From: Rhodobacter sp. 24-YEA-8
Lineage (GTDB): Bacteria > Pseudomonadota > Alphaproteobacteria > Rhodobacterales > Rhodobacteraceae
Assembly (NCBI RefSeq): GCF_900105075.1
Contig: NZ_FNSK01000001.1
Span: 1,129,001-1,193,000 of the forward strand
DNA length: 64,000 bases
Direction of reading: 5' to 3'
Both the position numbers and the translations under genes were made by a program. Numbering within the stretch: the stretch's first letter is position 1; every line of letters begins with the position of its first letter. The notes under the pieces are model-generated. The model did no database searches, was not told where the DNA came from, and saw nothing but the letters and a program-made list of their open reading frames with translations. Below, piece by piece: positions 1-64,000 of the stretch.

Positions 1-310
1 TGGGGGCGGGGAAGGTCTGGCGCTCAGCCGCCCGACACCGGAGGAACATCGCGCCCACCAGCCCCGGGCCGGGATTGACCCTGCCAGAGAGGCGATCTTC
101 CGCTTTTGCCTCCTGCGGCAGCGTCCGCTTAACAGAGGGAATTGCGTTCAGAGCCGGATGATGACTCCCGCAAGCCATGCATTTTTCGCAATCCGGCCAG
201 TCACCCGCGCTTTGTCGCTTTCACCCGGATTGACAAAGCTTTACCGCAACCAGTCAGCGCGGATTGCGAAAAGCGACCCGCCAGTGCAACAAAATTACCC
301 GGATTGAGAA
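1..310. other. Leader region upstream of the MHS transporter
   Basis: No recognisable gene lies here. One forward frame stays open from base 2 to a stop at 305-307, but its translation resembles no family I know and it runs across the inverted repeat described separately. I therefore read the stretch as the promoter and leader of the transporter that starts at 311. It is rich in copies of CGGATTG. Confidence 0.4.
183..272. repeat. Inverted repeat (13-bp arms) upstream of transporter
   Basis: The 13-mer TTTTCGCAATCCG at 183-195 recurs as its exact reverse complement at 260-272, with 64 bp between the arms. Further copies of the CCGGATTG core lie at 226-233 and 300-307, the last directly before the transporter start. 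Paired sites like this often bind a dimeric regulator, possibly with looping. The regulator is unknown, and an operator role is inference. Confidence 0.45.
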
Positions 311-1612
311 ATGTCTGACACCACTCTGGCCGGCGGTACCGCCGCCGAAGGGCCGAAGAATTCGCCGCGGCGTGTGCTGCTGGCAAGTCTGATCGGCACC
401 ACCATCGAGTTCTTCGACTTCTATGCCTATGCCACGGCTGCCGTGCTGGTCTTCCCGGCGCTGTTCTTCCCGGGTTCTGACCCGATGACCGCGCTGCTGG
501 CCTCGTTTGCGACCTTCTCGATCGCTTTTTTTGCGCGGCCTTTCGGTGCCATTGTCTTTGGCCATTTCGGAGACCGGATCGGCCGCAAGGCGACGCTTGT
601 GGCGGCGCTGCTGACCATGGGGGTTTCGACCGTCATCATCGGCATGCTGCCGACCTATGCACAGATCGGTGTCGCGGCGCCCCTGCTGCTGGCGGTTTGC
701 CGTTTTGGTCAGGGCTTTGGCCTTGGCGGTGAATGGGGCGGTGCGGTGCTGCTGGCCACTGAAAACGCCCCCGAGGGCAAGCGGTCCTGGTATGGCATGT
801 TCCCGCAGCTCGGCGCGCCTGTCGGCCTGTTCCTGTCATCGGGCTTCTTCTGGATCCTGCTGCATTTCATCTCGGAAGAACAGTTCATGGCCTGGGGCTG
901 GCGCCTGCCATTCCTCGCCTCGATCTTCCTGATCGTGCTGGGGCTCTGGGTGCGGATGTCGATCTCGGAAACCCCGGAATTCGCGAAAGCCATCGAGAAG
1001 AAAGAACGCGTGAGCGTGCCGGTCGCCGAGGTGTTCAGGAACCACAAGCGCAATCTGTTCCTTGGAACTTTTGTGGCGCTGGTGACTTTCGTGCTGTTCT
1101 ACATCTGCTCGGCCTGGCTGCTGGGCTATAACATCAAGACGTTGGGCATCCCCTTCAAGGATGCGCTGCTGATCCAGATCTACGGCTCGGTGATCTTCGG
1201 TCTTGCGATCCCCTTTGCGGGCAAGGTCGCGGACCGGGTTGGCCGCTACAGCTTCCTGATCGTGGTGACGGTTCTGATCGGGATCTTCTCGTTCTTCCTC
1301 GGCCCGCTGATGCAGGGTACGGCCGATGATGAAAGCTCGATCTACCTCTTTGTCACCATCGGCATGTTCCTGATGGGGCTGACCTATGGGGTAATCGGCG
1401 CAGTGCTGGCGGCACCATTCCCGACCAGGGTGCGCTATACCGGCTCGTCGATCACCTTCAACTTTGCCGGCATCTTCGGCGCCTCGCTCGCACCCTATGC
1501 CGCAACCTGGCTGCAGGCGAATTACGGCATGGCCTATGTCGGCTATTACATGCTGCTGGCTGCCGTGATCACGCTGGTCTGCATCATCGCCTCGGGCCGC
1601 AAAGAGGTCTGA
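311..1612 (+). CDS. MFS transporter, metabolite:H+ symporter (MHS) type
   Basis: A 433-residue inner-membrane protein of the major facilitator superfamily with about twelve hydrophobic segments. The loop 2-3 signature GHFGDRIGRKAT is at residues 84-95 and an early GTTIEFFDFYAY segment at 29-40. Both are typical of the MHS subgroup that includes ShiA, KgtP and ProP. These proteins import organic acids or osmolytes with protons, and the substrate cannot be read from sequence. The ATG at 311 follows a weak GGATTGAG ribosome site. It is a single gene ended by a strong hairpin, and the inverted repeat upstream suggests local control. Confidence 0.85.
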   Translation: MSDTTLAGGTAAEGPKNSPRRVLLASLIGTTIEFFDFYAYATAAVLVFPALFFPGSDPMTALLASFATFSIAFFARPFGAIVFGHFGDRIGRKATLVAALLTMGVSTVIIGMLPTYAQIGVAAPLLLAVCRFGQGFGLGGEWGGAVLLATENAPEGKRSWYGMFPQLGAPVGLFLSSGFFWILLHFISEEQFMAWGWRLPFLASIFLIVLGLWVRMSISETPEFAKAIEKKERVSVPVAEVFRNHKRNLFLGTFVALVTFVLFYICSAWLLGYNIKTLGIPFKDALLIQIYGSVIFGLAIPFAGKVADRVGRYSFLIVVTVLIGIFSFFLGPLMQGTADDESSIYLFVTIGMFLMGLTYGVIGAVLAAPFPTRVRYTGSSITFNFAGIFGASLAPYAATWLQANYGMAYVGYYMLLAAVITLVCIIASGRKEV

Positions 1613-1632
1613 TCCCAGGCTGACCAACCAAG

Positions 1633-1662
1633 AAGGGCCGGAGCGATGCTCCGGCCCTTTTG
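1633..1662. terminator. Bidirectional rho-independent terminator
   Basis: A perfect 12-bp stem (1633-1644 with 1648-1659) closes a 3-nt loop and is followed by a short T run. An A-rich flank lies on the other side. It sits between two convergent genes and can end transcription from both. Confidence 0.85.
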
Positions 1663-1669
1663 CTTTGTC

Positions 1670-2512
1670 TCAGTTCGCGCCGCCGGCCGATGAACCGGCA
1701 TCCAGCTGCACCCATTCCGGCCAGCTTCCCGGATCGGCGGGCCAGGTCTTCGGCATCTCTTCATCCCCGGGCTTCCACATCGTGAATGCCTGCTGGCTGG
1801 CCTGGTCGATCCACAGGATCGCCCATTCCGTGTCGCAGATCAGCTTGTTGCAGGCACTGCCGCGATAGCCGCCTTCGACCAGATCCCCCGAGCCAAGCTG
1901 GGCGAGAATCTCGGTATAGGCATCCCAGTCTGCAGCGGACATGCCCGCCTTGACCTCGGCATAGACCGGCGCGAATCCAAGCGCATCGATAGGATGCGCG
2001 CTGTCGAGGCTGGCGAAATTCTCCCAGCCCTGGCCGGATTTCGGAGTGAAGCCCTCGGGAGAGGCCTCGGTCAGGCCCGAGACCGGGCTCCATGTCCAGA
2101 TCTCGGCAGGGCTGCCGGGGAAGGCCTCGGACTGGAAGACAAGCGCGCCGTCCTGCGGGGTCATTTCAAACCAGGAACAGCTGTCAATCGGCCCGTCGAT
2201 CACCGGCTTGCCGTCTTTCAGCGACAGCACGAAAGGGGTGCTGTTGCAGGCATTGCCGCCGGCGCCCGCGATGCCGGTGATTACCTGTTGGCCCGCAACT
2301 TCGGTGACGCCGTCCAGCAGGACCTGTCCGTCTTTCAGCACCTCGACGCCATCGACGCTGATCACCTGTTCGAAATCGGCATTCTCGCTGCGGGTGACCT
2401 CATGACCCTGCAGGTCCAGCCGGTCGGGCGGGGTGTCCTGCGCGAGGGCCGCGAAGGGCAGGGCGAATGCACTGCCGAGAAGGGCGGTGCGCAGCGGGGT
2501 GAATAGGGTCAT
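1670..2512 (-). CDS. Secreted protein of unknown function
   Basis: A 280-residue protein. The start at 2512 is chosen over an upstream one at 2578 because AGGAGG lies just before it and a clean signal peptide follows (TALLGSAFALPFAALAQ, cut near residue 24). The mature part carries several cysteines, including CNST, DSCSW and SACNKLICD, which fits disulfide bonding in the periplasm. I do not recognise a named domain. It stands alone, convergent with the transporter and downstream of glmM on the same strand after about 110 bp. Confidence 0.7.
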   Translation of the reverse strand: MTLFTPLRTALLGSAFALPFAALAQDTPPDRLDLQGHEVTRSENADFEQVISVDGVEVLKDGQVLLDGVTEVAGQQVITGIAGAGGNACNSTPFVLSLKDGKPVIDGPIDSCSWFEMTPQDGALVFQSEAFPGSPAEIWTWSPVSGLTEASPEGFTPKSGQGWENFASLDSAHPIDALGFAPVYAEVKAGMSAADWDAYTEILAQLGSGDLVEGGYRGSACNKLICDTEWAILWIDQASQQAFTMWKPGDEEMPKTWPADPGSWPEWVQLDAGSSAGGAN

Positions 2513-2620
2513 GCTGACCTCCTGTCGGGTATCCTGCCCCACCCTGGCGCAAAGAGGGGCGGGATACCAGTCAGGCAAACCCTGGGCTCTGTCATGGCCC
2601 CGCAGCGGGATCGGCGGGGA

Positions 2621-3964
2621 TCAGCCGGCGCTGGCGACGGTCGCGGCGATCTCATCAACCACTTCGGTCAGAAGGGCCGCGTCGATACATTCCGCCATCA
2701 CCCGGATCAGCGGCTCGGTCCCGGATTTGCGGATCAGGATGCGGCCCTTGCCATTGATGCGCTTTTCGCTGGCCTGGATCACCGCCTTGACCCGCGCATC
2801 CTCAAGCGGCTGCGCACCGGCGGTGTAACGGACGTTTTTCAGAAGCTGCGGCACGGTTTCGAACTGATGCGTAAGCTCGGAGGCCTTTTGCCCAGATCGT
2901 GCCATCTCGGCGAGGAACTGCAGCGCTGCCGCCAGCCCGTCGCCGGTGGTGGCGTAATCGGTCATCACGATATGGCCCGACTGTTCGCCGCCAAGGTTGA
3001 AGCCGCCGGCGCGCATCCGTTCCACCACATAACGGTCGCCCACGGCGGTGCGCTCCAGCCTCAGGCCTTTGGCCTCAAGAAACCGCTCCAGCCCAAGGTT
3101 CGACATCACCGTCGCAACCAGCGCGCCGCCCTTCAGCCGCCCATCCGCCGCCCAGCGACTTGCCAGCAGCGCCATGAACTGATCGCCATCCGCGACAAGG
3201 CCATTCTCATCAAGGATCATCACCCGATCCGCATCGCCATCAAGCGCAATCCCCAGATCGGCGCCATGGGTGATCACCGCCTCGGCCGCCGTCTGCGGAT
3301 GGGTCGAGCCGCAATTGTCGTTGATATTGGTGCCGTTGGGGGTGATGCCGACCGGAATTACCTCGGCGCCAAGCTCCCACAGCACTTCGGGTGCGGCGCG
3401 GTAGGCGGCACCATTGGCGCAATCGACCACCACTTTCAGCCCGTCAAGCCGCAGCCCAGCCGGGAATGAGGTCTTGACGAATTCCTGATAGCGCCCGCGC
3501 CCGTCTTCGATCCGTTTGGCGCGGCCGATCATGCGGGCCTCGGCCAGCTCGATTTCGCCCTCGACCATGGCCTCGATTTCCGCCTCGGCCTCATCCGAGA
3601 GTTTGAACCCGTCGGGCCCGAAAAATTTGATGCCGTTATCTTCATGCGGATTATGGCTGGCCGAGATCATCACGCCGAGATCGGCGCGCATCGAGCGGGT
3701 CAGGAACCCGACCCCGGGCGTCGGAACCGGGCCAAGAAGCAGCACATTCATCCCCGTCGAGGTAAGACCAGCGGTCAGGGCGTTTTCCAGCATATAGCCC
3801 GAAAGCCTTGTATCCTTGCCGATCACCACCCGATGCGCCGCCGATCCGTCGCGGCGGAAATAGCGCCCGGCAGCGGCGCCAAGCTTCAGAGCCATCTCGG
3901 CCGTCATCGGCCAGCTATTGGCCCGGCCGCGCACGCCATCAGTGCCGAAGAGCTTTTTAGACAT
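2621..3964 (-). CDS. glmM: Phosphoglucosamine mutase
   Basis: Interconverts glucosamine-6-phosphate and glucosamine-1-phosphate in the cytoplasm, feeding UDP-GlcNAc synthesis for peptidoglycan and lipopolysaccharide. The 447-residue length is normal. The protein opens with [10 protein letters not shown], has the phosphoserine loop [13 protein letters not shown] near residue 103, the metal site LDGDADR near 240 and the C-terminal phosphate loop [12 protein letters not shown]. The ATG at 3964 is preferred to a TTG six bases upstream because AGAGGA is correctly spaced before the ATG. It lies downstream of folB and folP on the same strand, a common arrangement. Confidence 0.96.
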
Positions 3965-4033
3965 GATCAATCCTCTTTGCCGGGCTCAGCCCTGACCAAA
4001 TATTTACCGCGCACGGGCGTCAGACCTGACGCC

Positions 4034-5077
4034 TCATGCCTCACTGATGTTGCCCTGAATCGCCTGCCAGATTGACAGGGCCTGCCGGGTCTCTCTTGTG
4101 TCATGGACACGCAGAATATGCGCGCCCATCGCGGCGCCCTGCAAGGCCACCGCAACCGATCCGGTAACGCGTTCCGCAGGCGTTGCCGCCCCGGTCAGCG
4201 CGCCGATGAATTTCTTGCGTGAGGCCCCCAGCAACAGCGGCAGCCCGAAATCATGGAACCCCGCAAGCTCGCGCAAGAGCCGCAGGTCATGCGCGGTGGT
4301 CTTGCCAAAGCCGATACCGGGGTCAAGGATCAGGTTTTCCGGTCTGATCCCGGCGCTCAGGGCTGCCGCGACCCGCTCGTAGAGATGGTCGCGCACAGAC
4401 CAGAGCACATCGTCATAGACCGCGTGTTTCTGCATCGTCTCGGGCGTGGCGACCGAATGCATCAGCACCACCGGCACGCCGCGCGCCGCCACCAGCGCCG
4501 CCATATCGGGGTCGAAACGCAGGGCGGTCACGTCATTGACGATATCGGCCCCGGCCTCCAGCGCGGCTTCGGCCACGCGCGCCTTGCGGGTGTCGATCGA
4601 GATCGGCGTGGTGATTCCTGCCTCGCGCAGGGCACGGATAACCGGGGCGGTGCGCCCGATTTCCTCGGCCACCGGCACCTCGGTGGCGCCGGGGCGGGTG
4701 CTTTCGCCGCCGATATCAAGGATCTCCGCATCGCGGATCATCTCACGCGCGCGGTCGACCGCCGCGTTAAGGCCGTTATGGCGCCCGCCATCGGAAAAGC
4801 TGTCCGGGGTAACGTTCAGGATGCCCATGATCCGTGGCCGATCCAGGGTCAGGCCGCACAGATCGGCCCGGCTCCGGCTGATCGCCGCTGTCTCTGCCGG
4901 GGCAAGCTGTGCCGGCGGTGCCGCCCGGGGCGCGCGCCTGCTCAGACGGTCAGCGCTGTCCCACCACAGATGCCGCGATCCCGCGAGCGCATGTCGGGTC
5001 GCAGATGCGGGTCCCGTCAGGGCACTGCGCGGCAGCGGTGACAGGATCTGGTCAGGATGGGGCAGGCGCTCAGGCAT
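4034..5077 (-). CDS. folP: Dihydropteroate synthase
   Basis: Condenses p-aminobenzoate with hydroxymethyl-dihydropterin diphosphate in folate synthesis and is the target of sulfonamides. Core motifs are IMGILNVTPDSFSDGG near residues 83-98, LDIGGESTRPGA and DPGIGFGKT. The protein has 347 residues, longer than the roughly 280 of E. coli FolP, because of an 80-residue Arg/Ala-rich N-terminal extension. Extended forms are usual in this order. The ATG at 5077 overlaps a possible TTG at 5080 and has GGAG upstream. It sits between folB and glmM on the same strand. Confidence 0.95.
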   Translation of the reverse strand: MPERLPHPDQILSPLPRSALTGPASATRHALAGSRHLWWDSADRLSRRAPRAAPPAQLAPAETAAISRSRADLCGLTLDRPRIMGILNVTPDSFSDGGRHNGLNAAVDRAREMIRDAEILDIGGESTRPGATEVPVAEEIGRTAPVIRALREAGITTPISIDTRKARVAEAALEAGADIVNDVTALRFDPDMAALVAARGVPVVLMHSVATPETMQKHAVYDDVLWSVRDHLYERVAAALSAGIRPENLILDPGIGFGKTTAHDLRLLRELAGFHDFGLPLLLGASRKKFIGALTGAATPAERVTGSVAVALQGAAMGAHILRVHDTRETRQALSIWQAIQGNISEA

Positions 5078-5141
5078 CAACGGCTCCGCAGAAGGGTGCG
5101 GGGGTTCTGCATGCGGAGCCGGTGTTTGACAAGCGGGGGGC

Positions 5142-6038
5142 TCAGCCCTTTACCGCCGGGATGCGGCTTCCCGCCGGGACTGAAACATCGCCGTGAAGAA
5201 CGAGGCCAGAGGCCGCCATTTCCTCGGCCAGCCACAAAGCCAGTGCCACCGGGTCGCGGGTCTGCGGCCCGTCGACCGCATCGAGCACCAGTTTCGACGG
5301 CGCCCAGACGACGGATCTGCCGCGTTTGATGGCCCAGTCGATCTCGGTGCGCGAGGAGACGACCACGCAGCGCGGATCGCGCGCGGCCAGCACCCAGGCG
5401 TTTTGCTCGATGGCCAGCAGATCGACGCGGCGCTGCGTCGGGCGGTGGCCGGTCTGCGGGCGCGCCATATCGGGCAGGCCGACACAAAAGACTGCGGGCT
5501 GGCCCGAAGACAGCACCCCGTCGATCCGGGAAGTCAGGTCAGGCGCATGGATAGTCGCATTGTCAAAGTAAACGACCAGCGGATGCAGCGTGTCGTCGCC
5601 CGCCCGCACCGGCACTTCGGCGCGTGAGCGCACGATCTCGACCCCAAGCGCATAGGGGCCGACATCGAGCTTTTCGATCCGGATAAAGGCGCGCATCGCC
5701 TGGGGTTCTGCAAGGAGCCGCTCGGCCAGGTGTTCGGCGAGGGTTTCCAGAAGGTTCAGGCGCTCGGTCGCGAGTTCAGTCGCGATGGATTCGGTGATCC
5801 GGTCATAGGACAGGATCCGGTCGACATCATCTTCCAAGGGCTGCGGTGTCGGGCGCACCTCGATCACGATATTGAAACGAAGCCGTTGTTTATGGCCGCG
5901 TTCCTTCTGGAAAGCGCCGATATCGGCCTCGACAACATGGTCGCGCAGGCTGATCCGGTCACGCGGATCGGCACTGGCCGAGGCCTCGGCACGGGCTTCG
6001 GGATGGCCGAAGGCGAGGGCGCTGTCGCTGGTGGTCAT
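5142..6038 (-). CDS. folB: Dihydroneopterin aldolase with extra C-terminal domain
   Basis: Cleaves dihydroneopterin to hydroxymethyl-dihydropterin and glycolaldehyde, the step two places before FolP, whose gene follows 64 bp downstream. The FolB domain occupies about residues 28-145 (ISLRDHVVEADIGAFQKERG, then RIEKLDVGPYALGVEIVRS). The protein has 298 residues, whereas a classic FolB has about 120. The last 150 residues form a separate predicted alpha/beta region (for example VFCVGLPDMARP and SGLVLHGDVSVP) whose function I do not know. The enzyme call is firm for the first half only. Confidence 0.88.
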   Translation of the reverse strand: MTTSDSALAFGHPEARAEASASADPRDRISLRDHVVEADIGAFQKERGHKQRLRFNIVIEVRPTPQPLEDDVDRILSYDRITESIATELATERLNLLETLAEHLAERLLAEPQAMRAFIRIEKLDVGPYALGVEIVRSRAEVPVRAGDDTLHPLVVYFDNATIHAPDLTSRIDGVLSSGQPAVFCVGLPDMARPQTGHRPTQRRVDLLAIEQNAWVLAARDPRCVVVSSRTEIDWAIKRGRSVVWAPSKLVLDAVDGPQTRDPVALALWLAEEMAASGLVLHGDVSVPAGSRIPAVKG

Positions 6039-6205
6039 GATGGGCGGCCTCTTTCGGCTGGTCTGGCGGCGGCGGGATGTGCCGGTATTGCAAATCCCTA
6101 GCAGCCCGTGCCGCCGATCCCAAGCCCTTTACCGACAGGAAAAGCTTTTGCCCCGACCGGACCGGAAATCGCCGGACCGGGTCGGGGCAGCTGTCTGTCT
6201 TTGCC

Positions 6206-7207
6206 TCAGCCCCGGACGCCGGGTTGCCGGTAGAAGAGATGCGAGCCGATGGCCGTGGTCCGGGCGAAGCGCTTCGACCAGGAGGGGCTCACGCCGCGGG
6301 TGTGGAAATGGGTCGCGCCCTCGGTCAGGCTGCGTGGCGCGCCCGACAGCATGACAGAGGCAATGCGGCCAGCGATTTCGCGCGAATAGCCATCGCGCAT
6401 CTGGGTCGAACTGCCATTGCAGGTATAAGAGAACTGGCAGCTGCCGCCGCCGGCCTGGCGCACCACACCGCAGACCGAGGCGGGGTAGAGACCGCTGTCG
6501 CGCCGGTTCAGGATCACTTCGGCCACGGCGAACTGACCCTGGAGGCTTTCGCCGCGCGATTCGAAATAGATGGCTTCGGTCAGGCATTGCCATTCGCGCC
6601 CGCCCTGTTCCAGCGGCTGCGACCTGAGCCAGGCGGTGTCGTAGCGGATGTCGGGCCTGACAGGTCCGAGAGCCGGAGCAATGGCGGCCGTTTTCACTGC
6701 GCCACCCCGGATTGTTGTCCTTTTGATCACGCGCCGGATCTTGCGGCCCTCGGGCGTGTCGACCATGGTTTCCGAGACCACTTCCTCGATCACCCGCAGA
6801 CTGCCCGTCTCGGTGGCTCTGACCACGGTATGTGGAGCATCGTCCTCTGCGGCGGCGTCGGGGCTGACCGAGGCGGTCCTGGTGTCTGCCTCGGTGCCCG
6901 CGTCATTATCCGCACCGGGACGGATCACTTTCGCGGTGGTTCTTTTCGTCACAACCTTGCTGCCGGTTTCTGCCGCGCTGGTTTTGGTTGTGGTCCTGGG
7001 CTGGCCAGCCGACTGGCCGGAAAACTCTTTCAGTCGTGACTTCTCGCTGCCGAGAAGCTGCCCCATCTCTTCAGCGATGGTCAGGCGTGGTTTGTTCATG
7101 TCACTGCGGGTGACATCTGCCTCGGCCGCCATCGGAGCGGCCAGTTGGGTGAGGGCGACGGTGGCGGTCACGGTGACCGCTGCCAGCACATTCCCTGAGC
7201 GTTTCAT
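6206..7207 (-). CDS. SleB-family cell wall hydrolase
   Basis: A 333-residue exported protein. A hydrophobic N-terminus (residues 5-30, ending AAEA) is followed by a long Thr/Ala/Asp-rich linker (about 60-180) and a C-terminal hydrolase_2 (SleB/CwlJ-like) domain from about 205. That domain starts REWQCLTEAIYFESRGE, with the presumed catalytic glutamate among E211, E216 and E220, and continues AEVILNRRD and THFHTRGV. Family members cleave peptidoglycan glycan strands. In a non-sporulating alphaproteobacterium a role in wall turnover is likely. The start has AGGA nine bases upstream. Confidence 0.85.
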   Translation of the reverse strand: MKRSGNVLAAVTVTATVALTQLAAPMAAEADVTRSDMNKPRLTIAEEMGQLLGSEKSRLKEFSGQSAGQPRTTTKTSAAETGSKVVTKRTTAKVIRPGADNDAGTEADTRTASVSPDAAAEDDAPHTVVRATETGSLRVIEEVVSETMVDTPEGRKIRRVIKRTTIRGGAVKTAAIAPALGPVRPDIRYDTAWLRSQPLEQGGREWQCLTEAIYFESRGESLQGQFAVAEVILNRRDSGLYPASVCGVVRQAGGGSCQFSYTCNGSSTQMRDGYSREIAGRIASVMLSGAPRSLTEGATHFHTRGVSPSWSKRFARTTAIGSHLFYRQPGVRG

Positions 7208-7456
7208 AGTCGGGTTCCTGCTCTGTTACCCCAGGGCCTGGTTTTCCAGACACCGTGGGCACCAAAAACGCAGCTTTGGCCAAAACTGTGACCAAAGCCG
7301 TCAACGAGCGGGGTGATTAAGCGAATCGCAGACCGTCGGTCCAGTATTGTTGCGAATTGGTCACAAGATATTCGTGAGCGTCGGCGGAATAATGCCGAAA
7401 ATGCGTTTCGAATTTATTAACTTTGCACGGCAACCACATGATATTGTGGTTCCATT
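7208..7456. other. Intergenic region upstream of the wall hydrolase
   Basis: About 250 bp, more AT-rich than its surroundings between 7320 and 7450. It probably holds the promoter of the minus-strand hydrolase and the 3' end of the dikinase transcript. I see no convincing hairpin terminator or gene. Confidence 0.4.
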
Positions 7457-10012
7457 TCACTTATCCACATGGTCCCGAAGCGCCAGATGGGCAGCCGCAA
7501 GACGTGCCATGGGCACCCGGTAAGGGCTGCAAGACACGTAATCGAATCCCGCCAGACGGCAAAAAGCGATGGAAAGCGGGTCGCCGCCATGTTCGCCGCA
7601 GATCGAAAGTTTCAGCTCCTGGCGGGTTTCCCGCCCGCGTGCGGCGCCAATCAGCAAAAGCTCGCCGACCCCGTCCTGATCAAGAATGTGGAACGGGTCT
7701 TCCGGGAAGACACCCTGCTGCACATAGGTGTTCATGAATCGCCCGGCATCATCGCGCGAGAGACCATAGGTCATCTGTGTGAGGTCATTTGTGCCGAACG
7801 AAAGGAAGCTCACATGCTGCGCGATCTCGCCGGCGCGCAGACAGGCGCGGGGGGTTTCGACCATGACGCCGAGCCGGTAATCGAAATCGGCTTTTGCACG
7901 GCTGCGCACGGCGGCGGCGACCGCGTCGATCCGGGTGCGAATCAGCTCGACCTCGCGCGCGGCCGAGACCAGCGGGATCATCACTTCGGGCACCACCACC
8001 GCACCGCGCTTCGCGCTCTCTATTGTGGCCTCGAAAATCGCCTGCGCCTGCATGTCGTAGATTTCCGGCAGCACGACGCCGAGGCGGACCCCGCGCATGC
8101 CCAGCATCGGGTTCACCTCGCGCAGGGCCTCGGCGCGGCGGGTGACCTCGGAAAGCGGACGGTCCAGCGCTTCGGCCAGCTCGCGCAACCCCTCGCGCGT
8201 GGCGGGCAGGAATTCGTGCAAGGGCGGGTCGAAGAGGCGGATACAGACCGGCAGACCCTGCATGAGGTCAAAAAGTTGAAGGAAATCCTCGCGCTGCATC
8301 GGCAAAAGCCGCGACAGCGCCGAGGCCCGGTCGGCAGAGGTATCGGCGAAGATCATTTCACGCATGACGGTGAAGCGGTCTTCTTCGAAGAACATATGTT
8401 CGGTGCGGCAGAGCCCGATGCCTTCGGCGCTGAACTTGCGCGCGGTGGCGGCGTCAGAGGGCGTGTCGGCATTGGCACGCACGCCGATGTCGCGGAACTC
8501 ATCCGCCCAGGTCAGCAGCCGGTGAAAGCTGTCATCCAGTGCAGGCGGCAGCATTTCGGCAGCGCCCGCCAGGGCTTCGCCGCGCGATCCGTCGATGGTG
8601 ATGACATCGCCCTCGCGGAAGATGCGGCCATCGCGGGAGGTCAGCTTCTTGTCCTTGCCATCAAGGCGCAGATCAGAGGCACCGACCACGGCAGGCAGGC
8701 CAAGGCCGCGCGCGATCACGGCGGCGTGGCTGGTCATGCCACCGCGCTCCGTCAGTACGGCGACCGCCGAATGCATGCCGCGAATGTCTTCGGGGGCCGT
8801 CTCACGCCGCACAAGAATACACTCTTCGCCGCGCGCGGCTGAAGCCTGGGCTGCTTCGGAGGTGAAAACCAGTTTGCCCGTGGCGGCGCCCGGCGAGGCG
8901 GCGATGCCGTTCGAAATCACATCGCGCAGCCCGCGCGGATCGACCTGGTGGTGCAAAAGCTCGGACAGGGCACGGGGTTCGACCCGCAACACCGCTTCGG
9001 ATTGCGGGATCACCCCGTCCTCGGCCAGCGTCACCGCGATTTTCAGCCCGGCCCGGACGGAACGCGCCACGCGGATCGCGTCAAGCACCGCGAGCCTGCC
9101 GTCTTCGACGGTGAATTCGATCTGCATTTCCTCGCGCAGTTTCACCCGGCAGACCGCGCCCATCCGGATCAGGTCCTGCATGATTTCCGGGGCTTCCTCT
9201 TCCAGCGAGGGGCCGCGAGGGTCACGGGTAAGATAAAGCGCCTCGCGTGCGGCCAGCGCGTCACGGCCCTGGCTTTGCCCGAGATAGCGCCCGGTGATGC
9301 GGCTCAGCCCGGTGACAGAATCGACGAACTGGATCACGCCAGAGCCGGAAATGCCCTGACCGATTCCCTGTGCCATTTGCTGCACGACAAGGCCAAGCGC
9401 GGCATCTTCCGGCGCGCCTTTGGCCGAACGCAGAAGGCGGGCCGAGGTGCCTTCCCAGGCCCGCGCCATCGAGCGCAGCACTTCGGAAAGCTGGCGCGCC
9501 GGGTCTTCCGGGAAGGGCTCGTCGGTCTCATATTCATAAAGCCGGCGCAGCTCGCGCAGCGCGTCGGGGCCAGGGGCTACATCCTCGAACATATCGGGAT
9601 CAAGGCGCGCGACATGGATCGCATAGCTCTGGATGAACCGACACCAAAGTGCGTCTGCGGCCTCGCGGCCATGGCTTTCCGCCAGCGCCGCATGGCGGGC
9701 CGCGTTCAGCCCGATATTGAGGATGGTGGCCGGGCCGCCCCAGTCGGGATTGGCGGGAGAGGCGCGGACCGAGACAAGGGGGCCCGCGGTCTGGTCGGTG
9801 CCGAAATGCGCAAGGATGGCAGTGGCATCGACCGGCTGCCCCTGGGCGAGGGCGCGGATGGTGGCCGCAGGCAGGGCGACCGATTGCGGCACCGGCAGGT
9901 CAAGACGAACGAGGCGCTGCAGGCATTTCGCCTTCCAGCCATGGGCCTCGGTTGTGATGGGCGCCGATTGGGTGATTTCCGAAAAGGCGGTGATCTTCGC
10001 TTGTTTCTGCAC
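7457..10012 (-). CDS. ppdK: Pyruvate phosphate dikinase-like PEP-utilizing enzyme
   Basis: 851 residues. Canonical PPDK makes PEP from pyruvate, ATP and phosphate. The swivelling phosphohistidine domain (GGMTSHAAVIARGLGLPAVV) and the C-terminal PEP barrel (SFGTNDLTQMTYGLSRDD, SICGEHGGDP, SCSPYRVPMARLAAA) are very well conserved. The ATP half is not. Where normal PPDK has a PGMMDTVLNLG-type segment, this protein reads NPDWGGPATILNIGLN, and the usual GEFL-type segment is replaced. The start is a GTG at 10012 with AGGAG seven bases upstream. It follows glyS on the same strand. It may be a diverged paralogue rather than a standard dikinase. Confidence 0.8.
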   Translation of the reverse strand: MQKQAKITAFSEITQSAPITTEAHGWKAKCLQRLVRLDLPVPQSVALPAATIRALAQGQPVDATAILAHFGTDQTAGPLVSVRASPANPDWGGPATILNIGLNAARHAALAESHGREAADALWCRFIQSYAIHVARLDPDMFEDVAPGPDALRELRRLYEYETDEPFPEDPARQLSEVLRSMARAWEGTSARLLRSAKGAPEDAALGLVVQQMAQGIGQGISGSGVIQFVDSVTGLSRITGRYLGQSQGRDALAAREALYLTRDPRGPSLEEEAPEIMQDLIRMGAVCRVKLREEMQIEFTVEDGRLAVLDAIRVARSVRAGLKIAVTLAEDGVIPQSEAVLRVEPRALSELLHHQVDPRGLRDVISNGIAASPGAATGKLVFTSEAAQASAARGEECILVRRETAPEDIRGMHSAVAVLTERGGMTSHAAVIARGLGLPAVVGASDLRLDGKDKKLTSRDGRIFREGDVITIDGSRGEALAGAAEMLPPALDDSFHRLLTWADEFRDIGVRANADTPSDAATARKFSAEGIGLCRTEHMFFEEDRFTVMREMIFADTSADRASALSRLLPMQREDFLQLFDLMQGLPVCIRLFDPPLHEFLPATREGLRELAEALDRPLSEVTRRAEALREVNPMLGMRGVRLGVVLPEIYDMQAQAIFEATIESAKRGAVVVPEVMIPLVSAAREVELIRTRIDAVAAAVRSRAKADFDYRLGVMVETPRACLRAGEIAQHVSFLSFGTNDLTQMTYGLSRDDAGRFMNTYVQQGVFPEDPFHILDQDGVGELLLIGAARGRETRQELKLSICGEHGGDPLSIAFCRLAGFDYVSCSPYRVPMARLAAAHLALRDHVDK

Positions 10013-10089
10013 TGCAGCACTCCTCGCACGGCTGGCAGAATAGGGCGGATTTTGTTTCGCGCAAGCGGTGTGAGAGGCGGGGTGCGGCG

Positions 10090-10110
10090 GCGGGGGCTTC
10101 CTGCCCCCGC
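10090..10110. terminator. GC-rich hairpin between glyS and the dikinase
   Basis: An 8-bp perfect stem (10090-10097 with 10103-10110) closes a 5-nt loop just downstream of glyS. There is no clear T run on the minus strand, so it may attenuate rather than end transcription into the dikinase gene. Confidence 0.45.
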
Positions 10111-10143
10111 ACCCCGGTGCGTATTGGCGCCGGGCGGGTGGGA

Positions 10144-12270
10144 TCAGCCTTCGACTTTGGTCAGATCGGCGGTGCCGGAGCAGATGGCGCGGATCCGGTG
10201 CAAGAGGTTCAGGCGGTTCCGGCGGATGATCGGATTTTCCGCATTGATCTGCACGGCGGTGAAGAAAGCATCAATCGGCGCGCGCAATTCGGCCATGGCC
10301 TGCATGGCGGTTGCGAAATCTTCCTTCGCCATGGCGGGGGTGATTTTGGCTTCGGCCGCGTCGAGGGCAGAAAAGAGCGCGCGTTCCTCATCCGTCTCGG
10401 CCAGTTTCGGCTCGGGGCCGAAGGAATACTCGACACCGTCCTTGGCCTCGGCCTGGGTGAGGATGTTGTTCGCGCGCTTGTAGCCCTGGAGGAGGTTTTT
10501 GCCGTCGTCAGATTTCAGCGTCTCGGCAAGCGCGGTGGCGCGTTTGACGAGCAGCGTGAGGTCGTCATTCCCCGGCATCGCCAGGCAGGCGTCGATCACG
10601 TCATGACGGATGCCCTGGTCTTTGAGGAAGACTTTCAGGCGGTCGTGGAAGAAGGCAAGGAGGTCACTTGCCACCTGAGGGGCGTAAGAGTTGGAATCGC
10701 CGAGAGCACTAAGGTTGTGGACCTCAAGTGCAGCCGGTGTCCCGACTGTGGCGATGCGGCCGCTCAGAATGGGCAGCAATTTCAGGCCGGCGCTGTTGCC
10801 CAGCACCAGCCGGATCACGCCAAGGGCGGCGCGGCGCAGCGCGAAGGGGTCTTTCGAGCCGGTGGGTTTTTCGTCGATGGCCCAGAAACCGGTCAGGGTG
10901 TCGAGTTTGTCGGCCAGAGCCACGGCGACCGAAACGGGTTCGGACGGTACTGCGTCGGAGGGGCCGAGCGGGGAATAGTGGTCGCGGGCGGCGTTCGCCA
11001 CAGCGTCCTGCTCTCCGGACTCCAGCGCGTAATAGCGGCCCATGACGCCTTGCAACTCGGGAAATTCGCCGACCATCGCAGAGCGCAGGTCGAGTTTCGC
11101 CAGACGCGCCGCATGTTCGGCCTGGTCTGCATCTGCGCCGACGAGGGGCGCGATCTCGCGTGCCAGTGCCGCAATGCGGGCGATACGCTCAGACTGCGAG
11201 CCGAGTTTCGACTGGAAGGTGACATGGGTCAGGCTCTCGGCCCATTCGCTCATGCCCGCCTTCGCCACCCGCAGGTCGTTTTCCCAGAAGAAGCGCGCGT
11301 CTGACAGCCGCGCGGTCAGCACTTTCAGATTGCCGGCGAGGATGGTCGCACCGTCATCCGGGGTCTCGATATTCGCAACCGTGATGAAGCCCTCAATGCG
11401 GCCGGTCTTTGGGTTGCGGGCCGAGAAGAACTTCTGGTGCTCTTTCATCGAAGTTTGCAGCACTTCTGCCGGCAGGCCGAGGAAGGCCTCGGGGATGCGG
11501 CCCATCAGCGGCACCGGCCATTCGACAAGGCCCGCGATCTCGGTCAGGAGGCCCTTATCTTCGACCACTTCCAGCCCGGCGGCGAAGGCGAGGTTTTTCG
11601 CGCCATGCGCGATGGCCGCTTCGCGCTCTGCCTGGTCGAGCATGACTTTGGCGCGGCGCAGCTTAGCGGCGTAATCCTCGAAAGAGGTGACGGTGAAACT
11701 GTCGGGCGCCATGAAACGGTGGCCGCGCGTGGTCTCGCCCGAGGTGATGCCGTCGATATCCAGCGGCACCACGGTGGCGCCGCTTTCATCCGAGAGGATG
11801 CAGAGGATCGAATGCAGCGGACGCACCCATTTCAGCGCGCCCGAGCCCCACCGCATGGATTTCGGCCAGGGGAAGGTGCGGATCGCGCTTTCCAGCACTT
11901 CGGCGACGATTTCCGACGCCGGGCGCCCTGGCTTTTTCACCACGGCGAACCAGACTTCGGCCTTTTTATCGGCGCGCTTTTCCAGCTGGTCGATGCTCAG
12001 CCCGGTCGAGCGCAGGAAGCCGTCAAGCGCGGCCTGGGGGGCATCGGTCCTCGGCCCTTTGCGCTCTTCGCTGACAGTGCGGCTGGCGGGGGAGAGGTCT
12101 TCGATGGCGAGCGTCAGGCGGCGCGGTGTCGAAAATGCTCCGGCGCCACCATAGGTCAGGCCAGCCTCGACCAGCCCGTCAGTGACAAGCTTTCTCAGCG
12201 CCTCGCGGGCACCGGCCTGCATCCGCGCCGGGATTTCCTCGGAAAAGAGTTCGATCAGCAGGTCTGGCAT
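10144..12270 (-). CDS. glyS: Glycine--tRNA ligase beta subunit
   Basis: The beta chain of the bacterial alpha2-beta2 glycyl-tRNA synthetase. It binds tRNA and is essential for aminoacylation with the GlyQ alpha chain encoded upstream on the same strand. The 708-residue length is normal. The protein begins MPDLLIELFSEEIPARMQ, the family hallmark, and contains RFFWENDLRVAKAG, LGSQSERIARIAALA and the C-terminal anticodon-binding region with ENPIIRRNRLNLLHRI. Only a small membrane-protein gene separates it from glyQ. Confidence 0.97.
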   Translation of the reverse strand: MPDLLIELFSEEIPARMQAGAREALRKLVTDGLVEAGLTYGGAGAFSTPRRLTLAIEDLSPASRTVSEERKGPRTDAPQAALDGFLRSTGLSIDQLEKRADKKAEVWFAVVKKPGRPASEIVAEVLESAIRTFPWPKSMRWGSGALKWVRPLHSILCILSDESGATVVPLDIDGITSGETTRGHRFMAPDSFTVTSFEDYAAKLRRAKVMLDQAEREAAIAHGAKNLAFAAGLEVVEDKGLLTEIAGLVEWPVPLMGRIPEAFLGLPAEVLQTSMKEHQKFFSARNPKTGRIEGFITVANIETPDDGATILAGNLKVLTARLSDARFFWENDLRVAKAGMSEWAESLTHVTFQSKLGSQSERIARIAALAREIAPLVGADADQAEHAARLAKLDLRSAMVGEFPELQGVMGRYYALESGEQDAVANAARDHYSPLGPSDAVPSEPVSVAVALADKLDTLTGFWAIDEKPTGSKDPFALRRAALGVIRLVLGNSAGLKLLPILSGRIATVGTPAALEVHNLSALGDSNSYAPQVASDLLAFFHDRLKVFLKDQGIRHDVIDACLAMPGNDDLTLLVKRATALAETLKSDDGKNLLQGYKRANNILTQAEAKDGVEYSFGPEPKLAETDEERALFSALDAAEAKITPAMAKEDFATAMQAMAELRAPIDAFFTAVQINAENPIIRRNRLNLLHRIRAICSGTADLTKVEG

Positions 12271-12434
12271 GGCGGCACCGTATTTTGTCAGTGCCGCAGT
12301 CCCTAACCAGTCTTGCGGCGGATCACAACAGAGGCAGCGTGGTCACGCTGCAGTTTGGCGTCCCGCCCGGGGGGCGCCCGCGAGGCCCGAATGCAGCGCG
12401 GGTCCAGGGCGAGCAGGGGGTATTCCTGCTTTGG

Positions 12435-12920
12435 TCAGGGGCCGTCGTCGGTTTCCGGCTGCAGCTGATGCCAGGCATAGGCGCGGCCATCGGGGAAGAC
12501 CGCGATCACGCGGTCGACGCCGGGATGAATGCCGGGCTCAGAGAGAAAGGCCAGTGCCTCGCCGGTTTCCAGCGCATGGCCGATCTCATCCGCCTTGTAG
12601 CAGGAGAACCAGCCCGGGCCGTTAAGCGGTTCCGGGTTCGGGTAGATCTGATAGGTCTCGGTCAGCATCGACTGCGACAGCGGTGTGGTGAAACAGGCGC
12701 GGAACCTCAGCGGCGAGCTGTCCGCGTCGATCCCCTCGACATGGTCTGCGACGATGGCCTCTGGCTGCGCCGAGCCAAGCGGCGTCAGACGGATTTCCGT
12801 CTCGCCTGGCCCGAAGGTGACCGGCTCATAAAAGGCATAGACCTGAAGCCAATACATCAGGACACCCGCAACAAGACCTGTCACCAGAAGCCCTCCGGCT
12901 GCGATTTTGCCAGCATTCAC
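12435..12920 (-). CDS. DUF6446-like single-pass membrane protein
   Basis: A 161-residue protein between glyQ and glyS. I chose a GTG start at 12920 because AGGAGA precedes it by seven bases and the frame upstream lacks coding character. The N-terminus is one membrane segment (AAGGLLVTGLVAGVLMYWLQ, residues 6-25). A soluble domain with two conserved cysteines (RACFTTPLSQS and WFSCYKADEIG) follows, probably in the periplasm. The function is unknown. I assign DUF6446 from memory of the family and its usual place beside the glycyl-tRNA synthetase genes. Confidence 0.7.
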   Translation of the reverse strand: MNAGKIAAGGLLVTGLVAGVLMYWLQVYAFYEPVTFGPGETEIRLTPLGSAQPEAIVADHVEGIDADSSPLRFRACFTTPLSQSMLTETYQIYPNPEPLNGPGWFSCYKADEIGHALETGEALAFLSEPGIHPGVDRVIAVFPDGRAYAWHQLQPETDDGP

Positions 12921-12967
12921 TCTGTATCTCCTGTGTCCGCGCGCGCAGCTCTGCCGCTGAGATCCGG

Positions 12968-13927
12968 TCAGGCCGGGACAGCCTCTGCCGCATCGCGACC
13001 CGCTTCGGTCTGACGGAAGGCATCGGCGCATTTCTTGGCCAGTGCCCGGACGCGGCCGATATAGGCCTGGCGTTCGGTGACCGAGATCACGCCGCGCGCA
13101 TCGAGGAGGTTGAACAGATGCGAGGCTTTGATGGTCTGATCATAGGCCGGATGCGCCATGATGATGGTCTTGCCGGTTTTCGGGTCAGAGGGCGGGAAAT
13201 CCAGCAGGCGCTGGCATTCGGCCTCGGCATCCTCGAAATGGCGAAACAGCATCTCGGTCGTGGCGCCGTCGAAATTGTGACGCGAATATTCTTCCTCGGT
13301 CTGGCGGAAGATATCGCCGTAGGTCAGCGGGATCGGCGCGTCCGGGTTGTTGAACGGCATATCCATGACGTGGCTGACATTCATCACATACATGGCCAGG
13401 CGTTCCAGGCCATAGGTCAGCTCGCCCGAGACCGGCTTGCAGTCATGGCCGCCGACCTGTTGGAAATAGGTGAACTGGCTGACTTCCATCCCGTCGCACC
13501 AGACTTCCCAGCCCAGCCCCCAGGCGCCCAGCGTCGGGCTTTCCCAGTCGTCTTCGACAAAGCGGATATCATGCAGGCCAAGGTCGATGCCGATGGCCTT
13601 CAGCGAGCCGAGATACAGCTCCTGCAGATTCGGCGGCGAGGGTTTGATGATGACCTGATACTGGTAGTAATGCTGCAGCCGGTTCGGATTCTCGCCATAG
13701 CGGCCATCGGTAGGGCGGCGCGAGGGCTGTACATAAGCCGCAGCCCAGGGCTTGCTGCCAAGGCTGCGCAGCGTCGTGGCCGGGTGGAAAGTGCCTGCAC
13801 CGACTTCCATGTCATAGGGTTGCAACACGGCACAGCCCTTGTCGGCCCAGTAATTCTGCAGCCGCAGGATGATCTCCTGGAAGCTCTTCGGAACAGTGCT
13901 TCCCGGATTGGTGCTGTCTTGTGACAT
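12968..13927 (-). CDS. glyQ: Glycine--tRNA ligase alpha subunit
   Basis: The catalytic alpha chain of the alpha2-beta2 glycyl-tRNA synthetase. It has 319 residues when begun at the ATG at 13927, which has AGAGGG eight bases upstream. The open frame runs much further upstream but without homology. Motifs are [52 protein letters not shown] and [18 protein letters not shown]. It is the first gene of the glyQ - membrane protein - glyS run. Confidence 0.97.
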
Positions 13928-14306
13928 GCTGAAAGCCCTCTTCACGCCTGGCTGCCTTAACCTGGGCTTTTCCCTATCCATTGGGCGCGACGGGGTCAAT
14001 TGCCGAAGCCGGACCTGGCGGCGACGCGCAAGGGCGCGCGCCCGGAGGCAGCGTGTGATCCGGCCAGAAATGGGCGACGGGATCCCGGTTAGCGCGACCA
14101 GTCGGGTGCCGCCCGGAACGCATTTTCGGGCCTGACTCACGGCCTGGTGGCCGACCTGCCGGAACACCCTGCGGCCGGGATTGGACCGCGAGCGGCCTCG
14201 TGATCTCCGGGGTGGCATCAGGGCGTCAGAAATCCATCGGGAAAGTTACAACTTTGAGAAAGACCAACCCCCGCCTTAGCCTTGCCAGGTCAGGAGGGAG
14301 GACAGC
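13928..14306. other. Divergent intergenic region between glyQ and the DUF2189 gene
   Basis: About 380 bp without a recognisable gene. It should contain the outward promoters for glyQ and for the DUF2189 gene. The only clear motif is the short palindrome at 14242-14255. Confidence 0.45.
14242..14255. promoter_or_regulatory. Palindrome AAAGTT-AC-AACTTT (possible operator)
   Basis: A perfect 6-bp inverted repeat around a 2-nt centre, about 50 bp before the DUF2189 start. Its position fits an operator. The binding protein is unknown. Confidence 0.35.
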
Positions 14307-15167
14307 ATGACAGCGATGAGCGAGACCGAAGCCCAGGCGGGGACAAGGCTGCCCGGAGAAGAGGGGAGCGGAGACAGGTTGCCGGGCGCGAGGCCGGAAA
14401 TCCTGCGGCTTGATCCGGGCGATCTGCGCTATGCGCTGAAAATGGGCTGGCAGGATTTTCGTCGCGCGCCGGGCTGGGGCCTGTTCTTCGCCCTGATCTA
14501 TGTGCTGGGCGGCTGGCTGGTGGTCTGGGCGCTGACCACCCAGGGGCAATTCTGGTGGACTTTGCCGGCGGCTGCGGGCTTTCCGATCCTTGGCCCCTTC
14601 ATTGCCTGCGGGCTTTACGAGGTCAGCCGGCGCCTCAGTTCGGGCCGCGCCCTGGAGGGCAGGGCGATCCTTGGCGTGATCTTCGCGCAAAAGGACGGGC
14701 AGATCCCATCGATGGCGGCAATGATTGTCTTCTATTTCCTGTTCTGGAACTTTTTTGCCCATATGACCTTTGCGCTGTTCATGGGCAATGTGACGATGAC
14801 CAATGTCTCGCAATCACTCGAGGTTTTCTCCACCCCGCCCGGGATCGCGCTGCTGGTTTTCGGTACCCTGACCGGGGCGGCGATTGCGGCGCTGCTTTTC
14901 GCGCTGACGGTGGTGAGCCTGCCGATGCTGCTTGACCGCGATATCGACTATGTCACCGCGATGCTGACCAGCTTTGCGCTGGTGCGGGAAAACCCGGTCC
15001 TCATGCTGGGCTGGGGCGGGTTCATCGCGCTTTTGCTGTTTCTTGCGATGTTGCCGGGGTTTCTCGGGCTTTTCATCGTGCTGCCGGTCCTTGGTCACGC
15101 GAGCTGGCATCTTTACCGCCGCGCGATCGACTGGCCCGGAGATGAGACGCCGGTCACAGAGCCGTGA
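14307..15167 (+). CDS. DUF2189 multi-pass membrane protein
   Basis: 286 residues with a soluble N-terminus of about 45 residues and roughly six membrane segments. These include WGLFFALIYVLGGWLVVWAL, AAMIVFYFLFWNFFAHMTF and IALLLFLAMLPGFLGLF. The ALKMGWQDFRRAPGWGLFFA opening and the VVSLPMLLDRDIDYVTAM segment are typical of DUF2189. The function is unknown and some members sit near cytochrome oxidase genes. A strong AGGAGGGAGG site precedes the ATG. It lies upstream of psd on the same strand with about 100 bp between them, so co-transcription is possible. Confidence 0.85.
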   Translation: MTAMSETEAQAGTRLPGEEGSGDRLPGARPEILRLDPGDLRYALKMGWQDFRRAPGWGLFFALIYVLGGWLVVWALTTQGQFWWTLPAAAGFPILGPFIACGLYEVSRRLSSGRALEGRAILGVIFAQKDGQIPSMAAMIVFYFLFWNFFAHMTFALFMGNVTMTNVSQSLEVFSTPPGIALLVFGTLTGAAIAALLFALTVVSLPMLLDRDIDYVTAMLTSFALVRENPVLMLGWGGFIALLLFLAMLPGFLGLFIVLPVLGHASWHLYRRAIDWPGDETPVTEP

Positions 15168-15275
15168 AGCAGGCTGTAATCGCCGCCTGTATGGCGCCCG
15201 CGCATCGCGCCTGTGTTGCCGCCTGCACCCGGAGCGGCTAGAGACAGGGGAGATACCCGGCAAGAGGACAGCCCC

Positions 15276-15968
15276 ATGCGCATGATCGACACTTTCGTCA
15301 AGCCGATGCACCGTGAGGGGATACCCTTCGTCGCGATCTTCGCGCTGGTCACTTTGGTCCTGTTCTTTATCTGGGAACCGCTGGGCTGGATCGGGGTCGG
15401 GCTGACGGTCTGGTGCTATTATTTCTTCCGCGATCCGAAACGTGCGGTGCCCGAGAATAAGGGTCTCCTCGTCAGCCCCGCCGATGGTGTGGTTTCGATG
15501 ATCACCCCGGCAGTGCCGCCGGTTGAACTGGGGCTCGGCAATGAACCCCTGACCCGGGTTTCGGTCTTCATGTCGGTCTTCAATTGCCATGTGAACCGCG
15601 CGCCGATCTCGGGCAAGGTCACGGCGGTCGCTTATCGGCCGGGCAAATTCTTCAACGCCTCGCTCGACAAGGCCTCGGTGGACAATGAGCGCAATGCGCT
15701 GGCGATCCAGCTTGAGGATGGCCGCCATATCGCGGTGGTGCAGATCGCGGGCCTTGTGGCGCGGCGCATCGTCTGCTGGACGAAACCGGGTGACAGCCTG
15801 CGCACCGGCGAGCGCTTCGGCCTGATCCGTTTCGGCTCGCGCCTTGATGTCTATCTGCCCGAAGGGGTGGAGCCGCAGGTGGCGCTTGGGCAGACCGCGG
15901 TGGCCGGCGAGACGGTGATCGCGCTGATCGGAACCGAGGCGCCCGCGCGCCATGCCCGGATCGAATGA
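15276..15968 (+). CDS. psd: Phosphatidylserine decarboxylase proenzyme
   Basis: Converts phosphatidylserine to phosphatidylethanolamine at the inner membrane. It has 230 residues from the ATG at 15276, which has AGAGGA eight bases upstream. An earlier in-frame ATG lacks a site. Two hydrophobic stretches at about 17-50 anchor it. Motifs are [24 protein letters not shown] and the self-cleavage site RFGSRLDV, where the G187-S188 bond would break to form the pyruvoyl group. It belongs to the short Psd type. pssA starts immediately after its stop codon, so substrate supply and use are coupled. Confidence 0.95.
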
Positions 15969-16796
15969 ATGGGCGGGCCTGACGACGAGACCGGGTCCCC
16001 GGCTGCACCTGATGCCGGCAGCGATGCGGCAGCTGGCACCGCTGCGGAAGGTGGTCAGGAAAGTGGCCGGGATGTCAGAGGCGAGCGCAGCCTTCTTGTG
16101 CTGCGGCTGTTGCCGAACCTCGTCTCGATCCTCGGGCTTTGTGCCGGTCTGACCGCGATCCGCTTTGCGATCACCGGCAATGTCAATATCGCGGTCCTGC
16201 TTGTCGCGCTGGCGGCGTTTCTGGACGGGCTCGACGGGCGTCTGGCGCGGATGCTGCGATCCGAGAGCGCGATCGGCGCCGAACTCGACAGCCTGTGCGA
16301 TTTCGTGAATTTCGGCGTGGTGCCGGCGATGGTGCTGTGGATCTGGGGCCTGAGGGCCGAGGCTTCGATGGGCTGGATCGCGGTGCTGATCTATGCGGTC
16401 TGCTGCATGCTGCGCCTTGCGCGCTTCAATGTCGGCAATCGCGAAGAGGTGCCGACAGAAAAGACCGGTTTCATCGGGGTGCCGTCGCCCGCAGGAGCCA
16501 TGCTGGCCCTGACACCGATCTATGTCGCGCATGTGACCGGCTACCGGCTGCATGAGGCGGTGATCACCTTCTGGATGGTGGCGGTCGGCGCGCTGATGAT
16601 CTCACGCCTGCCGACACCAAGCCTGAAACGGGTGCGCATCCCGGCCTCGGCTGCGCCCTATGCGCTGGTGGCTGCGGTGGCGGCGGTTGCCCTGGTGATC
16701 ACCTACCCCTGGGTGACGCTTTTGCTGTTCTCGGTGGGCTATGCCACGTCACTGGCCTGGCATGCGCTGCGCCATCTGCGGCACCGCGAGGGCTGA
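15969..16796 (+). CDS. pssA: CDP-diacylglycerol--serine O-phosphatidyltransferase
   Basis: Makes phosphatidylserine from CDP-diacylglycerol and serine, the substrate of Psd encoded just upstream. The CDP-alcohol phosphatidyltransferase signature is complete: D86-x2-D89-G90-x2-A93-R94-x8-G103-x3-D107-x3-D111, read from FLDGLDGRLARMLRSESAIG onward. The 275 residues include about seven membrane segments after an acidic, low-complexity first 40 residues. The ATG directly abuts the psd stop. A later start is possible because the N-terminal 40 residues are not part of the conserved domain. Confidence 0.93.
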   Translation: MGGPDDETGSPAAPDAGSDAAAGTAAEGGQESGRDVRGERSLLVLRLLPNLVSILGLCAGLTAIRFAITGNVNIAVLLVALAAFLDGLDGRLARMLRSESAIGAELDSLCDFVNFGVVPAMVLWIWGLRAEASMGWIAVLIYAVCCMLRLARFNVGNREEVPTEKTGFIGVPSPAGAMLALTPIYVAHVTGYRLHEAVITFWMVAVGALMISRLPTPSLKRVRIPASAAPYALVAAVAAVALVITYPWVTLLLFSVGYATSLAWHALRHLRHREG

Positions 16797-16870
16797 GGCG
16801 CAGGGGAACATACCCTGCGCCGCCCCCGACAGCAGTTCGCTGTGATCAATCCTGCATCAGTCCTGCGAGA

Positions 16871-17350
16871 TCACCCCCTGCGGGCGGCATCAATCGTCGC
16901 GACGTCGATCTTCTGCATGGTCATCATCGCCGCAAAGGCGCGCGCGGCTTCTGCGCCACCTGCGGCCATCGCCTCGGTCAATGTGCGCGGCGTGATCTGC
17001 CAGGACACGCCCCAGCGGTCCTTGCACCAGCCGCATTCGCTTTCCTGGCCGCCATTGCCGACAATCGCAGTCCAGTACCGGTCGGTTTCCTCCTGATCCT
17101 CGGTGGCGATCTGGAATGAGAATGCCTCGTCCTGGCGGAAAACCGGTCCGCCATTCAGCCCGATACAGGGGATCCCGGCCACGGTGAACTGAACGGTCAG
17201 CACGTCGCCCTTTTTCCCCGAGGGATAATCAGCAGGCGCGCGATGGACGGCTTCGACCCGGCTGTCGGGGAAGACCGAGGCGTAGAAATTTGCCGCCGCC
17301 TCTGCGTCTTTGTCAAACCACAGACAGATGGTGTTTTTTGCAATCGACAT
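16871..17350 (-). CDS. VOC superfamily protein (PhnB / 3-demethylubiquinone type)
   Basis: 159 residues starting at 17350 with GGAGGAAAA upstream. The fold is the vicinal oxygen chelate type (ICLWFDKDAEAAANFYASVF, LNGGPVFRQDEAFSFQI, GWCKDRWGVSWQITP). Databases often name this group after ubiquinone methyltransferase, but the resemblance is only to a domain family and no methyltransferase motif is visible. The biochemical role is unknown. It is a single gene, convergent with pssA. Confidence 0.8.
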   Translation of the reverse strand: MSIAKNTICLWFDKDAEAAANFYASVFPDSRVEAVHRAPADYPSGKKGDVLTVQFTVAGIPCIGLNGGPVFRQDEAFSFQIATEDQEETDRYWTAIVGNGGQESECGWCKDRWGVSWQITPRTLTEAMAAGGAEAARAFAAMMTMQKIDVATIDAARRG

Positions 17351-17479
17351 TGGATTTTCCTCCCTCAGCGCATAACGCCGTGCGCCGGGCAGGGTTCCCG
17401 GGGGGCAGGGGAAACCCGCTAGCCGCCTCTGACCGCCTCTGGCCGGAACACGGCCGGAGGCAGCGGGGACATCGATATG

Positions 17480-17515
17480 AAAGCCCCCGGAGCCTTTCGG
17501 TCCGGGGGCTTTTTC
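17480..17515. terminator. Strong hairpin terminator downstream of pepF
   Basis: A 12-bp perfect stem (17480-17491 with 17501-17512) closes a 9-nt loop directly after the pepF stop on the minus strand. The T run is longer on the plus strand, so it may also shield the other direction. Confidence 0.8.
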
Positions 17516-19366
17516 TTATTCCATCGCTTCCAGCTCGTCGATGAAGCCTGCGATCATCGAAAGGCCCTTGTCCCAGAATTTCGGGTCCGAGGCATCAAGG
17601 CCAAATGGCGCCAGCAGCTCTTTGTGATGTTTCGAGCCGCCCGCTTTCAGCATGTCGAAATACTTGTCCTGGAAGCCAGGCAGCCCGTCAGCATAGACCG
17701 CGTAAAGCGCGTTCACGAGGCCATCGCCAAAGGCATAGGCGTAGACATAGAAGGGCGAGTGGATGAAATGCGGGATATAGGCCCAGAAGGTCTGATAGCC
17801 ATCCATGAAGTCAAAGACCGGGCCAAGGCTTTCGGCCTGGACCGACATCCAGAGCGCGTTGATATCGTCGGGCGTCAGCTCGCCCTCCTGGCGGGCGGCG
17901 TGAAGCTTGCATTCGAAATCGTAAAACGCGATCTGGCGCACGACCGTGTTGATCATGTCCTCGACCTTGCCCGCCAGAAGCACCTTGCGCTCGGCCGGGG
18001 TTTTTGCCTCGTCCAGAAGCTTGCGGAAGGTCAGCATCTCGCCGAAGACCGATGCGGTTTCCGCAAGCGTCAGAGGCGTCGAAGACAACAGCTCGCCCTG
18101 GCCTGCCGCCAGCACCTGATGGACGCCATGGCCCAGCTCATGCGCCAGCGTCATCACATCGCGCGGTTTGCCCAGATAATTGAGCATGACATAGGGATGG
18201 ACAGTGGTGACGGTCGGATGGGCAAAAGCCCCGGGCGCCTTGCCGGGCTTCACGCCGGCATCAATCCAGCCTTTGGTGAAGAAGGGTTTCGCGAGTTCCG
18301 CCATGCGCGGATCAAACGCGCTGTAAGCCTCGGTCACCTGGCGCTCGGCGGTCGCCCAGTCGATGGTCTTCGGCGCCTCGACCGGCAGCGGCGCATTCCG
18401 GTCCCAGACCTGGAGCCGGTCCAGCCCCATCCATTTCGCCTTCAGCGCATAATAGCGGTGCGAAAGCTTCGGATAGGCGGCGACAACGGCATTCCTGAGC
18501 GCCTCGACCACTTCGGGTTCGACATGGTTCGAGAGGTGCCGGCCGGTCTGCGGCGTCGGCATCCTGCGCCAGCGATCCTCGATTTCCTTTTCCTTCGCGA
18601 GCGTATTGGTGATGCGGGCGAAAAGCTTGACGTTCTTATCAAACACCACCGCCAGCGCCCGTGATGCCGCCTCGCGTTTGGTACGGTCGGTATCGGTCAG
18701 AAGGTTCAGCGTCGCCTCAAGGTTCAGCTCCTCCTCTTCGCCCTCGACCGTGAACATCAGCCCGGCAGTGGTTTCGTCAAAGAGCTTGTTCCAGGCCGAG
18801 GCGCCGACCACCGACTGGTCATGGAGGAATTTCTCCATCTCATCGGAAAGCTGGTGCGGCCGCATCGCGCGCATGCGCTCAAAAACCGGGTTGTAGCGGG
18901 CGAGATCGGCATTTTCGGCAAGCAGGGCGCTGAGATGCGCATCTTCCAGCCGGTTGAATTCAAGGCTGAAGAATACGAGCGCAGTGGTCGCCACGGTCAC
19001 CGCATCCTGGGCGTCTGACATGAACTTGGCGCGTTCCGAGTCCATGGTGTTCTGGTAATAGCGCAGCCCCGCGTAAGACATCAGCCGCCCGGCAGTGACG
19101 TCAATCGCCTCGTATTCCTGCACACATTGCAAAAGCGCCGCTGCCTCAAGCGAGGCGAGCTTACCCTCATAGCGCGCGGCAAAATCAGTGCAGGCTTTGC
19201 TCAGCCATTCCATATCGCGCTCAAATTCCGGCGCATCCGGCGCAGGGTAGAGATCGGTCAGATCCCATTCCGGCAGGTCACCAAAACCCTTGCCAGACGC
19301 CGTGGCACCGGAATTTGCATCGAATACAGGGCGGGGGAGGCTGCGGGTCGGAAGGCTGCGGATCAT
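17516..19366 (-). CDS. pepF: Oligoendopeptidase F (M3B metallopeptidase)
   Basis: A cytoplasmic zinc peptidase that trims oligopeptides, 616 residues from the ATG at 19366. The frame extends about 78 codons upstream but that part lacks homology. The zinc motif LAHELGHGVHQ places HELGH at residues 409-413. Other family segments are LPEWDLTDLYPAPDAPEFE near the N-terminus, PYVMLNYLGKPRDVMTLAHE and SPFYVYAYAFGDGLVNALYA. It diverges from the Anbu operon across a short shared region, which makes a functional link to peptide turnover possible but unproven. Confidence 0.93.
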   Translation of the reverse strand: MIRSLPTRSLPRPVFDANSGATASGKGFGDLPEWDLTDLYPAPDAPEFERDMEWLSKACTDFAARYEGKLASLEAAALLQCVQEYEAIDVTAGRLMSYAGLRYYQNTMDSERAKFMSDAQDAVTVATTALVFFSLEFNRLEDAHLSALLAENADLARYNPVFERMRAMRPHQLSDEMEKFLHDQSVVGASAWNKLFDETTAGLMFTVEGEEEELNLEATLNLLTDTDRTKREAASRALAVVFDKNVKLFARITNTLAKEKEIEDRWRRMPTPQTGRHLSNHVEPEVVEALRNAVVAAYPKLSHRYYALKAKWMGLDRLQVWDRNAPLPVEAPKTIDWATAERQVTEAYSAFDPRMAELAKPFFTKGWIDAGVKPGKAPGAFAHPTVTTVHPYVMLNYLGKPRDVMTLAHELGHGVHQVLAAGQGELLSSTPLTLAETASVFGEMLTFRKLLDEAKTPAERKVLLAGKVEDMINTVVRQIAFYDFECKLHAARQEGELTPDDINALWMSVQAESLGPVFDFMDGYQTFWAYIPHFIHSPFYVYAYAFGDGLVNALYAVYADGLPGFQDKYFDMLKAGGSKHHKELLAPFGLDASDPKFWDKGLSMIAGFIDELEAME

Positions 19367-19499
19367 CGGAACTACCTGTGCTGTTTTGCCCCTGGCGGGG
19401 CCTTGCCTTCCATCTAGGCGCGAGGGGGGGCGGGCTGCAAGGGCAAGGGTCGATCTGGCGCCTGCCCGGGGGGGCTGAACCGGGGGAGGAACGACGAAA

Positions 19500-19637
19500 G
19501 TGGCCGGGCTCTTTGCCCGCGTGACCCCGATCCTGCTCGTCTGGGTCTGTGACCTGGTAGCAGGTATGCTTGCCTGGCTTCTGGTGACTTTTGATATCAC
19601 CCGGTCACATGTCCGCCTCGATCAGGGCGAGGATTGA
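19500..19637 (+). CDS. Possible small membrane protein (45 aa)
   Basis: A GTG-started frame of 45 codons with GGGGGAGGAA upstream. Its translation contains one hydrophobic stretch (PILLVWVCDLVAGMLAWLL) and a polar tail (RSHVRLDQGED). It lies between divergent pepF and the ATP-grasp gene. The evidence is only the ribosome site and the membrane-like composition. It could equally be untranslated leader of the Anbu operon. Confidence 0.3.
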   Translation: MAGLFARVTPILLVWVCDLVAGMLAWLLVTFDITRSHVRLDQGED

Positions 19638-19800
19638 CGGAACCGCCGGCGGGATGGGGCGTTTGCGTTGGCGATGCCCCTTTTTTGGGCGGTTGCATCT
19701 GTTGCAGTCAGTCATTCGTGCAGTTTTGACCCGTTCAGGCCTTTACGACGCGGAAACGGCGCGCTTGACTGAATGGGCCATTAAGCGAGTGGAGCCAGAT

Positions 19801-21216
19801 ATGGGCGTATTCTTCGACGAGATGAACGGATCCGGCGGGGGCACCCGCGCCCCCTATGCGAGGCTCGAAGAATGGCTGGCGACCATGCCAAAAGAACTCC
19901 GGAGCCTGAAACAGGCCGAGGCGGAGGCACTGTTTCGCCGCATCGGCATCACTTTCGCGGTCTATGGAGAGGGCGGCGACCCGGACCGGCTGATCCCCTT
20001 TGACATGTTCCCGCGCGTGTTTTCCGGCGCGGAATGGGCCAGGCTGGATCGCGGCGTGAAGCAACGCGCCAAAGCGCTGAACATGTTCCTCGTCGATGTT
20101 TACGGCCGGGGCGAGATCATCCGGGCGGGACGGGTGCCGGCCAATCTCGTCTATCAGAACGCCGCCTATGAGAAGGCCGCCGTGGGCTTTGTGCCGCCGA
20201 AAGGCGTCTATTCCCATATCGTCGGCATCGACCTCGTGCGTACCGGGCCGGAAGAGTTTTTTGTGCTGGAGGACAATTGCCGCACGCCGTCAGGCGTGTC
20301 TTACATGCTGGAAAACCGCGAGATCATGATGCGCATGTTCCCGGGTCTTTTTCGCGAGAACCGCATCGAGCCGATTGATTCCTATGCGGAAATCCTGCGC
20401 CGCACACTGGCCTCGGTGGCGCCCGCAAAGTGTCAGGGTGACCCGAAGGTCGTGATCCTGACGCCGGGGCATTTCAACTCGGCCTATTACGAACATTCCT
20501 TCCTTGCCGATCTGATGGGGGTTGAACTGGTCGAGGGCCAGGATCTCTTTGTCGATGGCGAATTCGTCTATGCCCGCACGACCGAAGGCCCGAAACGCGT
20601 CGATGTGATCTACCGCCGGATCGATGACGCCTTCCTCGATCCGCTGTGTTTCCGCCCGGATTCGATGCTGGGTGTGCCGGGTCTGATGGATGTCTATCGC
20701 TCGGGTGGGGTGTCTATCTGTTCGGCCCCTGGGGCAGGGGTCGCGGATGACAAGGCGATCTATACCTATGTGCCCGAGATGATCCGCTTTTATCTGGGCG
20801 AAGAGCCGATCCTGAGCAATGTCCCCACCTGGAAATGCGCCGGGCGCGACGATCTGAAATATGTGCTCGACAACCTTTCCGAGCTGGTCGTGAAAGAGGT
20901 GCATGGCTCGGGCGGCTATGGGATGCTGGTCGGCCCCACGGCGAGCAAGGCCGAGATTGAGGCGTTCCGCGCGCAGCTGGTGGCCAACCCATCAAATTAC
21001 ATCGCACAGCCCACGCTGGCGCTGTCGACCGTGCCGACCTTTGTCGATGAAGGCGTGGCGCCGCGCCATGTCGACCTGCGCCCCTATTGCCTTGTGGGCG
21101 AGCGGATCGAGCTCGTGAAGGGCGCGCTGACCCGGGTGGCTTTGCGCGAGGGCAGCCTCGTCGTGAATTCGTCGCAGGGCGGTGGCGTCAAGGACACCTG
21201 GGTATTGGCGGAGTAA
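19801..21216 (+). CDS. Circularly permuted ATP-grasp protein (DUF404/DUF407)
   Basis: 471 residues from the ATG at 19801, which has GTGGAG upstream. The open frame begins earlier but conserved sequence starts at MGVFFDEMNGSGGGTRAPYA. Motifs of this amidoligase-like ATP-grasp group are VDVIYRRIDD, APGAGVADDKAIYTYVPEM and LVVKEVHGSGGYGMLVGP. Enzymes of this fold usually join a carboxylate to an amine using ATP, and this family is predicted to form peptide bonds on an unknown substrate. It is the first gene of the four-gene Anbu operon and ends 6 bp before the alpha-E gene. Confidence 0.9.
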   Translation: MGVFFDEMNGSGGGTRAPYARLEEWLATMPKELRSLKQAEAEALFRRIGITFAVYGEGGDPDRLIPFDMFPRVFSGAEWARLDRGVKQRAKALNMFLVDVYGRGEIIRAGRVPANLVYQNAAYEKAAVGFVPPKGVYSHIVGIDLVRTGPEEFFVLEDNCRTPSGVSYMLENREIMMRMFPGLFRENRIEPIDSYAEILRRTLASVAPAKCQGDPKVVILTPGHFNSAYYEHSFLADLMGVELVEGQDLFVDGEFVYARTTEGPKRVDVIYRRIDDAFLDPLCFRPDSMLGVPGLMDVYRSGGVSICSAPGAGVADDKAIYTYVPEMIRFYLGEEPILSNVPTWKCAGRDDLKYVLDNLSELVVKEVHGSGGYGMLVGPTASKAEIEAFRAQLVANPSNYIAQPTLALSTVPTFVDEGVAPRHVDLRPYCLVGERIELVKGALTRVALREGSLVVNSSQGGGVKDTWVLAE

Positions 21217-21222
21217 CCGGAT

Positions 21223-22173
21223 ATGCTTTCAAGAACCGCCAATAATCTTTACTGGATCGCACGTTACATGGAGCGCGCCGATACCGTCGCGCGTCTGCTG
21301 GATGTGGGAAGCCGCATCTCGCTGATCCCCTCGGAACATGGCTATCGCAGCGAATGGGACAGCCTGTTGCAGGCCAGTGGCATGGCTGAGGGCTTTACCG
21401 CCAAATATGGCGACCCGGTGCAGCGCAATCTGGAATCCTGGCTGTTTTTCGACCGCGACAACCCGTCCTCCGTTGCCAGTTGCCTGACGGCTGCGCGGGA
21501 AAATGCCCGGATCGTGCGCACGGCCATGACCGCCCAGGTCTGGGATGCGCTGAACATGGCCTTTCAGGACCTGCGCCAGCTTGAGCGGCAGGAACGCTCG
21601 ACCCTCGACCAATCCACGCTCACGGATTGGGTCACGCGGCAATCAGCGCTGGTGCGCGGTGCGATCGATGCCAATCTACTGCGCGATGATGGCTATAACT
21701 TCCTGAATCTGGGATATTATCTGGAACGCGCCGACAATTCAGCCCGGCTTCTTGACGTGAAATATTACGTGCTGCTGCCGCGACTGGATTTCGTGGGATC
21801 GGGGCTCGACAATTACCAGTGGTCGACGCTGTTGCGGGCCATGGGCGCGCAGCGTGCCTTTCACTGGGCTTATGGCGGCGAGATCACCGCCGGCAAGATC
21901 GCCGATTTCCTGATCCTGAACCGTCAAAGCCCGCGCGCCCTGATCACCTGTATCGCGGGCGCCGAAAACCATCTGACGCGGCTGGCCAAGGCCTATGGCA
22001 GAGAGGGCCTGGCCCAGCTGCGCGCGCGCGCCATGCTGGGCGAGCTGGAAGAGGAAACCGTCGAACGTATTTTCGAGGAAGGCCTGCACGAATATCTCTC
22101 GCGGTTCATCGGGTCTGTGGCAGAGCTTGGGTCTGTCATCCATGAGGTCTATCTGGGCGGAGAACTCAGCTGA
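21223..22173 (+). CDS. Alpha-E domain protein (DUF403)
   Basis: A 316-residue, almost wholly alpha-helical protein. It opens MLSRTANNLYWIARYMERAD and has repeated helix segments such as FLNLGYYLERADNSARLLDV. Family members always travel with the permuted ATP-grasp protein and are thought to be its partner or a second subunit. No catalytic motif is evident. It sits 6 bp after the ATP-grasp stop, and its own stop overlaps the next start by one base (TGATG), showing tight translational coupling. Confidence 0.9.
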   Translation: MLSRTANNLYWIARYMERADTVARLLDVGSRISLIPSEHGYRSEWDSLLQASGMAEGFTAKYGDPVQRNLESWLFFDRDNPSSVASCLTAARENARIVRTAMTAQVWDALNMAFQDLRQLERQERSTLDQSTLTDWVTRQSALVRGAIDANLLRDDGYNFLNLGYYLERADNSARLLDVKYYVLLPRLDFVGSGLDNYQWSTLLRAMGAQRAFHWAYGGEITAGKIADFLILNRQSPRALITCIAGAENHLTRLAKAYGREGLAQLRARAMLGELEEETVERIFEEGLHEYLSRFIGSVAELGSVIHEVYLGGELS

Positions 22174-23000
22174 TGCGCCTGAGCGTCAATCATATCACCC
22201 GCTACAGCTATGACCGCCCGGTCAGGGGGCTTGTGCAAAGCCACCGGCTGACGCCTTCGGTGTTTCAGGGCCAGAAGGTGATTTCATGGGAGATCTCTGT
22301 CGAAGCCGGCGATGCGGCGGCGGTCAGGGGCGCCGAATTCACCGATGGCGCCGGCGACCGGATCCAGGGCTGGAGCATCGCCGGGCCGCTGACCGAAGTG
22401 GCGGTGACAGTGCGTGGCACGGTCGAGACCACTGACACTGCCGGGATGCTGAAAGGCTGCCGCGAGGTGATCAACCCCTGCGCCTATAAGCGCGGGACCG
22501 CATTGACGGCGGGATCCGTGGCGCTTTCGGATCTGGCGGAAAGCGTATCGGATGCCGGGGGGGCTCTCGCGCTGGCGCATGGCCTGTCGGCGGCGGTGAC
22601 CGGGGCCATCGCCTACCATCCTGGCGTGACCGATGCCCATAGCTCGGCATCAGAAGCGCTCGCCCTGGGCGAGGGGGTCTGTCAGGACCATGCCCATGCG
22701 CTGATCGCGCTGGCGCGGTTGCGGGATCTGCCGGCGCGCTATGTGTCGGGCTATCTTTTCGCCGATGCCTCGGGTGCCGCGCATGAGGCCGCCCATGCCT
22801 GGGCCGAGATCCATGTGCCGGGTCTGGGCTGGATCGGGTTTGACCCGGCGAATGCCTGTTGCCCGGATGAACGCTATATCCGCCTTGCCTCTGGCTTTGA
22901 CGCCCGCGATGCCGCCCCCATCCGCGGCGTCGCCCGCGGCGGCCAGGCGGGCGAAGAAGCGATGGATGTCACGGTTGCGGTCCTTTCCTCCGGTCAGTAA
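22173..23000 (+). CDS. Transglutaminase-like cysteine peptidase-fold protein
   Basis: 275 residues. An N-terminal beta-rich region (RLSVNHITRYSYDRPVRGLV) precedes the transglutaminase core with an intact triad: C170 in GEGVCQDHAHALIALA, H208 in AAHAWAEIHVPG and D224 in WIGFDPANAC. In bacteria this fold more often acts as a peptidase or amide-bond transferase than as a crosslinker. Located between the alpha-E and Anbu genes, it could trim or transfer the product of the ATP-grasp enzyme. No signal peptide is visible, so it is probably cytoplasmic. Confidence 0.9.
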   Translation: MRLSVNHITRYSYDRPVRGLVQSHRLTPSVFQGQKVISWEISVEAGDAAAVRGAEFTDGAGDRIQGWSIAGPLTEVAVTVRGTVETTDTAGMLKGCREVINPCAYKRGTALTAGSVALSDLAESVSDAGGALALAHGLSAAVTGAIAYHPGVTDAHSSASEALALGEGVCQDHAHALIALARLRDLPARYVSGYLFADASGAAHEAAHAWAEIHVPGLGWIGFDPANACCPDERYIRLASGFDARDAAPIRGVARGGQAGEEAMDVTVAVLSSGQ

Positions 23001-23033
23001 TGTCCTGCGGGTGAATAAATTTTCCGGTGAGAA

Positions 23034-23756
23034 ATGACCTATTGCGTCGGCCTTCTGCTCAATCAGGGTATGGTATGCCTGTCCGATACCCGCACCAATG
23101 CGGGGCTCGACAATATTTCCACCTATCGCAAGATGTTCACCTTCGAGGCTCCGGGCGAGCGGGTGATTGTGATCATGACCGCGGGATCGCTTTCCGTCAC
23201 GCAGACCACCATCGCGCGGCTGCATGAGGCGATGGATGAGCCTGATGCCACGCCGGAAACGTCTATCCTGCTGGCGCCGACCATGCTGAAAGTGGCGCAG
23301 CTGGTGGGGAATACGCTGGCCTCAGTGCGGCGCGAGATCGATGAGAAACTGTCGATGAGCCAGGGCGCCTCGGCCTCGATGATCGTCGCGGGGCAAAGGA
23401 AGGGCGGCGGTATGCGCATGTTCCTGATCTATCCCGAGGGGAATTTCATCGAAGCGACCGACGACACGCCCTTCCTCCAGATCGGCGAGCATAAATACGG
23501 CAAGCCGATTCTTGACCGCGTGGTCCGGCCCGAAACCGGCTTGCAGGATGCGCAAAAGGCGGTGCTGTTGTCGATGGATTCGACCCTGCGCTCGAACCTC
23601 TCGGTGGGGATGCCACTGGATCTGGCGGTGATCGAAAAAGACGCGCTGCGGGTGACGTCGCGGCGCCGGATCGAGGCCGGGGATGAAGGCTTTCGCGCGA
23701 TGAGCGAGGCCTGGTCCAACGCGCTGCGCGATGGTTTTAGCCGGATCGAAGTCTGA
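23034..23756 (+). CDS. Anbu, proteasome-type self-compartmentalising peptidase
   Basis: 240 residues of the Ntn-hydrolase proteasome family, the ancestral beta-subunit branch called Anbu. The sequence begins Met-Thr, so removal of Met exposes the nucleophile Thr1. The partner residues are present as D18 in CLSDTRTNAG and K33 in TYRKMFTFE (numbered with Met), matching Asp17 and Lys33 of proteasomes. HslV pairs with the HslU ATPase. No ATPase gene lies here, which is usual for Anbu. It is the last gene of the operon, 33 bp after the transglutaminase-like gene. Confidence 0.92.
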   Translation: MTYCVGLLLNQGMVCLSDTRTNAGLDNISTYRKMFTFEAPGERVIVIMTAGSLSVTQTTIARLHEAMDEPDATPETSILLAPTMLKVAQLVGNTLASVRREIDEKLSMSQGASASMIVAGQRKGGGMRMFLIYPEGNFIEATDDTPFLQIGEHKYGKPILDRVVRPETGLQDAQKAVLLSMDSTLRSNLSVGMPLDLAVIEKDALRVTSRRRIEAGDEGFRAMSEAWSNALRDGFSRIEV

Positions 23757-23883
23757 CCGGTTCGGATGACGTCGCGGAAGTCCTGGCGGAAATCTGTCAT
23801 GCTTTTGCGTAAATCCTGTGTCCGGGGCTTCACACTGGCGTCGCAGATGCCTAGCTTTCTCGAAACAGCAGGAGAAACGACTC

Positions 23884-24201
23884 ATGCCAAAGCTCGTCCG
23901 CCTTTATATTCAATCCGTTGCTATCGGGTTCGGATTGTCCGCAGGTTTCGTCGCAGCCCTGCTTTGGACCAATGTTGCAGCTGTCGGCGCGCTGGTTGAC
24001 GGAGCGGGGGCGATCGGTTGGGTGGCTGTGGCAATGCTGGTCGTGTTTTTCGGCGTTCTCTTTTCGAGTGTGCAATTCGCGATCCGCGTCATGATGCTGG
24101 CCGAAGGGGATGACACGCCGCGCGGGGGCCTGCGTCAGCAGATGATCCCAATTCGGGTCGAAGCGCGGGCTGAGCAGCAAAAGCGCCAGCCCCGCCGCTG
24201 A
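23884..24201 (+). CDS. Small two-pass membrane protein of unknown function
   Basis: 105 residues from an ATG with AGGAGAA seven bases upstream. Two hydrophobic segments (SVAIGFGLSAGFVAALLW and IGWVAVAMLVVFFGVLFSSV) lead into a basic, polar tail ending QKRQPRR. It lies 127 bp after Anbu on the same strand and before a terminator, so it could be read through from that operon. Nothing else links it to Anbu. The last codons and the stop fall inside a tandem 21-bp repeat. Confidence 0.7.
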   Translation: MPKLVRLYIQSVAIGFGLSAGFVAALLWTNVAAVGALVDGAGAIGWVAVAMLVVFFGVLFSSVQFAIRVMMLAEGDDTPRGGLRQQMIPIRVEARAEQQKRQPRR

Positions 24202-24227
24202 TCCTTCCAGCCCCGCCGCTGATCCTT
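24186..24227 (+). repeat. 21-bp perfect tandem duplication spanning a stop codon
   Basis: The unit CCAGCCCCGCCGCTGATCCTT occurs twice in a row without mismatch. The first copy holds the TGA of the small membrane protein gene at 24199-24201. The identical copies imply a recent slip or duplication. Confidence 0.9.
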
Positions 24228-24244
24228 AAGGTATCACATTAAAG

Positions 24245-24277
24245 AAACCCGCCGCGTCACCGCAGGCGGGTTTTTCT
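24245..24277 (+). terminator. Rho-independent terminator
   Basis: A 9-bp stem (24245-24253 with 24265-24273) and an 11-nt loop, followed by TTTTTCTTT on the plus strand. It would end the transcript carrying the small membrane protein and possibly the Anbu operon. Confidence 0.85.
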
Positions 24278-24580
24278 TTGGCCGAAGCGGGTCATCGACA
24301 AGGAAGAGCTGGGACAGAGAAGAGGTGGCGGGCCCGCAGCGGCCGTGGGTGGTCTCGATATCCCGAGAGCCAGAGGTCTCAGGTGGGAACCAGGTATCCG
24401 GACCAGGATCCGGGCAGAGCCAGCCCCCATTCATATGCTTATCGGCCACTGGGTTATGGACCCCTCACGCGAAGAGCAGCACCCGCCGCCTTCATATCTA
24501 GGGCCGCCGGGGCTGCAGTACAAGACCGCCGCTGACCCCTGTCGGGTATTGCTTGCAGCGGGCCGGAAGACTGGACAAAT
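24278..24580. other. Intergenic region before mmcB
   Basis: About 300 bp between a terminator and the SOS-like box of mmcB. Short frames are present but none has a ribosome site or recognisable product. Nothing else is apparent. Confidence 0.4.
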
Positions 24581-24595
24581 GTTTACTGTTTGTTC
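24581..24595 (+). promoter_or_regulatory. Candidate LexA (SOS) box, GTTT-N7-GTTC
   Basis: GTTTACTGTTTGTTC differs by one base from the alphaproteobacterial SOS consensus GTTC-N7-GTTC. It ends 11 bp before the mmcB start. mmcB is a known damage-inducible gene in Caulobacter, so LexA control is likely. Binding here is inference. Confidence 0.55.
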
Positions 24596-24606
24596 ATGTT
24601 GGGGTG

Positions 24607-25092
24607 ATGGATGAATCGCTGCATCGCCTGGCCCTGGCTGAAATCCCTGAAGACACCCGTGATCTCTTGCCGATGCAGGCGGGCCAGCGCATCGCGCGCG
24701 GGGTTGCGCGGCTTTTGTGCAGCCACGGATTTGCGCCGGTTACGGAAATGCCGCTGGCAGGCAAGCTGCGCGCGGATGTGATGGCGATCGGGCCAAAGGG
24801 CGAGGTCTGGATCGTCGAATGCAAATCCTGCCGCGCGGATTTTCGGGCGGATCGCAAATGGCAGGGCTATACCGCCTGGTGCGACCGTTTTTTCTGGGCG
24901 GTCGGACCTGATTTCCCGCAAGAGATCCTGCCTGAAAACGACGGGCTGATCCTCGCAGATGCGTTCGGAGGCGAGATCATCCGCCTCGCTGATGAGACGC
25001 CGCTGGCGCCCGCCCGGCGCAAAGTGGTCAGCCGCGATTTCGCCCGCTATGCCGCCCTGCGGCTGCTCGCTTTGCGCGATCCGGCCCCCTGA
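24607..25092 (+). CDS. mmcB: MmcB family DNA repair protein
   Basis: 161 residues with a PD-(D/E)XK nuclease-type core: D57 in KLRADVMAIG, then E71 and K73 in VWIVECKSCRADF. This matches MmcB, a protein of the mitomycin C response in alphaproteobacteria. I take the ATG at 24607, since the upstream extension crosses the SOS-like box. Its precise activity is not well defined, but the active-site residues suggest a nuclease or DNA binder in damage repair. The gene is alone and convergent with the radical SAM gene. Confidence 0.85.
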   Translation: MDESLHRLALAEIPEDTRDLLPMQAGQRIARGVARLLCSHGFAPVTEMPLAGKLRADVMAIGPKGEVWIVECKSCRADFRADRKWQGYTAWCDRFFWAVGPDFPQEILPENDGLILADAFGGEIIRLADETPLAPARRKVVSRDFARYAALRLLALRDPAP

Positions 25093-25102
25093 GGCGCAAC
25101 GC

Positions 25103-25147
25103 AAATTTCTTAAAAGAAATTTATCCGGTTTCTGTCACAGAAACCGG
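25103..25147. repeat. Twin perfect hairpins between convergent genes
   Basis: Two adjacent dyads. The first pairs 25103-25111 with 25114-25122 around two bases. The second pairs CCGGTTTCTG at 25125-25134 with 25138-25147 around TCA. They lie between the convergent mmcB and radical SAM genes and probably terminate both. The TTTCTG...CAGAAA core recurs in the twin hairpin at 29549-29594. Confidence 0.75.
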
Positions 25148-25164
25148 TCTTCTGGCTCGTCGGA

Positions 25165-26280
25165 TCAGAACAGGCCGAGCTGGTCGCCTCTGGCAAAAGG
25201 CACCCGGAAGAGATCACAGCGCAGCGCCGGCTGCGGCGCGTCCAGGCCCAGTTTCGCGGCCGCGCGGCGGAAACGGTCGGCGATCAGCCGCGACCAGAGA
25301 CCTTCGCCCTTCATCCTTTTGCCGAATGTGGCGTCATAATCCCTGCCGCCATGCATCTCGCGCACCCGGTTCAGCACCTTGGTCGCGCGCCCGGGCTCGG
25401 CCCGTTCCAGCCAGTCGCGAAACAGCCCAGCCACCTCCTGCGTCAGCCGGAGAGAGATCCAGCTTGCGCTGGTCGCGCCGGCCTCCTGCGCGGCTTCCAG
25501 CAGCGGCTCGATCTCGTGATCGGTCAGGCCAGGGATCACCGGCGCCAGCATCAGCCGCACCGGGATGCCGGCCTCGCTCAGCCGCCTTATGATCTGAAGC
25601 CTGCGGGCAGGCGCCGGTGCGCGGGGTTCCATCTTGCGCGCAAGCGACTGATCCAGCGTGGTAATCGAGATGCCCACCCGCACAAGACCCTCCGCCGCCA
25701 TCGGCGCGAGAAGGTCGATATCGCGTTCGATCAGCGTGCCGCGGGTGGTGATCGCCAGCGGGTGGCGAAAGGCTGAAAGCACCTCGACCACCTCACGCGT
25801 CACCCGGTATTGCGCCTCGCCCGGCTGCCAGGGATCGGTATTGGTGCCAAGCGCGATGGGCGCGACCTTGTAGCTTCTGGCGCGAAGTTCACGGTCCAGC
25901 ACCGCGCCGATCCCCGGTTTCGCGATGAGCTTCGTCTCGAAATCCAGCCCCGGCGAGAGGTTGAGATAGGCATGGGTCGGCCGCGCGAAACAATAGATGC
26001 AGCCATGCTCACAGCCTCGCCAGGGATTGACCGAGCGGTCAAAGGGCAGATCGGGCGAGGCATTGCGGCTGATCGCGGATTTCGGCATTTCGCGGCTGAT
26101 TTCCGTCTGCACCAGCGCGTCATCTTCGACCATATCCCAGCCGTCGGACAGCGTCTCGCGGTGATGCGGCTCATAGCGGCCGGCCTCATTCAGACCGGCA
26201 CCGCGTGCCCTGACGCGCTGTCCCGGCAAAAGACCGGGCAGCGGTGTCGTCACAGGGCTTGAAGGACGGGGCGCTGGCAC
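25165..26280 (-). CDS. PA0069-family radical SAM protein
   Basis: 371 residues with a GTG start at 26280, AGGGAA upstream. The iron-sulfur motif is C90-x3-C94-x2-C97 in RGCEHGCIYCFARPTH, followed by GTNTDPWQP and the LVRVGISITTLD segment, all typical of the PA0069 group related to spore photoproduct lyase. The substrate is unknown. The last five residues, QLGLF, match the QLxLF pentapeptide that binds the DNA polymerase sliding clamp, which hints at work on DNA. It stands next to mmcB, a repair gene. Confidence 0.87.
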   Translation of the reverse strand: MPAPRPSSPVTTPLPGLLPGQRVRARGAGLNEAGRYEPHHRETLSDGWDMVEDDALVQTEISREMPKSAISRNASPDLPFDRSVNPWRGCEHGCIYCFARPTHAYLNLSPGLDFETKLIAKPGIGAVLDRELRARSYKVAPIALGTNTDPWQPGEAQYRVTREVVEVLSAFRHPLAITTRGTLIERDIDLLAPMAAEGLVRVGISITTLDQSLARKMEPRAPAPARRLQIIRRLSEAGIPVRLMLAPVIPGLTDHEIEPLLEAAQEAGATSASWISLRLTQEVAGLFRDWLERAEPGRATKVLNRVREMHGGRDYDATFGKRMKGEGLWSRLIADRFRRAAAKLGLDAPQPALRCDLFRVPFARGDQLGLF

Positions 26281-26451
26281 GGTGGGATTCCCTGAAAAAA
26301 GTTAAGAACAAAAATAGAACATGCGCCGGCAAAGAAAAGGGGGAAACGTGCGGAAGTCGGCTTTCTCTTCGCTAGTGTCGCAAACATCTGAGTGGAAGTG
26401 TCGTTTTCAGCCCATTGAAGGGGGAACGAACTCTCTCCGCTGGAGCGCCCC

Positions 26452-27150
26452 ATGGCCGATGACGACGAAATCATCCTCTCGGAACTTCCCGATGACGAGC
26501 TTGTCCTGCAGATGCATGACGATCTCTATGACGGGCTGAAGGACGAGATCGAAGAGGGGACGCGCCTCCTGCTGGACCGCGGCTGGACGCCTTATGACGT
26601 GCTCACCCAGGCGCTGGTGGCCGGCATGAAGATCGTCGGCGATGATTTCCGTGACGGGATCCTGTTCGTGCCCGAAGTTCTGCTTTCGGCAAATGCGATG
26701 AAGTCGGGGATGACCATCCTCAAGCCGTTGCTGGCGGAAACCGGCGCGCCGCGCATGGGCAAGATGGTGATCGGCACCGTCAAAGGTGACATTCACGACA
26801 TCGGCAAGAACCTTGTCGCGATGATGATGGAAGGCGCCGGCTTCGAAGTTGTGGATCTGGGCATTAACAACTCAGTGGAGAAATATCTTGAGGCGCTTGG
26901 CACGGAAACGCCTGATATCCTTGGGATGTCGGCGCTTCTGACCACCACCATGCCCTATATGAAAGTGGTGATTGATACGCTGAAGGAAAAAGGCATGCGC
27001 GAGGACTATATCGTGCTTGTGGGCGGGGCGCCGCTGAATGAGGAATTCGGCCGGGCGATCGGTGCGGATGCCTATTGCCGCGACGCGGCGGTGGCGGTCG
27101 AGACCGCGAAACAGCTGGTCGCGCGGCGGCACAATCAGCTGAGCGCCTGA
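26452..27150 (+). CDS. Corrinoid (B12-binding) methyl-carrier protein
   Basis: 232 residues. A helical cap domain (about 15-95) precedes a Rossmann-like cobalamin-binding domain with the signature D113-x-H115-x2-G118 in GTVKGDIHDIGKN, then VLVGGAPLNEEFGRAIGADAY. H115 would ligate cobalt. Such stand-alone proteins pass a methyl group between a donor methyltransferase and an acceptor. In Rhodobacterales one likely role is the cobalamin module of a split methionine synthase, and methylamine or betaine demethylation is the alternative. DUF1638 follows about 340 bp downstream. Confidence 0.9.
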   Translation: MADDDEIILSELPDDELVLQMHDDLYDGLKDEIEEGTRLLLDRGWTPYDVLTQALVAGMKIVGDDFRDGILFVPEVLLSANAMKSGMTILKPLLAETGAPRMGKMVIGTVKGDIHDIGKNLVAMMMEGAGFEVVDLGINNSVEKYLEALGTETPDILGMSALLTTTMPYMKVVIDTLKEKGMREDYIVLVGGAPLNEEFGRAIGADAYCRDAAVAVETAKQLVARRHNQLSA

Positions 27151-27167
27151 GATACCCCCGAAATTAA

Positions 27168-27204
27168 CAGGCTCCGGCGCAATCCGGAGCCTGATTTGTT
27201 TTCG
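27168..27204 (+). terminator. Hairpin terminator after the corrinoid protein gene
   Basis: A 10-bp perfect stem (27168-27177 with 27184-27193) and a 6-nt loop, followed by the T-rich stretch ATTTGTTTTC. Confidence 0.8.
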
Positions 27205-27258
27205 GCCTTGTGCGGGCCCGGTTGTGACCCCAGATTTAACAGGTGGAGGGTTGCGAAA

Positions 27259-27414
27259 ATGCCATTAACGTCGTTTCTCGGGCTGATTGCCCTGGTGATC
27301 CTTGCCGCTGGTCTGACGCTTTCGCTGGCGCTGAGCCTTGGTGTGCCATTATCCGTCATTGCGGTGGTGGCGATGCTCGGGAGCTTGGCCCTTGGCATGA
27401 AGCGGTGGCACTGA
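27259..27414 (+). CDS. Small hydrophobic membrane protein (51 aa)
   Basis: 51 residues with GGAGGG about nine bases before the ATG. It is almost entirely hydrophobic: SFLGLIALVILAAGLTLSLA and VPLSVIAVVAMLGSLALGM form two predicted membrane segments with a short KRWH end. It is flanked by the corrinoid protein and DUF1638 on the same strand. The function is unknown, and a link to either neighbour is not shown by sequence. Confidence 0.6.
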   Translation: MPLTSFLGLIALVILAAGLTLSLALSLGVPLSVIAVVAMLGSLALGMKRWH

Positions 27415-27490
27415 AATCTGGTGACGGTCGCGGCCTGAGGCTCAGGCCGACGATATCGTTTGCGGTGAATCCGAAAATCGGAGGCCTGTG

Positions 27491-28138
27491 ATGGAAAGGC
27501 CGAACCTGGCTGCAGAAGAGGTTATCGTGCCAGGCGGGGCAGAGGACCAGGGCGAGGGGCGGATCCTGTTGATCGCCTGCGGCGCGCTGGCGCGTGAAAT
27601 CCTTGATCTGAAACGCGCCAATGGCTGGACCCATCTCGATCTGCAATGTCTGCCCGCCAATCTGCATCTCTGGCCCGATAAGATCACCGCTGCGGTCGAA
27701 GCGGCGGTCCTTGCCTGGCAGGACAGCTATTCCCGGATTTTTGTGGTCTATGCTGATTGCGGCACGGGCGGCCTGCTTGCTGCGCGCTGTGCGGAGCTGG
27801 GGGTCGAGATGGTGGCAGGCCCGCATTGCTATTCGTTTTTCGAGGGCAATGAGAGTTTTGCGGCGCGGTCAGAGGAAGAGTTCACCGCCTTTTACCTCAC
27901 CGATTTTCTCGTCCGGCAATTTGAGGCTTTCGTGTGGAAGCCTATGGGGCTCGACCGGCACCCGGAGCTGCGCGACATGATCTTCGGGAATTATGAAAAG
28001 CTGGTCTACCAGGCGCAGACCGATGATCCGGCGCTGGACGCGAAGGCGCAAGACTGTGCAGCGCGGCTGGGCCTGGTCTATGAGCGTCGATTTACCGGAT
28101 ATGGCGATCTGGCGGCAGCGCTTGCCCGGCTGGGGTGA
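27491..28138 (+). CDS. DUF1638 domain-containing protein
   Basis: 215 residues from an ATG with GGAGG six bases upstream. Segments such as LIACGALAREILDLKRANG, YADCGTGGLLAARCAELGV and PHCYSFFEGNESFAAR carry conserved Cys and His residues that could bind a metal or cofactor. The function is unknown. DUF1638 genes are repeatedly found beside corrinoid proteins and methyltransferases, which suggests a part in cobalamin-dependent methyl transfer. The helper role is inference from context. Confidence 0.85.
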   Translation: MERPNLAAEEVIVPGGAEDQGEGRILLIACGALAREILDLKRANGWTHLDLQCLPANLHLWPDKITAAVEAAVLAWQDSYSRIFVVYADCGTGGLLAARCAELGVEMVAGPHCYSFFEGNESFAARSEEEFTAFYLTDFLVRQFEAFVWKPMGLDRHPELRDMIFGNYEKLVYQAQTDDPALDAKAQDCAARLGLVYERRFTGYGDLAAALARLG

Positions 28139-28594
28139 GGGGGCGTCGAGGCGGCCGGTTCAGATCAGCGACAGGCGCGACTGGCTGCGCAAAGGACGGG
28201 GTGTGCAAGTAAGGCGCGTTCCGCGTGAGCCAAAGACCGCAAACTGGTGGCAGTATATTGTGTTTTGATCGACCTGCATATGCGCGCAGTGCCCGGCGGC
28301 AAGGCCGACCTGTACTTGGCAGCCCGGCGGGCGCAGGGAGCGTGACGCGCTGTAGGTCGTGGCCTCAATCCCGAGCACGCCAACAGTGACTGGTCGCCGC
28401 AGCCGCTCAGAGCAACGATGTTTTTGGATGCGATGCTGCTGGTGGCGCTGTCGGGGCCCCGGCTCCTGGTGCCAGTCTTGAACAGACCCGCGTTTTCTGG
28501 ATGCTTTCGCGTCTCATCTTCTGTTGCCATTCGAACCCGGCGGGCGAGAGTTTTCAGTTCCTCGCATGCCTGCGCTTCGGGTTGCAGAACATCG
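28139..28594. other. Non-coding, degraded region
   Basis: About 450 bp with no supportable gene on either strand, directly beside a truncated transposase. Its broken short frames fit old insertion and deletion events. Confidence 0.45.
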
Positions 28595-29005
28595 CTACGT
28601 GAACGAACACGTCCTGCCTGGCGTTTCTCTGATCTGGTTTCGGTTCTTCGTGAACATCGTGGGGACCCTGATCCCGAGGCCCAGAGAACAGCAAAACAGC
28701 TGGCTGTAATCCGTCTGTTCTATGAGCTGCTGCCCGGACCGCGTCGGTAAAAGGAACTGCAGCAGGCCGGCCCGGATCAGTCGTACCGGCGCGATTGCGG
28801 GGCGACCCTCTTCTGCACCAAGCCGGTCGAGTTCGGCATCCAGTGAGCGCAGCGCATCGTTGACGACGGCCCGGATCTTGCGCTGTGGTTGCCGCGGCGG
28901 GATGCGGTGCTCGGGGTCGACCTCGCTGAACAGAGATCCCGTCGCTTCGTAGGGTCCACGCTTGGCCCCCTTCGTCCATGCAGGGGGCGATGAACCGTCT
29001 TTCAC
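28595..29005 (-). pseudogene. Truncated IS5-family transposase remnant
   Basis: The minus-strand frame from a GTG at 29005 encodes the N-terminal part of an IS5-type transposase: WTKGAKRGPYEATGSLFSEV, RKIRAVVNDALRSLDAELDR and GRPAIAPVRLIRAGLLQFLL. After LGLGIRVPTMFTKNRNQI the frame departs from the family and stops, so the catalytic DDE domain is missing. Several positions also deviate from usual family sequence. I see no terminal inverted repeats. It is an inactive relic. Confidence 0.75.
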
Positions 29006-29292
29006 GAGGGGCCTCGGGACGACAAGGCAGGGGTTTTCAGCGACCTCTTAAGGCGTGGAGCCAGGCCACAGTCCGGCAGCCGAAAGACACCTCCTGTCGG
29101 GTCACGGCCCTGACCGGCTCTGCGAAGCGCGGACTGACCTTCGGGTATTCGCCCACCCAGCCATGCGGGTCCGCGCAGGAGATGCCGCAGGCCAACAGCT
29201 TCAGCACAACACCCTCCCTGGCGCAGGCCGGATCGGGAACGGTTTCAATCGGGAGCGCAGCCCGGCAGTCGCGGATAAGGGCCGTGCGTATG
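29006..29292. other. Scar region next to transposase remnant
   Basis: About 290 bp. Overlapping short frames exist on both strands but none has a ribosome site or recognisable product. It is probably part of the same decayed insertion. Confidence 0.4.
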
Positions 29293-29514
29293 TCAGGCCC
29301 CGGGCTTCCGGAAATGCTGCAGACAATAGACGCGGATCGCTGAGGCGAGACCTTCCTCCGGGCGCCGTGTTTCGTCAATTTCAGATGCCAGGGCATTAAC
29401 AGAACAGGGCCTGGCATGCGCAATTTCAAGGAAAGCCTGCCAGAATTCCGGCTCCAGCGTGACACTGGTGCGGTGGCCGCGCAGCGTGAGTGAGTGTTTT
29501 TCCGGACCAGCCAT
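29293..29514 (-). CDS. Ribbon-helix-helix domain protein
   Basis: 73 residues from the ATG at 29514. The fold is suggested by HSLTLRGHRTSVTLEPEFWQ (beta strand plus first helix) and AFLEIAHARPCSVNALASEI, as in the RHH_4 group of small predicted DNA-binding proteins. It ends GLASAIRVYCLQHF, where the second helix packs. The ribosome site is weak. It is the last of a row of small minus-strand genes after fumC. Its target is unknown. Confidence 0.72.
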   Translation of the reverse strand: MAGPEKHSLTLRGHRTSVTLEPEFWQAFLEIAHARPCSVNALASEIDETRRPEEGLASAIRVYCLQHFRKPGA

Positions 29515-29548
29515 GGCTGAGGCTACCAAGCGCCGGGCAGGGGCGCCA

Positions 29549-29594
29549 GCCGGAGTTTTGCAAAACTCCGGCACGATTTCTGAACAGAAATCGT
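29549..29594. repeat. Twin perfect hairpins upstream of the RHH gene
   Basis: A 24-base perfect palindrome (29549-29572, centre GC) is followed without gap by ACGATTTCTG-AA-CAGAAATCGT (29573-29594). It sits just past the stop of the 76-residue gene on the minus strand and could act as its terminator. It resembles the twin hairpin at 25103-25147 in layout and in its TTTCTG...CAGAAA core. Confidence 0.75.
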
Positions 29595-29595
29595 T

Positions 29596-29826
29596 TCAGA
29601 CGACGCGGCGGAGCGGTTCGCAGTTGCAAAAGATCACGAATTGCCCCGCGTTTTCCACCACGGGGAAGCCACGCCTTTTCATCTCAGACAGAAACCAGGC
29701 CCGTCCGGCAAAGCGTTCGATATCGCGGACCTTGCGGCGGATCACGCCACCGCTTCGGGCGGCCTGGGATGAAAAGAGATGCAGGGTCCAGGCCTCACGG
29801 CTCAGACGATCTGAAAACCCGATCAT
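29596..29826 (-). CDS. Small conserved Rhodobacterales protein (76 aa)
   Basis: 76 residues starting MIGFSDRLSREAWTLHLFSS, with AGGAGG seven bases before the ATG. It contains a basic middle (GGVIRRKVRDIERFAGRAWF) and ends FVIFCNCEPLRRVV. From memory, database relatives are sometimes labelled N-(5'-phosphoribosyl)anthranilate isomerase. At this length it cannot be that TIM-barrel enzyme, so the label should be ignored. It lies in a minus-strand row after fumC and DUF4169. The function is unknown. Confidence 0.75.
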   Translation of the reverse strand: MIGFSDRLSREAWTLHLFSSQAARSGGVIRRKVRDIERFAGRAWFLSEMKRRGFPVVENAGQFVIFCNCEPLRRVV

Positions 29827-29872
29827 GGCGTACCTCCTGTCGGAGGGTGCACTGATCCGGGTTAAACGGGGG

Positions 29873-30094
29873 TTAATCCTGATCAGGATCTGGTCCGGCT
29901 GACGGACCGGGCTCGGATCCTGTATCCCGCCGGTGCTGGTCGAGTTCGCGGGTGGATTTCTCCACCCGCGCCTCTTCAGCCGCGCGCTCTGACAGGCTGC
30001 GACCGAATTTTACGGCATTGGCGTCAGCCTGTGCCCGCTTTTCGCGGCGCGCCCGATCCTTGCGGAAGCGGTTCAGGTTGACGAGGTCTGCCAT
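29873..30094 (-). CDS. DUF4169 family protein
   Basis: 73 residues, strongly basic at the start (NLNRFRKDRARREKRAQAD) and acidic and disordered at the end. This is the DUF4169 pattern of short Rhodobacterales proteins encoded after fumC. Its start overlaps the fumC stop by one base (TGATG), so it is translationally coupled to fumarase. The function is unknown. Confidence 0.85.
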   Translation of the reverse strand: MADLVNLNRFRKDRARREKRAQADANAVKFGRSLSERAAEEARVEKSTRELDQHRRDTGSEPGPSAGPDPDQD

Positions 30095-31500
30095 CAGTCT
30101 TTCGGACCGATCATATCTTCAGGACGCACGATGCGGTCGAAAGTCTCGCCATCGACAAAGCCGAGCGCGATTGCCTCCTCACGCAGGGTTGTGCCGTGTT
30201 TATGCGCGGTCTTGGCCACTTTCGTTGCATTGTCATAACCGATGGTGGGCGCCAGCGCCGTCACCAGCATCAGCGATTCCTTCATCAGCTTTTCGATCCG
30301 GGGAATATTCGCCTGGGTCCCGACCACCATATTATCGGTGAAGGAGCTTGCCGCATCGCCCAGCAACTGGATCGACTGCAGCACATTATAGCTCATCATC
30401 GGATTATAGACGTTCAGCTCGAAATGGCCCTGGCTGCCGGCAAAGGTCACCGCCGCGTCATTGCCCATGACATGGGCGCAGACCATGGTCAGCGCCTCGG
30501 CCTGGGTCGGGTTGACCTTGCCCGGCATGATCGAGGATCCGGGCTCATTTTCCGGCAGAATCAGCTCGCCCAGACCCGAACGCGGACCAGAGCCCAGGAG
30601 CCGCAGGTCGCTTGCGATCTTGTACAAGGACGCGGCCACGGTTTTCAGCGCGCCCGAGAAGAAGACCATCGCGTCATGCGCGGCCAGCGCCTCGAACTTG
30701 TTCGGGGCAGTCACGAAGGGCAGGGAGGTGATCTTTGCGATCTCGGCCGCCACGGCCACATCATACCCCTTGCGCGTGTTCAGGCCGGTGCCGACAGCGG
30801 TGCCGCCCTGGGCGAGCTCATAGATATGCGGCAGGGCGAGCTTCACGCGCTCGATCCCGCGGTCGACCTGGGTCGCATAGCCCGAAAACTCCTGGCCCAG
30901 GGTCAGCGGTGTCGCATCCTGAGTATGGGTCCGACCGATCTTGATGATGTCTTTGAATTCAGACGATTTCGCCCAGAGCGCTTTCGCGAGTTTCTCGAGC
31001 CCGGGCAGCAGCACATCGCGCGTATGCATCCCGATCGCGACATGCATTGCGGTCGGGAAAGTGTCGTTCGAAGACTGGCCCATATTTACATGGTCATTCG
31101 GGTGAACCGGTTTTTTCGAGCCCATCACGCCGCCGAGAATCTCGATCGCGCGGTTCGAGATCACCTCATTCGCGTTCATATTCGACTGGGTGCCCGAGCC
31201 GGTCTGCCAGACCACCAGCGGGAAATTGTCGTCGAACCTGCCGTCGATCACTTCCTGCGCGGCTTGCGCGATTGCGCCAACCAGGTCCTGGGACAGATCG
31301 CCCTGGGCGGCATTGACTGTCGCCGCCGCCTTTTTGATCACGCCGAGCGCGCGGATGATCGGGACCGGCTGCTTTTCCCAGCCAATCGGGAAATTGATGA
31401 TCGAGCGCTGCGTCTGGGCGCCCCAGTATTTATCCGCGGGGACGTCCAGCGGGCCAAAGCTGTCGGTCTCGGTACGGGTCTCAGTTCGGGTCGCAGACAT
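30094..31500 (-). CDS. fumC: Class II fumarate hydratase
   Basis: Interconverts fumarate and malate in the TCA cycle without an iron-sulfur cluster. It has 468 residues from the ATG at 31500, which has AGGAGG six bases upstream. A later-annotated start is unlikely because [20 protein letters not shown] begins soon after. Signatures are [54 protein letters not shown] and the superfamily loop [13 protein letters not shown]. It heads a small run with DUF4169 and the 76-residue protein. Confidence 0.97.
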
Positions 31501-31701
31501 GCGTGCCTCCTGCAAGTTCTCGGGGATTGCTGTACCGCAGCATGGCAGCGGAAATCAATCGGTATGCCATTGTATGCTAAGATGGTCCGCAGCCCGGCTG
31601 CCAGAACCGAAAAGGCACCCGCGCGGGGTGCCTTGTTCAAAGCGCTGTGGAAACAGGGTTGTCTGAAAACCGGACTTGATCTCTGGTTTCAGAGGTTTTT
31701 C

Positions 31702-32271
31702 TCAGGCGCCCCAGCTGCGCACCGCGCCGCAATCCATATGGACAAAGTCCGAGCGCGAATAGCGGCCGACGCCGCCAGCTGCACAGGCCGCAGCCGCACG
31801 TGCCATCTGATTCACCGAGCGCGATTTCAGCCGCAGATCGGCAGCCTGGCCGACGAGATGCAGCGAGTTCTTGGCGACCCCGCCCGATTGCGAGCGCAGC
31901 ATCGCATTGGTCTTGGCGCTGCGGAAGCCAGAAAGCAGCATGTAAGATTCGCTGACATCCATCAGCCGATGCGCCGCAGCCATGATATCGACATTGCGCG
32001 GATCCATCTGCTTGACATCGCCCGTGCGCCAGTCGCGCATGAAGTGATTGATTTCTTTCAATACTTCCGGAATGTATTTGCCTTCGATCCAGTAGATCGT
32101 GTCGATGCTTTCGCCTGTACGGCCCGAATACATCCGGATGCGGCGGATATCGCCCGCACCTTTCAGCACGCCAAAAGCATTGGAATAGGTTGGCGCGGCA
32201 ACCACAGCCGTAGCCGCGAACACGCCCAACAGCCCGCGACGCGAGATAAGGTTCGATGTGTTTTCAGTCAT
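31702..32271 (-). CDS. DUF882 / YcbK-like exported protein
   Basis: 189 residues with a twin-arginine-type signal (SRRGLLGVFAATAVVAA, residues 10-26). The mature domain has a peptidase M15A-like pattern: LLSGFRSAKTNAMLRS, NSLHLVGQAADLRL and SDFVHMDCGAVRSWG, supplying the His and Asp residues that bind zinc in this fold. A role in peptidoglycan editing is likely. It diverges from an L,D-transpeptidase gene, similar to the ycbB-ycbK pairing in E. coli. Confidence 0.88.
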   Translation of the reverse strand: MTENTSNLISRRGLLGVFAATAVVAAPTYSNAFGVLKGAGDIRRIRMYSGRTGESIDTIYWIEGKYIPEVLKEINHFMRDWRTGDVKQMDPRNVDIMAAAHRLMDVSESYMLLSGFRSAKTNAMLRSQSGGVAKNSLHLVGQAADLRLKSRSVNQMARAAAACAAGGVGRYSRSDFVHMDCGAVRSWGA

Positions 32272-32631
32272 AGCCTGTCCCGTAGTTTAGTCTTGTCGAC
32301 TGCCTGAGCGGCAGCTTCTCCTGCACGTTCATCTTCGGCTGGCGCATTTGCCTGCGCCCTTCCGGATGCATGGTCTGTATGGCACATCATGATTCGAAGC
32401 CCAAGCAAAGATTGCCTTTGGTTCCCCACTCAACCGCCGATAAGCAAAAAATCGCTGAATTCCTGACTGGTGGTCAGCGTGGCCCTGCTGCAACTATGAT
32501 CGAAAAACCGGCCCGGGTCTGTCGGGGGAGCGCAATATGGGGCCCGATGGACAGGATTGTGAATGGACATGGTGTCCAAATCGCTGAATCTAGCTGAAGC
32601 CGAAGCTTTTCGCATGTTTACGAGGTTGCAG
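32272..32631. other. Divergent region between DUF882 and L,D-transpeptidase genes
   Basis: About 300-360 bp, depending on the transpeptidase start. It should carry both promoters. A 12-base direct repeat AAATCGCTGAAT occurs near 32449-32460 and at 32578-32589. No independent gene is seen. Confidence 0.4.
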
Positions 32632-34263
32632 ATGCCGATTTCCCTCCCCGGTTATGGTCTGAAAACGGGGGTGCGTGGCCTTCTTTCTTCGGTAGCGCTT
32701 GGGTTTGTGCTGGCAGCCGGGCTGGTATCGGCAGGGCTGCCTGTCGCGGCAAAATCCACGGCATTTTCCCAATCTCTCGCGATCGCTGCGGCGGATGATG
32801 AAGAGGTCGCAGCCTGGTATCGCGATACTGCATATGACACGCTCTGGACCGGGCCTGAGGATGCGGCCCGCCGCCAGGCGCTGATCGCCGCGCTTGAGAC
32901 CGCCGGGGATCACGGGTTGCCGGTCGCGCGCTATGATCTGGCCGGGATCCGCGCCGCGCTGGCCTCGGCCAGGACCGAGGGAGATCTGGGCCGGCTTGAA
33001 GTCAAGATGACACGCGCCTGGCTTGACTGGGCCCGGGATGTCAGTTCGGGCGCGCTGGATCCGGCAAAAATCGATTCCACCATCGTGCGCGAGATCACCC
33101 GGCCCGATTCCTATGCATTGCTGCGCGCGATTGCCACGCGCGACCCTGCCACGGTGGCGCGTCGGCTGCTGCCCGATTCCGACGCCTATGTGCAGCTGAT
33201 GAAGACGCGTTTTGACCTTGAGGAGCTGAGCGCTTCGGGGGGCTGGGGGCCGCAGGTGCCCGCCGGCGCGCTGGAGCCGGGTGCGACCGGCGAGCGTGTG
33301 GTGATCCTGCGCGACCGGCTGATCGCCATGGGCTGGCTCTCGCCCACACCGACCGCGGTTTATGACCGCATGGTGCAAAACGCGGTGATGAATTTCCAGC
33401 GGGCGCATGGTCTGCCCGCTGATGGCGTGGCCGGGGGCGATACCCTGGCCGAGATCAACAAAGAGCCCGAAGACCGGATGAAATCCGTCCTTGTCGCGAT
33501 GGAACGCGAGCGCTGGATGGATATAGACCGCGCGGGGCGGATGATCTGGGTCAATCTGACGGATTTCTCGGCCGAAATCATTGATGACGGGCGGGTGACA
33601 TTTCGCACGCGCTCGGTGATCGGGCGCGAGGAGATGGACCGCCGCACGCCGGAATTCTCGGATATGATGGATCATATGGTGGTGAACCCGTCCTGGGGGG
33701 TGCCGCGCTCGATCATCGTGGGGGAATATCTGCCGCTTTTGCGCTCGAACCCGAATGCGGTCAGCCATATGCAGATCGTGGACAGGAATGGCCGCGTCGT
33801 GCCGCGTGGATCGGTGAATTTCGCGGGCTATACCGCGCGCAGCTTCCCCTTTGGCATGCGCCAGCCGCCGGGCGACAATAATGCGCTTGGCAAGGTCAAG
33901 TTCATGTTCCCTAACAAGCATAACATCTATCTGCATGATACGCCTGCTAAATCCCTGTTTGCCCATGACAAGCGGGCTTACAGCCATGGCTGTATCCGGC
34001 TCGCCGATCCCTTTGATTTCGCCCATGCCCTGTTCCGCAACCAGGCGCCGGAAATCGAAAGCGAGTTCAACCAAACTCTCAAGGGTGGGCGGGAAACGCC
34101 TGTAAAGCTTGAGAAAAAAGTGCCGATCCATCTGGTCTATTTCACGGCCTATCCGCAGGGGCATGGCGTGATGGGCTATCGGCGCGACGTTTACGGCCGC
34201 GACGCAAAGCTCTGGTCGGCGCTCAGCGCCGAAGGGGTGGTCGCGCGGACGGTTTCGCAGTAA
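32632..34263 (+). CDS. L,D-transpeptidase (YcbB/LdtD type)
   Basis: Forms 3-3 crosslinks in peptidoglycan or attaches proteins to it. With the start at 32632 (GAGG six bases upstream) it has 543 residues. In-frame ATGs at 32563 and 32614 are alternatives. A signal or anchor (VALGFVLAAGLVSAGLPVAA) comes first. A peptidoglycan-binding repeat (MVQNAVMNFQRAHGLPADGV) precedes the YkuD catalytic domain, whose motif YSHGCIRLADP places the nucleophile at C454. It diverges from the YcbK-like gene and precedes lpxD on the same strand. Confidence 0.9.
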   Translation: MPISLPGYGLKTGVRGLLSSVALGFVLAAGLVSAGLPVAAKSTAFSQSLAIAAADDEEVAAWYRDTAYDTLWTGPEDAARRQALIAALETAGDHGLPVARYDLAGIRAALASARTEGDLGRLEVKMTRAWLDWARDVSSGALDPAKIDSTIVREITRPDSYALLRAIATRDPATVARRLLPDSDAYVQLMKTRFDLEELSASGGWGPQVPAGALEPGATGERVVILRDRLIAMGWLSPTPTAVYDRMVQNAVMNFQRAHGLPADGVAGGDTLAEINKEPEDRMKSVLVAMERERWMDIDRAGRMIWVNLTDFSAEIIDDGRVTFRTRSVIGREEMDRRTPEFSDMMDHMVVNPSWGVPRSIIVGEYLPLLRSNPNAVSHMQIVDRNGRVVPRGSVNFAGYTARSFPFGMRQPPGDNNALGKVKFMFPNKHNIYLHDTPAKSLFAHDKRAYSHGCIRLADPFDFAHALFRNQAPEIESEFNQTLKGGRETPVKLEKKVPIHLVYFTAYPQGHGVMGYRRDVYGRDAKLWSALSAEGVVARTVSQ

Positions 34264-34293
34264 CTGTCTCTTCGGGTTCCGGAGGGATTTGCG

Positions 34294-35394
34294 ATGGCTG
34301 AGCATAGTATTGGCGATATTGCAGCCGCACTTGATGCGGTGGCCGAAGGCGATCTGACGATCCGCGTCTCTGAGGCATCCGAGCCGCAGGCCGCCGGGCC
34401 GCAAAGTCTCGCTCTGGCAATGGACCCGCGCTACGCGGGCCGGATCTCTGAGGGCCGGGCGCGTGCGGCCGTGGTCTGGCCGGGGGCGGACTGGCGCGCG
34501 ATGGGGCTGGAGGCCGCGATTTTCGCGCCGCGCGGGCGGCTCGCGATGGCGGGGCTCACACATCTGATGGATCCGGGGCCGGAGATCGCGCCGGGCATCC
34601 ACCCGCTGGCCGTGGTGCACGCGACGGCGCAGATTGGCGAGGGTGCGGCGATTGGCCCCTTTGTGGTGATCGGGCGCGATGTGATCCTCGGTGCCAATGC
34701 CCGGATCGCAAGCCATGTCTCGATCGCCGAAGGCGCGCGTATCGGCGAAGATGCGATGATCCTGCAAGGCGCAAAGATCGGTGCACGCGTCACCATCGGC
34801 GCAAGGTTCATCTGCCAGCCCGGCGCGGTGATCGGCTCGGACGGGTTCTCCTTTGTCACGCCCGAGAAATCCGGCGTCGAAGAGATCCGCGAGACGCTCG
34901 GACAGCGCGACCAGATCCTGGAACAAAGCTGGACCCGCATTCATTCGCTGGGCGCAGTGACCATCGGCGATGATGTCGAGATCGGTGCCAATACCTGTAT
35001 CGACCGCGGCACCATCCGCGACACCACCATCGGGCGCGGCACCAAGCTCGATAACCTCGTTCATGTCGGCCATAATGTGCAGATCGGCGAGGACAGTCTG
35101 ATCTGCGGCCAGGTCGGCATTGCCGGCTCGTCAAAGATCGGCAGCCGCGTGGTGCTGGCCGGGCAGGTCGGCGTCAGCGACAATATCTTCGTGGGCGATG
35201 ATGTGATCTGCGGTGGTGGCACCAAGATCTTCACCAATGCGCCGGCGGGGCGGGTGCTTCTCGGGTATCCTGCGGTGAAGATGGAAACCCATGTCGAGAT
35301 CCAGAAATATCTGCGCCGTTTGCCGCGCCTTGCCGCACGGGTCGCCGCGCTGGAAAAACTGACCTCCGGCACTGATGCCGGGACGGAAGACTGA
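34294..35394 (+). CDS. lpxD: UDP-3-O-acylglucosamine N-acyltransferase
   Basis: Adds the N-linked 3-hydroxyacyl chain to UDP-3-O-acylglucosamine in lipid A synthesis, using acyl-ACP. It has 366 residues. An N-terminal uridine-binding domain (about 1-110) precedes a left-handed beta helix built from hexapeptide repeats such as [20 protein letters not shown], with likely catalytic histidines H257/H260 in [19 protein letters not shown] precedes the start. An acyl carrier protein and a ketosynthase gene follow at once, so this is a lipid A acyl-supply cluster rather than the usual lpxD-fabZ-lpxA operon. Confidence 0.95.
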
Positions 35395-35405
35395 GGGTCA
35401 CCCCG

Positions 35406-35696
35406 ATGAGCCGCAGCGAGACAGGGAGCCAGGTGATCGCGATCCTCGCCGCCCAGGCGCTGATCGATCCTGCCGGCATAAATGAAAGCGACCGGCCCGA
35501 GGATCTGGGCATCGACAGCCTCGGCCTGGTGGAGGCGATTTTCGCCATTGAAGAAAGGTTCGACATCTCGGTCCCTTTCAACCCGAATGACCCGGGGCAG
35601 GCCGGACCGGAAGATCTGGACGTCTCGGATATCGGCGGCATAATTCGCGGCATCGAGGCACTGATCGCGGCGCAAAGACCGGTCGGGCACCTATGA
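35406..35696 (+). CDS. Dedicated acyl carrier protein
   Basis: 96 residues. The phosphopantetheine attachment serine is S38 in EDLGIDSLGLVEAI, and the following helices match an ACP fold (IFAIEERFDISVPFNP). It is longer than housekeeping AcpP (about 78) and sits between lpxD and a ketosynthase, 11 bp after lpxD. Its stop overlaps the ketosynthase start by four bases (ATGA). This suggests a carrier reserved for a special acyl chain, possibly for lipid A. That role is inference. Confidence 0.9.
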   Translation: MSRSETGSQVIAILAAQALIDPAGINESDRPEDLGIDSLGLVEAIFAIEERFDISVPFNPNDPGQAGPEDLDVSDIGGIIRGIEALIAAQRPVGHL

Positions 35697-36889
35697 GGCG
35701 GGTGGTCATCACCGGCGCGGGAACGGTGAATGCACTGGCCCATGATCTTCCCGGCACTTATGCGGCGCTGGCGGCGGGGCGCTCGGGCATCGGGCCGCTG
35801 GAATTTCGCGATGCCGACCGGCTGACGATCCGCATCGGCGCGCAGATCCGGGGCTGGGCCTGGGATCAGGGCCTGACCCCGCAGGAACAGTCGCTTTACG
35901 ACCCCTTTACCCGCTACGCGCTTGCTGCGGCAGAAGAGGCGCTGGCCATGGCCGGGCCGGGCGCGGCCGAAGGGGCGGGGGTGCTGATCGGTTCGGCCTC
36001 CGGCGGCATCCATACCTGGGAAGAAAACTACCGTGCGGTGTTCGAGGGCGGCCGGAACCGCGTGCCGCCGCTGACGGTGCCGCGCCTGATGATGAACGCC
36101 GCCGCCTCGCATATCGGGATGCGGCACGGGCTGACCGGACCGACTTTCGCAGTGTCTTCAGCCTGTTCCAGCTCAAACCATGCGATTGGCCAGGCCTTCC
36201 GCCTGATCCGCGACGGGCATGCGCCCGCGATGCTGGCGGGGGGCGCCGAGGCGATGCTGTGTTTCAGCGGTATCAAGGCCTGGGAGGGGCTGCGGGTGCT
36301 GTCCCCCGACGGATGCCGCCCGTTTTCGGCCAGCCGCAATGGCATGGTGATGGGCGAGGGGGCGGCGGTCTTCGTGCTGGAAGACGAGGCCCGCGCCCGG
36401 GCGCGCGGCGCAAAGGTTCTGGCCGAGATTGCCGGTTTCGGCATGACGGCGGATGCGGGCGATATCGTGGTGCCCTCGGTCAGCGGCGCCGCGGGGGCGA
36501 TGCGGGCCGCACTGGCCGAGGCCGGCCTTGCCCCCGAAGAGATCGGCTATATCAACGCCCATGGCACCGGCACAAGGGTCAATGACCGCAATGAGGTTGC
36601 GGCGATCCGTGAGGTGTTCGGGGCGGGCACTGGGCTAATGGTTTCATCGACCAAGGCGGCGCATGGTCACGCGATCGGCGCGACCGGCGCGCTGGAACTG
36701 ATCGCCTGCCTGATGGCGCTGGATCAGGGCGTAATCGCGCCGACGCTCGGGCTGGACCGCGCAGATCCTGATTGTGACCTTGACCATGTCCCGAATGAAG
36801 CACGCCGCGCCCGGACGGGCGCGGCGTTGTCGAATTCCTTTGCCTTTGGCGGGCTGAACGCGGTGCTTGCACTGCGCGCGGCCCGGTAA
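35693..36889 (+). CDS. Beta-ketoacyl-ACP synthase (FabF-like)
   Basis: 398 residues of the KAS II thiolase fold. The Cys-His-His triad is complete: C158 in SSACSSSNHAIGQA, H290 in INAHGTGTRVNDRNE and H324 in TKAAHGHAIGATGALE. It elongates acyl-ACP by condensation with malonyl-ACP. It is coupled by a four-base overlap to its own ACP gene behind lpxD, so it probably extends or primes a dedicated acyl chain. It ends 5 bp from the convergent ialB-like gene. Confidence 0.92.
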   Translation: MRRVVITGAGTVNALAHDLPGTYAALAAGRSGIGPLEFRDADRLTIRIGAQIRGWAWDQGLTPQEQSLYDPFTRYALAAAEEALAMAGPGAAEGAGVLIGSASGGIHTWEENYRAVFEGGRNRVPPLTVPRLMMNAAASHIGMRHGLTGPTFAVSSACSSSNHAIGQAFRLIRDGHAPAMLAGGAEAMLCFSGIKAWEGLRVLSPDGCRPFSASRNGMVMGEGAAVFVLEDEARARARGAKVLAEIAGFGMTADAGDIVVPSVSGAAGAMRAALAEAGLAPEEIGYINAHGTGTRVNDRNEVAAIREVFGAGTGLMVSSTKAAHGHAIGATGALELIACLMALDQGVIAPTLGLDRADPDCDLDHVPNEARRARTGAALSNSFAFGGLNAVLALRAAR

Positions 36890-36894
36890 GGTCC

Positions 36895-37596
36895 TTACTC
36901 GGCGGCGGCAGGAGCCGGCGCTGCGGCAGCGGCAGCCGCGGCGGCTGCATCGGCCTTCACATTAGCCGCGACCATTGCGTCATAGCCCGAGGTGAAGCCT
37001 TTCAGCGAGACATCGAGGCTGACTTTCTGATCCGGTGCCACGAAGGGCGAGATCGCGAATTTCGCGGTGGCGCCCTTTTTGAAGCCGGCAATTTCTTCGG
37101 CGGTGAAACCGATCCGCGCCACGCAACCGATCTGGGTGCAGACGGTGAACGGATAGGCGCGCGCTTTGGCGGTATCGACCGTCAGCTGCATTCCTTCGGT
37201 CAGAAGGGTCTCCAAGGGAGCGATGAAGTTCGCACCGGCAACCGCCGGGCCGGGGGCGCCTGCAGGCAGCGAGAAGATCGCGAGTTCGGCCACTGGCGAG
37301 CCATCGGCATCTTTCAGCAGCTGGTAAAGCTGGCAGGGATCGGCTTCGAGGCCGACGCGCTCGCAGCGCAGCTCCCATTTCTCATGGGTCGAGGCGGTGT
37401 AGATCGCGCTCTGGCCACCGATCTCGGAGCCCATCGACAGATCGCTGCCCCCGGCCGGTTGCCCGGCGGCTTCTGCCGGAGCGGTGGTGTCGGCGGTTGC
37501 TTCAGCGGGTGCTTCTGTCGTGTCCTGGGCGAGCGCGGCAAAGGGGCTGCCGAATGCAAGTGCAAGAGCGAGAAGCGAGATACGCGGGTTCAACAT
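36895..37596 (-). CDS. Invasion-associated locus B (IalB) family protein
   Basis: 233 residues with a signal peptide (SLLALALAFGSPFAALAQ). The mature protein starts with an Ala/Thr/Glu-rich stretch, then the IalB domain with KWELRCERVG, DPCQLYQLLKD and TVCTQIGCVARIGFT, whose cysteines are placed for disulfides. The C-terminus is a long alanine run ending PAPAAAE, encoded by GCN repeats. IalB proteins are periplasmic or envelope proteins common in free-living alphaproteobacteria, so the name does not imply virulence. It is monocistronic. Confidence 0.88.
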   Translation of the reverse strand: MLNPRISLLALALAFGSPFAALAQDTTEAPAEATADTTAPAEAAGQPAGGSDLSMGSEIGGQSAIYTASTHEKWELRCERVGLEADPCQLYQLLKDADGSPVAELAIFSLPAGAPGPAVAGANFIAPLETLLTEGMQLTVDTAKARAYPFTVCTQIGCVARIGFTAEEIAGFKKGATAKFAISPFVAPDQKVSLDVSLKGFTSGYDAMVAANVKADAAAAAAAAAAPAPAAAE

Positions 37597-38307
37597 ATAG
37601 TCATGTCCTTTGAACGGTGACTGTAGCCGGTGGAAATTTGCCTGGCTGCCGCAGGCTGAATATCACGCTGAAATGGCAGTGTCAGGTCTCATTTGCGCGA
37701 CCAGCGGCGGGTTGTTGCCGGACAGCGTTCCGGTAAAAGCGGCTTCAACCCTGGATATAGTAGTGACCTCTGCACCTGGACTGGCACAGGGGCGATGGCC
37801 ACCCGTCTGAAGGTCGGAATGCGAGGGGAAATGGGCGGGGCAGAAAAAACAAAGGGCCGGAATGACCGGCCCTTTGCATGCGCTGCGGGGCGGGCCCCTT
37901 ACGCTTATATTTTTTGCTCCCTGTCGGACTGGCCGACTTCACGTAAAGGGACGCTAAGCAGCTTTCTGCACTGCGTCAACAGGAAATCTGTTACATCTGG
38001 CGGCCAGAGACAGAGAAAAAAATCTAACCATTTGGTCAGGATTTCTGTGATTTTACGCTAATACGGCTTCCCTTCTGCTTCCCTTCTGCGCAGGCGGAAC
38101 CGGGGCGGAGGCCCGCCTTGCGAGAGCGCGCCGCGAGACAACCGGACGGCGTCCTGCCCGCAGCCGGCCCGGTAAGAACGAGGCTGGTTTCGACGGCGGA
38201 ACAGGGTATGGTCCATGCCGCAATGTAAGGTCGGAAACGGCAGATCTGAAATGGTATGGCCGCCGTTGCCTGCCCGGATCTCAGGCCCCGAGACAGGAGT
38301 TTACCCG
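37597..38307. other. 711-bp gap between ialB-like and HerA-like genes
   Basis: No protein gene is supportable here. It contains an isolated terminator-like hairpin (37851-37875), an AT-rich stretch around 37980-38060 that could hold a promoter, and an 11-bp tandem repeat CTTCCCTTCTG at 38067-38088. The lone hairpin leaves room for a small RNA. Confidence 0.4.
37851..37876. terminator. Orphan terminator-like hairpin
   Basis: A perfect 10-bp stem (37851-37860 with 37866-37875) closes a 5-nt loop. An A-rich run lies on its left, which becomes a T run on the minus strand, and only a few T residues follow on the right. No gene ends here on either strand. Confidence 0.6.
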
Positions 38308-39918
38308 GTGACAGCACAGAATGATCCAGCCACACCCGCCGCAGCGCAGGACCGGATTTTCCTGGGCGGAGGCGGCGAGGGCTACGGTGTCGCGCAGGAG
38401 TTGCTGCTGAAATACGGCAACCGGCACGGGCTGATCGCCGGTGCAACCGGGACCGGCAAGACGGTGACGCTCCAGGTGCTGGCCGAGGGCTTTGCGGCGG
38501 CGGGCGTGCCGGTGTTCCTTTCAGATATCAAGGGCGATCTTTCGGGGATCTGCCAGCCGGGCGATCCGGCCGCAAAGACCCACGCAGCCTTTGCGGCCCG
38601 CGCCGAAACCATCGGCATTGATCTGGCCTATCGCGCTTATCCGGTGCTGTTCTGGGATCTCTTTGGCCAGCGCGGCCATCCGGTGCGCACCACCATCGCC
38701 GAGATGGGGCCTTTGCTTTTGTCGAGGCTGCTGGAGCTGACCGAGGTGCAGGAAGGCGTGATGAATGTCGCCTTCCGACTGGCCGATGATGAGAAACTCG
38801 CGCTTCTCGATATGAAGGATCTGCGCGCGCTTCTGACCTTTATTGCGGAGAATTCCGCCGAGATCTCCTCCACCTATGGGCTGGTCTCGTCGCAATCGGT
38901 GGGCGCGATCCAGCGCCGGCTCCTGATGCTGGAAAACGAGGGGGCGACCCAACTCTTTGGGGAGCCGGCGCTGGAACTTGCGGATCTCATGACTGTGGAT
39001 CCCGACGGGACGGGGCGGATCTCGATCCTTGTCGCCGACAGGCTGATCAACAGCACGCGGCTTTATGCGACCTTCCTCCTGTGGCTCCTGTCCGAGCTGT
39101 TCGAGGCGCTGCCGGAAGTGGGCGATCCCGATAAGCCAAAGCTCGTCTTTTTCTTTGATGAGGCGCATCTTCTGTTCAATGACGCGCCTAAGGCGCTGAT
39201 TTCGCGGATTGAACAGGTGGCGCGACTGATCCGGTCAAAAGGCGTCGGCGTCTATTTCATCACGCAAAATCCGGCCGATGTGCCCGATACCGTGCTGGGT
39301 CAGCTGGGGAACCGGGTGCAGCATGCGCTGCGCACTTTCACCGCGAAGGACCAGACCGATCTGGCGCGGGCGGCCCGCACCTATCGCGCCAATCCGCGCT
39401 TTCCGATTGAAGAGGCGATCCGCGAGGTCGGCACCGGCGAGGCGGTGACTTCGCTGCTGGAGGCCAAAGGCGTGCCGGGCATGGCCGAGCGCACCCTAGT
39501 CCGTCCGCCCTTCAGCCGGCTTGGGCCTGCGGAGGAAAGCGCAAGGGTGGCGGCTTTTGCCGCCTCGCCGCTGGCCGGGAAATACGATACCGAGATTGAC
39601 CGTGAAAGCGCGTTCGAGATTTTGCGGGCGCGCGCCGGGAAGGCGGCGGCAGAAGCGTCACGTTCGCAAGAAGCGGTGGCCGAGGGGGCCGCGGGCGAAG
39701 AGTTCAGCCGTGGCAGGCGCTATGGCGGCGAAAACTCTTCGCGGCGCTATGAGGCGCCGACGAGGACGACAGAGCCGGCTCCGAAGAAAAAGAGCAGTTC
39801 TTCGCGCTCGGATTCGGTCGGTGAGGCATTCGCCAAGAGTTTCGCACGCCAGCTGGGCAGCAAAAGCGGCCAGGCCGTTGTGCGTGGCGTGCTCGGGACG
39901 ATCTTCGGCAAACGCTGA
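38308..39918 (+). CDS. HerA-like ATPase (DUF853)
   Basis: 536 residues from a GTG at 38308 that has AGGAG eight bases upstream. The Walker A motif GATGTGKT is at residues 45-52 and Walker B LVFFFDEAHLLF centres on D284-E285. GVYFITQNPADVPDTVLGQL completes the HerA/FtsK-like core. The last 70 residues are Ser/Lys/Arg-rich and probably disordered. DUF853 ATPases are widespread stand-alone proteins of unknown substrate. No NurA nuclease partner is encoded nearby, so end-resection as in archaea cannot be assumed. Confidence 0.9.
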   Translation: MTAQNDPATPAAAQDRIFLGGGGEGYGVAQELLLKYGNRHGLIAGATGTGKTVTLQVLAEGFAAAGVPVFLSDIKGDLSGICQPGDPAAKTHAAFAARAETIGIDLAYRAYPVLFWDLFGQRGHPVRTTIAEMGPLLLSRLLELTEVQEGVMNVAFRLADDEKLALLDMKDLRALLTFIAENSAEISSTYGLVSSQSVGAIQRRLLMLENEGATQLFGEPALELADLMTVDPDGTGRISILVADRLINSTRLYATFLLWLLSELFEALPEVGDPDKPKLVFFFDEAHLLFNDAPKALISRIEQVARLIRSKGVGVYFITQNPADVPDTVLGQLGNRVQHALRTFTAKDQTDLARAARTYRANPRFPIEEAIREVGTGEAVTSLLEAKGVPGMAERTLVRPPFSRLGPAEESARVAAFAASPLAGKYDTEIDRESAFEILRARAGKAAAEASRSQEAVAEGAAGEEFSRGRRYGGENSSRRYEAPTRTTEPAPKKKSSSSRSDSVGEAFAKSFARQLGSKSGQAVVRGVLGTIFGKR

Positions 39919-40267
39919 GGTGGTGTTCTGTTCGGGCCACTGGCTGGCAGCGGAACGCCTTTGCTGCGGTATTTGTCAATGCGGCCGGTCTGCATGGCCG
40001 GGCTTTGGCTGGGTCAGTTTTTCTACACCTGTCCTAAGGGCAAGTGACCGGCCTCGGGTGGGCCGGGTCCTGACCCCAATGAGTTCGCCCCCAAAGATGA
40101 TGCATCTTATTCCGGCGGTCACACGCTCTGCTCGCTGACGCCCGGACCATTGCACCCGGAAAATCCTTCCAGAGCATTTGCAGAGGTGCAGAGGTGGGGG
40201 ATTCCACCTTTGCTTTGCCGCCTGGCCCGTCCTAAGGCTTGGCAGTTACCTGTTCAGGAGGTCGGCA
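39919..40267. other. Intergenic region, nothing recognised
   Basis: About 350 bp between the HerA-like gene and a secreted protein gene. Only weak short hairpins (for example 40192-40209) are present and no coding frame is supportable. Confidence 0.4.
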
Positions 40268-40873
40268 ATGCGGCAAGCTACAGTTCTGGCGATGATGGCG
40301 GCGGTCGGGATTTCGCTCCCGGCGCTTCCCGGTCTGGCCCGGCAGGCGGACAACGAGGTGACCGGCAACTGGGCCGGTGCAGCGGGCGATGGGTTCTGGT
40401 TCCGCGCGCAGCTGGAGACCGAGTCCGATCTGGCAGCGCTGAAGATCTGGAATGGAATGGGGGCGGTGCCGGATGGCAATGACGCGCCGGACCTGGACGT
40501 CGCCGATTTTGCCGTTGCGGCCTTTGCGACCTCGCAGCGGCTGGAAGTGGTCGAGACCCCGGATGGCAGCACGCTGCAGGTGATCACCGAATTCGCCGAT
40601 GAGGAGGGCGAGGGGCGCGAGGTCGTGGAAATCCGTTTTATCGATTTTCAGTATACGATTGTCGGCTATGCGCTCCAGGCCTCTTTCCAGGGCTTCGATG
40701 GTCCGGCCGAAGAGACGCAATGTGTGGTCGACACGCTGGCAGGCCGCGTGGTCGAGAATGGCAGGATGCGCAACCTGCCGCCTCTGAACCCCGAGGCGCT
40801 GAATGCGAGTGGCTGGGGCGAGGCGGCGGCCTTTGAGCGCGGCTGGTGCAGCCGGTCCGGCGAGGGGGACTGA
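40268..40873 (+). CDS. Secreted protein of unknown function
   Basis: 201 residues with AGGAGG seven bases before the ATG and a signal peptide (VLAMMAAVGISLPALPGLA). The mature part is acidic, with LETESDLAALKIWNG, FQYTIVGYALQASFQGFDG and two cysteines (ETQCVVDTLAG and GWCSRSGEGD) that could pair. I know no named family for it. It is a single gene upstream of the palindrome that precedes the aminotransferase gene. Confidence 0.65.
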   Translation: MRQATVLAMMAAVGISLPALPGLARQADNEVTGNWAGAAGDGFWFRAQLETESDLAALKIWNGMGAVPDGNDAPDLDVADFAVAAFATSQRLEVVETPDGSTLQVITEFADEEGEGREVVEIRFIDFQYTIVGYALQASFQGFDGPAEETQCVVDTLAGRVVENGRMRNLPPLNPEALNASGWGEAAAFERGWCSRSGEGD

Positions 40874-40916
40874 GATCGCCGCGCGGCTTTCGCGCGGGCC
40901 GTCGCGAGGCGCAAAT

Positions 40917-40930
40917 AATTTGATCAAATT
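40917..40930. promoter_or_regulatory. Perfect palindrome AATTTGATCAAATT
   Basis: A 14-bp perfect dyad in otherwise GC-rich sequence, ending two bases before the putative -35 box of the aminotransferase promoter. The layout suits an operator or activator site. The regulator is unknown. Confidence 0.5.
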
Positions 40931-40932
40931 TC

Positions 40933-40961
40933 TTGATGCCGGTCGGGATTGTTCCTATCCT
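40933..40961 (+). promoter_or_regulatory. Putative sigma-70 promoter of the aminotransferase
   Basis: TTGATG (40933-40938) and TATCCT (40956-40961) are separated by 17 bp, about 55 bp before the start codon at 41018. Four of six bases match consensus in each box. Confidence 0.5.
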
Positions 40962-41017
40962 GCGAGGTGAGGGCGCCAGGCGCCTGCTGATTCTTCCTGA
41001 CGGAAAGGGTGGTCACC

Positions 41018-42418
41018 ATGAATATGATCAACAACAACACGCCCACGGCCGAGTTGCAAAAGCTCGACGCAGCGCATCACTTCCACCCTTTCACCGATAA
41101 GGCGGCGCTGGCGAAAAAAGGCGCGCGGGTGATCCTGCGCGGCGAGGGCTGCTGGCTGACGGATTCGGAAGGGCACCGCATTCTGGACGGGATGGCGGGC
41201 CTGTGGTGCGTCAACATCGGCTACGGCCGCAAGGAACTGGGTGAGGTTGCAGCGCGCCAGATGATGGAGCTGCCCTATTACAACACCTTCTTCCAGACGA
41301 CGCATGTACCGGCGATTGCGCTGGCGGCAAAGCTTGCGGAACTGGCGCCGGGCGATCTGAACCATGTGTTCTTTGCCGGCTCGGGATCCGAGGCCAATGA
41401 CACCAATATCCGCCTTGTCCGCCGCTATTGGCAGGTCAAGGGCCAGCCGGAAAAGCAGGTGATCATCGCGCGCTGGAATGGCTATCATGGCTCGACCATG
41501 GGCGGCGGCAGCCTTGGCGGCATGAAACCGATCCATGCCCATGGCGGCAAAATCGACGGTATCGAGCATATCAACCAGCCCTATTGGTGGGGCGAGGGTG
41601 GTGACCAGGACGAAGATGCTTTCGGCCTTGCCCGTGCGCAGGAGCTGGAAGCGAAGATCAATGAGATTGGCGCCGACAAGGTTGCGGCCTTCATCGGCGA
41701 GCCGGTACAGGGCGCGGGCGGCGTGATCATCCCGCCGAAAACCTATTGGCCGGAAATTCAGCGGATCTGTAAGAAATACAATATCTTGCTGATCGTTGAT
41801 GAAGTGATCACCGGCTTTGGTCGCACCGGAAACTGGTTCGGCAGCCAGACCTTTGACATCAAGCCCGACATCATGACCATCGCCAAGGGCCTCTCCTCGG
41901 GCTATGCGCCGATCGGCGGTTCGATCGTGTCGGATGACGTGGCCGAGGTCGTCGGTTCGGGCGGCGATTTCAACCATGGCTATACCTATTCGGGCCATCC
42001 GGTTGCGGCAGCTGTCGCGCTGGAAAACCTGCGCATCATGCAAGACGAGAATGTGGTCGAACATGTGCAGAAGGTCGCCAATCCCTATCTGGCGGAACGC
42101 TGGGCGGCGCTGGCCGATCACCCGCTGGTCGGCGAGACGAAACTTGTCGGCCTGATGGGCTCGCTGGTGCTGACCCCGGACAAGGCAACCCGCGCGCGCT
42201 TTGCCTCGGAAGAGGGCACCGTTGGTCTGCGGGCGCGCGAGCGCTGCTTTGCCAATGATCTGGTGATGCGCCATGTTGGCGATCGCATGATCATCTCTCC
42301 GCCGCTGGTGATCACGACGGCCGAGATCGACACGCTGATCCAGCGCGCGACCAAATCGCTGGATGAATGCTATGCGGGGCTGCAAAAAGACGGGCTTCTG
42401 GTCGCGAAAGCGGGCTGA
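41018..42418 (+). CDS. Class III (omega) aminotransferase
   Basis: 466 residues, PLP-dependent, from the ATG at 41018 with AGGGTGG upstream. The schiff-base lysine is K290 in MTIAKGLSSGYAPIGG. Other fold-type I motifs are FFAGSGSEANDTNIRLVRR, RWNGYHGSTMGGGSLGG and LLIVDEVITGFGRTGNWFGS. It moves amino groups from an omega-amino compound to an oxo acid, commonly pyruvate. Candidate substrates such as putrescine, GABA or beta-alanine cannot be distinguished here. It is a single gene with its own promoter, operator-like palindrome and terminator, so a substrate-responsive regulator is likely. Confidence 0.9.
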   Translation: MNMINNNTPTAELQKLDAAHHFHPFTDKAALAKKGARVILRGEGCWLTDSEGHRILDGMAGLWCVNIGYGRKELGEVAARQMMELPYYNTFFQTTHVPAIALAAKLAELAPGDLNHVFFAGSGSEANDTNIRLVRRYWQVKGQPEKQVIIARWNGYHGSTMGGGSLGGMKPIHAHGGKIDGIEHINQPYWWGEGGDQDEDAFGLARAQELEAKINEIGADKVAAFIGEPVQGAGGVIIPPKTYWPEIQRICKKYNILLIVDEVITGFGRTGNWFGSQTFDIKPDIMTIAKGLSSGYAPIGGSIVSDDVAEVVGSGGDFNHGYTYSGHPVAAAVALENLRIMQDENVVEHVQKVANPYLAERWAALADHPLVGETKLVGLMGSLVLTPDKATRARFASEEGTVGLRARERCFANDLVMRHVGDRMIISPPLVITTAEIDTLIQRATKSLDECYAGLQKDGLLVAKAG

Positions 42419-42437
42419 TCGCCTGGCGATGGAAATT

Positions 42438-42466
42438 AAGGCGGGCCGGCTGGCCCGCCTTTTTTG
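42438..42466 (+). terminator. Strong rho-independent terminator
   Basis: A 10-bp GC-rich stem (42438-42447 with 42452-42461), a 4-nt loop and a run of T residues follow the aminotransferase stop. Confidence 0.92.
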
Positions 42467-42823
42467 ATGTGCTGCCGGCAATCGGGGTCTGGCTGTCCGC
42501 AGCTGCGCCGCCCGGGGAAAAATGACGTACTTTCAGGACCGGCCTGGCCTGTGTTGAGCCGGCAGATCTGCGCTTTTTCAGGCGCATACCGGGCCGCAGG
42601 AAGCAGAAAATTTCTCTTAAGTTCGTGGCAATTTAAGGAGATCCTCGGCCCTAGAGGGGACACCGCGCGAGGCTGGTGCCCGGGATCGGCGAATTATGGA
42701 ATATCAGGCCTGCTTCACGCTTTGGCCGACGCGCGGATGACTTGAGTTTGAGCGCCCGCGCTTTTACACCTGAAGCATGAAAGCGGGCATGGCGCCCGGA
42801 GAAAGACCCCAGGGGAAAGACCC
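42467..42823. other. Intergenic region upstream of the cysteine synthase gene
   Basis: About 360 bp without a gene. It contains an AT-rich patch at 42600-42645. A weak candidate promoter, TTGAGT-N17-TACACC, lies near 42743-42771, shortly before the cysteine synthase ribosome site AGGGGAAAG. Confidence 0.35.
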
Positions 42824-43858
42824 ATGCGAATTCACAGCGATCTGGCGGGCATCATTGGCAATACGCCGCTTCTGAAACTGAAGAAGGCGTCTGAGCTGAC
42901 CGGCTGCACCATCCTTGGGAAATGCGAATTCATGAACCCGGGCCAGTCTGTCAAGGACCGGGCGGCGCTGTATATCATCCGTGATGCGGTGGCGAAGGGG
43001 CTTTTGCAGCCCGGCGGCACCATTGTCGAAGGCACGGCCGGGAACACCGGGATCGGCCTTGCGCTGGTCGGGAATTCGCTGGGCTTTCGCACAGTGATCG
43101 TGATCCCCGAGACCCAGAGCCAGGAGAAAAAGGACATGATCCGCCTCGCCGGGGCTGAACTCGTCCAGGTGCCGGCGGCGCCTTATAAAAACCTGAACAA
43201 CTATATCCGCTATTCCGGGCGCCTGGCGGAAGAACTGGCCAGGACCGAGGCCAATGGCGTGATCTGGGCCAACCAGTTCGACAATACCGCGAACCGCCAG
43301 GCCCATATCGAGACGACCGGGCCCGAGATCTGGGAGCAGACCGGCGGCAAGGTCGACGGCTTCGTCGCGGCAGTCGGCTCGGGTGGCACGCTGGCGGGGG
43401 TTGCGATGGCGCTCCAGCCCAAAGGCGTGAAGATCGGCCTTGCCGATCCGGAAGGCGCGGCGCTTTACAGCTATTACACCAGTGGCGTGTTCGAGAGCCC
43501 CGGCAATTCGATCACCGAAGGCATTGGCCAGGGCCGTATCACCGCCAATCTTGAAGGCTTCCGCCCCGATATGGCCTGGCGGATCCCGGATGCCGAGGCG
43601 CTGCCGCTGGCCTTTGACCTCCTGACCGAAGAAGGGCTTTGCGTCGGTGGATCGTCGGCGATCAATATCGCCGGTGCGATCCGCATGGCGCAGGAAATGG
43701 GGCCGGGCCATACCATTGTCACAGTGCTTTGCGATTACGGCAACCGGTATCAGTCTAAGATGTTTAACCCGGCTTTCCTGAAGGATAAGGGCCTGCCGGT
43801 GCCGGAATGGCTGGCGCGCGGCAACCGCCCGCTGCCGGCGGTCTATCAGGATCTCTGA
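42824..43858 (+). CDS. cysK: Cysteine synthase A
   Basis: O-acetylserine sulfhydrylase, which makes cysteine from O-acetylserine and sulfide with PLP. It has 344 residues. The cofactor lysine is K44 in MNPGQSVKDRAALY, the phosphate/substrate loops are EGTAGNTGIGLAL and VGSGGTLAGVAM, and SITEGIGQGRITANLEGF is typical of CysK. It is about 30 residues longer than E. coli CysK at the C-terminus (YGNRYQSKMFNPAFLKDKGL onward). Cystathionine beta-synthase is less likely because there is no CBS domain. Confidence 0.93.
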   Translation: MRIHSDLAGIIGNTPLLKLKKASELTGCTILGKCEFMNPGQSVKDRAALYIIRDAVAKGLLQPGGTIVEGTAGNTGIGLALVGNSLGFRTVIVIPETQSQEKKDMIRLAGAELVQVPAAPYKNLNNYIRYSGRLAEELARTEANGVIWANQFDNTANRQAHIETTGPEIWEQTGGKVDGFVAAVGSGGTLAGVAMALQPKGVKIGLADPEGAALYSYYTSGVFESPGNSITEGIGQGRITANLEGFRPDMAWRIPDAEALPLAFDLLTEEGLCVGGSSAINIAGAIRMAQEMGPGHTIVTVLCDYGNRYQSKMFNPAFLKDKGLPVPEWLARGNRPLPAVYQDL

Positions 43859-43901
43859 AGGGGGGCGCGGTGGCGGTCTGGTCTTTTGCGAGGCGGCCCG
43901 C

Positions 43902-46244
43902 ATGAGGCTGCCACTTTGCATCCTGCACTGCCTGCTGGCGCTCTGGCTTGGTGTCGCTGCGCTTGCGCCAGCGCCGGTCCGGGCCGAAGGCGATGATCAG
44001 ACCCAGCCGCTGGATTATGCGGCCTGGGGCGAGATTGCGACCACCGCCGAGGCCGAACTGGGCTCCGACACGGTCACAGATGCGCGGCTTGATGAGTTGC
44101 GCGGCCTTATCGTCGACTGGCGCGCCAAACTGACCCTGGCGCAGACCACCAATGCGTCCCGCATTGCCACGGTGCGCGAACAGATCAGCGCGCTAGGCCC
44201 GGCGCCAACCGGTGATGCCACCGAAGCACCTGAAATCGCGCAGAAACGCAAAGATCTAGGCCAGCAGCTTTCCTTGTTACAGGCGCCGGGCATTGCGGCA
44301 GAAGAGGCTTACCGCCGCGCCGATGGTCTGATCCGCGAAATCGACGGCAAGGCCCGCAGCCGTCACACTGACCAGCTTTTGCAGCTCTGGCCCTCGCCGC
44401 TGAACCCGGCCAACTGGCCCGAAGCAGCAGGTGGCCTGACCGACACCGCCCTGCGGCTCTGGGGCGAGCTGAGCACCAAACTCCATGACAGCCGCGCCAG
44501 AGCACAGTTCTGGAATGCGCTGCCGCTGATCCTTTTGCTTCTGGCGGTGACTGTCGCCACCACGATTTTCGCCCGGCCCTGGATCGAGGCTTTTGCCGAC
44601 CGGCTCCGCATCGGCAAGACCGAGGCGCGGCGGCGGATCTTTGGCCTGCTGGCCTCGCTCGGGCAGATCATCGTGCCATCGATCGGTATGGTGGCCCTGT
44701 CAGCGGCGCTGATCCGCACCGGCTTTATGGGCCGCACCACCGGCGAGGTGGCGCTCGCGCTGCCGGTGCTGGGGGGCGTGGTCTTTGTTGCTTTCTGGCT
44801 GGCGGCGCGGGTATTTCCCCGGGTCGATGTCGACCAGGCGATCCTGCCCTTGCAGCGCAATCAGCGCCAGGAAGGCCGTATCCTTGCCGCGTTGATGGGC
44901 GTCGTGCTGTCCTTTGAGGCGCTGCGCCGGCTGACCATGGACGGGCAGAATTACCCCGATGCCGTCACGGCGGTTGCAAGCTTCCCGATGCTGGCGGGTG
45001 GTGGCATCCTTTTGTGGCGCATGGGGCGGATCCTGCGGCTCAGCCAGGAACAGGGCGAACAGAACGGCTATGGCGAAAAGCTGATCGGGCTTCTGGGACG
45101 GGCACTGAAACTGATCGCGGTTGCGGGCCCGGGGCTTGCGGCCCTCGGCTATGTCACGGCCGGTGCGGCGCTGGTCTATCCGGCGATCATGTCGCTTGGG
45201 CTGATGGCGGTTCTGATCATTCTGCAACGGCTGCTCGCTGATATCTGGGCGGTGGTCTATCCCGCCGCCGATGCCGAGGCCGAGAATGAACGCCTTGTGC
45301 CGGTGCTTGCAGGCTTTGCGCTCGCGCTGATGTCGATCCCGCTTTTCGCGCTGATCTGGGGCAGTCGGATCGCGGATCTAAGCGAGATCTGGACCCGGTT
45401 CCGCGAAGGCTTTCAGCTGGGCGACACCAGGGTCTCGCCCTCGGATTTCCTGCTTTTCGCAGTGATTTTCGTCATCGGCTACCTGATCACGCGGCTGTTT
45501 CAGGGCGCGTTGCGCAATTCTATCCTGCCGCGTACCCGGATGGACCGCGGCGGCCAGAACGCGCTGGTCTCGGGAACCGGTTATGTCGGCATTTTCTTTG
45601 CGGCGCTGGTGGCGATCAATGCGACCGGGATAGACCTCTCTGGCCTCGCCATCGTCGCCTCGGCGCTTTCGGTCGGTATCGGTTTCGGCCTGCAAAACAT
45701 CGTGCAGAACTTCGTTTCCGGCATCATCCTGATGATCGAGCGCCCGGTTTCCGAGGGTGACTGGATCGAGGTCGGTACCACCCAGGGCATCGTGAAAACG
45801 ATATCGGTGCGCTCGACCCGCATTCAGACCTTTGACCGCAATGTCGTCGTCGTGCCAAATGCCGATCTGGTCAGCCAGCGTGTCACAAACTGGACCCGGT
45901 TTGGTCTGGCCGGGCGGCTGATTGTGCCGGTGACCGTGGCCTGGACCGAGGATACGAGGCGGGTCGAGAAGCTTTTGCGCGAGATTGCAGAAGCACAGCC
46001 CATGGTGATCCTGAACCCGGCGCCGACCATCGTTTTGCAGGGGTTCAACGGCGGGCTGAATTTCGAGATCAGGGTCATTCTGCGGGATGTGAATTTCCAG
46101 GGCTCGGTGCGCAGTGATATCAACCATATGATCGTGCAGCGTTTTATTGCCGAGGGGATAAAGTTACCCTCGACCAGCGCCGAGATCACGCTTGGGAATG
46201 CAGGCGAAATCGGGGCAGCGCTGCGCGGCACCGGGCAGGGGTAA
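43902..46244 (+). CDS. MscS-family mechanosensitive channel with DUF3772 region
   Basis: 780 residues. A signal peptide (LLALWLGVAALAPAPVRA) precedes a periplasmic DUF3772 region, rich in helices (about 30-190). About ten membrane segments follow. The MscS pore and beta domain read VGIGFGLQNIVQNFVSGIIL and RPVSEGDWIEVGTTQGIVKT, near residues 590-630. Large MscS homologues release solutes on hypo-osmotic shock. The alaX-type gene begins two bases after the stop, so they are probably co-transcribed. Confidence 0.93.
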   Translation: MRLPLCILHCLLALWLGVAALAPAPVRAEGDDQTQPLDYAAWGEIATTAEAELGSDTVTDARLDELRGLIVDWRAKLTLAQTTNASRIATVREQISALGPAPTGDATEAPEIAQKRKDLGQQLSLLQAPGIAAEEAYRRADGLIREIDGKARSRHTDQLLQLWPSPLNPANWPEAAGGLTDTALRLWGELSTKLHDSRARAQFWNALPLILLLLAVTVATTIFARPWIEAFADRLRIGKTEARRRIFGLLASLGQIIVPSIGMVALSAALIRTGFMGRTTGEVALALPVLGGVVFVAFWLAARVFPRVDVDQAILPLQRNQRQEGRILAALMGVVLSFEALRRLTMDGQNYPDAVTAVASFPMLAGGGILLWRMGRILRLSQEQGEQNGYGEKLIGLLGRALKLIAVAGPGLAALGYVTAGAALVYPAIMSLGLMAVLIILQRLLADIWAVVYPAADAEAENERLVPVLAGFALALMSIPLFALIWGSRIADLSEIWTRFREGFQLGDTRVSPSDFLLFAVIFVIGYLITRLFQGALRNSILPRTRMDRGGQNALVSGTGYVGIFFAALVAINATGIDLSGLAIVASALSVGIGFGLQNIVQNFVSGIILMIERPVSEGDWIEVGTTQGIVKTISVRSTRIQTFDRNVVVVPNADLVSQRVTNWTRFGLAGRLIVPVTVAWTEDTRRVEKLLREIAEAQPMVILNPAPTIVLQGFNGGLNFEIRVILRDVNFQGSVRSDINHMIVQRFIAEGIKLPSTSAEITLGNAGEIGAALRGTGQG

Positions 46245-46245
46245 G

Positions 46246-46962
46246 ATGCAGCATCATTACAGGACCGAGCCCTATCTTCAGCAGTGTGAAACGCTTGTCA
46301 CCGGCCATTCCCCCGAAGGCGGCATCGTGCTTGAGCGGTCCATTTTTTTCCCGACCGGCGGTGGCCAGCCCGGCGATTCCGGCCAGTTGATCTGGGAGGG
46401 CGGCAGCATCCCGGTCGGCACGACCACCCGCACCGGCGATGGGAATGTCGTGCTGGTGCCAGGCCTGCCGCAGGCGCTGCCGGCGGTGGGTACGAGGGTG
46501 GTGCAACGCCTCGACTGGGGCCGGCGATATCGCCATATGCGGATGCATACGGCGCTGCATCTGCTCGCGGCAGTGGTGGCGCGTCCGGTCACGGGCGGCC
46601 AGATCGGCGCAGCGAAGAGCCGGCTGGATTTTGATATTCCCGACCCGTTGCCGGATGTGCAGCGGCTGACCGCGCAGCTGAACCTGCTGATTGATACCGA
46701 TCTGAAAGTGACGACCGGCTGGATCACCGAAGAGGAGCTTGAGGCAAGGCCGGAGCTGATCCGCACGCTTTCAGTCCGGCCGCCCCAGGGTCATGGCCGG
46801 TTGCGGCTGGTCGGGATCGGGGAAGGGCCGGCACAAATCGACCTGCAGCCCTGCAGTGGCACCCATGTCGCGCGTATCGGCGAGGTCGGGCGTCTCACGG
46901 TCGGTGAAATCGTCAACAAAGGCCGCAATAACCGGCGGATCACCATCCGGCTGGATGACTGA
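46246..46962 (+). CDS. Alanyl-tRNA editing protein (AlaX)
   Basis: 238 residues from the ATG at 46246. A free-standing relative of the AlaRS editing domain that hydrolyses mischarged tRNA(Ala). The zinc ligands are H101 and H105 in HMRMHTALHLLAA and C203 and H207 in QPCSGTHVARIG. SIFFPTGGGQPGDSG is the conserved glycine-rich segment. The frame extends upstream into the channel gene, but the true start follows that stop by one base. Without the C-terminal AlaRS part it is AlaX type II-like. Confidence 0.9.
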   Translation: MQHHYRTEPYLQQCETLVTGHSPEGGIVLERSIFFPTGGGQPGDSGQLIWEGGSIPVGTTTRTGDGNVVLVPGLPQALPAVGTRVVQRLDWGRRYRHMRMHTALHLLAAVVARPVTGGQIGAAKSRLDFDIPDPLPDVQRLTAQLNLLIDTDLKVTTGWITEEELEARPELIRTLSVRPPQGHGRLRLVGIGEGPAQIDLQPCSGTHVARIGEVGRLTVGEIVNKGRNNRRITIRLDD

Positions 46963-47244
46963 AACAGGTGCAGCGGCCTGAAGGGCGGTTTCCCGCCGGG
47001 GGGGTGCTGCAGCGCTTGAAGAAGGGACCGGAGCAGGGGATCTCAGGCGGAGTGACCCGCCCGGACGGTTTTCTGTGCGGGGTCTGTCTGGTCTGAACGC
47101 CTTCGCAGATGAGAAGGAACCGCCGGCGACGCTTCCTTGCTGTCGATCTGAACTGACAGGGCTAACGGGAACGGCTGAGCCACTATGCTACATATGGGTT
47201 TCCGACAGAGACCTCCTGGCAATCAGGGGTGTTCATGCCTGCAG
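46963..47244. other. Convergent intergenic region, nothing recognised
   Basis: About 280 bp between the convergent alaX-type gene and cheB. No strong terminator hairpin or gene is apparent. Confidence 0.35.
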
Positions 47245-48249
47245 TCAGCGCGCCAGGGGCATTGGCTGGCGTTTGCGGCAATGGCTCAACAGTTGACCGG
47301 CGATGCGGTTCAGCGGCAGGCTCTCCATCGCGGCGCCGATTTCGACCGCTGCGCGGGGCATACCATAGACCGTGGAACTTGCCTCATCCTGGGCGAAGGT
47401 CACGGCCCCGGCGCGGCGCAGATCAAGGAGCCCCGCCGCCCCGTCACGCCCCATGCCGGTCAGGAGCGCCGCGGTGACCGAAGGCGCAAAGCTGAGCGCG
47501 GATTGAAACAGGATATCCACCGAGGGCGTATGGCCCGAGACCGGTGGCCCTGAAGCCAGGTCGCAGATATGGGGCGTGCCGTGTTTCACGATCAGATGGC
47601 CAGGACAGCCCGCGCCAATCACCACCGTGCCGGGAAGCAGCGCCTTTCCAGGCGCGGCGGGCACAACCTTCGCCGCGCAGCAACGGGAAAAGAGGCGCAC
47701 AAGACTGTCTGAGAAACCCGCGCCGGTATGCTGGACGATGGCACAGGGCGGACAATTCGCAGGAAAGGCCGACAGAATTGTCAAAAGCGCATCGATCCCG
47801 CCGGTTGAGGCGCCGATCAGAATGATGCGGTCGGCCAAAAATGTACCGCCGGCCTCGTTTTGTGCAGCAATTGCATTTGGGCGGGAGGACACAGGGGAAG
47901 TAACAGGGCATTGTCTTTTGGCGCTTTCCAGCCACTGGACCAGGCCTGGCAAGGCCGTGGGATCGCTGCCGTTCTGGCGGATTTCGCCGGTAAGGCTGTC
48001 CGGAATTTCCAGCCAGGCGGTTTGTGCGACGCGAAACAGCGACAAAAGACCTTCGAATTCCGGCAAGCGCGTGAGGTCGCTTCCGATCAGCGCAAGCGCT
48101 GGCTCACTGCTCTCGCTGAGCATATAGGCGGAGGAAAGGTCTTGTACCTGCCCGCAGATCTCATAGCCGGGCAGTTCCCCGATACGCCGGCTCAGCCTTG
48201 CACCGCTGATGGCGCGGGCCGTGGCAATCATGACTTTCTGCCTTTTCAT
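47245..48249 (-). CDS. cheB: CheB-type methylesterase with degenerate receiver domain
   Basis: Removes methyl groups from chemoreceptor glutamates during adaptation. It has 334 residues. The catalytic domain is intact: S148 in LIGASTGGIDAL, H174 in AIVQHTGAGFS and D268 in TGMGRDGAAGL. The N-terminal receiver-like domain is not: the usual acidic pair is replaced by MIATAR, and the position of the phosphorylated Asp falls on a glycine in PALALIGSD. Phosphorylation by CheA is therefore unlikely. It is the last gene of the che operon, with GGGAGG before the start. Confidence 0.9.
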   Translation of the reverse strand: MKRQKVMIATARAISGARLSRRIGELPGYEICGQVQDLSSAYMLSESSEPALALIGSDLTRLPEFEGLLSLFRVAQTAWLEIPDSLTGEIRQNGSDPTALPGLVQWLESAKRQCPVTSPVSSRPNAIAAQNEAGGTFLADRIILIGASTGGIDALLTILSAFPANCPPCAIVQHTGAGFSDSLVRLFSRCCAAKVVPAAPGKALLPGTVVIGAGCPGHLIVKHGTPHICDLASGPPVSGHTPSVDILFQSALSFAPSVTAALLTGMGRDGAAGLLDLRRAGAVTFAQDEASSTVYGMPRAAVEIGAAMESLPLNRIAGQLLSHCRKRQPMPLAR

Positions 48250-48377
48250 GCGCGGCCTCCCTCTGCGAACAGGACAGGGGCAGGGCTGACCCGGCTGTAA
48301 ATGCGGTGGCCTGTGCTGGAGAAGTGCAATCCTGGCAGGCGGGTCATGGCGTATTTTATCCGACTGGTTGTGAGAGT

Positions 48378-48755
48378 TCAGAACAGAACCGGATCATCCG
48401 GTGCCGGCTCAGGGCGGGTCATTTCCGTGGCAAGGCCCGGAATTATCCTGCGGATTTCGGCGAGTCTGATGCGGCTGGCCAGTTTGGGCGCCGGGAGCGG
48501 TGGGGGAATATTGTCACTGGCAGCAGCGAGATCCTCAAGCAGCCGTCGCAGATCGTCGAGCCGTTGCCCGATACGGTCGATATCTTGCATGCCGGCGGGC
48601 GCGTTCCCATTGGTGGTGAGAATTGCCTTTTCGACTCGCAATAGCATATCGCGGCTGTCGCATAGCCCACGGGATATCGCTGTCAGCAGTGCAGCGAGAC
48701 CATTGCGATCATATTGCGCCTGCACCTTCGGACAGGCAGATCCAGATTGCGTCAT
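48378..48755 (-). CDS. Unknown protein in the che operon
   Basis: 125 residues, with no recognised domain. The middle is helical and charged (RDMLLRVEKAILTTNG, IDRIGQRLDDLRRLLEDLAA) and could form a coiled coil. A proline-rich link (NIPPPLPAPK) precedes a short basic segment. The start overlaps the cheY stop by four bases (ATGA), so it is translationally coupled to that response regulator. A partner or phosphatase-like role for CheY is only a guess from position and helical shape. Confidence 0.75.
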   Translation of the reverse strand: MTQSGSACPKVQAQYDRNGLAALLTAISRGLCDSRDMLLRVEKAILTTNGNAPAGMQDIDRIGQRLDDLRRLLEDLAAASDNIPPPLPAPKLASRIRLAEIRRIIPGLATEMTRPEPAPDDPVLF

Positions 48756-49138
48756 AGCGGCCCCACCACCCTTTCGATTGCCGTTTTTACCGTGGCAGCG
48801 GTGAACGGTTTTCGGATCAGATTGTTCAGGCCCAGCTCCTGGCCGCGTTTAAGAACCTCGGGCGAGGGGGTGCCAGTGATCAGAATGAAGCCGATCTTCT
48901 GCGTCGCGGTGTTCCCGCGCAGGGCCGCGAGCAGATCGAGACCGGAAAGCCCCGGCATATTCATGTCGGATATGACCAGATGCACAGGGCTGGTTGCGAG
49001 CTTGCCCAGGACCGCACCGCTGTCGGATTCAGTGGCGAAATGTCTGATGCCGATTTCTTCGAGGGATTGCGAGATCAAAGCGCGGCTGACGGACATGTCG
49101 TCAACAACCATCACGCGAAGGTTTTCTTTCAAACTCAT
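48752..49138 (-). CDS. cheY: CheY-type single-domain response regulator (second copy)
   Basis: 128 residues forming one receiver domain. The acidic pocket is D13-D14 in MVVDDMSVSRAL, the phosphoacceptor D58 in VISDMNMPGLSG, the switch Thr in ILITGT and the Lys near 108 in LIRKPF. It receives phosphate from CheA and may signal to the flagellar motor or act as a phosphate sink. AGGA precedes the start. It lies 4 bp after cheR and overlaps the next gene. Confidence 0.93.
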   Translation of the reverse strand: MSLKENLRVMVVDDMSVSRALISQSLEEIGIRHFATESDSGAVLGKLATSPVHLVISDMNMPGLSGLDLLAALRGNTATQKIGFILITGTPSPEVLKRGQELGLNNLIRKPFTAATVKTAIERVVGPL

Positions 49139-49142
49139 TGGT

Positions 49143-50018
49143 TTATCCTTTTATGTCCTTGCTGCGGCGATAGGTGGTGATCCCTGCGCTGACGAGATGG
49201 TTCATGGCCGGGCCTGAGACGCGTTCGGAATGGCCGATGAAGAGCAGCCCGCCCGGGCGCAGCAAGGCTGCAAATCTGCTCCAGAGGCGGGCCTGGGTTG
49301 GCTTGTCGAAATAGATTGCCACATTGCGGCAAAAGATCGCGTCAAATGGCCCGCGCATCGGCCAGTCTCCAACAAGGTTAAGCTCTGCAAAGCGGATCAG
49401 GCCGGTGACACATGGATCCGGAGAGAAACATCCTGCGGCGCGGGTGGTGATGAACCTCTTGCGAAAGGCGGGCGGGATGCCACGCGCTTCCTCTTCGGGA
49501 TAGACCGCAGCTCGTGCCTTTGCGATAATGGCCGGGTCAATATCGGTAGCAAGAATGCGGATATTGAGCTTTGCTGCATCGGGCAGCAGATCAAGGATCC
49601 GCATCGCGACCGAATATGGTTCCTGGCCGGCAGAGCATCCGGCTGACCAGACCCGGAGCCTCTGGCCTGATCTGAGGCCGGACAGGCTGGGCTTCAGCAG
49701 GTTTTCTGCGAAGATGTCGAAGTGATGCGCTTCACGGAAGAAGCTGGTCACATTGGTGGTCAGCGCAGTGACGAAGGCCTCACGTTCGGCCTGGAAATCG
49801 CCCGATTCCAGTCTCGAGCAGAAGGAGGCGATATCTGTGCACTGAAACTCCTGCAACAGCCGGGTGATCCGGGACTGGACGACCTGTTTTTTGTTTTCCT
49901 GTAAGACGAGGCCGAATTCGCGTTGTGCATAATCAGCGACCCGGCGGAATTCGGCGCTGCTGAAATCGCTGATGCCGGGTTCGGGGGGGATGATTGGACG
50001 GGGGGCGGTCCGGGTCAT
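49143..50018 (-). CDS. cheR: CheR chemoreceptor methyltransferase
   Basis: Methylates receptor glutamates with S-adenosylmethionine. It has 291 residues when started at 50018, where the ATG overlaps the cheW stop by four bases. An ATG at 50039 is possible but lies inside cheW. An N-terminal helical domain holds NVTSFFREAHHFDIFAE. The SAM domain has RVWSAGCSAGQEPYSVAM, ILATDIDPAIIAKAR and FDAIFCRNVAIYF. It acts opposite CheB in adaptation. Confidence 0.95.
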   Translation of the reverse strand: MTRTAPRPIIPPEPGISDFSSAEFRRVADYAQREFGLVLQENKKQVVQSRITRLLQEFQCTDIASFCSRLESGDFQAEREAFVTALTTNVTSFFREAHHFDIFAENLLKPSLSGLRSGQRLRVWSAGCSAGQEPYSVAMRILDLLPDAAKLNIRILATDIDPAIIAKARAAVYPEEEARGIPPAFRKRFITTRAAGCFSPDPCVTGLIRFAELNLVGDWPMRGPFDAIFCRNVAIYFDKPTQARLWSRFAALLRPGGLLFIGHSERVSGPAMNHLVSAGITTYRRSKDIKG

Positions 50019-50479
50019 GCTGCCTGTTTCGATTTGCATTGAATGACCGCCTCGAGATCGATCACCCGGGTCATGCCTTCCTCCATCTGGATGATGCCGG
50101 TGATGGAGGCGCGCGTGCTTTCAGAGCGGATATCGGGTGTCTCCTGGATCTGGTTTCTGGCGACCGAGAGGATTTCTGAGACCGCCTCGACGAGGAGACC
50201 GACGGTCTGATTGCCGATGGTGGCGACCACGACCACATTGCGCGGATTGTCCTGGGTGGGGCCAAGGCCGAACCGGGCGGAGAGATCATAGATCGGGATG
50301 ACCGAGCCGCGCAGGTTCATCACGCCAAGAACTTCTTTCGGCGCATGGGGCAGGGGCGTGACCGTGCTCCAGCGACGGATCTCGCGGACATGGGAGATAT
50401 CGAGCGAGAAGCTCTGCGCGCCGGCGAAGAAGGTGACGAATTCGACGTCAAGGCGGCTCGCGAGATCAATGGATTGCAT
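50015..50479 (-). CDS. cheW: CheW adaptor protein
   Basis: 154 residues from the ATG at 50479 with GGAGG five bases upstream. Couples receptors to CheA. CheW fold segments are FVTFFAGAQSFSLDISHVRE, GVMNLRGSVIPIYDL and TVGLLVEAVSEILSV. The start lies within the last codons of cheA, overlapping it by 14 bases, and its stop overlaps cheR by four, so all three are translationally linked. Confidence 0.95.
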   Translation of the reverse strand: MQSIDLASRLDVEFVTFFAGAQSFSLDISHVREIRRWSTVTPLPHAPKEVLGVMNLRGSVIPIYDLSARFGLGPTQDNPRNVVVVATIGNQTVGLLVEAVSEILSVARNQIQETPDIRSESTRASITGIIQMEEGMTRVIDLEAVIQCKSKQAA

Positions 50480-52913
50480 GGGGGCCTCCGGTTTGGGGCT
50501 GGGGCAGGGCCTGGGCCCGCGCGGCCAGCGGATGGAAGGACTGAGAGGCCGGGTCCGCAGTGGCGCCGGCCGCAGGCGGCAGATAGTTTGCGCCGTTGCG
50601 CCCATTGATCAGCCCGGACATGTTCGAGGTCAGGGCTTCGGTATCGAGGATCAGGGCGATCTGGCCGTCGCCCAGCACGGTTGCCGCCGAGACGCCGGGA
50701 ATGGCGCCGTAATTTGAATCGAGGCCCTTGATCACCACCTGCCGTTGATCCAGCACCGCATCCACCATCAGTGCGCAATGGGCCTGGGCATCGGTTTCCA
50801 CCAGAAGGGCAAGTGAGGCCTGAGCCGGATCGCGTCGACCGAAACCAAGGCATTCGGCGACATCGATCATCGGCAGGAAACGGCCACGGATGGAGAGCAA
50901 CCGGTCGGAGGTTCCAAGGAGATGCAGATCGGCGGCAGTCGGGCGGATGGTTTCGATCACCGATGCGATCGGAATGACCATGGTTTGGCCGGCTACGGAA
51001 ATGACCATGCCATCCATCACGGCAAGGGTCAGGGGCAGCGAAATGGTAAACTCGGTGCCGCTGCCAAGGGTCGAGCTGATCGCAATCCGACCGCCAAGGG
51101 CTGCAACAGCGTTTTTCACCACGTCAAGGCCAACCCCCCGCCCGGAGAGATTCGAGATTTTCTCGGCCGTAGAAAAACCAGGCAGGAATAAGAGGTTATC
51201 AATCTCTGCATCGGTCAGTTCGGCGCCCTCTGCAACCAGGCCGCGTGAGATTGCTTTTGCGAGGATGCGACTGCGGTCCAGCCCGCCGCCATCGTCGCTG
51301 ATGGTGATGATCACGCTGCAGGAACGGTGTGCGGCAGAGAGGCGAATAGTGCCTTCAGGATCCTTGCCAGCCGCCGCACGAGCTGCGGCACTTTCGAGCC
51401 CGTGATCAACAGCATTGCGGATCATATGGGTCAGCGGATCCGCCAGCCTCTCAACCACTGTCTTGTCGACTTCGGTCGCATCGCCAATGGTGACCAGATG
51501 CGCGGCTTTACCGGTTGCTTCGGCCGCCTCGCGCACGATGCGGGACATGCGCTGGAAGAGCGGTTTCACCGGCTGGGCACGGATTGCCATCACCGCCTCT
51601 TGCAGGTCACGCGCAAGCAGGCGGTAATCCTCGGTATGGGAGATGATTTCTGTGTCTGCGGGCAGGGACAGGTCGGTCACGCTCTGTTCGATCATCGCCT
51701 GGTTGATGATCAGCTCGCCTACTGCGTTGATCAGCCGGTCCACCCGCTCCAGATCGACACGCAATGTGGGTTTTGGACCACGCCCTTCGGCATCGTCCTC
51801 GCTTTTCGGAAGACGGCGCCGGAGAAGGGTGCTGGCGCCTTCGCCAATTGTTTCTCTCGCCGTGTCTTTATCTGGCGGAGGTGCGGAGGTCCCGATCTCC
51901 GCATCCGGCGCAGGGCCGGCTGAGGGGGAGAGGGCGACCTGCTCTGGTTCGGGGGCGCGCGTCTGAAATGTCAGTGGCTCTCTCAGAGGCTCTGTCAGAG
52001 GCGCAGGCCAGGGGAGCGTTGTAGCCGGGTCTTCGATCCCGCTCGCAGGCTTGATTTCCGCCGCGACGGAAAGCTCACACAGGCCGCGCACGAATTCGAA
52101 ATGGGCCTCGACTGCCGCTTCGGGCAGCTGGCTTGCAACCAGAATATCCCATGCAAGGCAAGGCTTTGCCGGGTCGAAATCAGCCAGTTCCGGCAAGGAG
52201 GAGAGATCCGGTCTGATCTCGAGCTCGCCGGGGGCTGCGAGGCTTGTGATCAATACCAGCGGATCATGGCCATTGCTGTAAAGCTGCGGCCAGGGAATGA
52301 AGCGGATCCGGTGGCGGGGAGCGCTGATGGTCTTGTCGGGGGGGAGACCGGCGGGCGCAGGCGCCGCCCTCACCCCGGAGCCAGACATCAGAGGATCGGG
52401 GAGGGACAGATCCGGGATTGGGAATTCCTGGTCCGGAAGGTCAAGGGCGGGCAGGCCGGGACTTGCGCCGAAATCCAGCGTGATGGCACTGAAGCCGAAA
52501 TCTTCATCGGCGGCTGGCTGCGCGAAACCGGCATCACCGAGGCAGGTGCCAAGATTGACAAGAAACGCGGCTGTGACCTCTGCATCGATGCTGCGTTCTT
52601 CGCGCGCGGCCTCGACCTGATCGGCGAGATGATCTGCCGAACGCAACAATATATGCATTACCTCATCGCTCAGATCGAGCCGGTCAGAGCGGATTTCATC
52701 AAGGACTGTCTCGAACCGATGGGCAAAGGCGACCAGATCCGAGAGCGCGAAGGCACCGGCCCCGCCTTTGATCGAGTGAACGGCGCGGAAGACGGCATTG
52801 AGACATTCACTGTCGGCCTCGCCGGTCTCCATCCTGGCGAGACCTTCGGCCAGCGCCTCAAGCAGATCCTCGCATTCTTCGAAAAACGTGTCACGAATGG
52901 ATTGCATTGACAT
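50466..52913 (-). CDS. cheA: Chemotaxis histidine kinase CheA
   Basis: 815 residues. P1 Hpt domain with the phosphorylated H46 in FRAVHSIKGGAGAF, a long variable region rich in Pro/Ala (about 160-390) in place of a clear P2, P3 dimerisation (DRLINAVGELIINQAMIEQS), P4 kinase (DPLTHMIRNAVDHGLE and GRGVGLDVVKNAV) and a P5 CheW-like domain. It phosphorylates the two CheY proteins of the operon. The start follows the first cheY stop by two bases. An internal ATG two codons later is equally usable. Confidence 0.96.
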   Translation of the reverse strand: MSMQSIRDTFFEECEDLLEALAEGLARMETGEADSECLNAVFRAVHSIKGGAGAFALSDLVAFAHRFETVLDEIRSDRLDLSDEVMHILLRSADHLADQVEAAREERSIDAEVTAAFLVNLGTCLGDAGFAQPAADEDFGFSAITLDFGASPGLPALDLPDQEFPIPDLSLPDPLMSGSGVRAAPAPAGLPPDKTISAPRHRIRFIPWPQLYSNGHDPLVLITSLAAPGELEIRPDLSSLPELADFDPAKPCLAWDILVASQLPEAAVEAHFEFVRGLCELSVAAEIKPASGIEDPATTLPWPAPLTEPLREPLTFQTRAPEPEQVALSPSAGPAPDAEIGTSAPPPDKDTARETIGEGASTLLRRRLPKSEDDAEGRGPKPTLRVDLERVDRLINAVGELIINQAMIEQSVTDLSLPADTEIISHTEDYRLLARDLQEAVMAIRAQPVKPLFQRMSRIVREAAEATGKAAHLVTIGDATEVDKTVVERLADPLTHMIRNAVDHGLESAAARAAAGKDPEGTIRLSAAHRSCSVIITISDDGGGLDRSRILAKAISRGLVAEGAELTDAEIDNLLFLPGFSTAEKISNLSGRGVGLDVVKNAVAALGGRIAISSTLGSGTEFTISLPLTLAVMDGMVISVAGQTMVIPIASVIETIRPTAADLHLLGTSDRLLSIRGRFLPMIDVAECLGFGRRDPAQASLALLVETDAQAHCALMVDAVLDQRQVVIKGLDSNYGAIPGVSAATVLGDGQIALILDTEALTSNMSGLINGRNGANYLPPAAGATADPASQSFHPLAARAQALPQPQTGGPHAIH

Positions 52914-52915
52914 GG

Positions 52916-53317
52916 TCAGGCCTGTTCCCGTTCGGAATGGCCGGGGCCGGCATAACCGGTGACACGGCGCAAGATGGCGATCAGTTGCAGATCCTCGAAA
53001 GGCTTCACCAGCCAGCCGGTGGCACCTGCGGCCCGGGCGCGCGCTTTCAGCGCCTCGCCGCTTTCGGTGGAAAGCACCAGAATCGGCACGCGGGTATTAT
53101 GTGTGCCGGTGCGAATGGCCTCGATCACGCCGAAACCGTCGAGCCGGGGCATATTGATGTCGGTGATCACAACGTCAGGATCGACCTCGCTGAACATATC
53201 GACACCGTCTTTGCCATCATTCGCAGTGGCACAGGCGAAGCCGGCATTCTCGACCGCCTGCCGGAGCAATGTGCGGATGGTCAGGGAATCATCAATTGCC
53301 AGGATACGCAGGGTCAT
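52916..53317 (-). CDS. cheY: CheY-type response regulator (first copy)
   Basis: 133 residues, one receiver domain. The acidic pair is D9-D10 in ILAIDDSLTIRTLL, the phosphoacceptor D53 in VVITDINMPRLDG, then VLSTES and the conserved Lys in WLVKPFEDLQL. It resembles the CheY usually encoded next to cheA. The start overlaps the STAS gene stop by four bases. Confidence 0.94.
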   Translation of the reverse strand: MTLRILAIDDSLTIRTLLRQAVENAGFACATANDGKDGVDMFSEVDPDVVITDINMPRLDGFGVIEAIRTGTHNTRVPILVLSTESGEALKARARAAGATGWLVKPFEDLQLIAILRRVTGYAGPGHSEREQA

Positions 53318-53748
53318 ACCGGCAGCACCTCCGCCCCGGGATCAAGGCCGAGAGGGGCCGCGAGGCCCAGCCAGCGCAGTTGTTCGACATGACCGGGCGC
53401 GAGGCCGGTTATGGAAAACGCGATTCCCCTGGTGCGCCAGGTTCTGGCCGCAACAAGAAGTGTTTCGATCAGTGGCCCATTGGGTTGGCGGAGCCGGCTG
53501 GCATCGACCTCGACCGGCTGGTCCTGATGGCGGCGCAGGAAAGCCAGAATTGCAGGATCGCCCAGCGGATCGGCCCGCTCCGCCAGCTCCAGCTTTGCAG
53601 ATTGCGCGCGGGTCTCTGAACCCGCCTGGTCTGACGCCGGAAAATCCGGATCTGGCGGGTCCGAATCCGGCAAACCCGAATCTGGCGCAGCCGGATCTGA
53701 TCCTGCCACCTCTGGCAGCCCCGAAACTGGCAGCTCTGAACCTGGCAT
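53314..53748 (-). CDS. STAS-domain protein leading the che operon
   Basis: 144 residues. I prefer the ATG at 53748, which has AGGGGG eight bases upstream, over 53754. The first 45 residues are a Pro/Asp/Ser repeat encoded by near-identical short DNA units, probably disordered. The rest fits a STAS domain: ILAFLRRHQDQPVEVDASRL, then GPLIETLLVAARTWRTRG and FSITGLAPGHVEQLRWLGL. STAS proteins of this kind head che operons in several alphaproteobacteria. Their task is not established. Confidence 0.75.
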   Translation of the reverse strand: MPGSELPVSGLPEVAGSDPAAPDSGLPDSDPPDPDFPASDQAGSETRAQSAKLELAERADPLGDPAILAFLRRHQDQPVEVDASRLRQPNGPLIETLLVAARTWRTRGIAFSITGLAPGHVEQLRWLGLAAPLGLDPGAEVLPV

Positions 53749-53892
53749 GACCATGGCCCCCTGTTTGCAACACCTCTGATCCGGATATGGATAGACCGCT
53801 GAAACTTAAGGAAAGGTTGTTCCGGCCAGGTCAGTTGCCTGAAAATTCGTCGATCTTTCGCAGATTTTATGCATCCGCCGGCAATCGGGCTT

Positions 53893-53925
53893 CTGGTCTT
53901 AGGGCCATTTTGCGTCTGGCCCTAA
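53893..53925 (+). promoter_or_regulatory. TauR-like box pair upstream of tpa
   Basis: CTGGTCTTAG (53893-53902) and CTGGCCCTAA (53916-53925) form a direct repeat close to CTGGACYTAA, the element I recall for the MocR-type activator TauR of Rhodobacter. The same bases also make a perfect 9-9-9 inverted repeat (53899-53907 with 53917-53925). It lies about 60 bp before tpa. Confidence 0.55.
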
Positions 53926-53987
53926 TGACGCAGCGCGATTTCCGCGATACTCGCGGCGAAGGCGATCTCGCAGGGAAAGGCAGAGCC

Positions 53988-55367
53988 ATGGAAGGCATTC
54001 AGGGCATGAACGATATGGGGCGCGTGGTCGAAGCCGACCGCGCCCATGTCTGGCACCATCTGGCGCAGCATAAGGCGTTTGAAACCGCTGACCCGCGCGT
54101 GATCGTCGAGGGCAAGGGCATCCGGGTCTGGGATGCCAAAGGCAAGGAATATATCGACGCGGTTTCGGGCGGTGTCTGGACGGTGAATGTCGGCTATGGC
54201 CGCGAGTCCATCGCCAATGCAGTGCGCGACCAGCTGATCAAAATGAACTATTTCGCCGGTGCGGCGGGCACGGTCCCGGGCGCGCTTTTTGCGGAAAAGC
54301 TGATCACCAAAATGCCGGGCCTGACCCGGGTATATTATTCGAACTCGGGCTCCGAGGCGAATGAGAAGGTCTATAAGATGGTGCGCCAGATCTCGGCGCG
54401 TCATCACGGCGGCAAGAAATGGAAGATCCTCTACCGTGACCGCGACTATCACGGCACCACCATCGCCGCCTTGGCGAGTGGCGGCCAGGACGAGCGGTCC
54501 AGCCAATACGGGCCGTTCCCCGACGGATTCGTGAGGGTGCCGCATTGTCTGGAATACCGCAAGCAGTGGGATGTCGAGAATTACGGCGAGCGCGCCGCTG
54601 ATGCCATTGAGGAAGTGATCCTGCGCGAAGGCCCGGATACGGTCGGCGCCATCGTTCTGGAACCGGTGACCGCAGGCGGCGGCGTTATCGTGCCCCCGAA
54701 AGGTTATTGGGAACGCGTGCAGGAGATCTGCACGAAATACAATATCCTGCTGCATATCGACGAGGTCGTCTGCGGTATGGGCCGCGCCGGTGCCTGGTTC
54801 GGCTATCAGCATTACGGCATCAAGCCCGATTTCGTGACCATGGCGAAAGGCCTTGCCTCGGGCTATGCGGCGATCTCCTGCACCGTGACCACCGAGCGCG
54901 TGTTCGAGATGTTCAAGGATGATGCCTCGGATCCGCTGAGCTATTTCCGCGACATTTCGACCTTTGGCGGCTGCACCTCCGGCCCGGCAGCGGCGCTGGA
55001 AAACATGCGGATCATCGAAGACGAGGATCTGATCGGCAATACGGTCGCCATGGGCGATCGCTGCCTCGCTAATCTCCAGGCGCTGATGGAAAAGCACAAG
55101 GTGATCGGCGATGTGCGCGGCAAAGGCCTGTTCCTTGGCGCCGAGCTGGTGGCGGATCGCGGCACCAAAGAGCCGGTGGCCGAGAAGCTTGCGGCCCAGG
55201 TTGTGGCGGAATGCGGCGCGCAGGGTGTGATCATCGGGGTGACGAACCGCTCACTGCCGGGCTTCAACAACACGCTCTGCCTTGCGCCGGCGCTGATCGC
55301 GACGCCGGACAATATCGACGAGATCACCGGGGCCATCGACGTCGCCCTGACCCGCGTTTTCGGCTGA
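53988..55367 (+). CDS. tpa: Taurine--pyruvate aminotransferase
   Basis: 459 residues, class III PLP enzyme. K287 in TMAKGLASGYAAIS is the cofactor lysine. Stretches such as RAHVWHHLAQHKAFETADPR, DAVSGGVWTVNVGYGRE and GVTNRSLPGFNNTLCLAPAL match Tpa, which moves the amino group of taurine to pyruvate, giving sulfoacetaldehyde and alanine. The start at 53988 is chosen because homology begins there and AGGGAAAGG lies upstream. TauR-like boxes precede it. The next pathway enzyme, sulfoacetaldehyde acetyltransferase, is not in the window. Confidence 0.83.
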   Translation: MEGIQGMNDMGRVVEADRAHVWHHLAQHKAFETADPRVIVEGKGIRVWDAKGKEYIDAVSGGVWTVNVGYGRESIANAVRDQLIKMNYFAGAAGTVPGALFAEKLITKMPGLTRVYYSNSGSEANEKVYKMVRQISARHHGGKKWKILYRDRDYHGTTIAALASGGQDERSSQYGPFPDGFVRVPHCLEYRKQWDVENYGERAADAIEEVILREGPDTVGAIVLEPVTAGGGVIVPPKGYWERVQEICTKYNILLHIDEVVCGMGRAGAWFGYQHYGIKPDFVTMAKGLASGYAAISCTVTTERVFEMFKDDASDPLSYFRDISTFGGCTSGPAAALENMRIIEDEDLIGNTVAMGDRCLANLQALMEKHKVIGDVRGKGLFLGAELVADRGTKEPVAEKLAAQVVAECGAQGVIIGVTNRSLPGFNNTLCLAPALIATPDNIDEITGAIDVALTRVFG

Positions 55368-55388
55368 TCCTGTTTCAGGTGACATCGG

Positions 55389-55418
55389 GGGCCGCGGGGG
55401 AAACCTCGCGGCCCTTTT
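55389..55418 (+). terminator. Terminator after tpa
   Basis: An 8-bp GC stem (55389-55396 with 55407-55414), a 10-nt loop and TTTT, between the convergent tpa and GNAT genes. Confidence 0.8.
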
Positions 55419-55423
55419 GCGTT

Positions 55424-55915
55424 TCATCCGGTAAAGACGGCGTGGAGATCCAGCTCTCCCACCGGTGCGGCGCCGGTCAGCCCGCGCGAGAGCACATAAT
55501 CTGACGGGATCCCGGCGCAGCCGAGGCCCGCGCGCGCCGCAAAGCCAAAGCGCTGATAATAGTGCGGATCACCGACCAGCGCCGCGCCGGGAAACCGCGC
55601 CGCCTCCAGCCGTTGCAGCGCTGCCTGCATCAGGGCGGAACCGATGCCCTGACCCTGGCGGGAAGGCAAAACAGAGACGGGTGCAATCAGCGCATACCCG
55701 CTTTGCCCCCCTATCCTGCAGGGTGAGGCCGCGATATGGCCGATCAGCTGGCCGTCCTCATCCGCGACCAGCGACAGCAACAGGGCCTGCGCCGCGCGCA
55801 GACCGCTGACCAGACAGGCCTCATTGCCATCCCTGTGTGGCGCCTCCAGGAAGGCTGTGGTGATCAGGGTCGCGATGAGATCCTCGTCCTCACGTCTCTC
55901 ATCGCGGATCTTCAT
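55424..55915 (-). CDS. GNAT-family N-acetyltransferase
   Basis: 163 residues. I take the ATG at 55915 because GGAGG stands six bases before it. An ATG at 55921 abuts that site. Acetyl-CoA motif A is SVLPSRQGQGIGSALMQAAL, preceded by LIGHIAASPCRI, and GDPHYYQRFGFAARAG is typical of the YhbS-like group. The acceptor is unknown. It is a single gene convergent with tpa and divergent from the FucU/RbsD-type gene. Confidence 0.87.
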   Translation of the reverse strand: MKIRDERREDEDLIATLITTAFLEAPHRDGNEACLVSGLRAAQALLLSLVADEDGQLIGHIAASPCRIGGQSGYALIAPVSVLPSRQGQGIGSALMQAALQRLEAARFPGAALVGDPHYYQRFGFAARAGLGCAGIPSDYVLSRGLTGAAPVGELDLHAVFTG

Positions 55916-56008
55916 CTGCATCCTCCCGGGCGGGGTTCTGGCCGAGCGGGGTTCTGGACGCCGCCGACCCGGCGACATATCTTCGCCGCAGGTTCAGGGA
56001 GAATATGG

Positions 56009-56461
56009 ATGCTCAAGGGAATTGACCACCGGCTGAATGCCGATGTGCTGGGCACACTGCGCGCGATGGGACATGGCGATATGCTGATCCTCGTCGACAC
56101 CAATTTCCCCGCCCATTCGGTGGCGAAAGAAACCGTGCTGGGTCGGCCCCTGCTGATGGAGAACCTGACGGCGGCCGAGGCGGCGAATGCGATCCTCTCG
56201 GTACTGCCGCTGGATGATTTCGTGCCGGATTTCGCGGGCCGGATGGAGGTTGTCGGCGACGCCGATGCTCGCCCTGAGGTTCAGGCAGAGGTCCAGGCCG
56301 AGATCGACCTTGCCGAAGGCCGCGCCCGCCCGCTGCCGGGGATCGACCGTTTCGCCTTTTACGATCTCGCGAAACAGGCCTATGCGGTGGTGGTGACCGG
56401 GGAGCGCCGGTTCTACGGCTGTTTCATGTTGCGCAAGGGCGTCATCGCGCCCGAGGCCTGA
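56009..56461 (+). CDS. RbsD/FucU-type sugar mutarotase
   Basis: 150 residues opening MLKGIDHRLNADVLGTLRAM. The catalytic His is in MGHGDMLILVDTNFPAHS, as in the FucU and RbsD family, which interconverts sugar anomers or ring forms. It resembles FucU in length and in the C-terminal ERRFYGCFMLRKGVI. AGGGAG precedes the chosen ATG at 56009. The ribokinase-type gene starts about 20 bp later, so the pair probably prepares and phosphorylates one sugar, identity unknown. Confidence 0.88.
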   Translation: MLKGIDHRLNADVLGTLRAMGHGDMLILVDTNFPAHSVAKETVLGRPLLMENLTAAEAANAILSVLPLDDFVPDFAGRMEVVGDADARPEVQAEVQAEIDLAEGRARPLPGIDRFAFYDLAKQAYAVVVTGERRFYGCFMLRKGVIAPEA

Positions 56462-56482
56462 CCTTCAAGACCGGAGCTGATG

Positions 56483-57421
56483 ATGAGTGCAGTCAAACCT
56501 GTGGTGGTGCTTGGCATTTTCAATGCCGATGCGGTCTACCGCGCCAGCCGTCAGCCCAAGATCGGCGAGACGATCATGGGCGAGGATTTCAAGCTGGAGC
56601 CGGGCGGCAAAGGGTCGAACCAGGCTGTGGCGGCGGCAAAAGCCGCAGGGCCGGGCGGCGGTGCCCATATCATCACCCGACTCGGCCGGGATGATTTCGC
56701 GAAAATGGCGCGCACGGTCTGGTCCGACGCCGGTGTGATTCCTGAAGTCACCGAAGATGCAACAAGCCATACCGGCTCGGCCTTCATCTTCATCGAGGCG
56801 GCGACCGGCAATAATGCGATCATCGTGGCCGCCGGGGCAGGAGGGCGGATCACGCCCGGGGATCTCGAGGCCCGGGCAGATCTGATCCGGGGCGCGGGCG
56901 TTTTCATCACGCAGCTCGAACAACCGATCGAGGCGGCGCGGACCGGGCTGCGCCTCGCGCGCGAAGCGGGCGTGACCACCATCCTCAACCCGGCCCCGGC
57001 GGCAGAGCTTGATGACGCGCTGCTGGCGCTTTGCGATTTTCTGACGCCAAACGAATCCGAGGCCGAGCTGCTGACTGGCATTCCGGTCACTGATATCGCC
57101 TCCGCCGTTTTTGCGGCGGATGCGCTCCTCGCGCGCGGGGTTGGCGCGGTGGTGGTGACGCTCGGCGCGAATGGTGTTCTCTATCGTGACCGTGAGACAC
57201 AGCTGCATATCCCGGTCGTCAGCGCTGGCCCGGTGGTTGAGACAACAGGCGCGGGTGATGCCTTTAACGGAGGCTTCGCGGTCGCGCTTTCCGAAGGGAT
57301 GGAGATCGAAACTGCGCTGCGATTTGGCAATGCAACAGCGGGTCTCAGCGTCACCCGTGCGGGGGCCGCCTCTGCCATGGCCGGGCGCGATGAGATTGAC
57401 GCGCTGCTGGCAAAAGACTGA
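56483..57421 (+). CDS. rbsK: PfkB-family sugar kinase (ribokinase type)
   Basis: 312 residues from the second of two adjacent ATGs, which has the better spacing from GGAG. Ribokinase features are LEPGGKGSNQAVAAAKAAG near the N-terminus, ILNPAPAAELDDALLALCDF, LTPNESEAELLTG, VVVTLGANGVLYRD and the anion hole and catalytic Asp in ETTGAGDAFNGGFAVAL. It phosphorylates a sugar with ATP. Ribose is the usual substrate of the closest family but cannot be proven. No sugar transporter genes lie in the window, so uptake must be encoded elsewhere. Confidence 0.85.
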   Translation: MSAVKPVVVLGIFNADAVYRASRQPKIGETIMGEDFKLEPGGKGSNQAVAAAKAAGPGGGAHIITRLGRDDFAKMARTVWSDAGVIPEVTEDATSHTGSAFIFIEAATGNNAIIVAAGAGGRITPGDLEARADLIRGAGVFITQLEQPIEAARTGLRLAREAGVTTILNPAPAAELDDALLALCDFLTPNESEAELLTGIPVTDIASAVFAADALLARGVGAVVVTLGANGVLYRDRETQLHIPVVSAGPVVETTGAGDAFNGGFAVALSEGMEIETALRFGNATAGLSVTRAGAASAMAGRDEIDALLAKD

Positions 57422-57447
57422 CATCCGCCCTCTGGCTGCTTTCGGAA

Positions 57448-57515
57448 GCCTCCGGCGGGGATATTTAAAGACAGATGAAAAAGATGCCCCTTTTCATCTG
57501 TCTCTTAAATATCCC
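57448..57515. repeat. Dispersed intergenic repeat with long hairpin
   Basis: GCCTCCGGCGGGG (57448-57460) leads into a large dyad: 57458-57481 pairs with 57491-57515 over about 24 bp with a single one-base bulge, around a 9-nt loop. As RNA it would fold very stably. The GCCTCCGGCGGG head also occurs at 62859-62870 and 62981-62992. The pattern matches a dispersed element I recall from intergenic regions in Rhodobacterales. Confidence 0.75.
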
Positions 57516-57629
57516 GGGGGGAGCGCGAATGCGCGTGGGGGGCAGCGCCCCCCTTTCTGAGTTTCGCATTGGGAAACGGCGCTGTGGCTCTGGTGGAGAT
57601 ATCCTCCGTCCGGTCAAGTTTTTGCGAAA

Positions 57630-57647
57630 CTGTCACACTGGGGTTAC
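57630..57647 (+). promoter_or_regulatory. Candidate PhoB (PHO) box upstream of pstC
   Basis: CTGTCAC at 57630-57636 matches a PHO half-site. After a 4-bp spacer the second half GGGTTAC keeps four of seven bases. It lies about 75 bp before pstC in a low-GC stretch. Control by the PhoB encoded at the end of the same operon is expected. Confidence 0.55.
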
Positions 57648-57720
57648 AAAACCGAAGCATCACGGCCGCAGAAGGGAACTGCCCGTATGAGGGCTTCCTG
57701 TAACCCGAACGGACGTGGTC

Positions 57721-59178
57721 ATGACGGTCCTGCCTCTATTGATGATCCTCGCGGTGCTCGCTGCCGCCGGTTTCATCCTCGGTCGCCAGCGCGCGCTGGC
57801 ACTGGCCGGGGGTGAGACGAAAAAACTCCATTCTCTGCCCGCCTATTATGGCTGGCATGCCGCGATCATGGCCTTTGTGCCCGCGTTTATCGCGTTGATC
57901 GCCTGGTTGCTGATACAACCATTTTTCATTGAGAGCGCTGCGCTGACGCATCTGCCTGCAGCCATGGCGCAGGATACGACCGCTGCCACGCTGGCCATGT
58001 CGGATGTGCGCAAGATCGCAGGTGGTCTGGATGGCGCGGTTTCGGCTGGGGCGCTTGATGAGGCCGGGATCCGGGCCCTCAATGCGTCCGAAGATCTGCG
58101 CGCCTTTTTCGGCACGGTCGGTGTGGCGCTGGCCGCCCCGGTTTCGCCGGAGGTTCTGGCGGCCGCGATCCAGTATCGCGAGTCGGTCGCCTCGGCTTCG
58201 GTGGTGCGTGCGGTTGTGATCCTTCTGATCGCCGTGGCCGCACTGGCCTGGGCGCTGAAGCTGACCGCGCCGGATTTCTGGGCGCGGAACCGCGTTGAAA
58301 AGGTCGTGCTCTGGCTTTTGATGCTGGCCTCGCTGATCGCGATTCTGACCACGGTCGGTATCATCTGGTCGCTTCTGTCCGAGAGCTTCAACTTCTTCAG
58401 CCAGTATCCGATCGGGGATTTCTTCTTCGGTCTGACCTGGAACCCGAAATTCGGCGGTGGTTCGGATCTTGGCTTCATCCCGCTCTTCTGGGGCACGATC
58501 TATATCACCATCATCGCGCTTCTCGTCGCGGTGCCGCTGGGTCTTTTCGCCGCGATCTATCTGGCGGAATATGCCTCCAGGCGCACCCGGGCCTGGGTCA
58601 AGCCGATGATTGAGGTGATCGCCGGCATCCCGACGGTGGTCTATGGTCTTTTCGCCCTGATCACGGTCGGGCCCTTCCTGCGCGACTTCTTCTCGGCACC
58701 GATGGGGCTGGGGAATTCGGCGGCCTCGGTGATGACCGCCGGTATCGTGATCGGTCTGCTGAATATCCCGTTCATCTCGTCTCTGTCGGATGACATCATC
58801 AATGCGGTGCCGCAGAGCCTGCGCGACGGGGCCTTCGGCCTTGGTTCGACCAAATCCGAGACCATCCGCCAGGTCGTGCTGCCCGCCGCCCTTCCGGGGA
58901 TTGCCGGTGCGATCCTGATGGGCGCCTCCCGCGCCATCGGTGAGACGATGATCGTGGTGATGGGGGCAGGGGCTGCGGCCAAGCTCAGCCTGAACCCCTT
59001 TGAGGCCATGACCACAATGACGGTGAAAATCGTCGGTCAGCTGACCGGGGATACCGATTTCAACAGCCCTGAAACCCTTGTGGCTTTCGCACTGGGCATG
59101 ACGCTCTTTGTCATCACGCTTTTGCTGAATGTGATGGCCGTCTGGATTGTGCGGAAATACCGGGAGCAATATGAATGA
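57721..59178 (+). CDS. pstC: Phosphate ABC transporter permease PstC
   Basis: One of the two inner-membrane channels of the high-affinity phosphate importer. It has 485 residues from the ATG at 57721. A GTG two codons earlier is possible and the ribosome site is weak. The family is usually near 320 residues. The extra N-terminal 190 residues add two or three membrane segments and a linker. The permease core has VPLGLFAAIYLAEYASRRTR, the EAA-type loop PQSLRDGAFGLGSTKSETIR and GASRAIGETMIVVMGAGA. It overlaps pstA by four bases. Confidence 0.94.
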   Translation: MTVLPLLMILAVLAAAGFILGRQRALALAGGETKKLHSLPAYYGWHAAIMAFVPAFIALIAWLLIQPFFIESAALTHLPAAMAQDTTAATLAMSDVRKIAGGLDGAVSAGALDEAGIRALNASEDLRAFFGTVGVALAAPVSPEVLAAAIQYRESVASASVVRAVVILLIAVAALAWALKLTAPDFWARNRVEKVVLWLLMLASLIAILTTVGIIWSLLSESFNFFSQYPIGDFFFGLTWNPKFGGGSDLGFIPLFWGTIYITIIALLVAVPLGLFAAIYLAEYASRRTRAWVKPMIEVIAGIPTVVYGLFALITVGPFLRDFFSAPMGLGNSAASVMTAGIVIGLLNIPFISSLSDDIINAVPQSLRDGAFGLGSTKSETIRQVVLPAALPGIAGAILMGASRAIGETMIVVMGAGAAAKLSLNPFEAMTTMTVKIVGQLTGDTDFNSPETLVAFALGMTLFVITLLLNVMAVWIVRKYREQYE

Positions 59179-60569
59179 GCGACATTTCCGCAAATGGCCC
59201 TCTCGGCGGCCCGGCTTCGGCGCCGGGCAAGCCGAAGGTCTCGATCATCGGCCAGTCGGCGCGGATGAAGGCAAGGAACCGCACCGAGAGCATCTTTAAG
59301 ATACTCGGCCTCTCGGCGATCCTGTTCAGCCTCGCCGTCCTTGCCCTGATGCTCTTCACCATCTTCCGCGACGGTACCTCGGCCTTCTTCCAGACCAAGG
59401 CGACCTTCCCGATCACGCTTTCGGCCGAAGTCATCGACCCTGCCGGCAATCGCAACCGCGATGACCTGACGAAACAGACCACGATGACCTATAACAAGGT
59501 CGTCAATGAGGCCTTCCTGGCTGCGCTGGCGGCCAATGGGATCAAGACCGATGATGTTCCGCAAAAGGAAATCACCGACATGATCTCGAAAGGGGCGGCG
59601 GGGGAGCTGCGGGCCGATGTGCTCGCCAATCCCGCGCTGGTGGGCCAGACCATTGATGCGAGCATCGTGCTCGGCGGCCGGATCGACGGCTATATGAAGG
59701 GCCGCGTCACCCGGGAAAGCTCAGAGCGCGATTCGAATGTCACCCTCGGGCAGCTCGATATCGCAGACCGGATGAAAGAGGCCGGGATGCTGGCCACGGT
59801 CTGGAACTGGGATTTCATCACCAATACCGACAGCTCGGACACCCGTCCCGAGACCGCCGGTCTGGGTGTCGCGATCCTCGGCTCGGCTTACATGATGTTT
59901 CTCGTGCTGATCATGTGTGTGCCGGTCGGTGTGGCGGCCTCGATCTATCTTGAGGAATTCGCGCCGAAGAACCGCTGGACCGATCTGATCGAGGTGAATA
60001 TCGCGAACCTCGCAGCCGTGCCCTCGATCGTTTATGGGATCCTGGGTCTTGCGATCTTCATCAACGTCATGGGCGGCCAGATGGGCGTCGAGGCGCTGAA
60101 GATGTCGGCCTCGCTTGTGGGGGCCCTGGTGCTCAGCCTGCAGACCCTGCCGACGATCATCATTGCGACCCGTTCGGCGATCCGCGCGGTGCCGCCCTCG
60201 ATCCGTGATGCGGCACTTGGGATCGGCGCCTCAAAGATGCAGACCGTGTTCCACCATGTGCTGCCGCTCGCGATGCCCGGCATCCTGACCGGAACCATTC
60301 TGGGCCTTGCCTCGGCACTTGGCGAAACCGCACCCCTGCTGCTGATCGGCATGGTGGCCTTCGTCGCCAACTACCCGTCGGCGCCCTGGGATGGTGGCTT
60401 TTCGGATCCCGCGACTGCGCTGCCGGTGCAGGTCTATTCCTGGGCTTCGCGCTCGGACCCGGCCTTTATCGAACGGTCGAACGGTGCCATCATCGTCCTG
60501 CTGGTCTTCCTTCTCATCATGAACCTGACGGCCATCTTCCTGCGCCGCAAGTTCGAGCGCCGCTGGTAA
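59175..60569 (+). CDS. pstA: Phosphate ABC transporter permease PstA
   Basis: The partner permease of PstC, 464 residues against about 300 in E. coli. A periplasmic insert of about 150 residues follows the first membrane segment (residues 42-63). The conserved core has VGVAASIYLEEFAPKNRWTD, the EAA loop PPSIRDAALGIGASKMQTVF and GLASALGETAPLLLIGMVAF. Its start overlaps the pstC stop (ATGA). Large PstC/PstA pairs like this are common in alphaproteobacteria. Confidence 0.95.
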   Translation: MSDISANGPLGGPASAPGKPKVSIIGQSARMKARNRTESIFKILGLSAILFSLAVLALMLFTIFRDGTSAFFQTKATFPITLSAEVIDPAGNRNRDDLTKQTTMTYNKVVNEAFLAALAANGIKTDDVPQKEITDMISKGAAGELRADVLANPALVGQTIDASIVLGGRIDGYMKGRVTRESSERDSNVTLGQLDIADRMKEAGMLATVWNWDFITNTDSSDTRPETAGLGVAILGSAYMMFLVLIMCVPVGVAASIYLEEFAPKNRWTDLIEVNIANLAAVPSIVYGILGLAIFINVMGGQMGVEALKMSASLVGALVLSLQTLPTIIIATRSAIRAVPPSIRDAALGIGASKMQTVFHHVLPLAMPGILTGTILGLASALGETAPLLLIGMVAFVANYPSAPWDGGFSDPATALPVQVYSWASRSDPAFIERSNGAIIVLLVFLLIMNLTAIFLRRKFERRW

Positions 60570-60593
60570 GCAGCGAACAGGCGAAAGCGAGTA

Positions 60594-61397
60594 ATGAACA
60601 TGAATGATATGCGTATTGCTGATCGCACCGTTGAGACCAACGGCATCCGGATCAAGGCCAGCACTGTCCAGGTCTTTTATGGCGAGAGCCAGGCCATCAA
60701 AGATGTCTCGGTCGATATCCCCGATAAGGCGGTCACCGCGTTTATCGGGCCGTCGGGCTGCGGAAAATCGACCTTCCTGCGCACGCTGAACCGGATGAAT
60801 GACACGATCCCGATCTGTAAGGTCCAGGGCGAGATCCTGCTTGATGGCGAGAATATCTACGACAAGCGGGTCGATCCGGTGCAGCTGCGCGCCAAGGTCG
60901 GCATGGTGTTCCAGAAACCAAACCCCTTCCCGAAGTCGATCTATGACAATGTGGCCTATGGCCCGCGCATCCATGGTCTGACCCGTTCCAAGGCGGAACT
61001 TGACGGGGTCGTGGAATCGAGCCTCCGGAAGGCTGCTTTGTGGAATGAGGTCAAGGACCGCCTCCATGCGCCCGGTACCGGCCTTTCGGGTGGTCAGCAG
61101 CAGCGTCTGTGCATCGCGCGCGCCGTGGCGACCTCGCCGGAGGTTCTGTTGATGGATGAACCCTGTTCGGCGCTTGATCCGATTGCGACCGCGCAGGTCG
61201 AGGAACTGATCGACGAGCTGCGTTCGAATTTCTCGGTGGTGATCGTGACCCATTCGATGCAGCAGGCCGCCCGTGTCAGCCAGAAAACCGCTTTCTTCCA
61301 CCTCGGCAACCTGGTGGAATATGGCGAAACCTCGCAGATCTTCACCAATCCGAAAGATCCGCGCACTGAATCCTATATCACCGGCCGCATCGGCTGA
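60594..61397 (+). CDS. pstB: Phosphate ABC transporter ATPase PstB
   Basis: The cytoplasmic ATPase that drives PstCA, 267 residues. Walker [10 protein letters not shown] is at 52-60, followed by the Q-loop [16 protein letters not shown], the signature [14 protein letters not shown], Walker [15 protein letters not shown] and the switch His in [14 protein letters not shown]. It lies 24 bp after pstA and 14 bp before phoU. Of three possible starts (60594, 60600 and 60609) the first is used. Confidence 0.97.
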
Positions 61398-61411
61398 GGG
61401 GAGAAGAGACC

Positions 61412-62113
61412 ATGCAAGACAGTCACATTGTTTCTTCCTTTGACCGCGATCTGGAAGGTGTCCAGGCCCAGGTGATGAAGATGGGCGGCCTGGTTGAGAA
61501 GGCGCTTCTCGATGCGGCCGAAGCTCTGGAACTGCGCGACGAGGCGCTGGCGGAAAAGGTGCGCCAGGGCGACCGCGCAATCGACGGGCTGGAAGAGCTG
61601 ATCCAGACCGAATGTGCCCGGATCATCGCACAGCGCTCACCGGCGGCCTCGGATCTGCGCACCGTCCTGACGGTGATGCGGCTTTCGACCGCGCTGGAAC
61701 GCTCGGGCGATTACGCGAAGAACCTCGCGAAACGCAGCCTCGTTCTGATGGGTATGGCGCCTGTGGGCACCGCCACCGGTACCGTGCGGCGGATGGCGAA
61801 GCTTGTGGTCCAGCAGATGTCGGATGCGCTGGACGCCTATATCGCGCGCGATGCGGTGCGGGCCCGCGAGATCCGCGCCCGGGATCAGGAAATCGACCAG
61901 ATGTATTCCGGTCTCTTCCGCCAGCTCCTGACCTATATGCTGGAAGATCCGCGCACCATCACCGCCTGTATGCATCTGCATTTCATTGCGAAAAACATCG
62001 AGCGCGTTGGCGATCACGCCACGGGCATCGCTGAGCAGGTGATTTATCTGGTCGAGGGCGAGCTGCCCTCTGATGACCGTCCGAAACATGATGCCGTTTC
62101 CGAGACGGTCTGA
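61412..62113 (+). CDS. phoU: Phosphate signalling regulator PhoU
   Basis: 233 residues of two three-helix bundles. It links the Pst transporter to the PhoR kinase and keeps the Pho regulon off when phosphate is ample. The metal-binding motifs typical of PhoU are visible as RLSTALERSGDYAKNLAKRS in the first bundle and HFIAKNIERVGDHATGIAEQ in the second. GGGGAGAAGAG precedes the ATG. It lies between pstB and phoB. Confidence 0.96.
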   Translation: MQDSHIVSSFDRDLEGVQAQVMKMGGLVEKALLDAAEALELRDEALAEKVRQGDRAIDGLEELIQTECARIIAQRSPAASDLRTVLTVMRLSTALERSGDYAKNLAKRSLVLMGMAPVGTATGTVRRMAKLVVQQMSDALDAYIARDAVRAREIRARDQEIDQMYSGLFRQLLTYMLEDPRTITACMHLHFIAKNIERVGDHATGIAEQVIYLVEGELPSDDRPKHDAVSETV

Positions 62114-62140
62114 CCTGGACGGAATGTGAAGGAGTAGCAT

Positions 62141-62833
62141 ATGGCACAGGACGGCAGACCGACCGTGCTTCTGGTCGAGGACGAGCCCGCGCAGCGGGAG
62201 GTCCTCGCCTATAACCTCGACGCCGAAGGCTTCCGGGTGGTTCCGGCGGATAATGGCGAGGATGCCCTGATCCTTGTCGAGGAAGAGGCGCCCGATATCA
62301 TCATCCTTGACTGGATGATGCCCAAGCTTTCCGGCATCGAAGTGTGCCGGCGGCTTAAGATGCGGCCCGAGACCCGGTCGACCCCGATCATCATGCTCTC
62401 GGCCCGCGCCGAGGAGGTGGACCGGATCCGCGGGCTTGAGACCGGGGCGGATGACTATGTCATCAAGCCCTATTCGGTGCTGGAGCTGATGGCCCGTACC
62501 CGCGCGCAGCTGCGCCGGGTCAGGCCCTCGACCGCCGGTGTGGTGCTGGAATATGGCGATATCCGGCTCGATCCCGAGACGCATCGGGTCTACCGCTCGG
62601 ACAAGGTGCTGAAGCTCGGACCGACCGAGTTCCGTCTGCTGACCACGCTGATGGAGAAACCGGGTCGGGTCTGGTCGCGCGAGCAGCTTCTGGACCGGGT
62701 CTGGGGCCGTGACATCTATGTCGATACGCGGACGGTGGATGTTCATGTCGGGCGTCTGCGCAAATCACTGATGCAGTTCGGCGGCGATGATCCGGTCAGA
62801 ACGGTGCGCGGCGCGGGCTATGCGCTTGGGTAA
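62141..62833 (+). CDS. phoB: Phosphate regulon response regulator PhoB
   Basis: 230 residues. The receiver domain has an acidic pocket at E13-D14, phosphoacceptor D57 in IIIILDWMMPKLSG and Lys in DDYVIKPYSVLEL. A winged-helix DNA-binding domain of the OmpR type follows (LGPTEFRLLTTLMEKPGRVW and DVHVGRLRKSLMQFGGDDPV). It activates Pho genes, presumably including this operon through the PHO-type site upstream of pstC. The PhoR kinase gene is absent from the window. AGGAG precedes the ATG. Confidence 0.96.
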   Translation: MAQDGRPTVLLVEDEPAQREVLAYNLDAEGFRVVPADNGEDALILVEEEAPDIIILDWMMPKLSGIEVCRRLKMRPETRSTPIIMLSARAEEVDRIRGLETGADDYVIKPYSVLELMARTRAQLRRVRPSTAGVVLEYGDIRLDPETHRVYRSDKVLKLGPTEFRLLTTLMEKPGRVWSREQLLDRVWGRDIYVDTRTVDVHVGRLRKSLMQFGGDDPVRTVRGAGYALG

Positions 62834-62840
62834 AGGGGGT

Positions 62841-62931
62841 GCCCCTTCGGGGCGCTTTGCCTCCGGCGGGCGTGTTACTGTCGCGGGGAAATGATAAAGG
62901 GCCCGCCGGGGGATCGGCGGGCCCTTTGTTT
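62841..62931 (+). terminator. Terminators after phoB
   Basis: A small GCCCC-TTC-GGGGC hairpin at 62841-62853 is followed by a strong one. In the second, 62896-62908 pairs with 62915-62927 over 13 bp with a 6-nt loop and GTTTTC after. A copy of the GCCTCCGGCGGG repeat lies between them. Confidence 0.85.
62859..62870 (+). repeat. GCCTCCGGCGGG repeat copy 2
   Basis: An exact 12-base match to the head of the element at 57448. Here it lacks the long dyad. Confidence 0.6.
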
Positions 62932-62980
62932 TCGCTCTGGTCCCTGATCCGGGATTTTAGATCTCCGGCTTTCAGTGGTT

Positions 62981-62992
62981 GCCTCCGGCGGG
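62981..62992 (+). repeat. GCCTCCGGCGGG repeat copy 3
   Basis: A third exact copy, 110 bp from copy 2 and in the same orientation, just before the choline-type ATPase stop codon. No long dyad follows. Confidence 0.6.
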
Positions 62993-63033
62993 AGGTGTCG
63001 GGTCAGGGGGAACGGGGCGTGTATGGCCTGGGA

Positions 63034-64000
63034 TCAGGCGCGCGGGTTCAGCAGTTTCCCGAGGAGCGCATTGGCGCGGATCGTGCCGAGGCGCGCGCCA
63101 TTCTCAATGACGGCGAGGGTTTCGGTGCCGGAGGTGATCGCCTCCATCACCTCGCGGACCGGCATTTCGGGATGGATTTCGCGACCGGCGGGGAGGGCGG
63201 TGCCCGCCTCCATCACATCGCGCGCGGTGAGAACGCCGAGCGGGTTCATATGAGCCACGAAGTCGGCGACGTAATCCGAGACCGGGTTCGCGATGATCTC
63301 GCGTGCGGTGCCGCATTGCACGATGCGTCCGCCCTCCATCAAAGCGATGCGGTTGCCGAGTTTGAAGGCCTCATCAAGGTCATGGCTGACGAAGATGATG
63401 GTGCGTTTCAGCCTTGCCTGAAGGTCGAGGAGCTCGTCCTGAAGATGGGCGCGGATCAGCGGGTCGAGGGCCGAGAAGGGCTCGTCCATCAGAAGGATCG
63501 GCGCTTCGGTGACAAAGGCGCGCGCAAGGCCGACACGCTGCTGCATACCGCCCGAAAGCTCTCCGACCTTGCGGTCGGCCCATTGGCTGAGGTTCACAAG
63601 CTTCAGCTGGGTGTCGACGCGGTCGCGGCGTTCCGGCGGGCTGATCCCGGCAAGTTCGAGGCCGAGGCCCACATTGTCGCGCACGGTGCGCCAGGGCAGC
63701 AGACCGAATTGCTGGAAGACCATGGCGATGCGGTTGGCACGCAATCCGCGCAGTTCTTCGGCGCTGGCTCTGGTGACCGAGACCATCTGACTGCCATCAT
63801 GGACCCTGACCTCGCCGCGCACCACCGGATTGAGCGCATTGACGCCCCGGAGCAACGTGGATTTGCCTGACCCCGAGAGGCCCATCAGCACGAGGATCTC
63901 GCCCTCGGCGACGCTCAGGCTGCAGTCATGCACGCCCAGCACCTGGCCGGTGCGGGCCTGGATCTCGGCCCGCGACAGCCCTTCGTCCATCAGCGGCAGG
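63034..64000 (-). CDS. Choline/glycine betaine ABC transporter ATPase (5' end missing)
   Basis: Drives uptake of choline or betaine for osmoprotection or catabolism. At least 322 residues are visible, and the frame is open to the window end (reading LPL before MDEGLSRAEI), so the true start is outside. Walker A is MGLSGSGKST, followed by VFQQFGLLPWRTVRDN, the signature LSGGMQQRVGLARAF, Walker B ILLMDEPFSALDP and a C-terminal CBS-like regulatory part (PVREVMEAITSGTETLAVIE). The MDEGLSRAEI lead-in is typical of ChoV/ProV proteins. The permease and binding-protein genes should lie beyond the window. Confidence 0.9.
   Translation of the reverse strand, partial: LPLMDEGLSRAEIQARTGQVLGVHDCSLSVAEGEILVLMGLSGSGKSTLLRGVNALNPVVRGEVRVHDGSQMVSVTRASAEELRGLRANRIAMVFQQFGLLPWRTVRDNVGLGLELAGISPPERRDRVDTQLKLVNLSQWADRKVGELSGGMQQRVGLARAFVTEAPILLMDEPFSALDPLIRAHLQDELLDLQARLKRTIIFVSHDLDEAFKLGNRIALMEGGRIVQCGTAREIIANPVSDYVADFVAHMNPLGVLTARDVMEAGTALPAGREIHPEMPVREVMEAITSGTETLAVIENGARLGTIRANALLGKLLNPRA

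Follow-up and report, generated by a model that had tools for sequence, protein, structure and literature searches.

Anbu has been called a possible ancestor of, or intermediate towards, the proteasome; crystal structures of it exist, and the accessible parts of the literature name neither a substrate nor an activity. In Pseudomonas, Yersinia and other bacteria its gene is the last of a four-gene operon that also encodes an ATP-grasp protein, an alpha-E protein and a transglutaminase-like protein. A tag-and-degrade function was put forward by Iyer 2009 and by Valas & Bourne 2008, as PMC5666114 and the Y. bercovieri paper cite them, and PMC5666114 also cites Iyer et al. for the prediction of a peptide-synthesis system. 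In the available text of the experimental reports no peptidase activity of Anbu is recorded, fluorogenic peptides and casein were not cut, in a pull-down Anbu did not interact specifically with the products of the other operon genes, and only phosphate release from ATP is described for the Y. bercovieri ATP-grasp protein. Proteasome inhibitors react with Thr1 of Anbu, and the authors of that work favour protein degradation over peptide synthesis (PMC5666114, consulted in part).

The operon has also been tied to nitrogen. According to the sections of the reports available to us, the P. putida genes PP_2685-2688 are likely under NtrB/NtrC control and are induced by nitrogen limitation (PMC7801951, PMC8050072, PMC3325844); a B. 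cenocepacia cluster with the same domain names, and with no named Anbu, is NtrC- and sigma54-dependent (PMC5491218); and in marine metagenomes the operon domains are associated with urea metabolism (PMC3597751). In the first data column of PMC7801951, however, the Anbu gene PP_2685 is flat (1.12 fold), and on our reading of the columns the other three genes rose in the rpoN mutant too, which does not fit simple sigma54/NtrC control.

Identity of the operon

The analysed window is a stretch of 64,000 nucleotides (C1:1129001-1193000) of a 5.0-Mb genome. ORF analysis and a Pfam scan placed four plus-strand reading frames at 19801-23756. The features of the region are as follows.

17516..19600, minus strand: pepF-type M3 oligopeptidase (TIGR02290, 631 bits), divergent neighbour judged to lie outside the system
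19801..21216, plus strand: circularly permuted ATP-grasp protein (CP_ATPgrasp_2; PF14403, 540 bits; PDB 3n6x, E 4e-199, residues 5-470)
21223..22173, plus strand: alpha-E protein (PF04168, 294 bits)
22173..23000, plus strand: transglutaminase-like cysteine hydrolase (PF01841 Transglut_core, 68 bits; PF08379 Bact_transglu_N, 60 bits)
22680-22682, 22794-22796 and 22842-22844, plus strand: codons of the triad Cys170, His208 and Asp224
23034..23756, plus strand: Anbu-1 Ntn-hydrolase (PF00227 Proteasome, 29 bits; PDB Anbu entries)
23037-23039, 23085-23087 and 23130-23132, plus strand: Anbu codons Thr1, Asp17 and Lys32
23881..24201, plus strand: small ORF 3' of Anbu, no Pfam family

The genes are separated by +6, -1 and +33 bases. 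The stop codon of ATP-grasp reaches 21216 and alpha-E begins at 21223, base 22173 is common to the alpha-E stop and the transglutaminase ATG, and the Anbu ATG lies 33 bases 3' of the transglutaminase stop. An alternative upstream start for the ATP-grasp frame is the TTG at 19591; at the position equivalent to 19801 three named Pseudogemmobacter relatives have ATG and many others GTG.

Anbu has about 240 residues, with a Thr right behind the start Met, and gave near full-length matches to 5loy, a designed Anbu (E 7e-78), and 5nyj (E 4e-74); the match to 5nyj covers residues 1-239, and those to 5nyf and 5loy start at residue 2. All 61 aligned sequences (the window plus 60 loci of the class) agree in the catalytic Thr, Asp and Lys, and the triad of the transglutaminase-like protein, mapped on alignments, is likewise intact. 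The gene set, the gene order and the active-site residues all match the Anbu operon of Pseudomonas, Yersinia and others, as far as the published descriptions available to us go, and there is no essential difference from it, save that the window copy faces a divergent pepF, as do those of many close relatives. The quartet in the window is thus a real, complete and ordinary copy of the published operon. A named Klebsiella pneumoniae plasmid likewise has an annotated quartet. The initial annotation had recognized the families, their order, the intact catalytic residues and their known co-occurrence, and all of these were borne out by Pfam, PDB matches, alignments and the published operon. Its Lys33 is intact too, but follows the homologous numbering; counting from the mature Thr1 gives Lys32, and the Y. 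bercovieri paper writes Lys32(33) in the portion available. Among the best 80 of 206 Anbu relatives, the nearest named genome is that of Pseudogemmobacter bohemicus (96% in Anbu); the nearest named protein comes from Paracoccus sp. IB05 (97%).

HslV and the 20S proteasome beta subunit share PF00227 and Thr1 with Anbu, and their published assemblies differ from those of Anbu. The genome of the window also has a complete HslV (C1:2786905), and HslU lies two frames from it. Anbu, by contrast, has no AAA+ gene next to it: none of the ten proteins scanned with Pfam from 16871 to 27147 belongs to an AAA+ family.

A structure comparison of the ATP-grasp model (pLDDT 76.8, with some low-confidence stretches) placed its fold nearest to small-peptide carboxylate-amine ligases, namely glutathione synthetase, YgiC, Cp1B and glutathionylspermidine synthetase. 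The alpha-E model (pLDDT 85.7, pTM 0.86) is essentially all helical; no structural match to it stands out, and no good sequence match to solved structures was found. The two halves of alpha-E (about 21223-21678 and 21679-22170) are homologous (hhalign prob 95.6, E 1.1e-8, 81 to 84 columns; prob at most 1.2 in ten column-shuffled control alignments), and an invariant Glu-Arg is present in each. Judged from these alignments, alpha-E arose by internal duplication.

Distribution of the four genes

For close relatives we took the best 80 of the 206 Anbu relatives in named genomes, and all four genes were present at 74 of these 80 loci. Three of the others are cut by contig ends (L033, L037, L062), and the remaining three (L010, L045, L061) are without the other three genes.

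Across 289 genomes of the class, Anbu was found in 81 (E 1e-10) and alpha-E in 107 (E 1e-6), with some form of alpha-E in 78 of the 81 Anbu genomes. Stand-alone alpha-E was separated by hand from fused alpha-E by score and frame length, several entries called fused having short frames; on this split, 74 genomes have both Anbu and stand-alone alpha-E, 7 only Anbu, 24 only alpha-E and 184 neither, counts that are uncorrected for kinship. The Anbu scores fall into two sets, Anbu-1 (65 genomes) and Anbu-2 (16 genomes that score far lower, including one partial match). The label Anbu-2 is borrowed from PMC5666114 (consulted in part); it was assigned here by score, and equivalence to the group of that paper is assumed.

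We fetched 60 of the 87 Anbu places in the class, mostly one per genus, and located genes by tblastn. The 48 Anbu-1 loci comprise 27 quartets (26 plus L104, which has an additional transglutaminase match), 8 loci with the transglutaminase missing and 13 with other layouts, including all four genes with one wide gap (L108) and Anbu on the opposite strand (L106). Anbu-2 is solitary at all 12 of its loci. In 78 of 79 cases alpha-E has the ATP-grasp gene immediately 5' of it, and alpha-E loci from genomes without Anbu contain the same pair, with or without transglutaminase matches. Anbu and the transglutaminase thus come and go around a near-invariant pair: the constant core is the ligase pair, to which the two hydrolases are optional additions. 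The substrate question therefore goes first to the ATP-grasp protein.

Solitary Anbu genes were found in Pseudogemmobacter faecipullorum (L010) and in one MAG (L061), where the locus lacks the three partner genes and the genome, of completeness not given, yielded no alpha-E match; L045 lacks the partners at the locus too, but has alpha-E elsewhere in its genome. In L010 and L061 Anbu is intact, with pairwise dN/dS of 0.10 to 0.20, compared with 0.11 to 0.21 for operon pairs. These two cases show that Anbu is able to persist without the ATP-grasp/alpha-E pair; the gene loss is possibly recent, and they are therefore weak evidence for an independent role.

The genome of the window has a second cluster, made up of a 1122-codon transglutaminase frame, an 814-codon fused ATP-grasp/alpha-E frame and a small transglutaminase, in which no Anbu was found.

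An aminoacyl-tRNA-protein transferase gene beside the sister pair

The alpha-E locus could be fetched for 13 of the 16 Anbu-2 genomes. At 12 of these 13, a gene for an ATE/Bpt aminoacyl-tRNA-protein transferase follows the ATP-grasp/alpha-E pair directly 3' on the same strand, with alpha-E to ATE gaps of -29 to +72 bases. Nine of the 12 transferases were checked with Pfam and have both ATE domains, and the other three group with these nine in blastp. The 12 trio loci span 8 family codes, with a single ATE match per genome. The coordinates give equal alpha-E/ATE spacing in genome G135, and the same order occurs on an Azospirillum brasilense plasmid (L198; ATP-grasp 4565-5971, alpha-E 6001-6930, ATE 7052-7762). 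No ATE was found near the operon in the 80 close relatives (the best 80 of 206) or at the 48 Anbu-1 loci of the class, and among 26 other alpha-E loci it was near one, in convergent orientation. ClpS was present in the fetched flank of 7 of 12 Anbu-2 loci, as against none of 48 Anbu-1 loci. A literature search found no statement of the ATP-grasp/alpha-E/ATE adjacency.

In other Alphaproteobacteria the N-degron pathway (ATE/Bpt, ClpS-ClpA) has genes next to the sister pair and, in many cases, next to Anbu-2. In the window it is not linked to the operon: ATE is not adjacent there, and the one ATE match of the genome (C1:1496258) lies about 344 kb from Anbu (C1:1152034). Plain synteny is a serious rival as the cause of the adjacency. 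MotB and other genes are common to most trio loci and to L198; L181 and L186, from one genus, keep the trio without the other tested genes of the block, save an antisense frame over ATE. A trio that includes the only N-degron transferase of its genome provides a testable link to a pathway of known logic, and this ATE operon is the part of the analysis worth following; one more ordinary operon copy leaves the Anbu substrate question as before.

A phasin gene lies near 10 of the 12 Anbu-2 loci, mostly divergent from Anbu-2; at L117, a solitary Anbu-1 of another family, a phasin adjoins on the same strand.

Proposed function

Our favoured explanation, held tentatively and at slightly less than an even chance, is a nitrogen-stress pathway that ligates and hydrolyses amide bonds in peptide-like substrates. 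The ATP-grasp protein, with alpha-E as constant partner, would activate a peptide-like carboxylate with ATP and join it to an amine, a step for which glutathione synthetase, glutathionylspermidine synthetase and YgiC would serve as models. The transglutaminase-like enzyme and the Thr1 hydrolase Anbu would hydrolyse amide bonds of this product or of its precursors, and nitrogen or the acceptor would thereby be released or recycled. The gene order, the intact active sites, the fold kinship of the ATP-grasp protein, the constant pair and the variable hydrolases are results of the analysis; we infer the ligase reaction, its substrate, the role of alpha-E and the direction of the cycle. The species of the window would presumably use the operon under nitrogen limitation, and the published tie suggests this growth condition for a substrate search. 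A partial parallel is glutathionylspermidine synthetase/amidase (GspSA), which joins synthetase and amidase domains in one protein, whereas the window has separate ORFs; the GspSA hydrolase is of another family, and the enzyme has no counterpart of alpha-E or Anbu.

Several observations argue against this amide pathway. Kinship of the ATP-grasp fold proves no function. The flat PP_2685 and the rise in the rpoN mutant, in the published data available to us, sit poorly with simple sigma54/NtrC control, and no sigma54/NtrC sites above shuffled background were found upstream of the operon in 74 close relatives. Anbu persists without alpha-E in L010 and L061, the ATE-linked lineage points to protein targets, and the reactivity of Thr1 with proteasome inhibitors, together with the preference of the PMC5666114 authors, points to protein degradation.

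The ATE-linked lineage and the reactivity of Thr1 favour protein tagging, in which ATP-grasp/alpha-E would tag proteins with an amino acid or peptide, Anbu would degrade or untag them and the transglutaminase-like protein would edit the links. The initial annotation had read the operon as tag-and-degrade or peptide recycling, and tag-and-degrade is an already published hypothesis; we rank protein tagging below the nitrogen-stress amide pathway and regard it as rather unlikely. Tagging can draw on the published gene-context argument and on the ATE gene that follows the pair at 12 of the 13 loci from Anbu-2 genomes, but the operon has no counterpart of the HslU that accompanies HslV in the same genome, the reported pull-down and cleavage assays gave nothing in its favour, and the fold kin of the ATP-grasp protein are small-peptide ligases.

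That kinship would equally suit a small peptide metabolite (storage, redox or osmolyte) which the ligase builds and the hydrolases trim or recycle, a quite improbable reading that agrees with the second cluster without Anbu and with the published prediction of a peptide-synthesis system; no one transporter, carrier or precursor gene, however, keeps a constant position beside the operon at the 48 Anbu-1 loci, where the commonest neighbouring clusters are mixed ABC ATPases (11) and short-chain dehydrogenases (7) at scattered distances. Just as improbable is that the ATP-grasp/alpha-E pair is an N-degron partner acting on the protein or peptide ends handled by the transferase, with Anbu processing the products and the window operon being the same machine with its hydrolases attached; the trio loci would speak for this, as would the frequent position of Anbu-2 beside phasin, ClpS and ClpA. 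Bulk protein turnover by Anbu under nitrogen starvation, with the other genes supplying or regulating the activity, is the least probable, for despite the induction by nitrogen limitation in P. putida (PMC8050072, PMC3325844, consulted in part) and the constraint on solitary Anbu in L010 and L061, it would need either an unfoldase or substrates that are unfolded already, the accessible reports found no peptidase activity, PP_2685 is flat in one data set (PMC7801951), and Anbu varies while the pair stays.

Genes flanking the operon

The oligopeptidase gene pepF does diverge from the operon, as the initial annotation had stated. Its true start, and with it the gap to 19801, is uncertain, because the TIGR02290 match begins at residue 111. 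Of the 67 close relatives whose sequence reaches at least 8 kb upstream of Anbu, 48 have a divergent pepF there, in every case on the minus strand. Its distance to ATP-grasp, or to Anbu where ATP-grasp is missing, is at most 300 bases in 16 of them, 300-1500 in 4 and greater in 28. As a functional partner and recurrent neighbour it fails the wider survey: pepF was near Anbu at none of the 60 class loci fetched from 87 places, of which 11 had less than 8 kb on one side and 2 are from the window's own family. A pepF-family match occurs somewhere in 190 of the 289 class genomes. We read the pepF neighbourhood of the close relatives as inherited gene order; the pepF-Anbu link looks local on these gene neighbourhoods. 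A contrary sign comes from L173, an ATP-grasp/alpha-E locus without Anbu, where an M3 peptidase (an open frame of 606 codons) precedes the pair in the same orientation, about 150 bases away.

On the other side of the operon, a homologue of the small ORF at 23881..24201 lies 3' of Anbu in 16 of the 80 relatives fetched (the best 80 of 206), or 17 counting the window's own genome (L002), and this ORF is possibly a further gene of the unit, confined to near relatives.

Gene neighborhoods of Anbu and related clusters

A small ORF of no known family (window positions 23881-24201) lies 3' of Anbu, and it is conserved at that place in 16 of the 80 close relatives whose loci were fetched (the best 80 of 206 Anbu relatives). 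Upstream of the ATP-grasp gene, the 8-mer TGCACAAA (either strand) is present in 22 of the 74 regions from close relatives, and may represent either a lineage signal or a candidate regulator site. The full Anbu quartet is also carried by the Klebsiella pneumoniae plasmid NZ_CP084831.1, which was typed as conjugative. In the cluster transglutaminase-like proteins of loci L097, L119, L159, L161 and L176, the catalytic Cys is absent, and the His and Asp are kept.

Anbu is intact at two close-relative loci, L010 (7563-8720) and L061, where the ATP-grasp, alpha-E and transglutaminase genes are absent; in L010, pepF directly faces Anbu. Phasin genes adjoin the solitary Anbu in 10 of the 12 loci of Anbu-2, the lower-scoring, unlinked type (L129-L140), and ClpS and ClpA are found near it in 7 of the 12. 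One locus of the window's own type, Anbu-1, likewise has a solitary Anbu adjoining a phasin gene (L117).

Clusters without Anbu were also observed, including a second cluster in the window's own genome (locus L154):

6010-12661, all genes on the same strand: large transglutaminase, fused ATP-grasp/alpha-E, small transglutaminase

At L173 (10594-14962), whose genome lacks Anbu, an ATP-grasp/alpha-E pair has an M3 peptidase gene approximately 150 bases upstream. An operon of ATP-grasp, alpha-E and the aminoacyl-tRNA-protein transferase ATE occurs in L178 and L180-L190, whose host genomes have an unlinked Anbu-2, and likewise in Azospirillum brasilense (L198). This trio is retained in L181 and L186, outside the gene order that surrounds it elsewhere.
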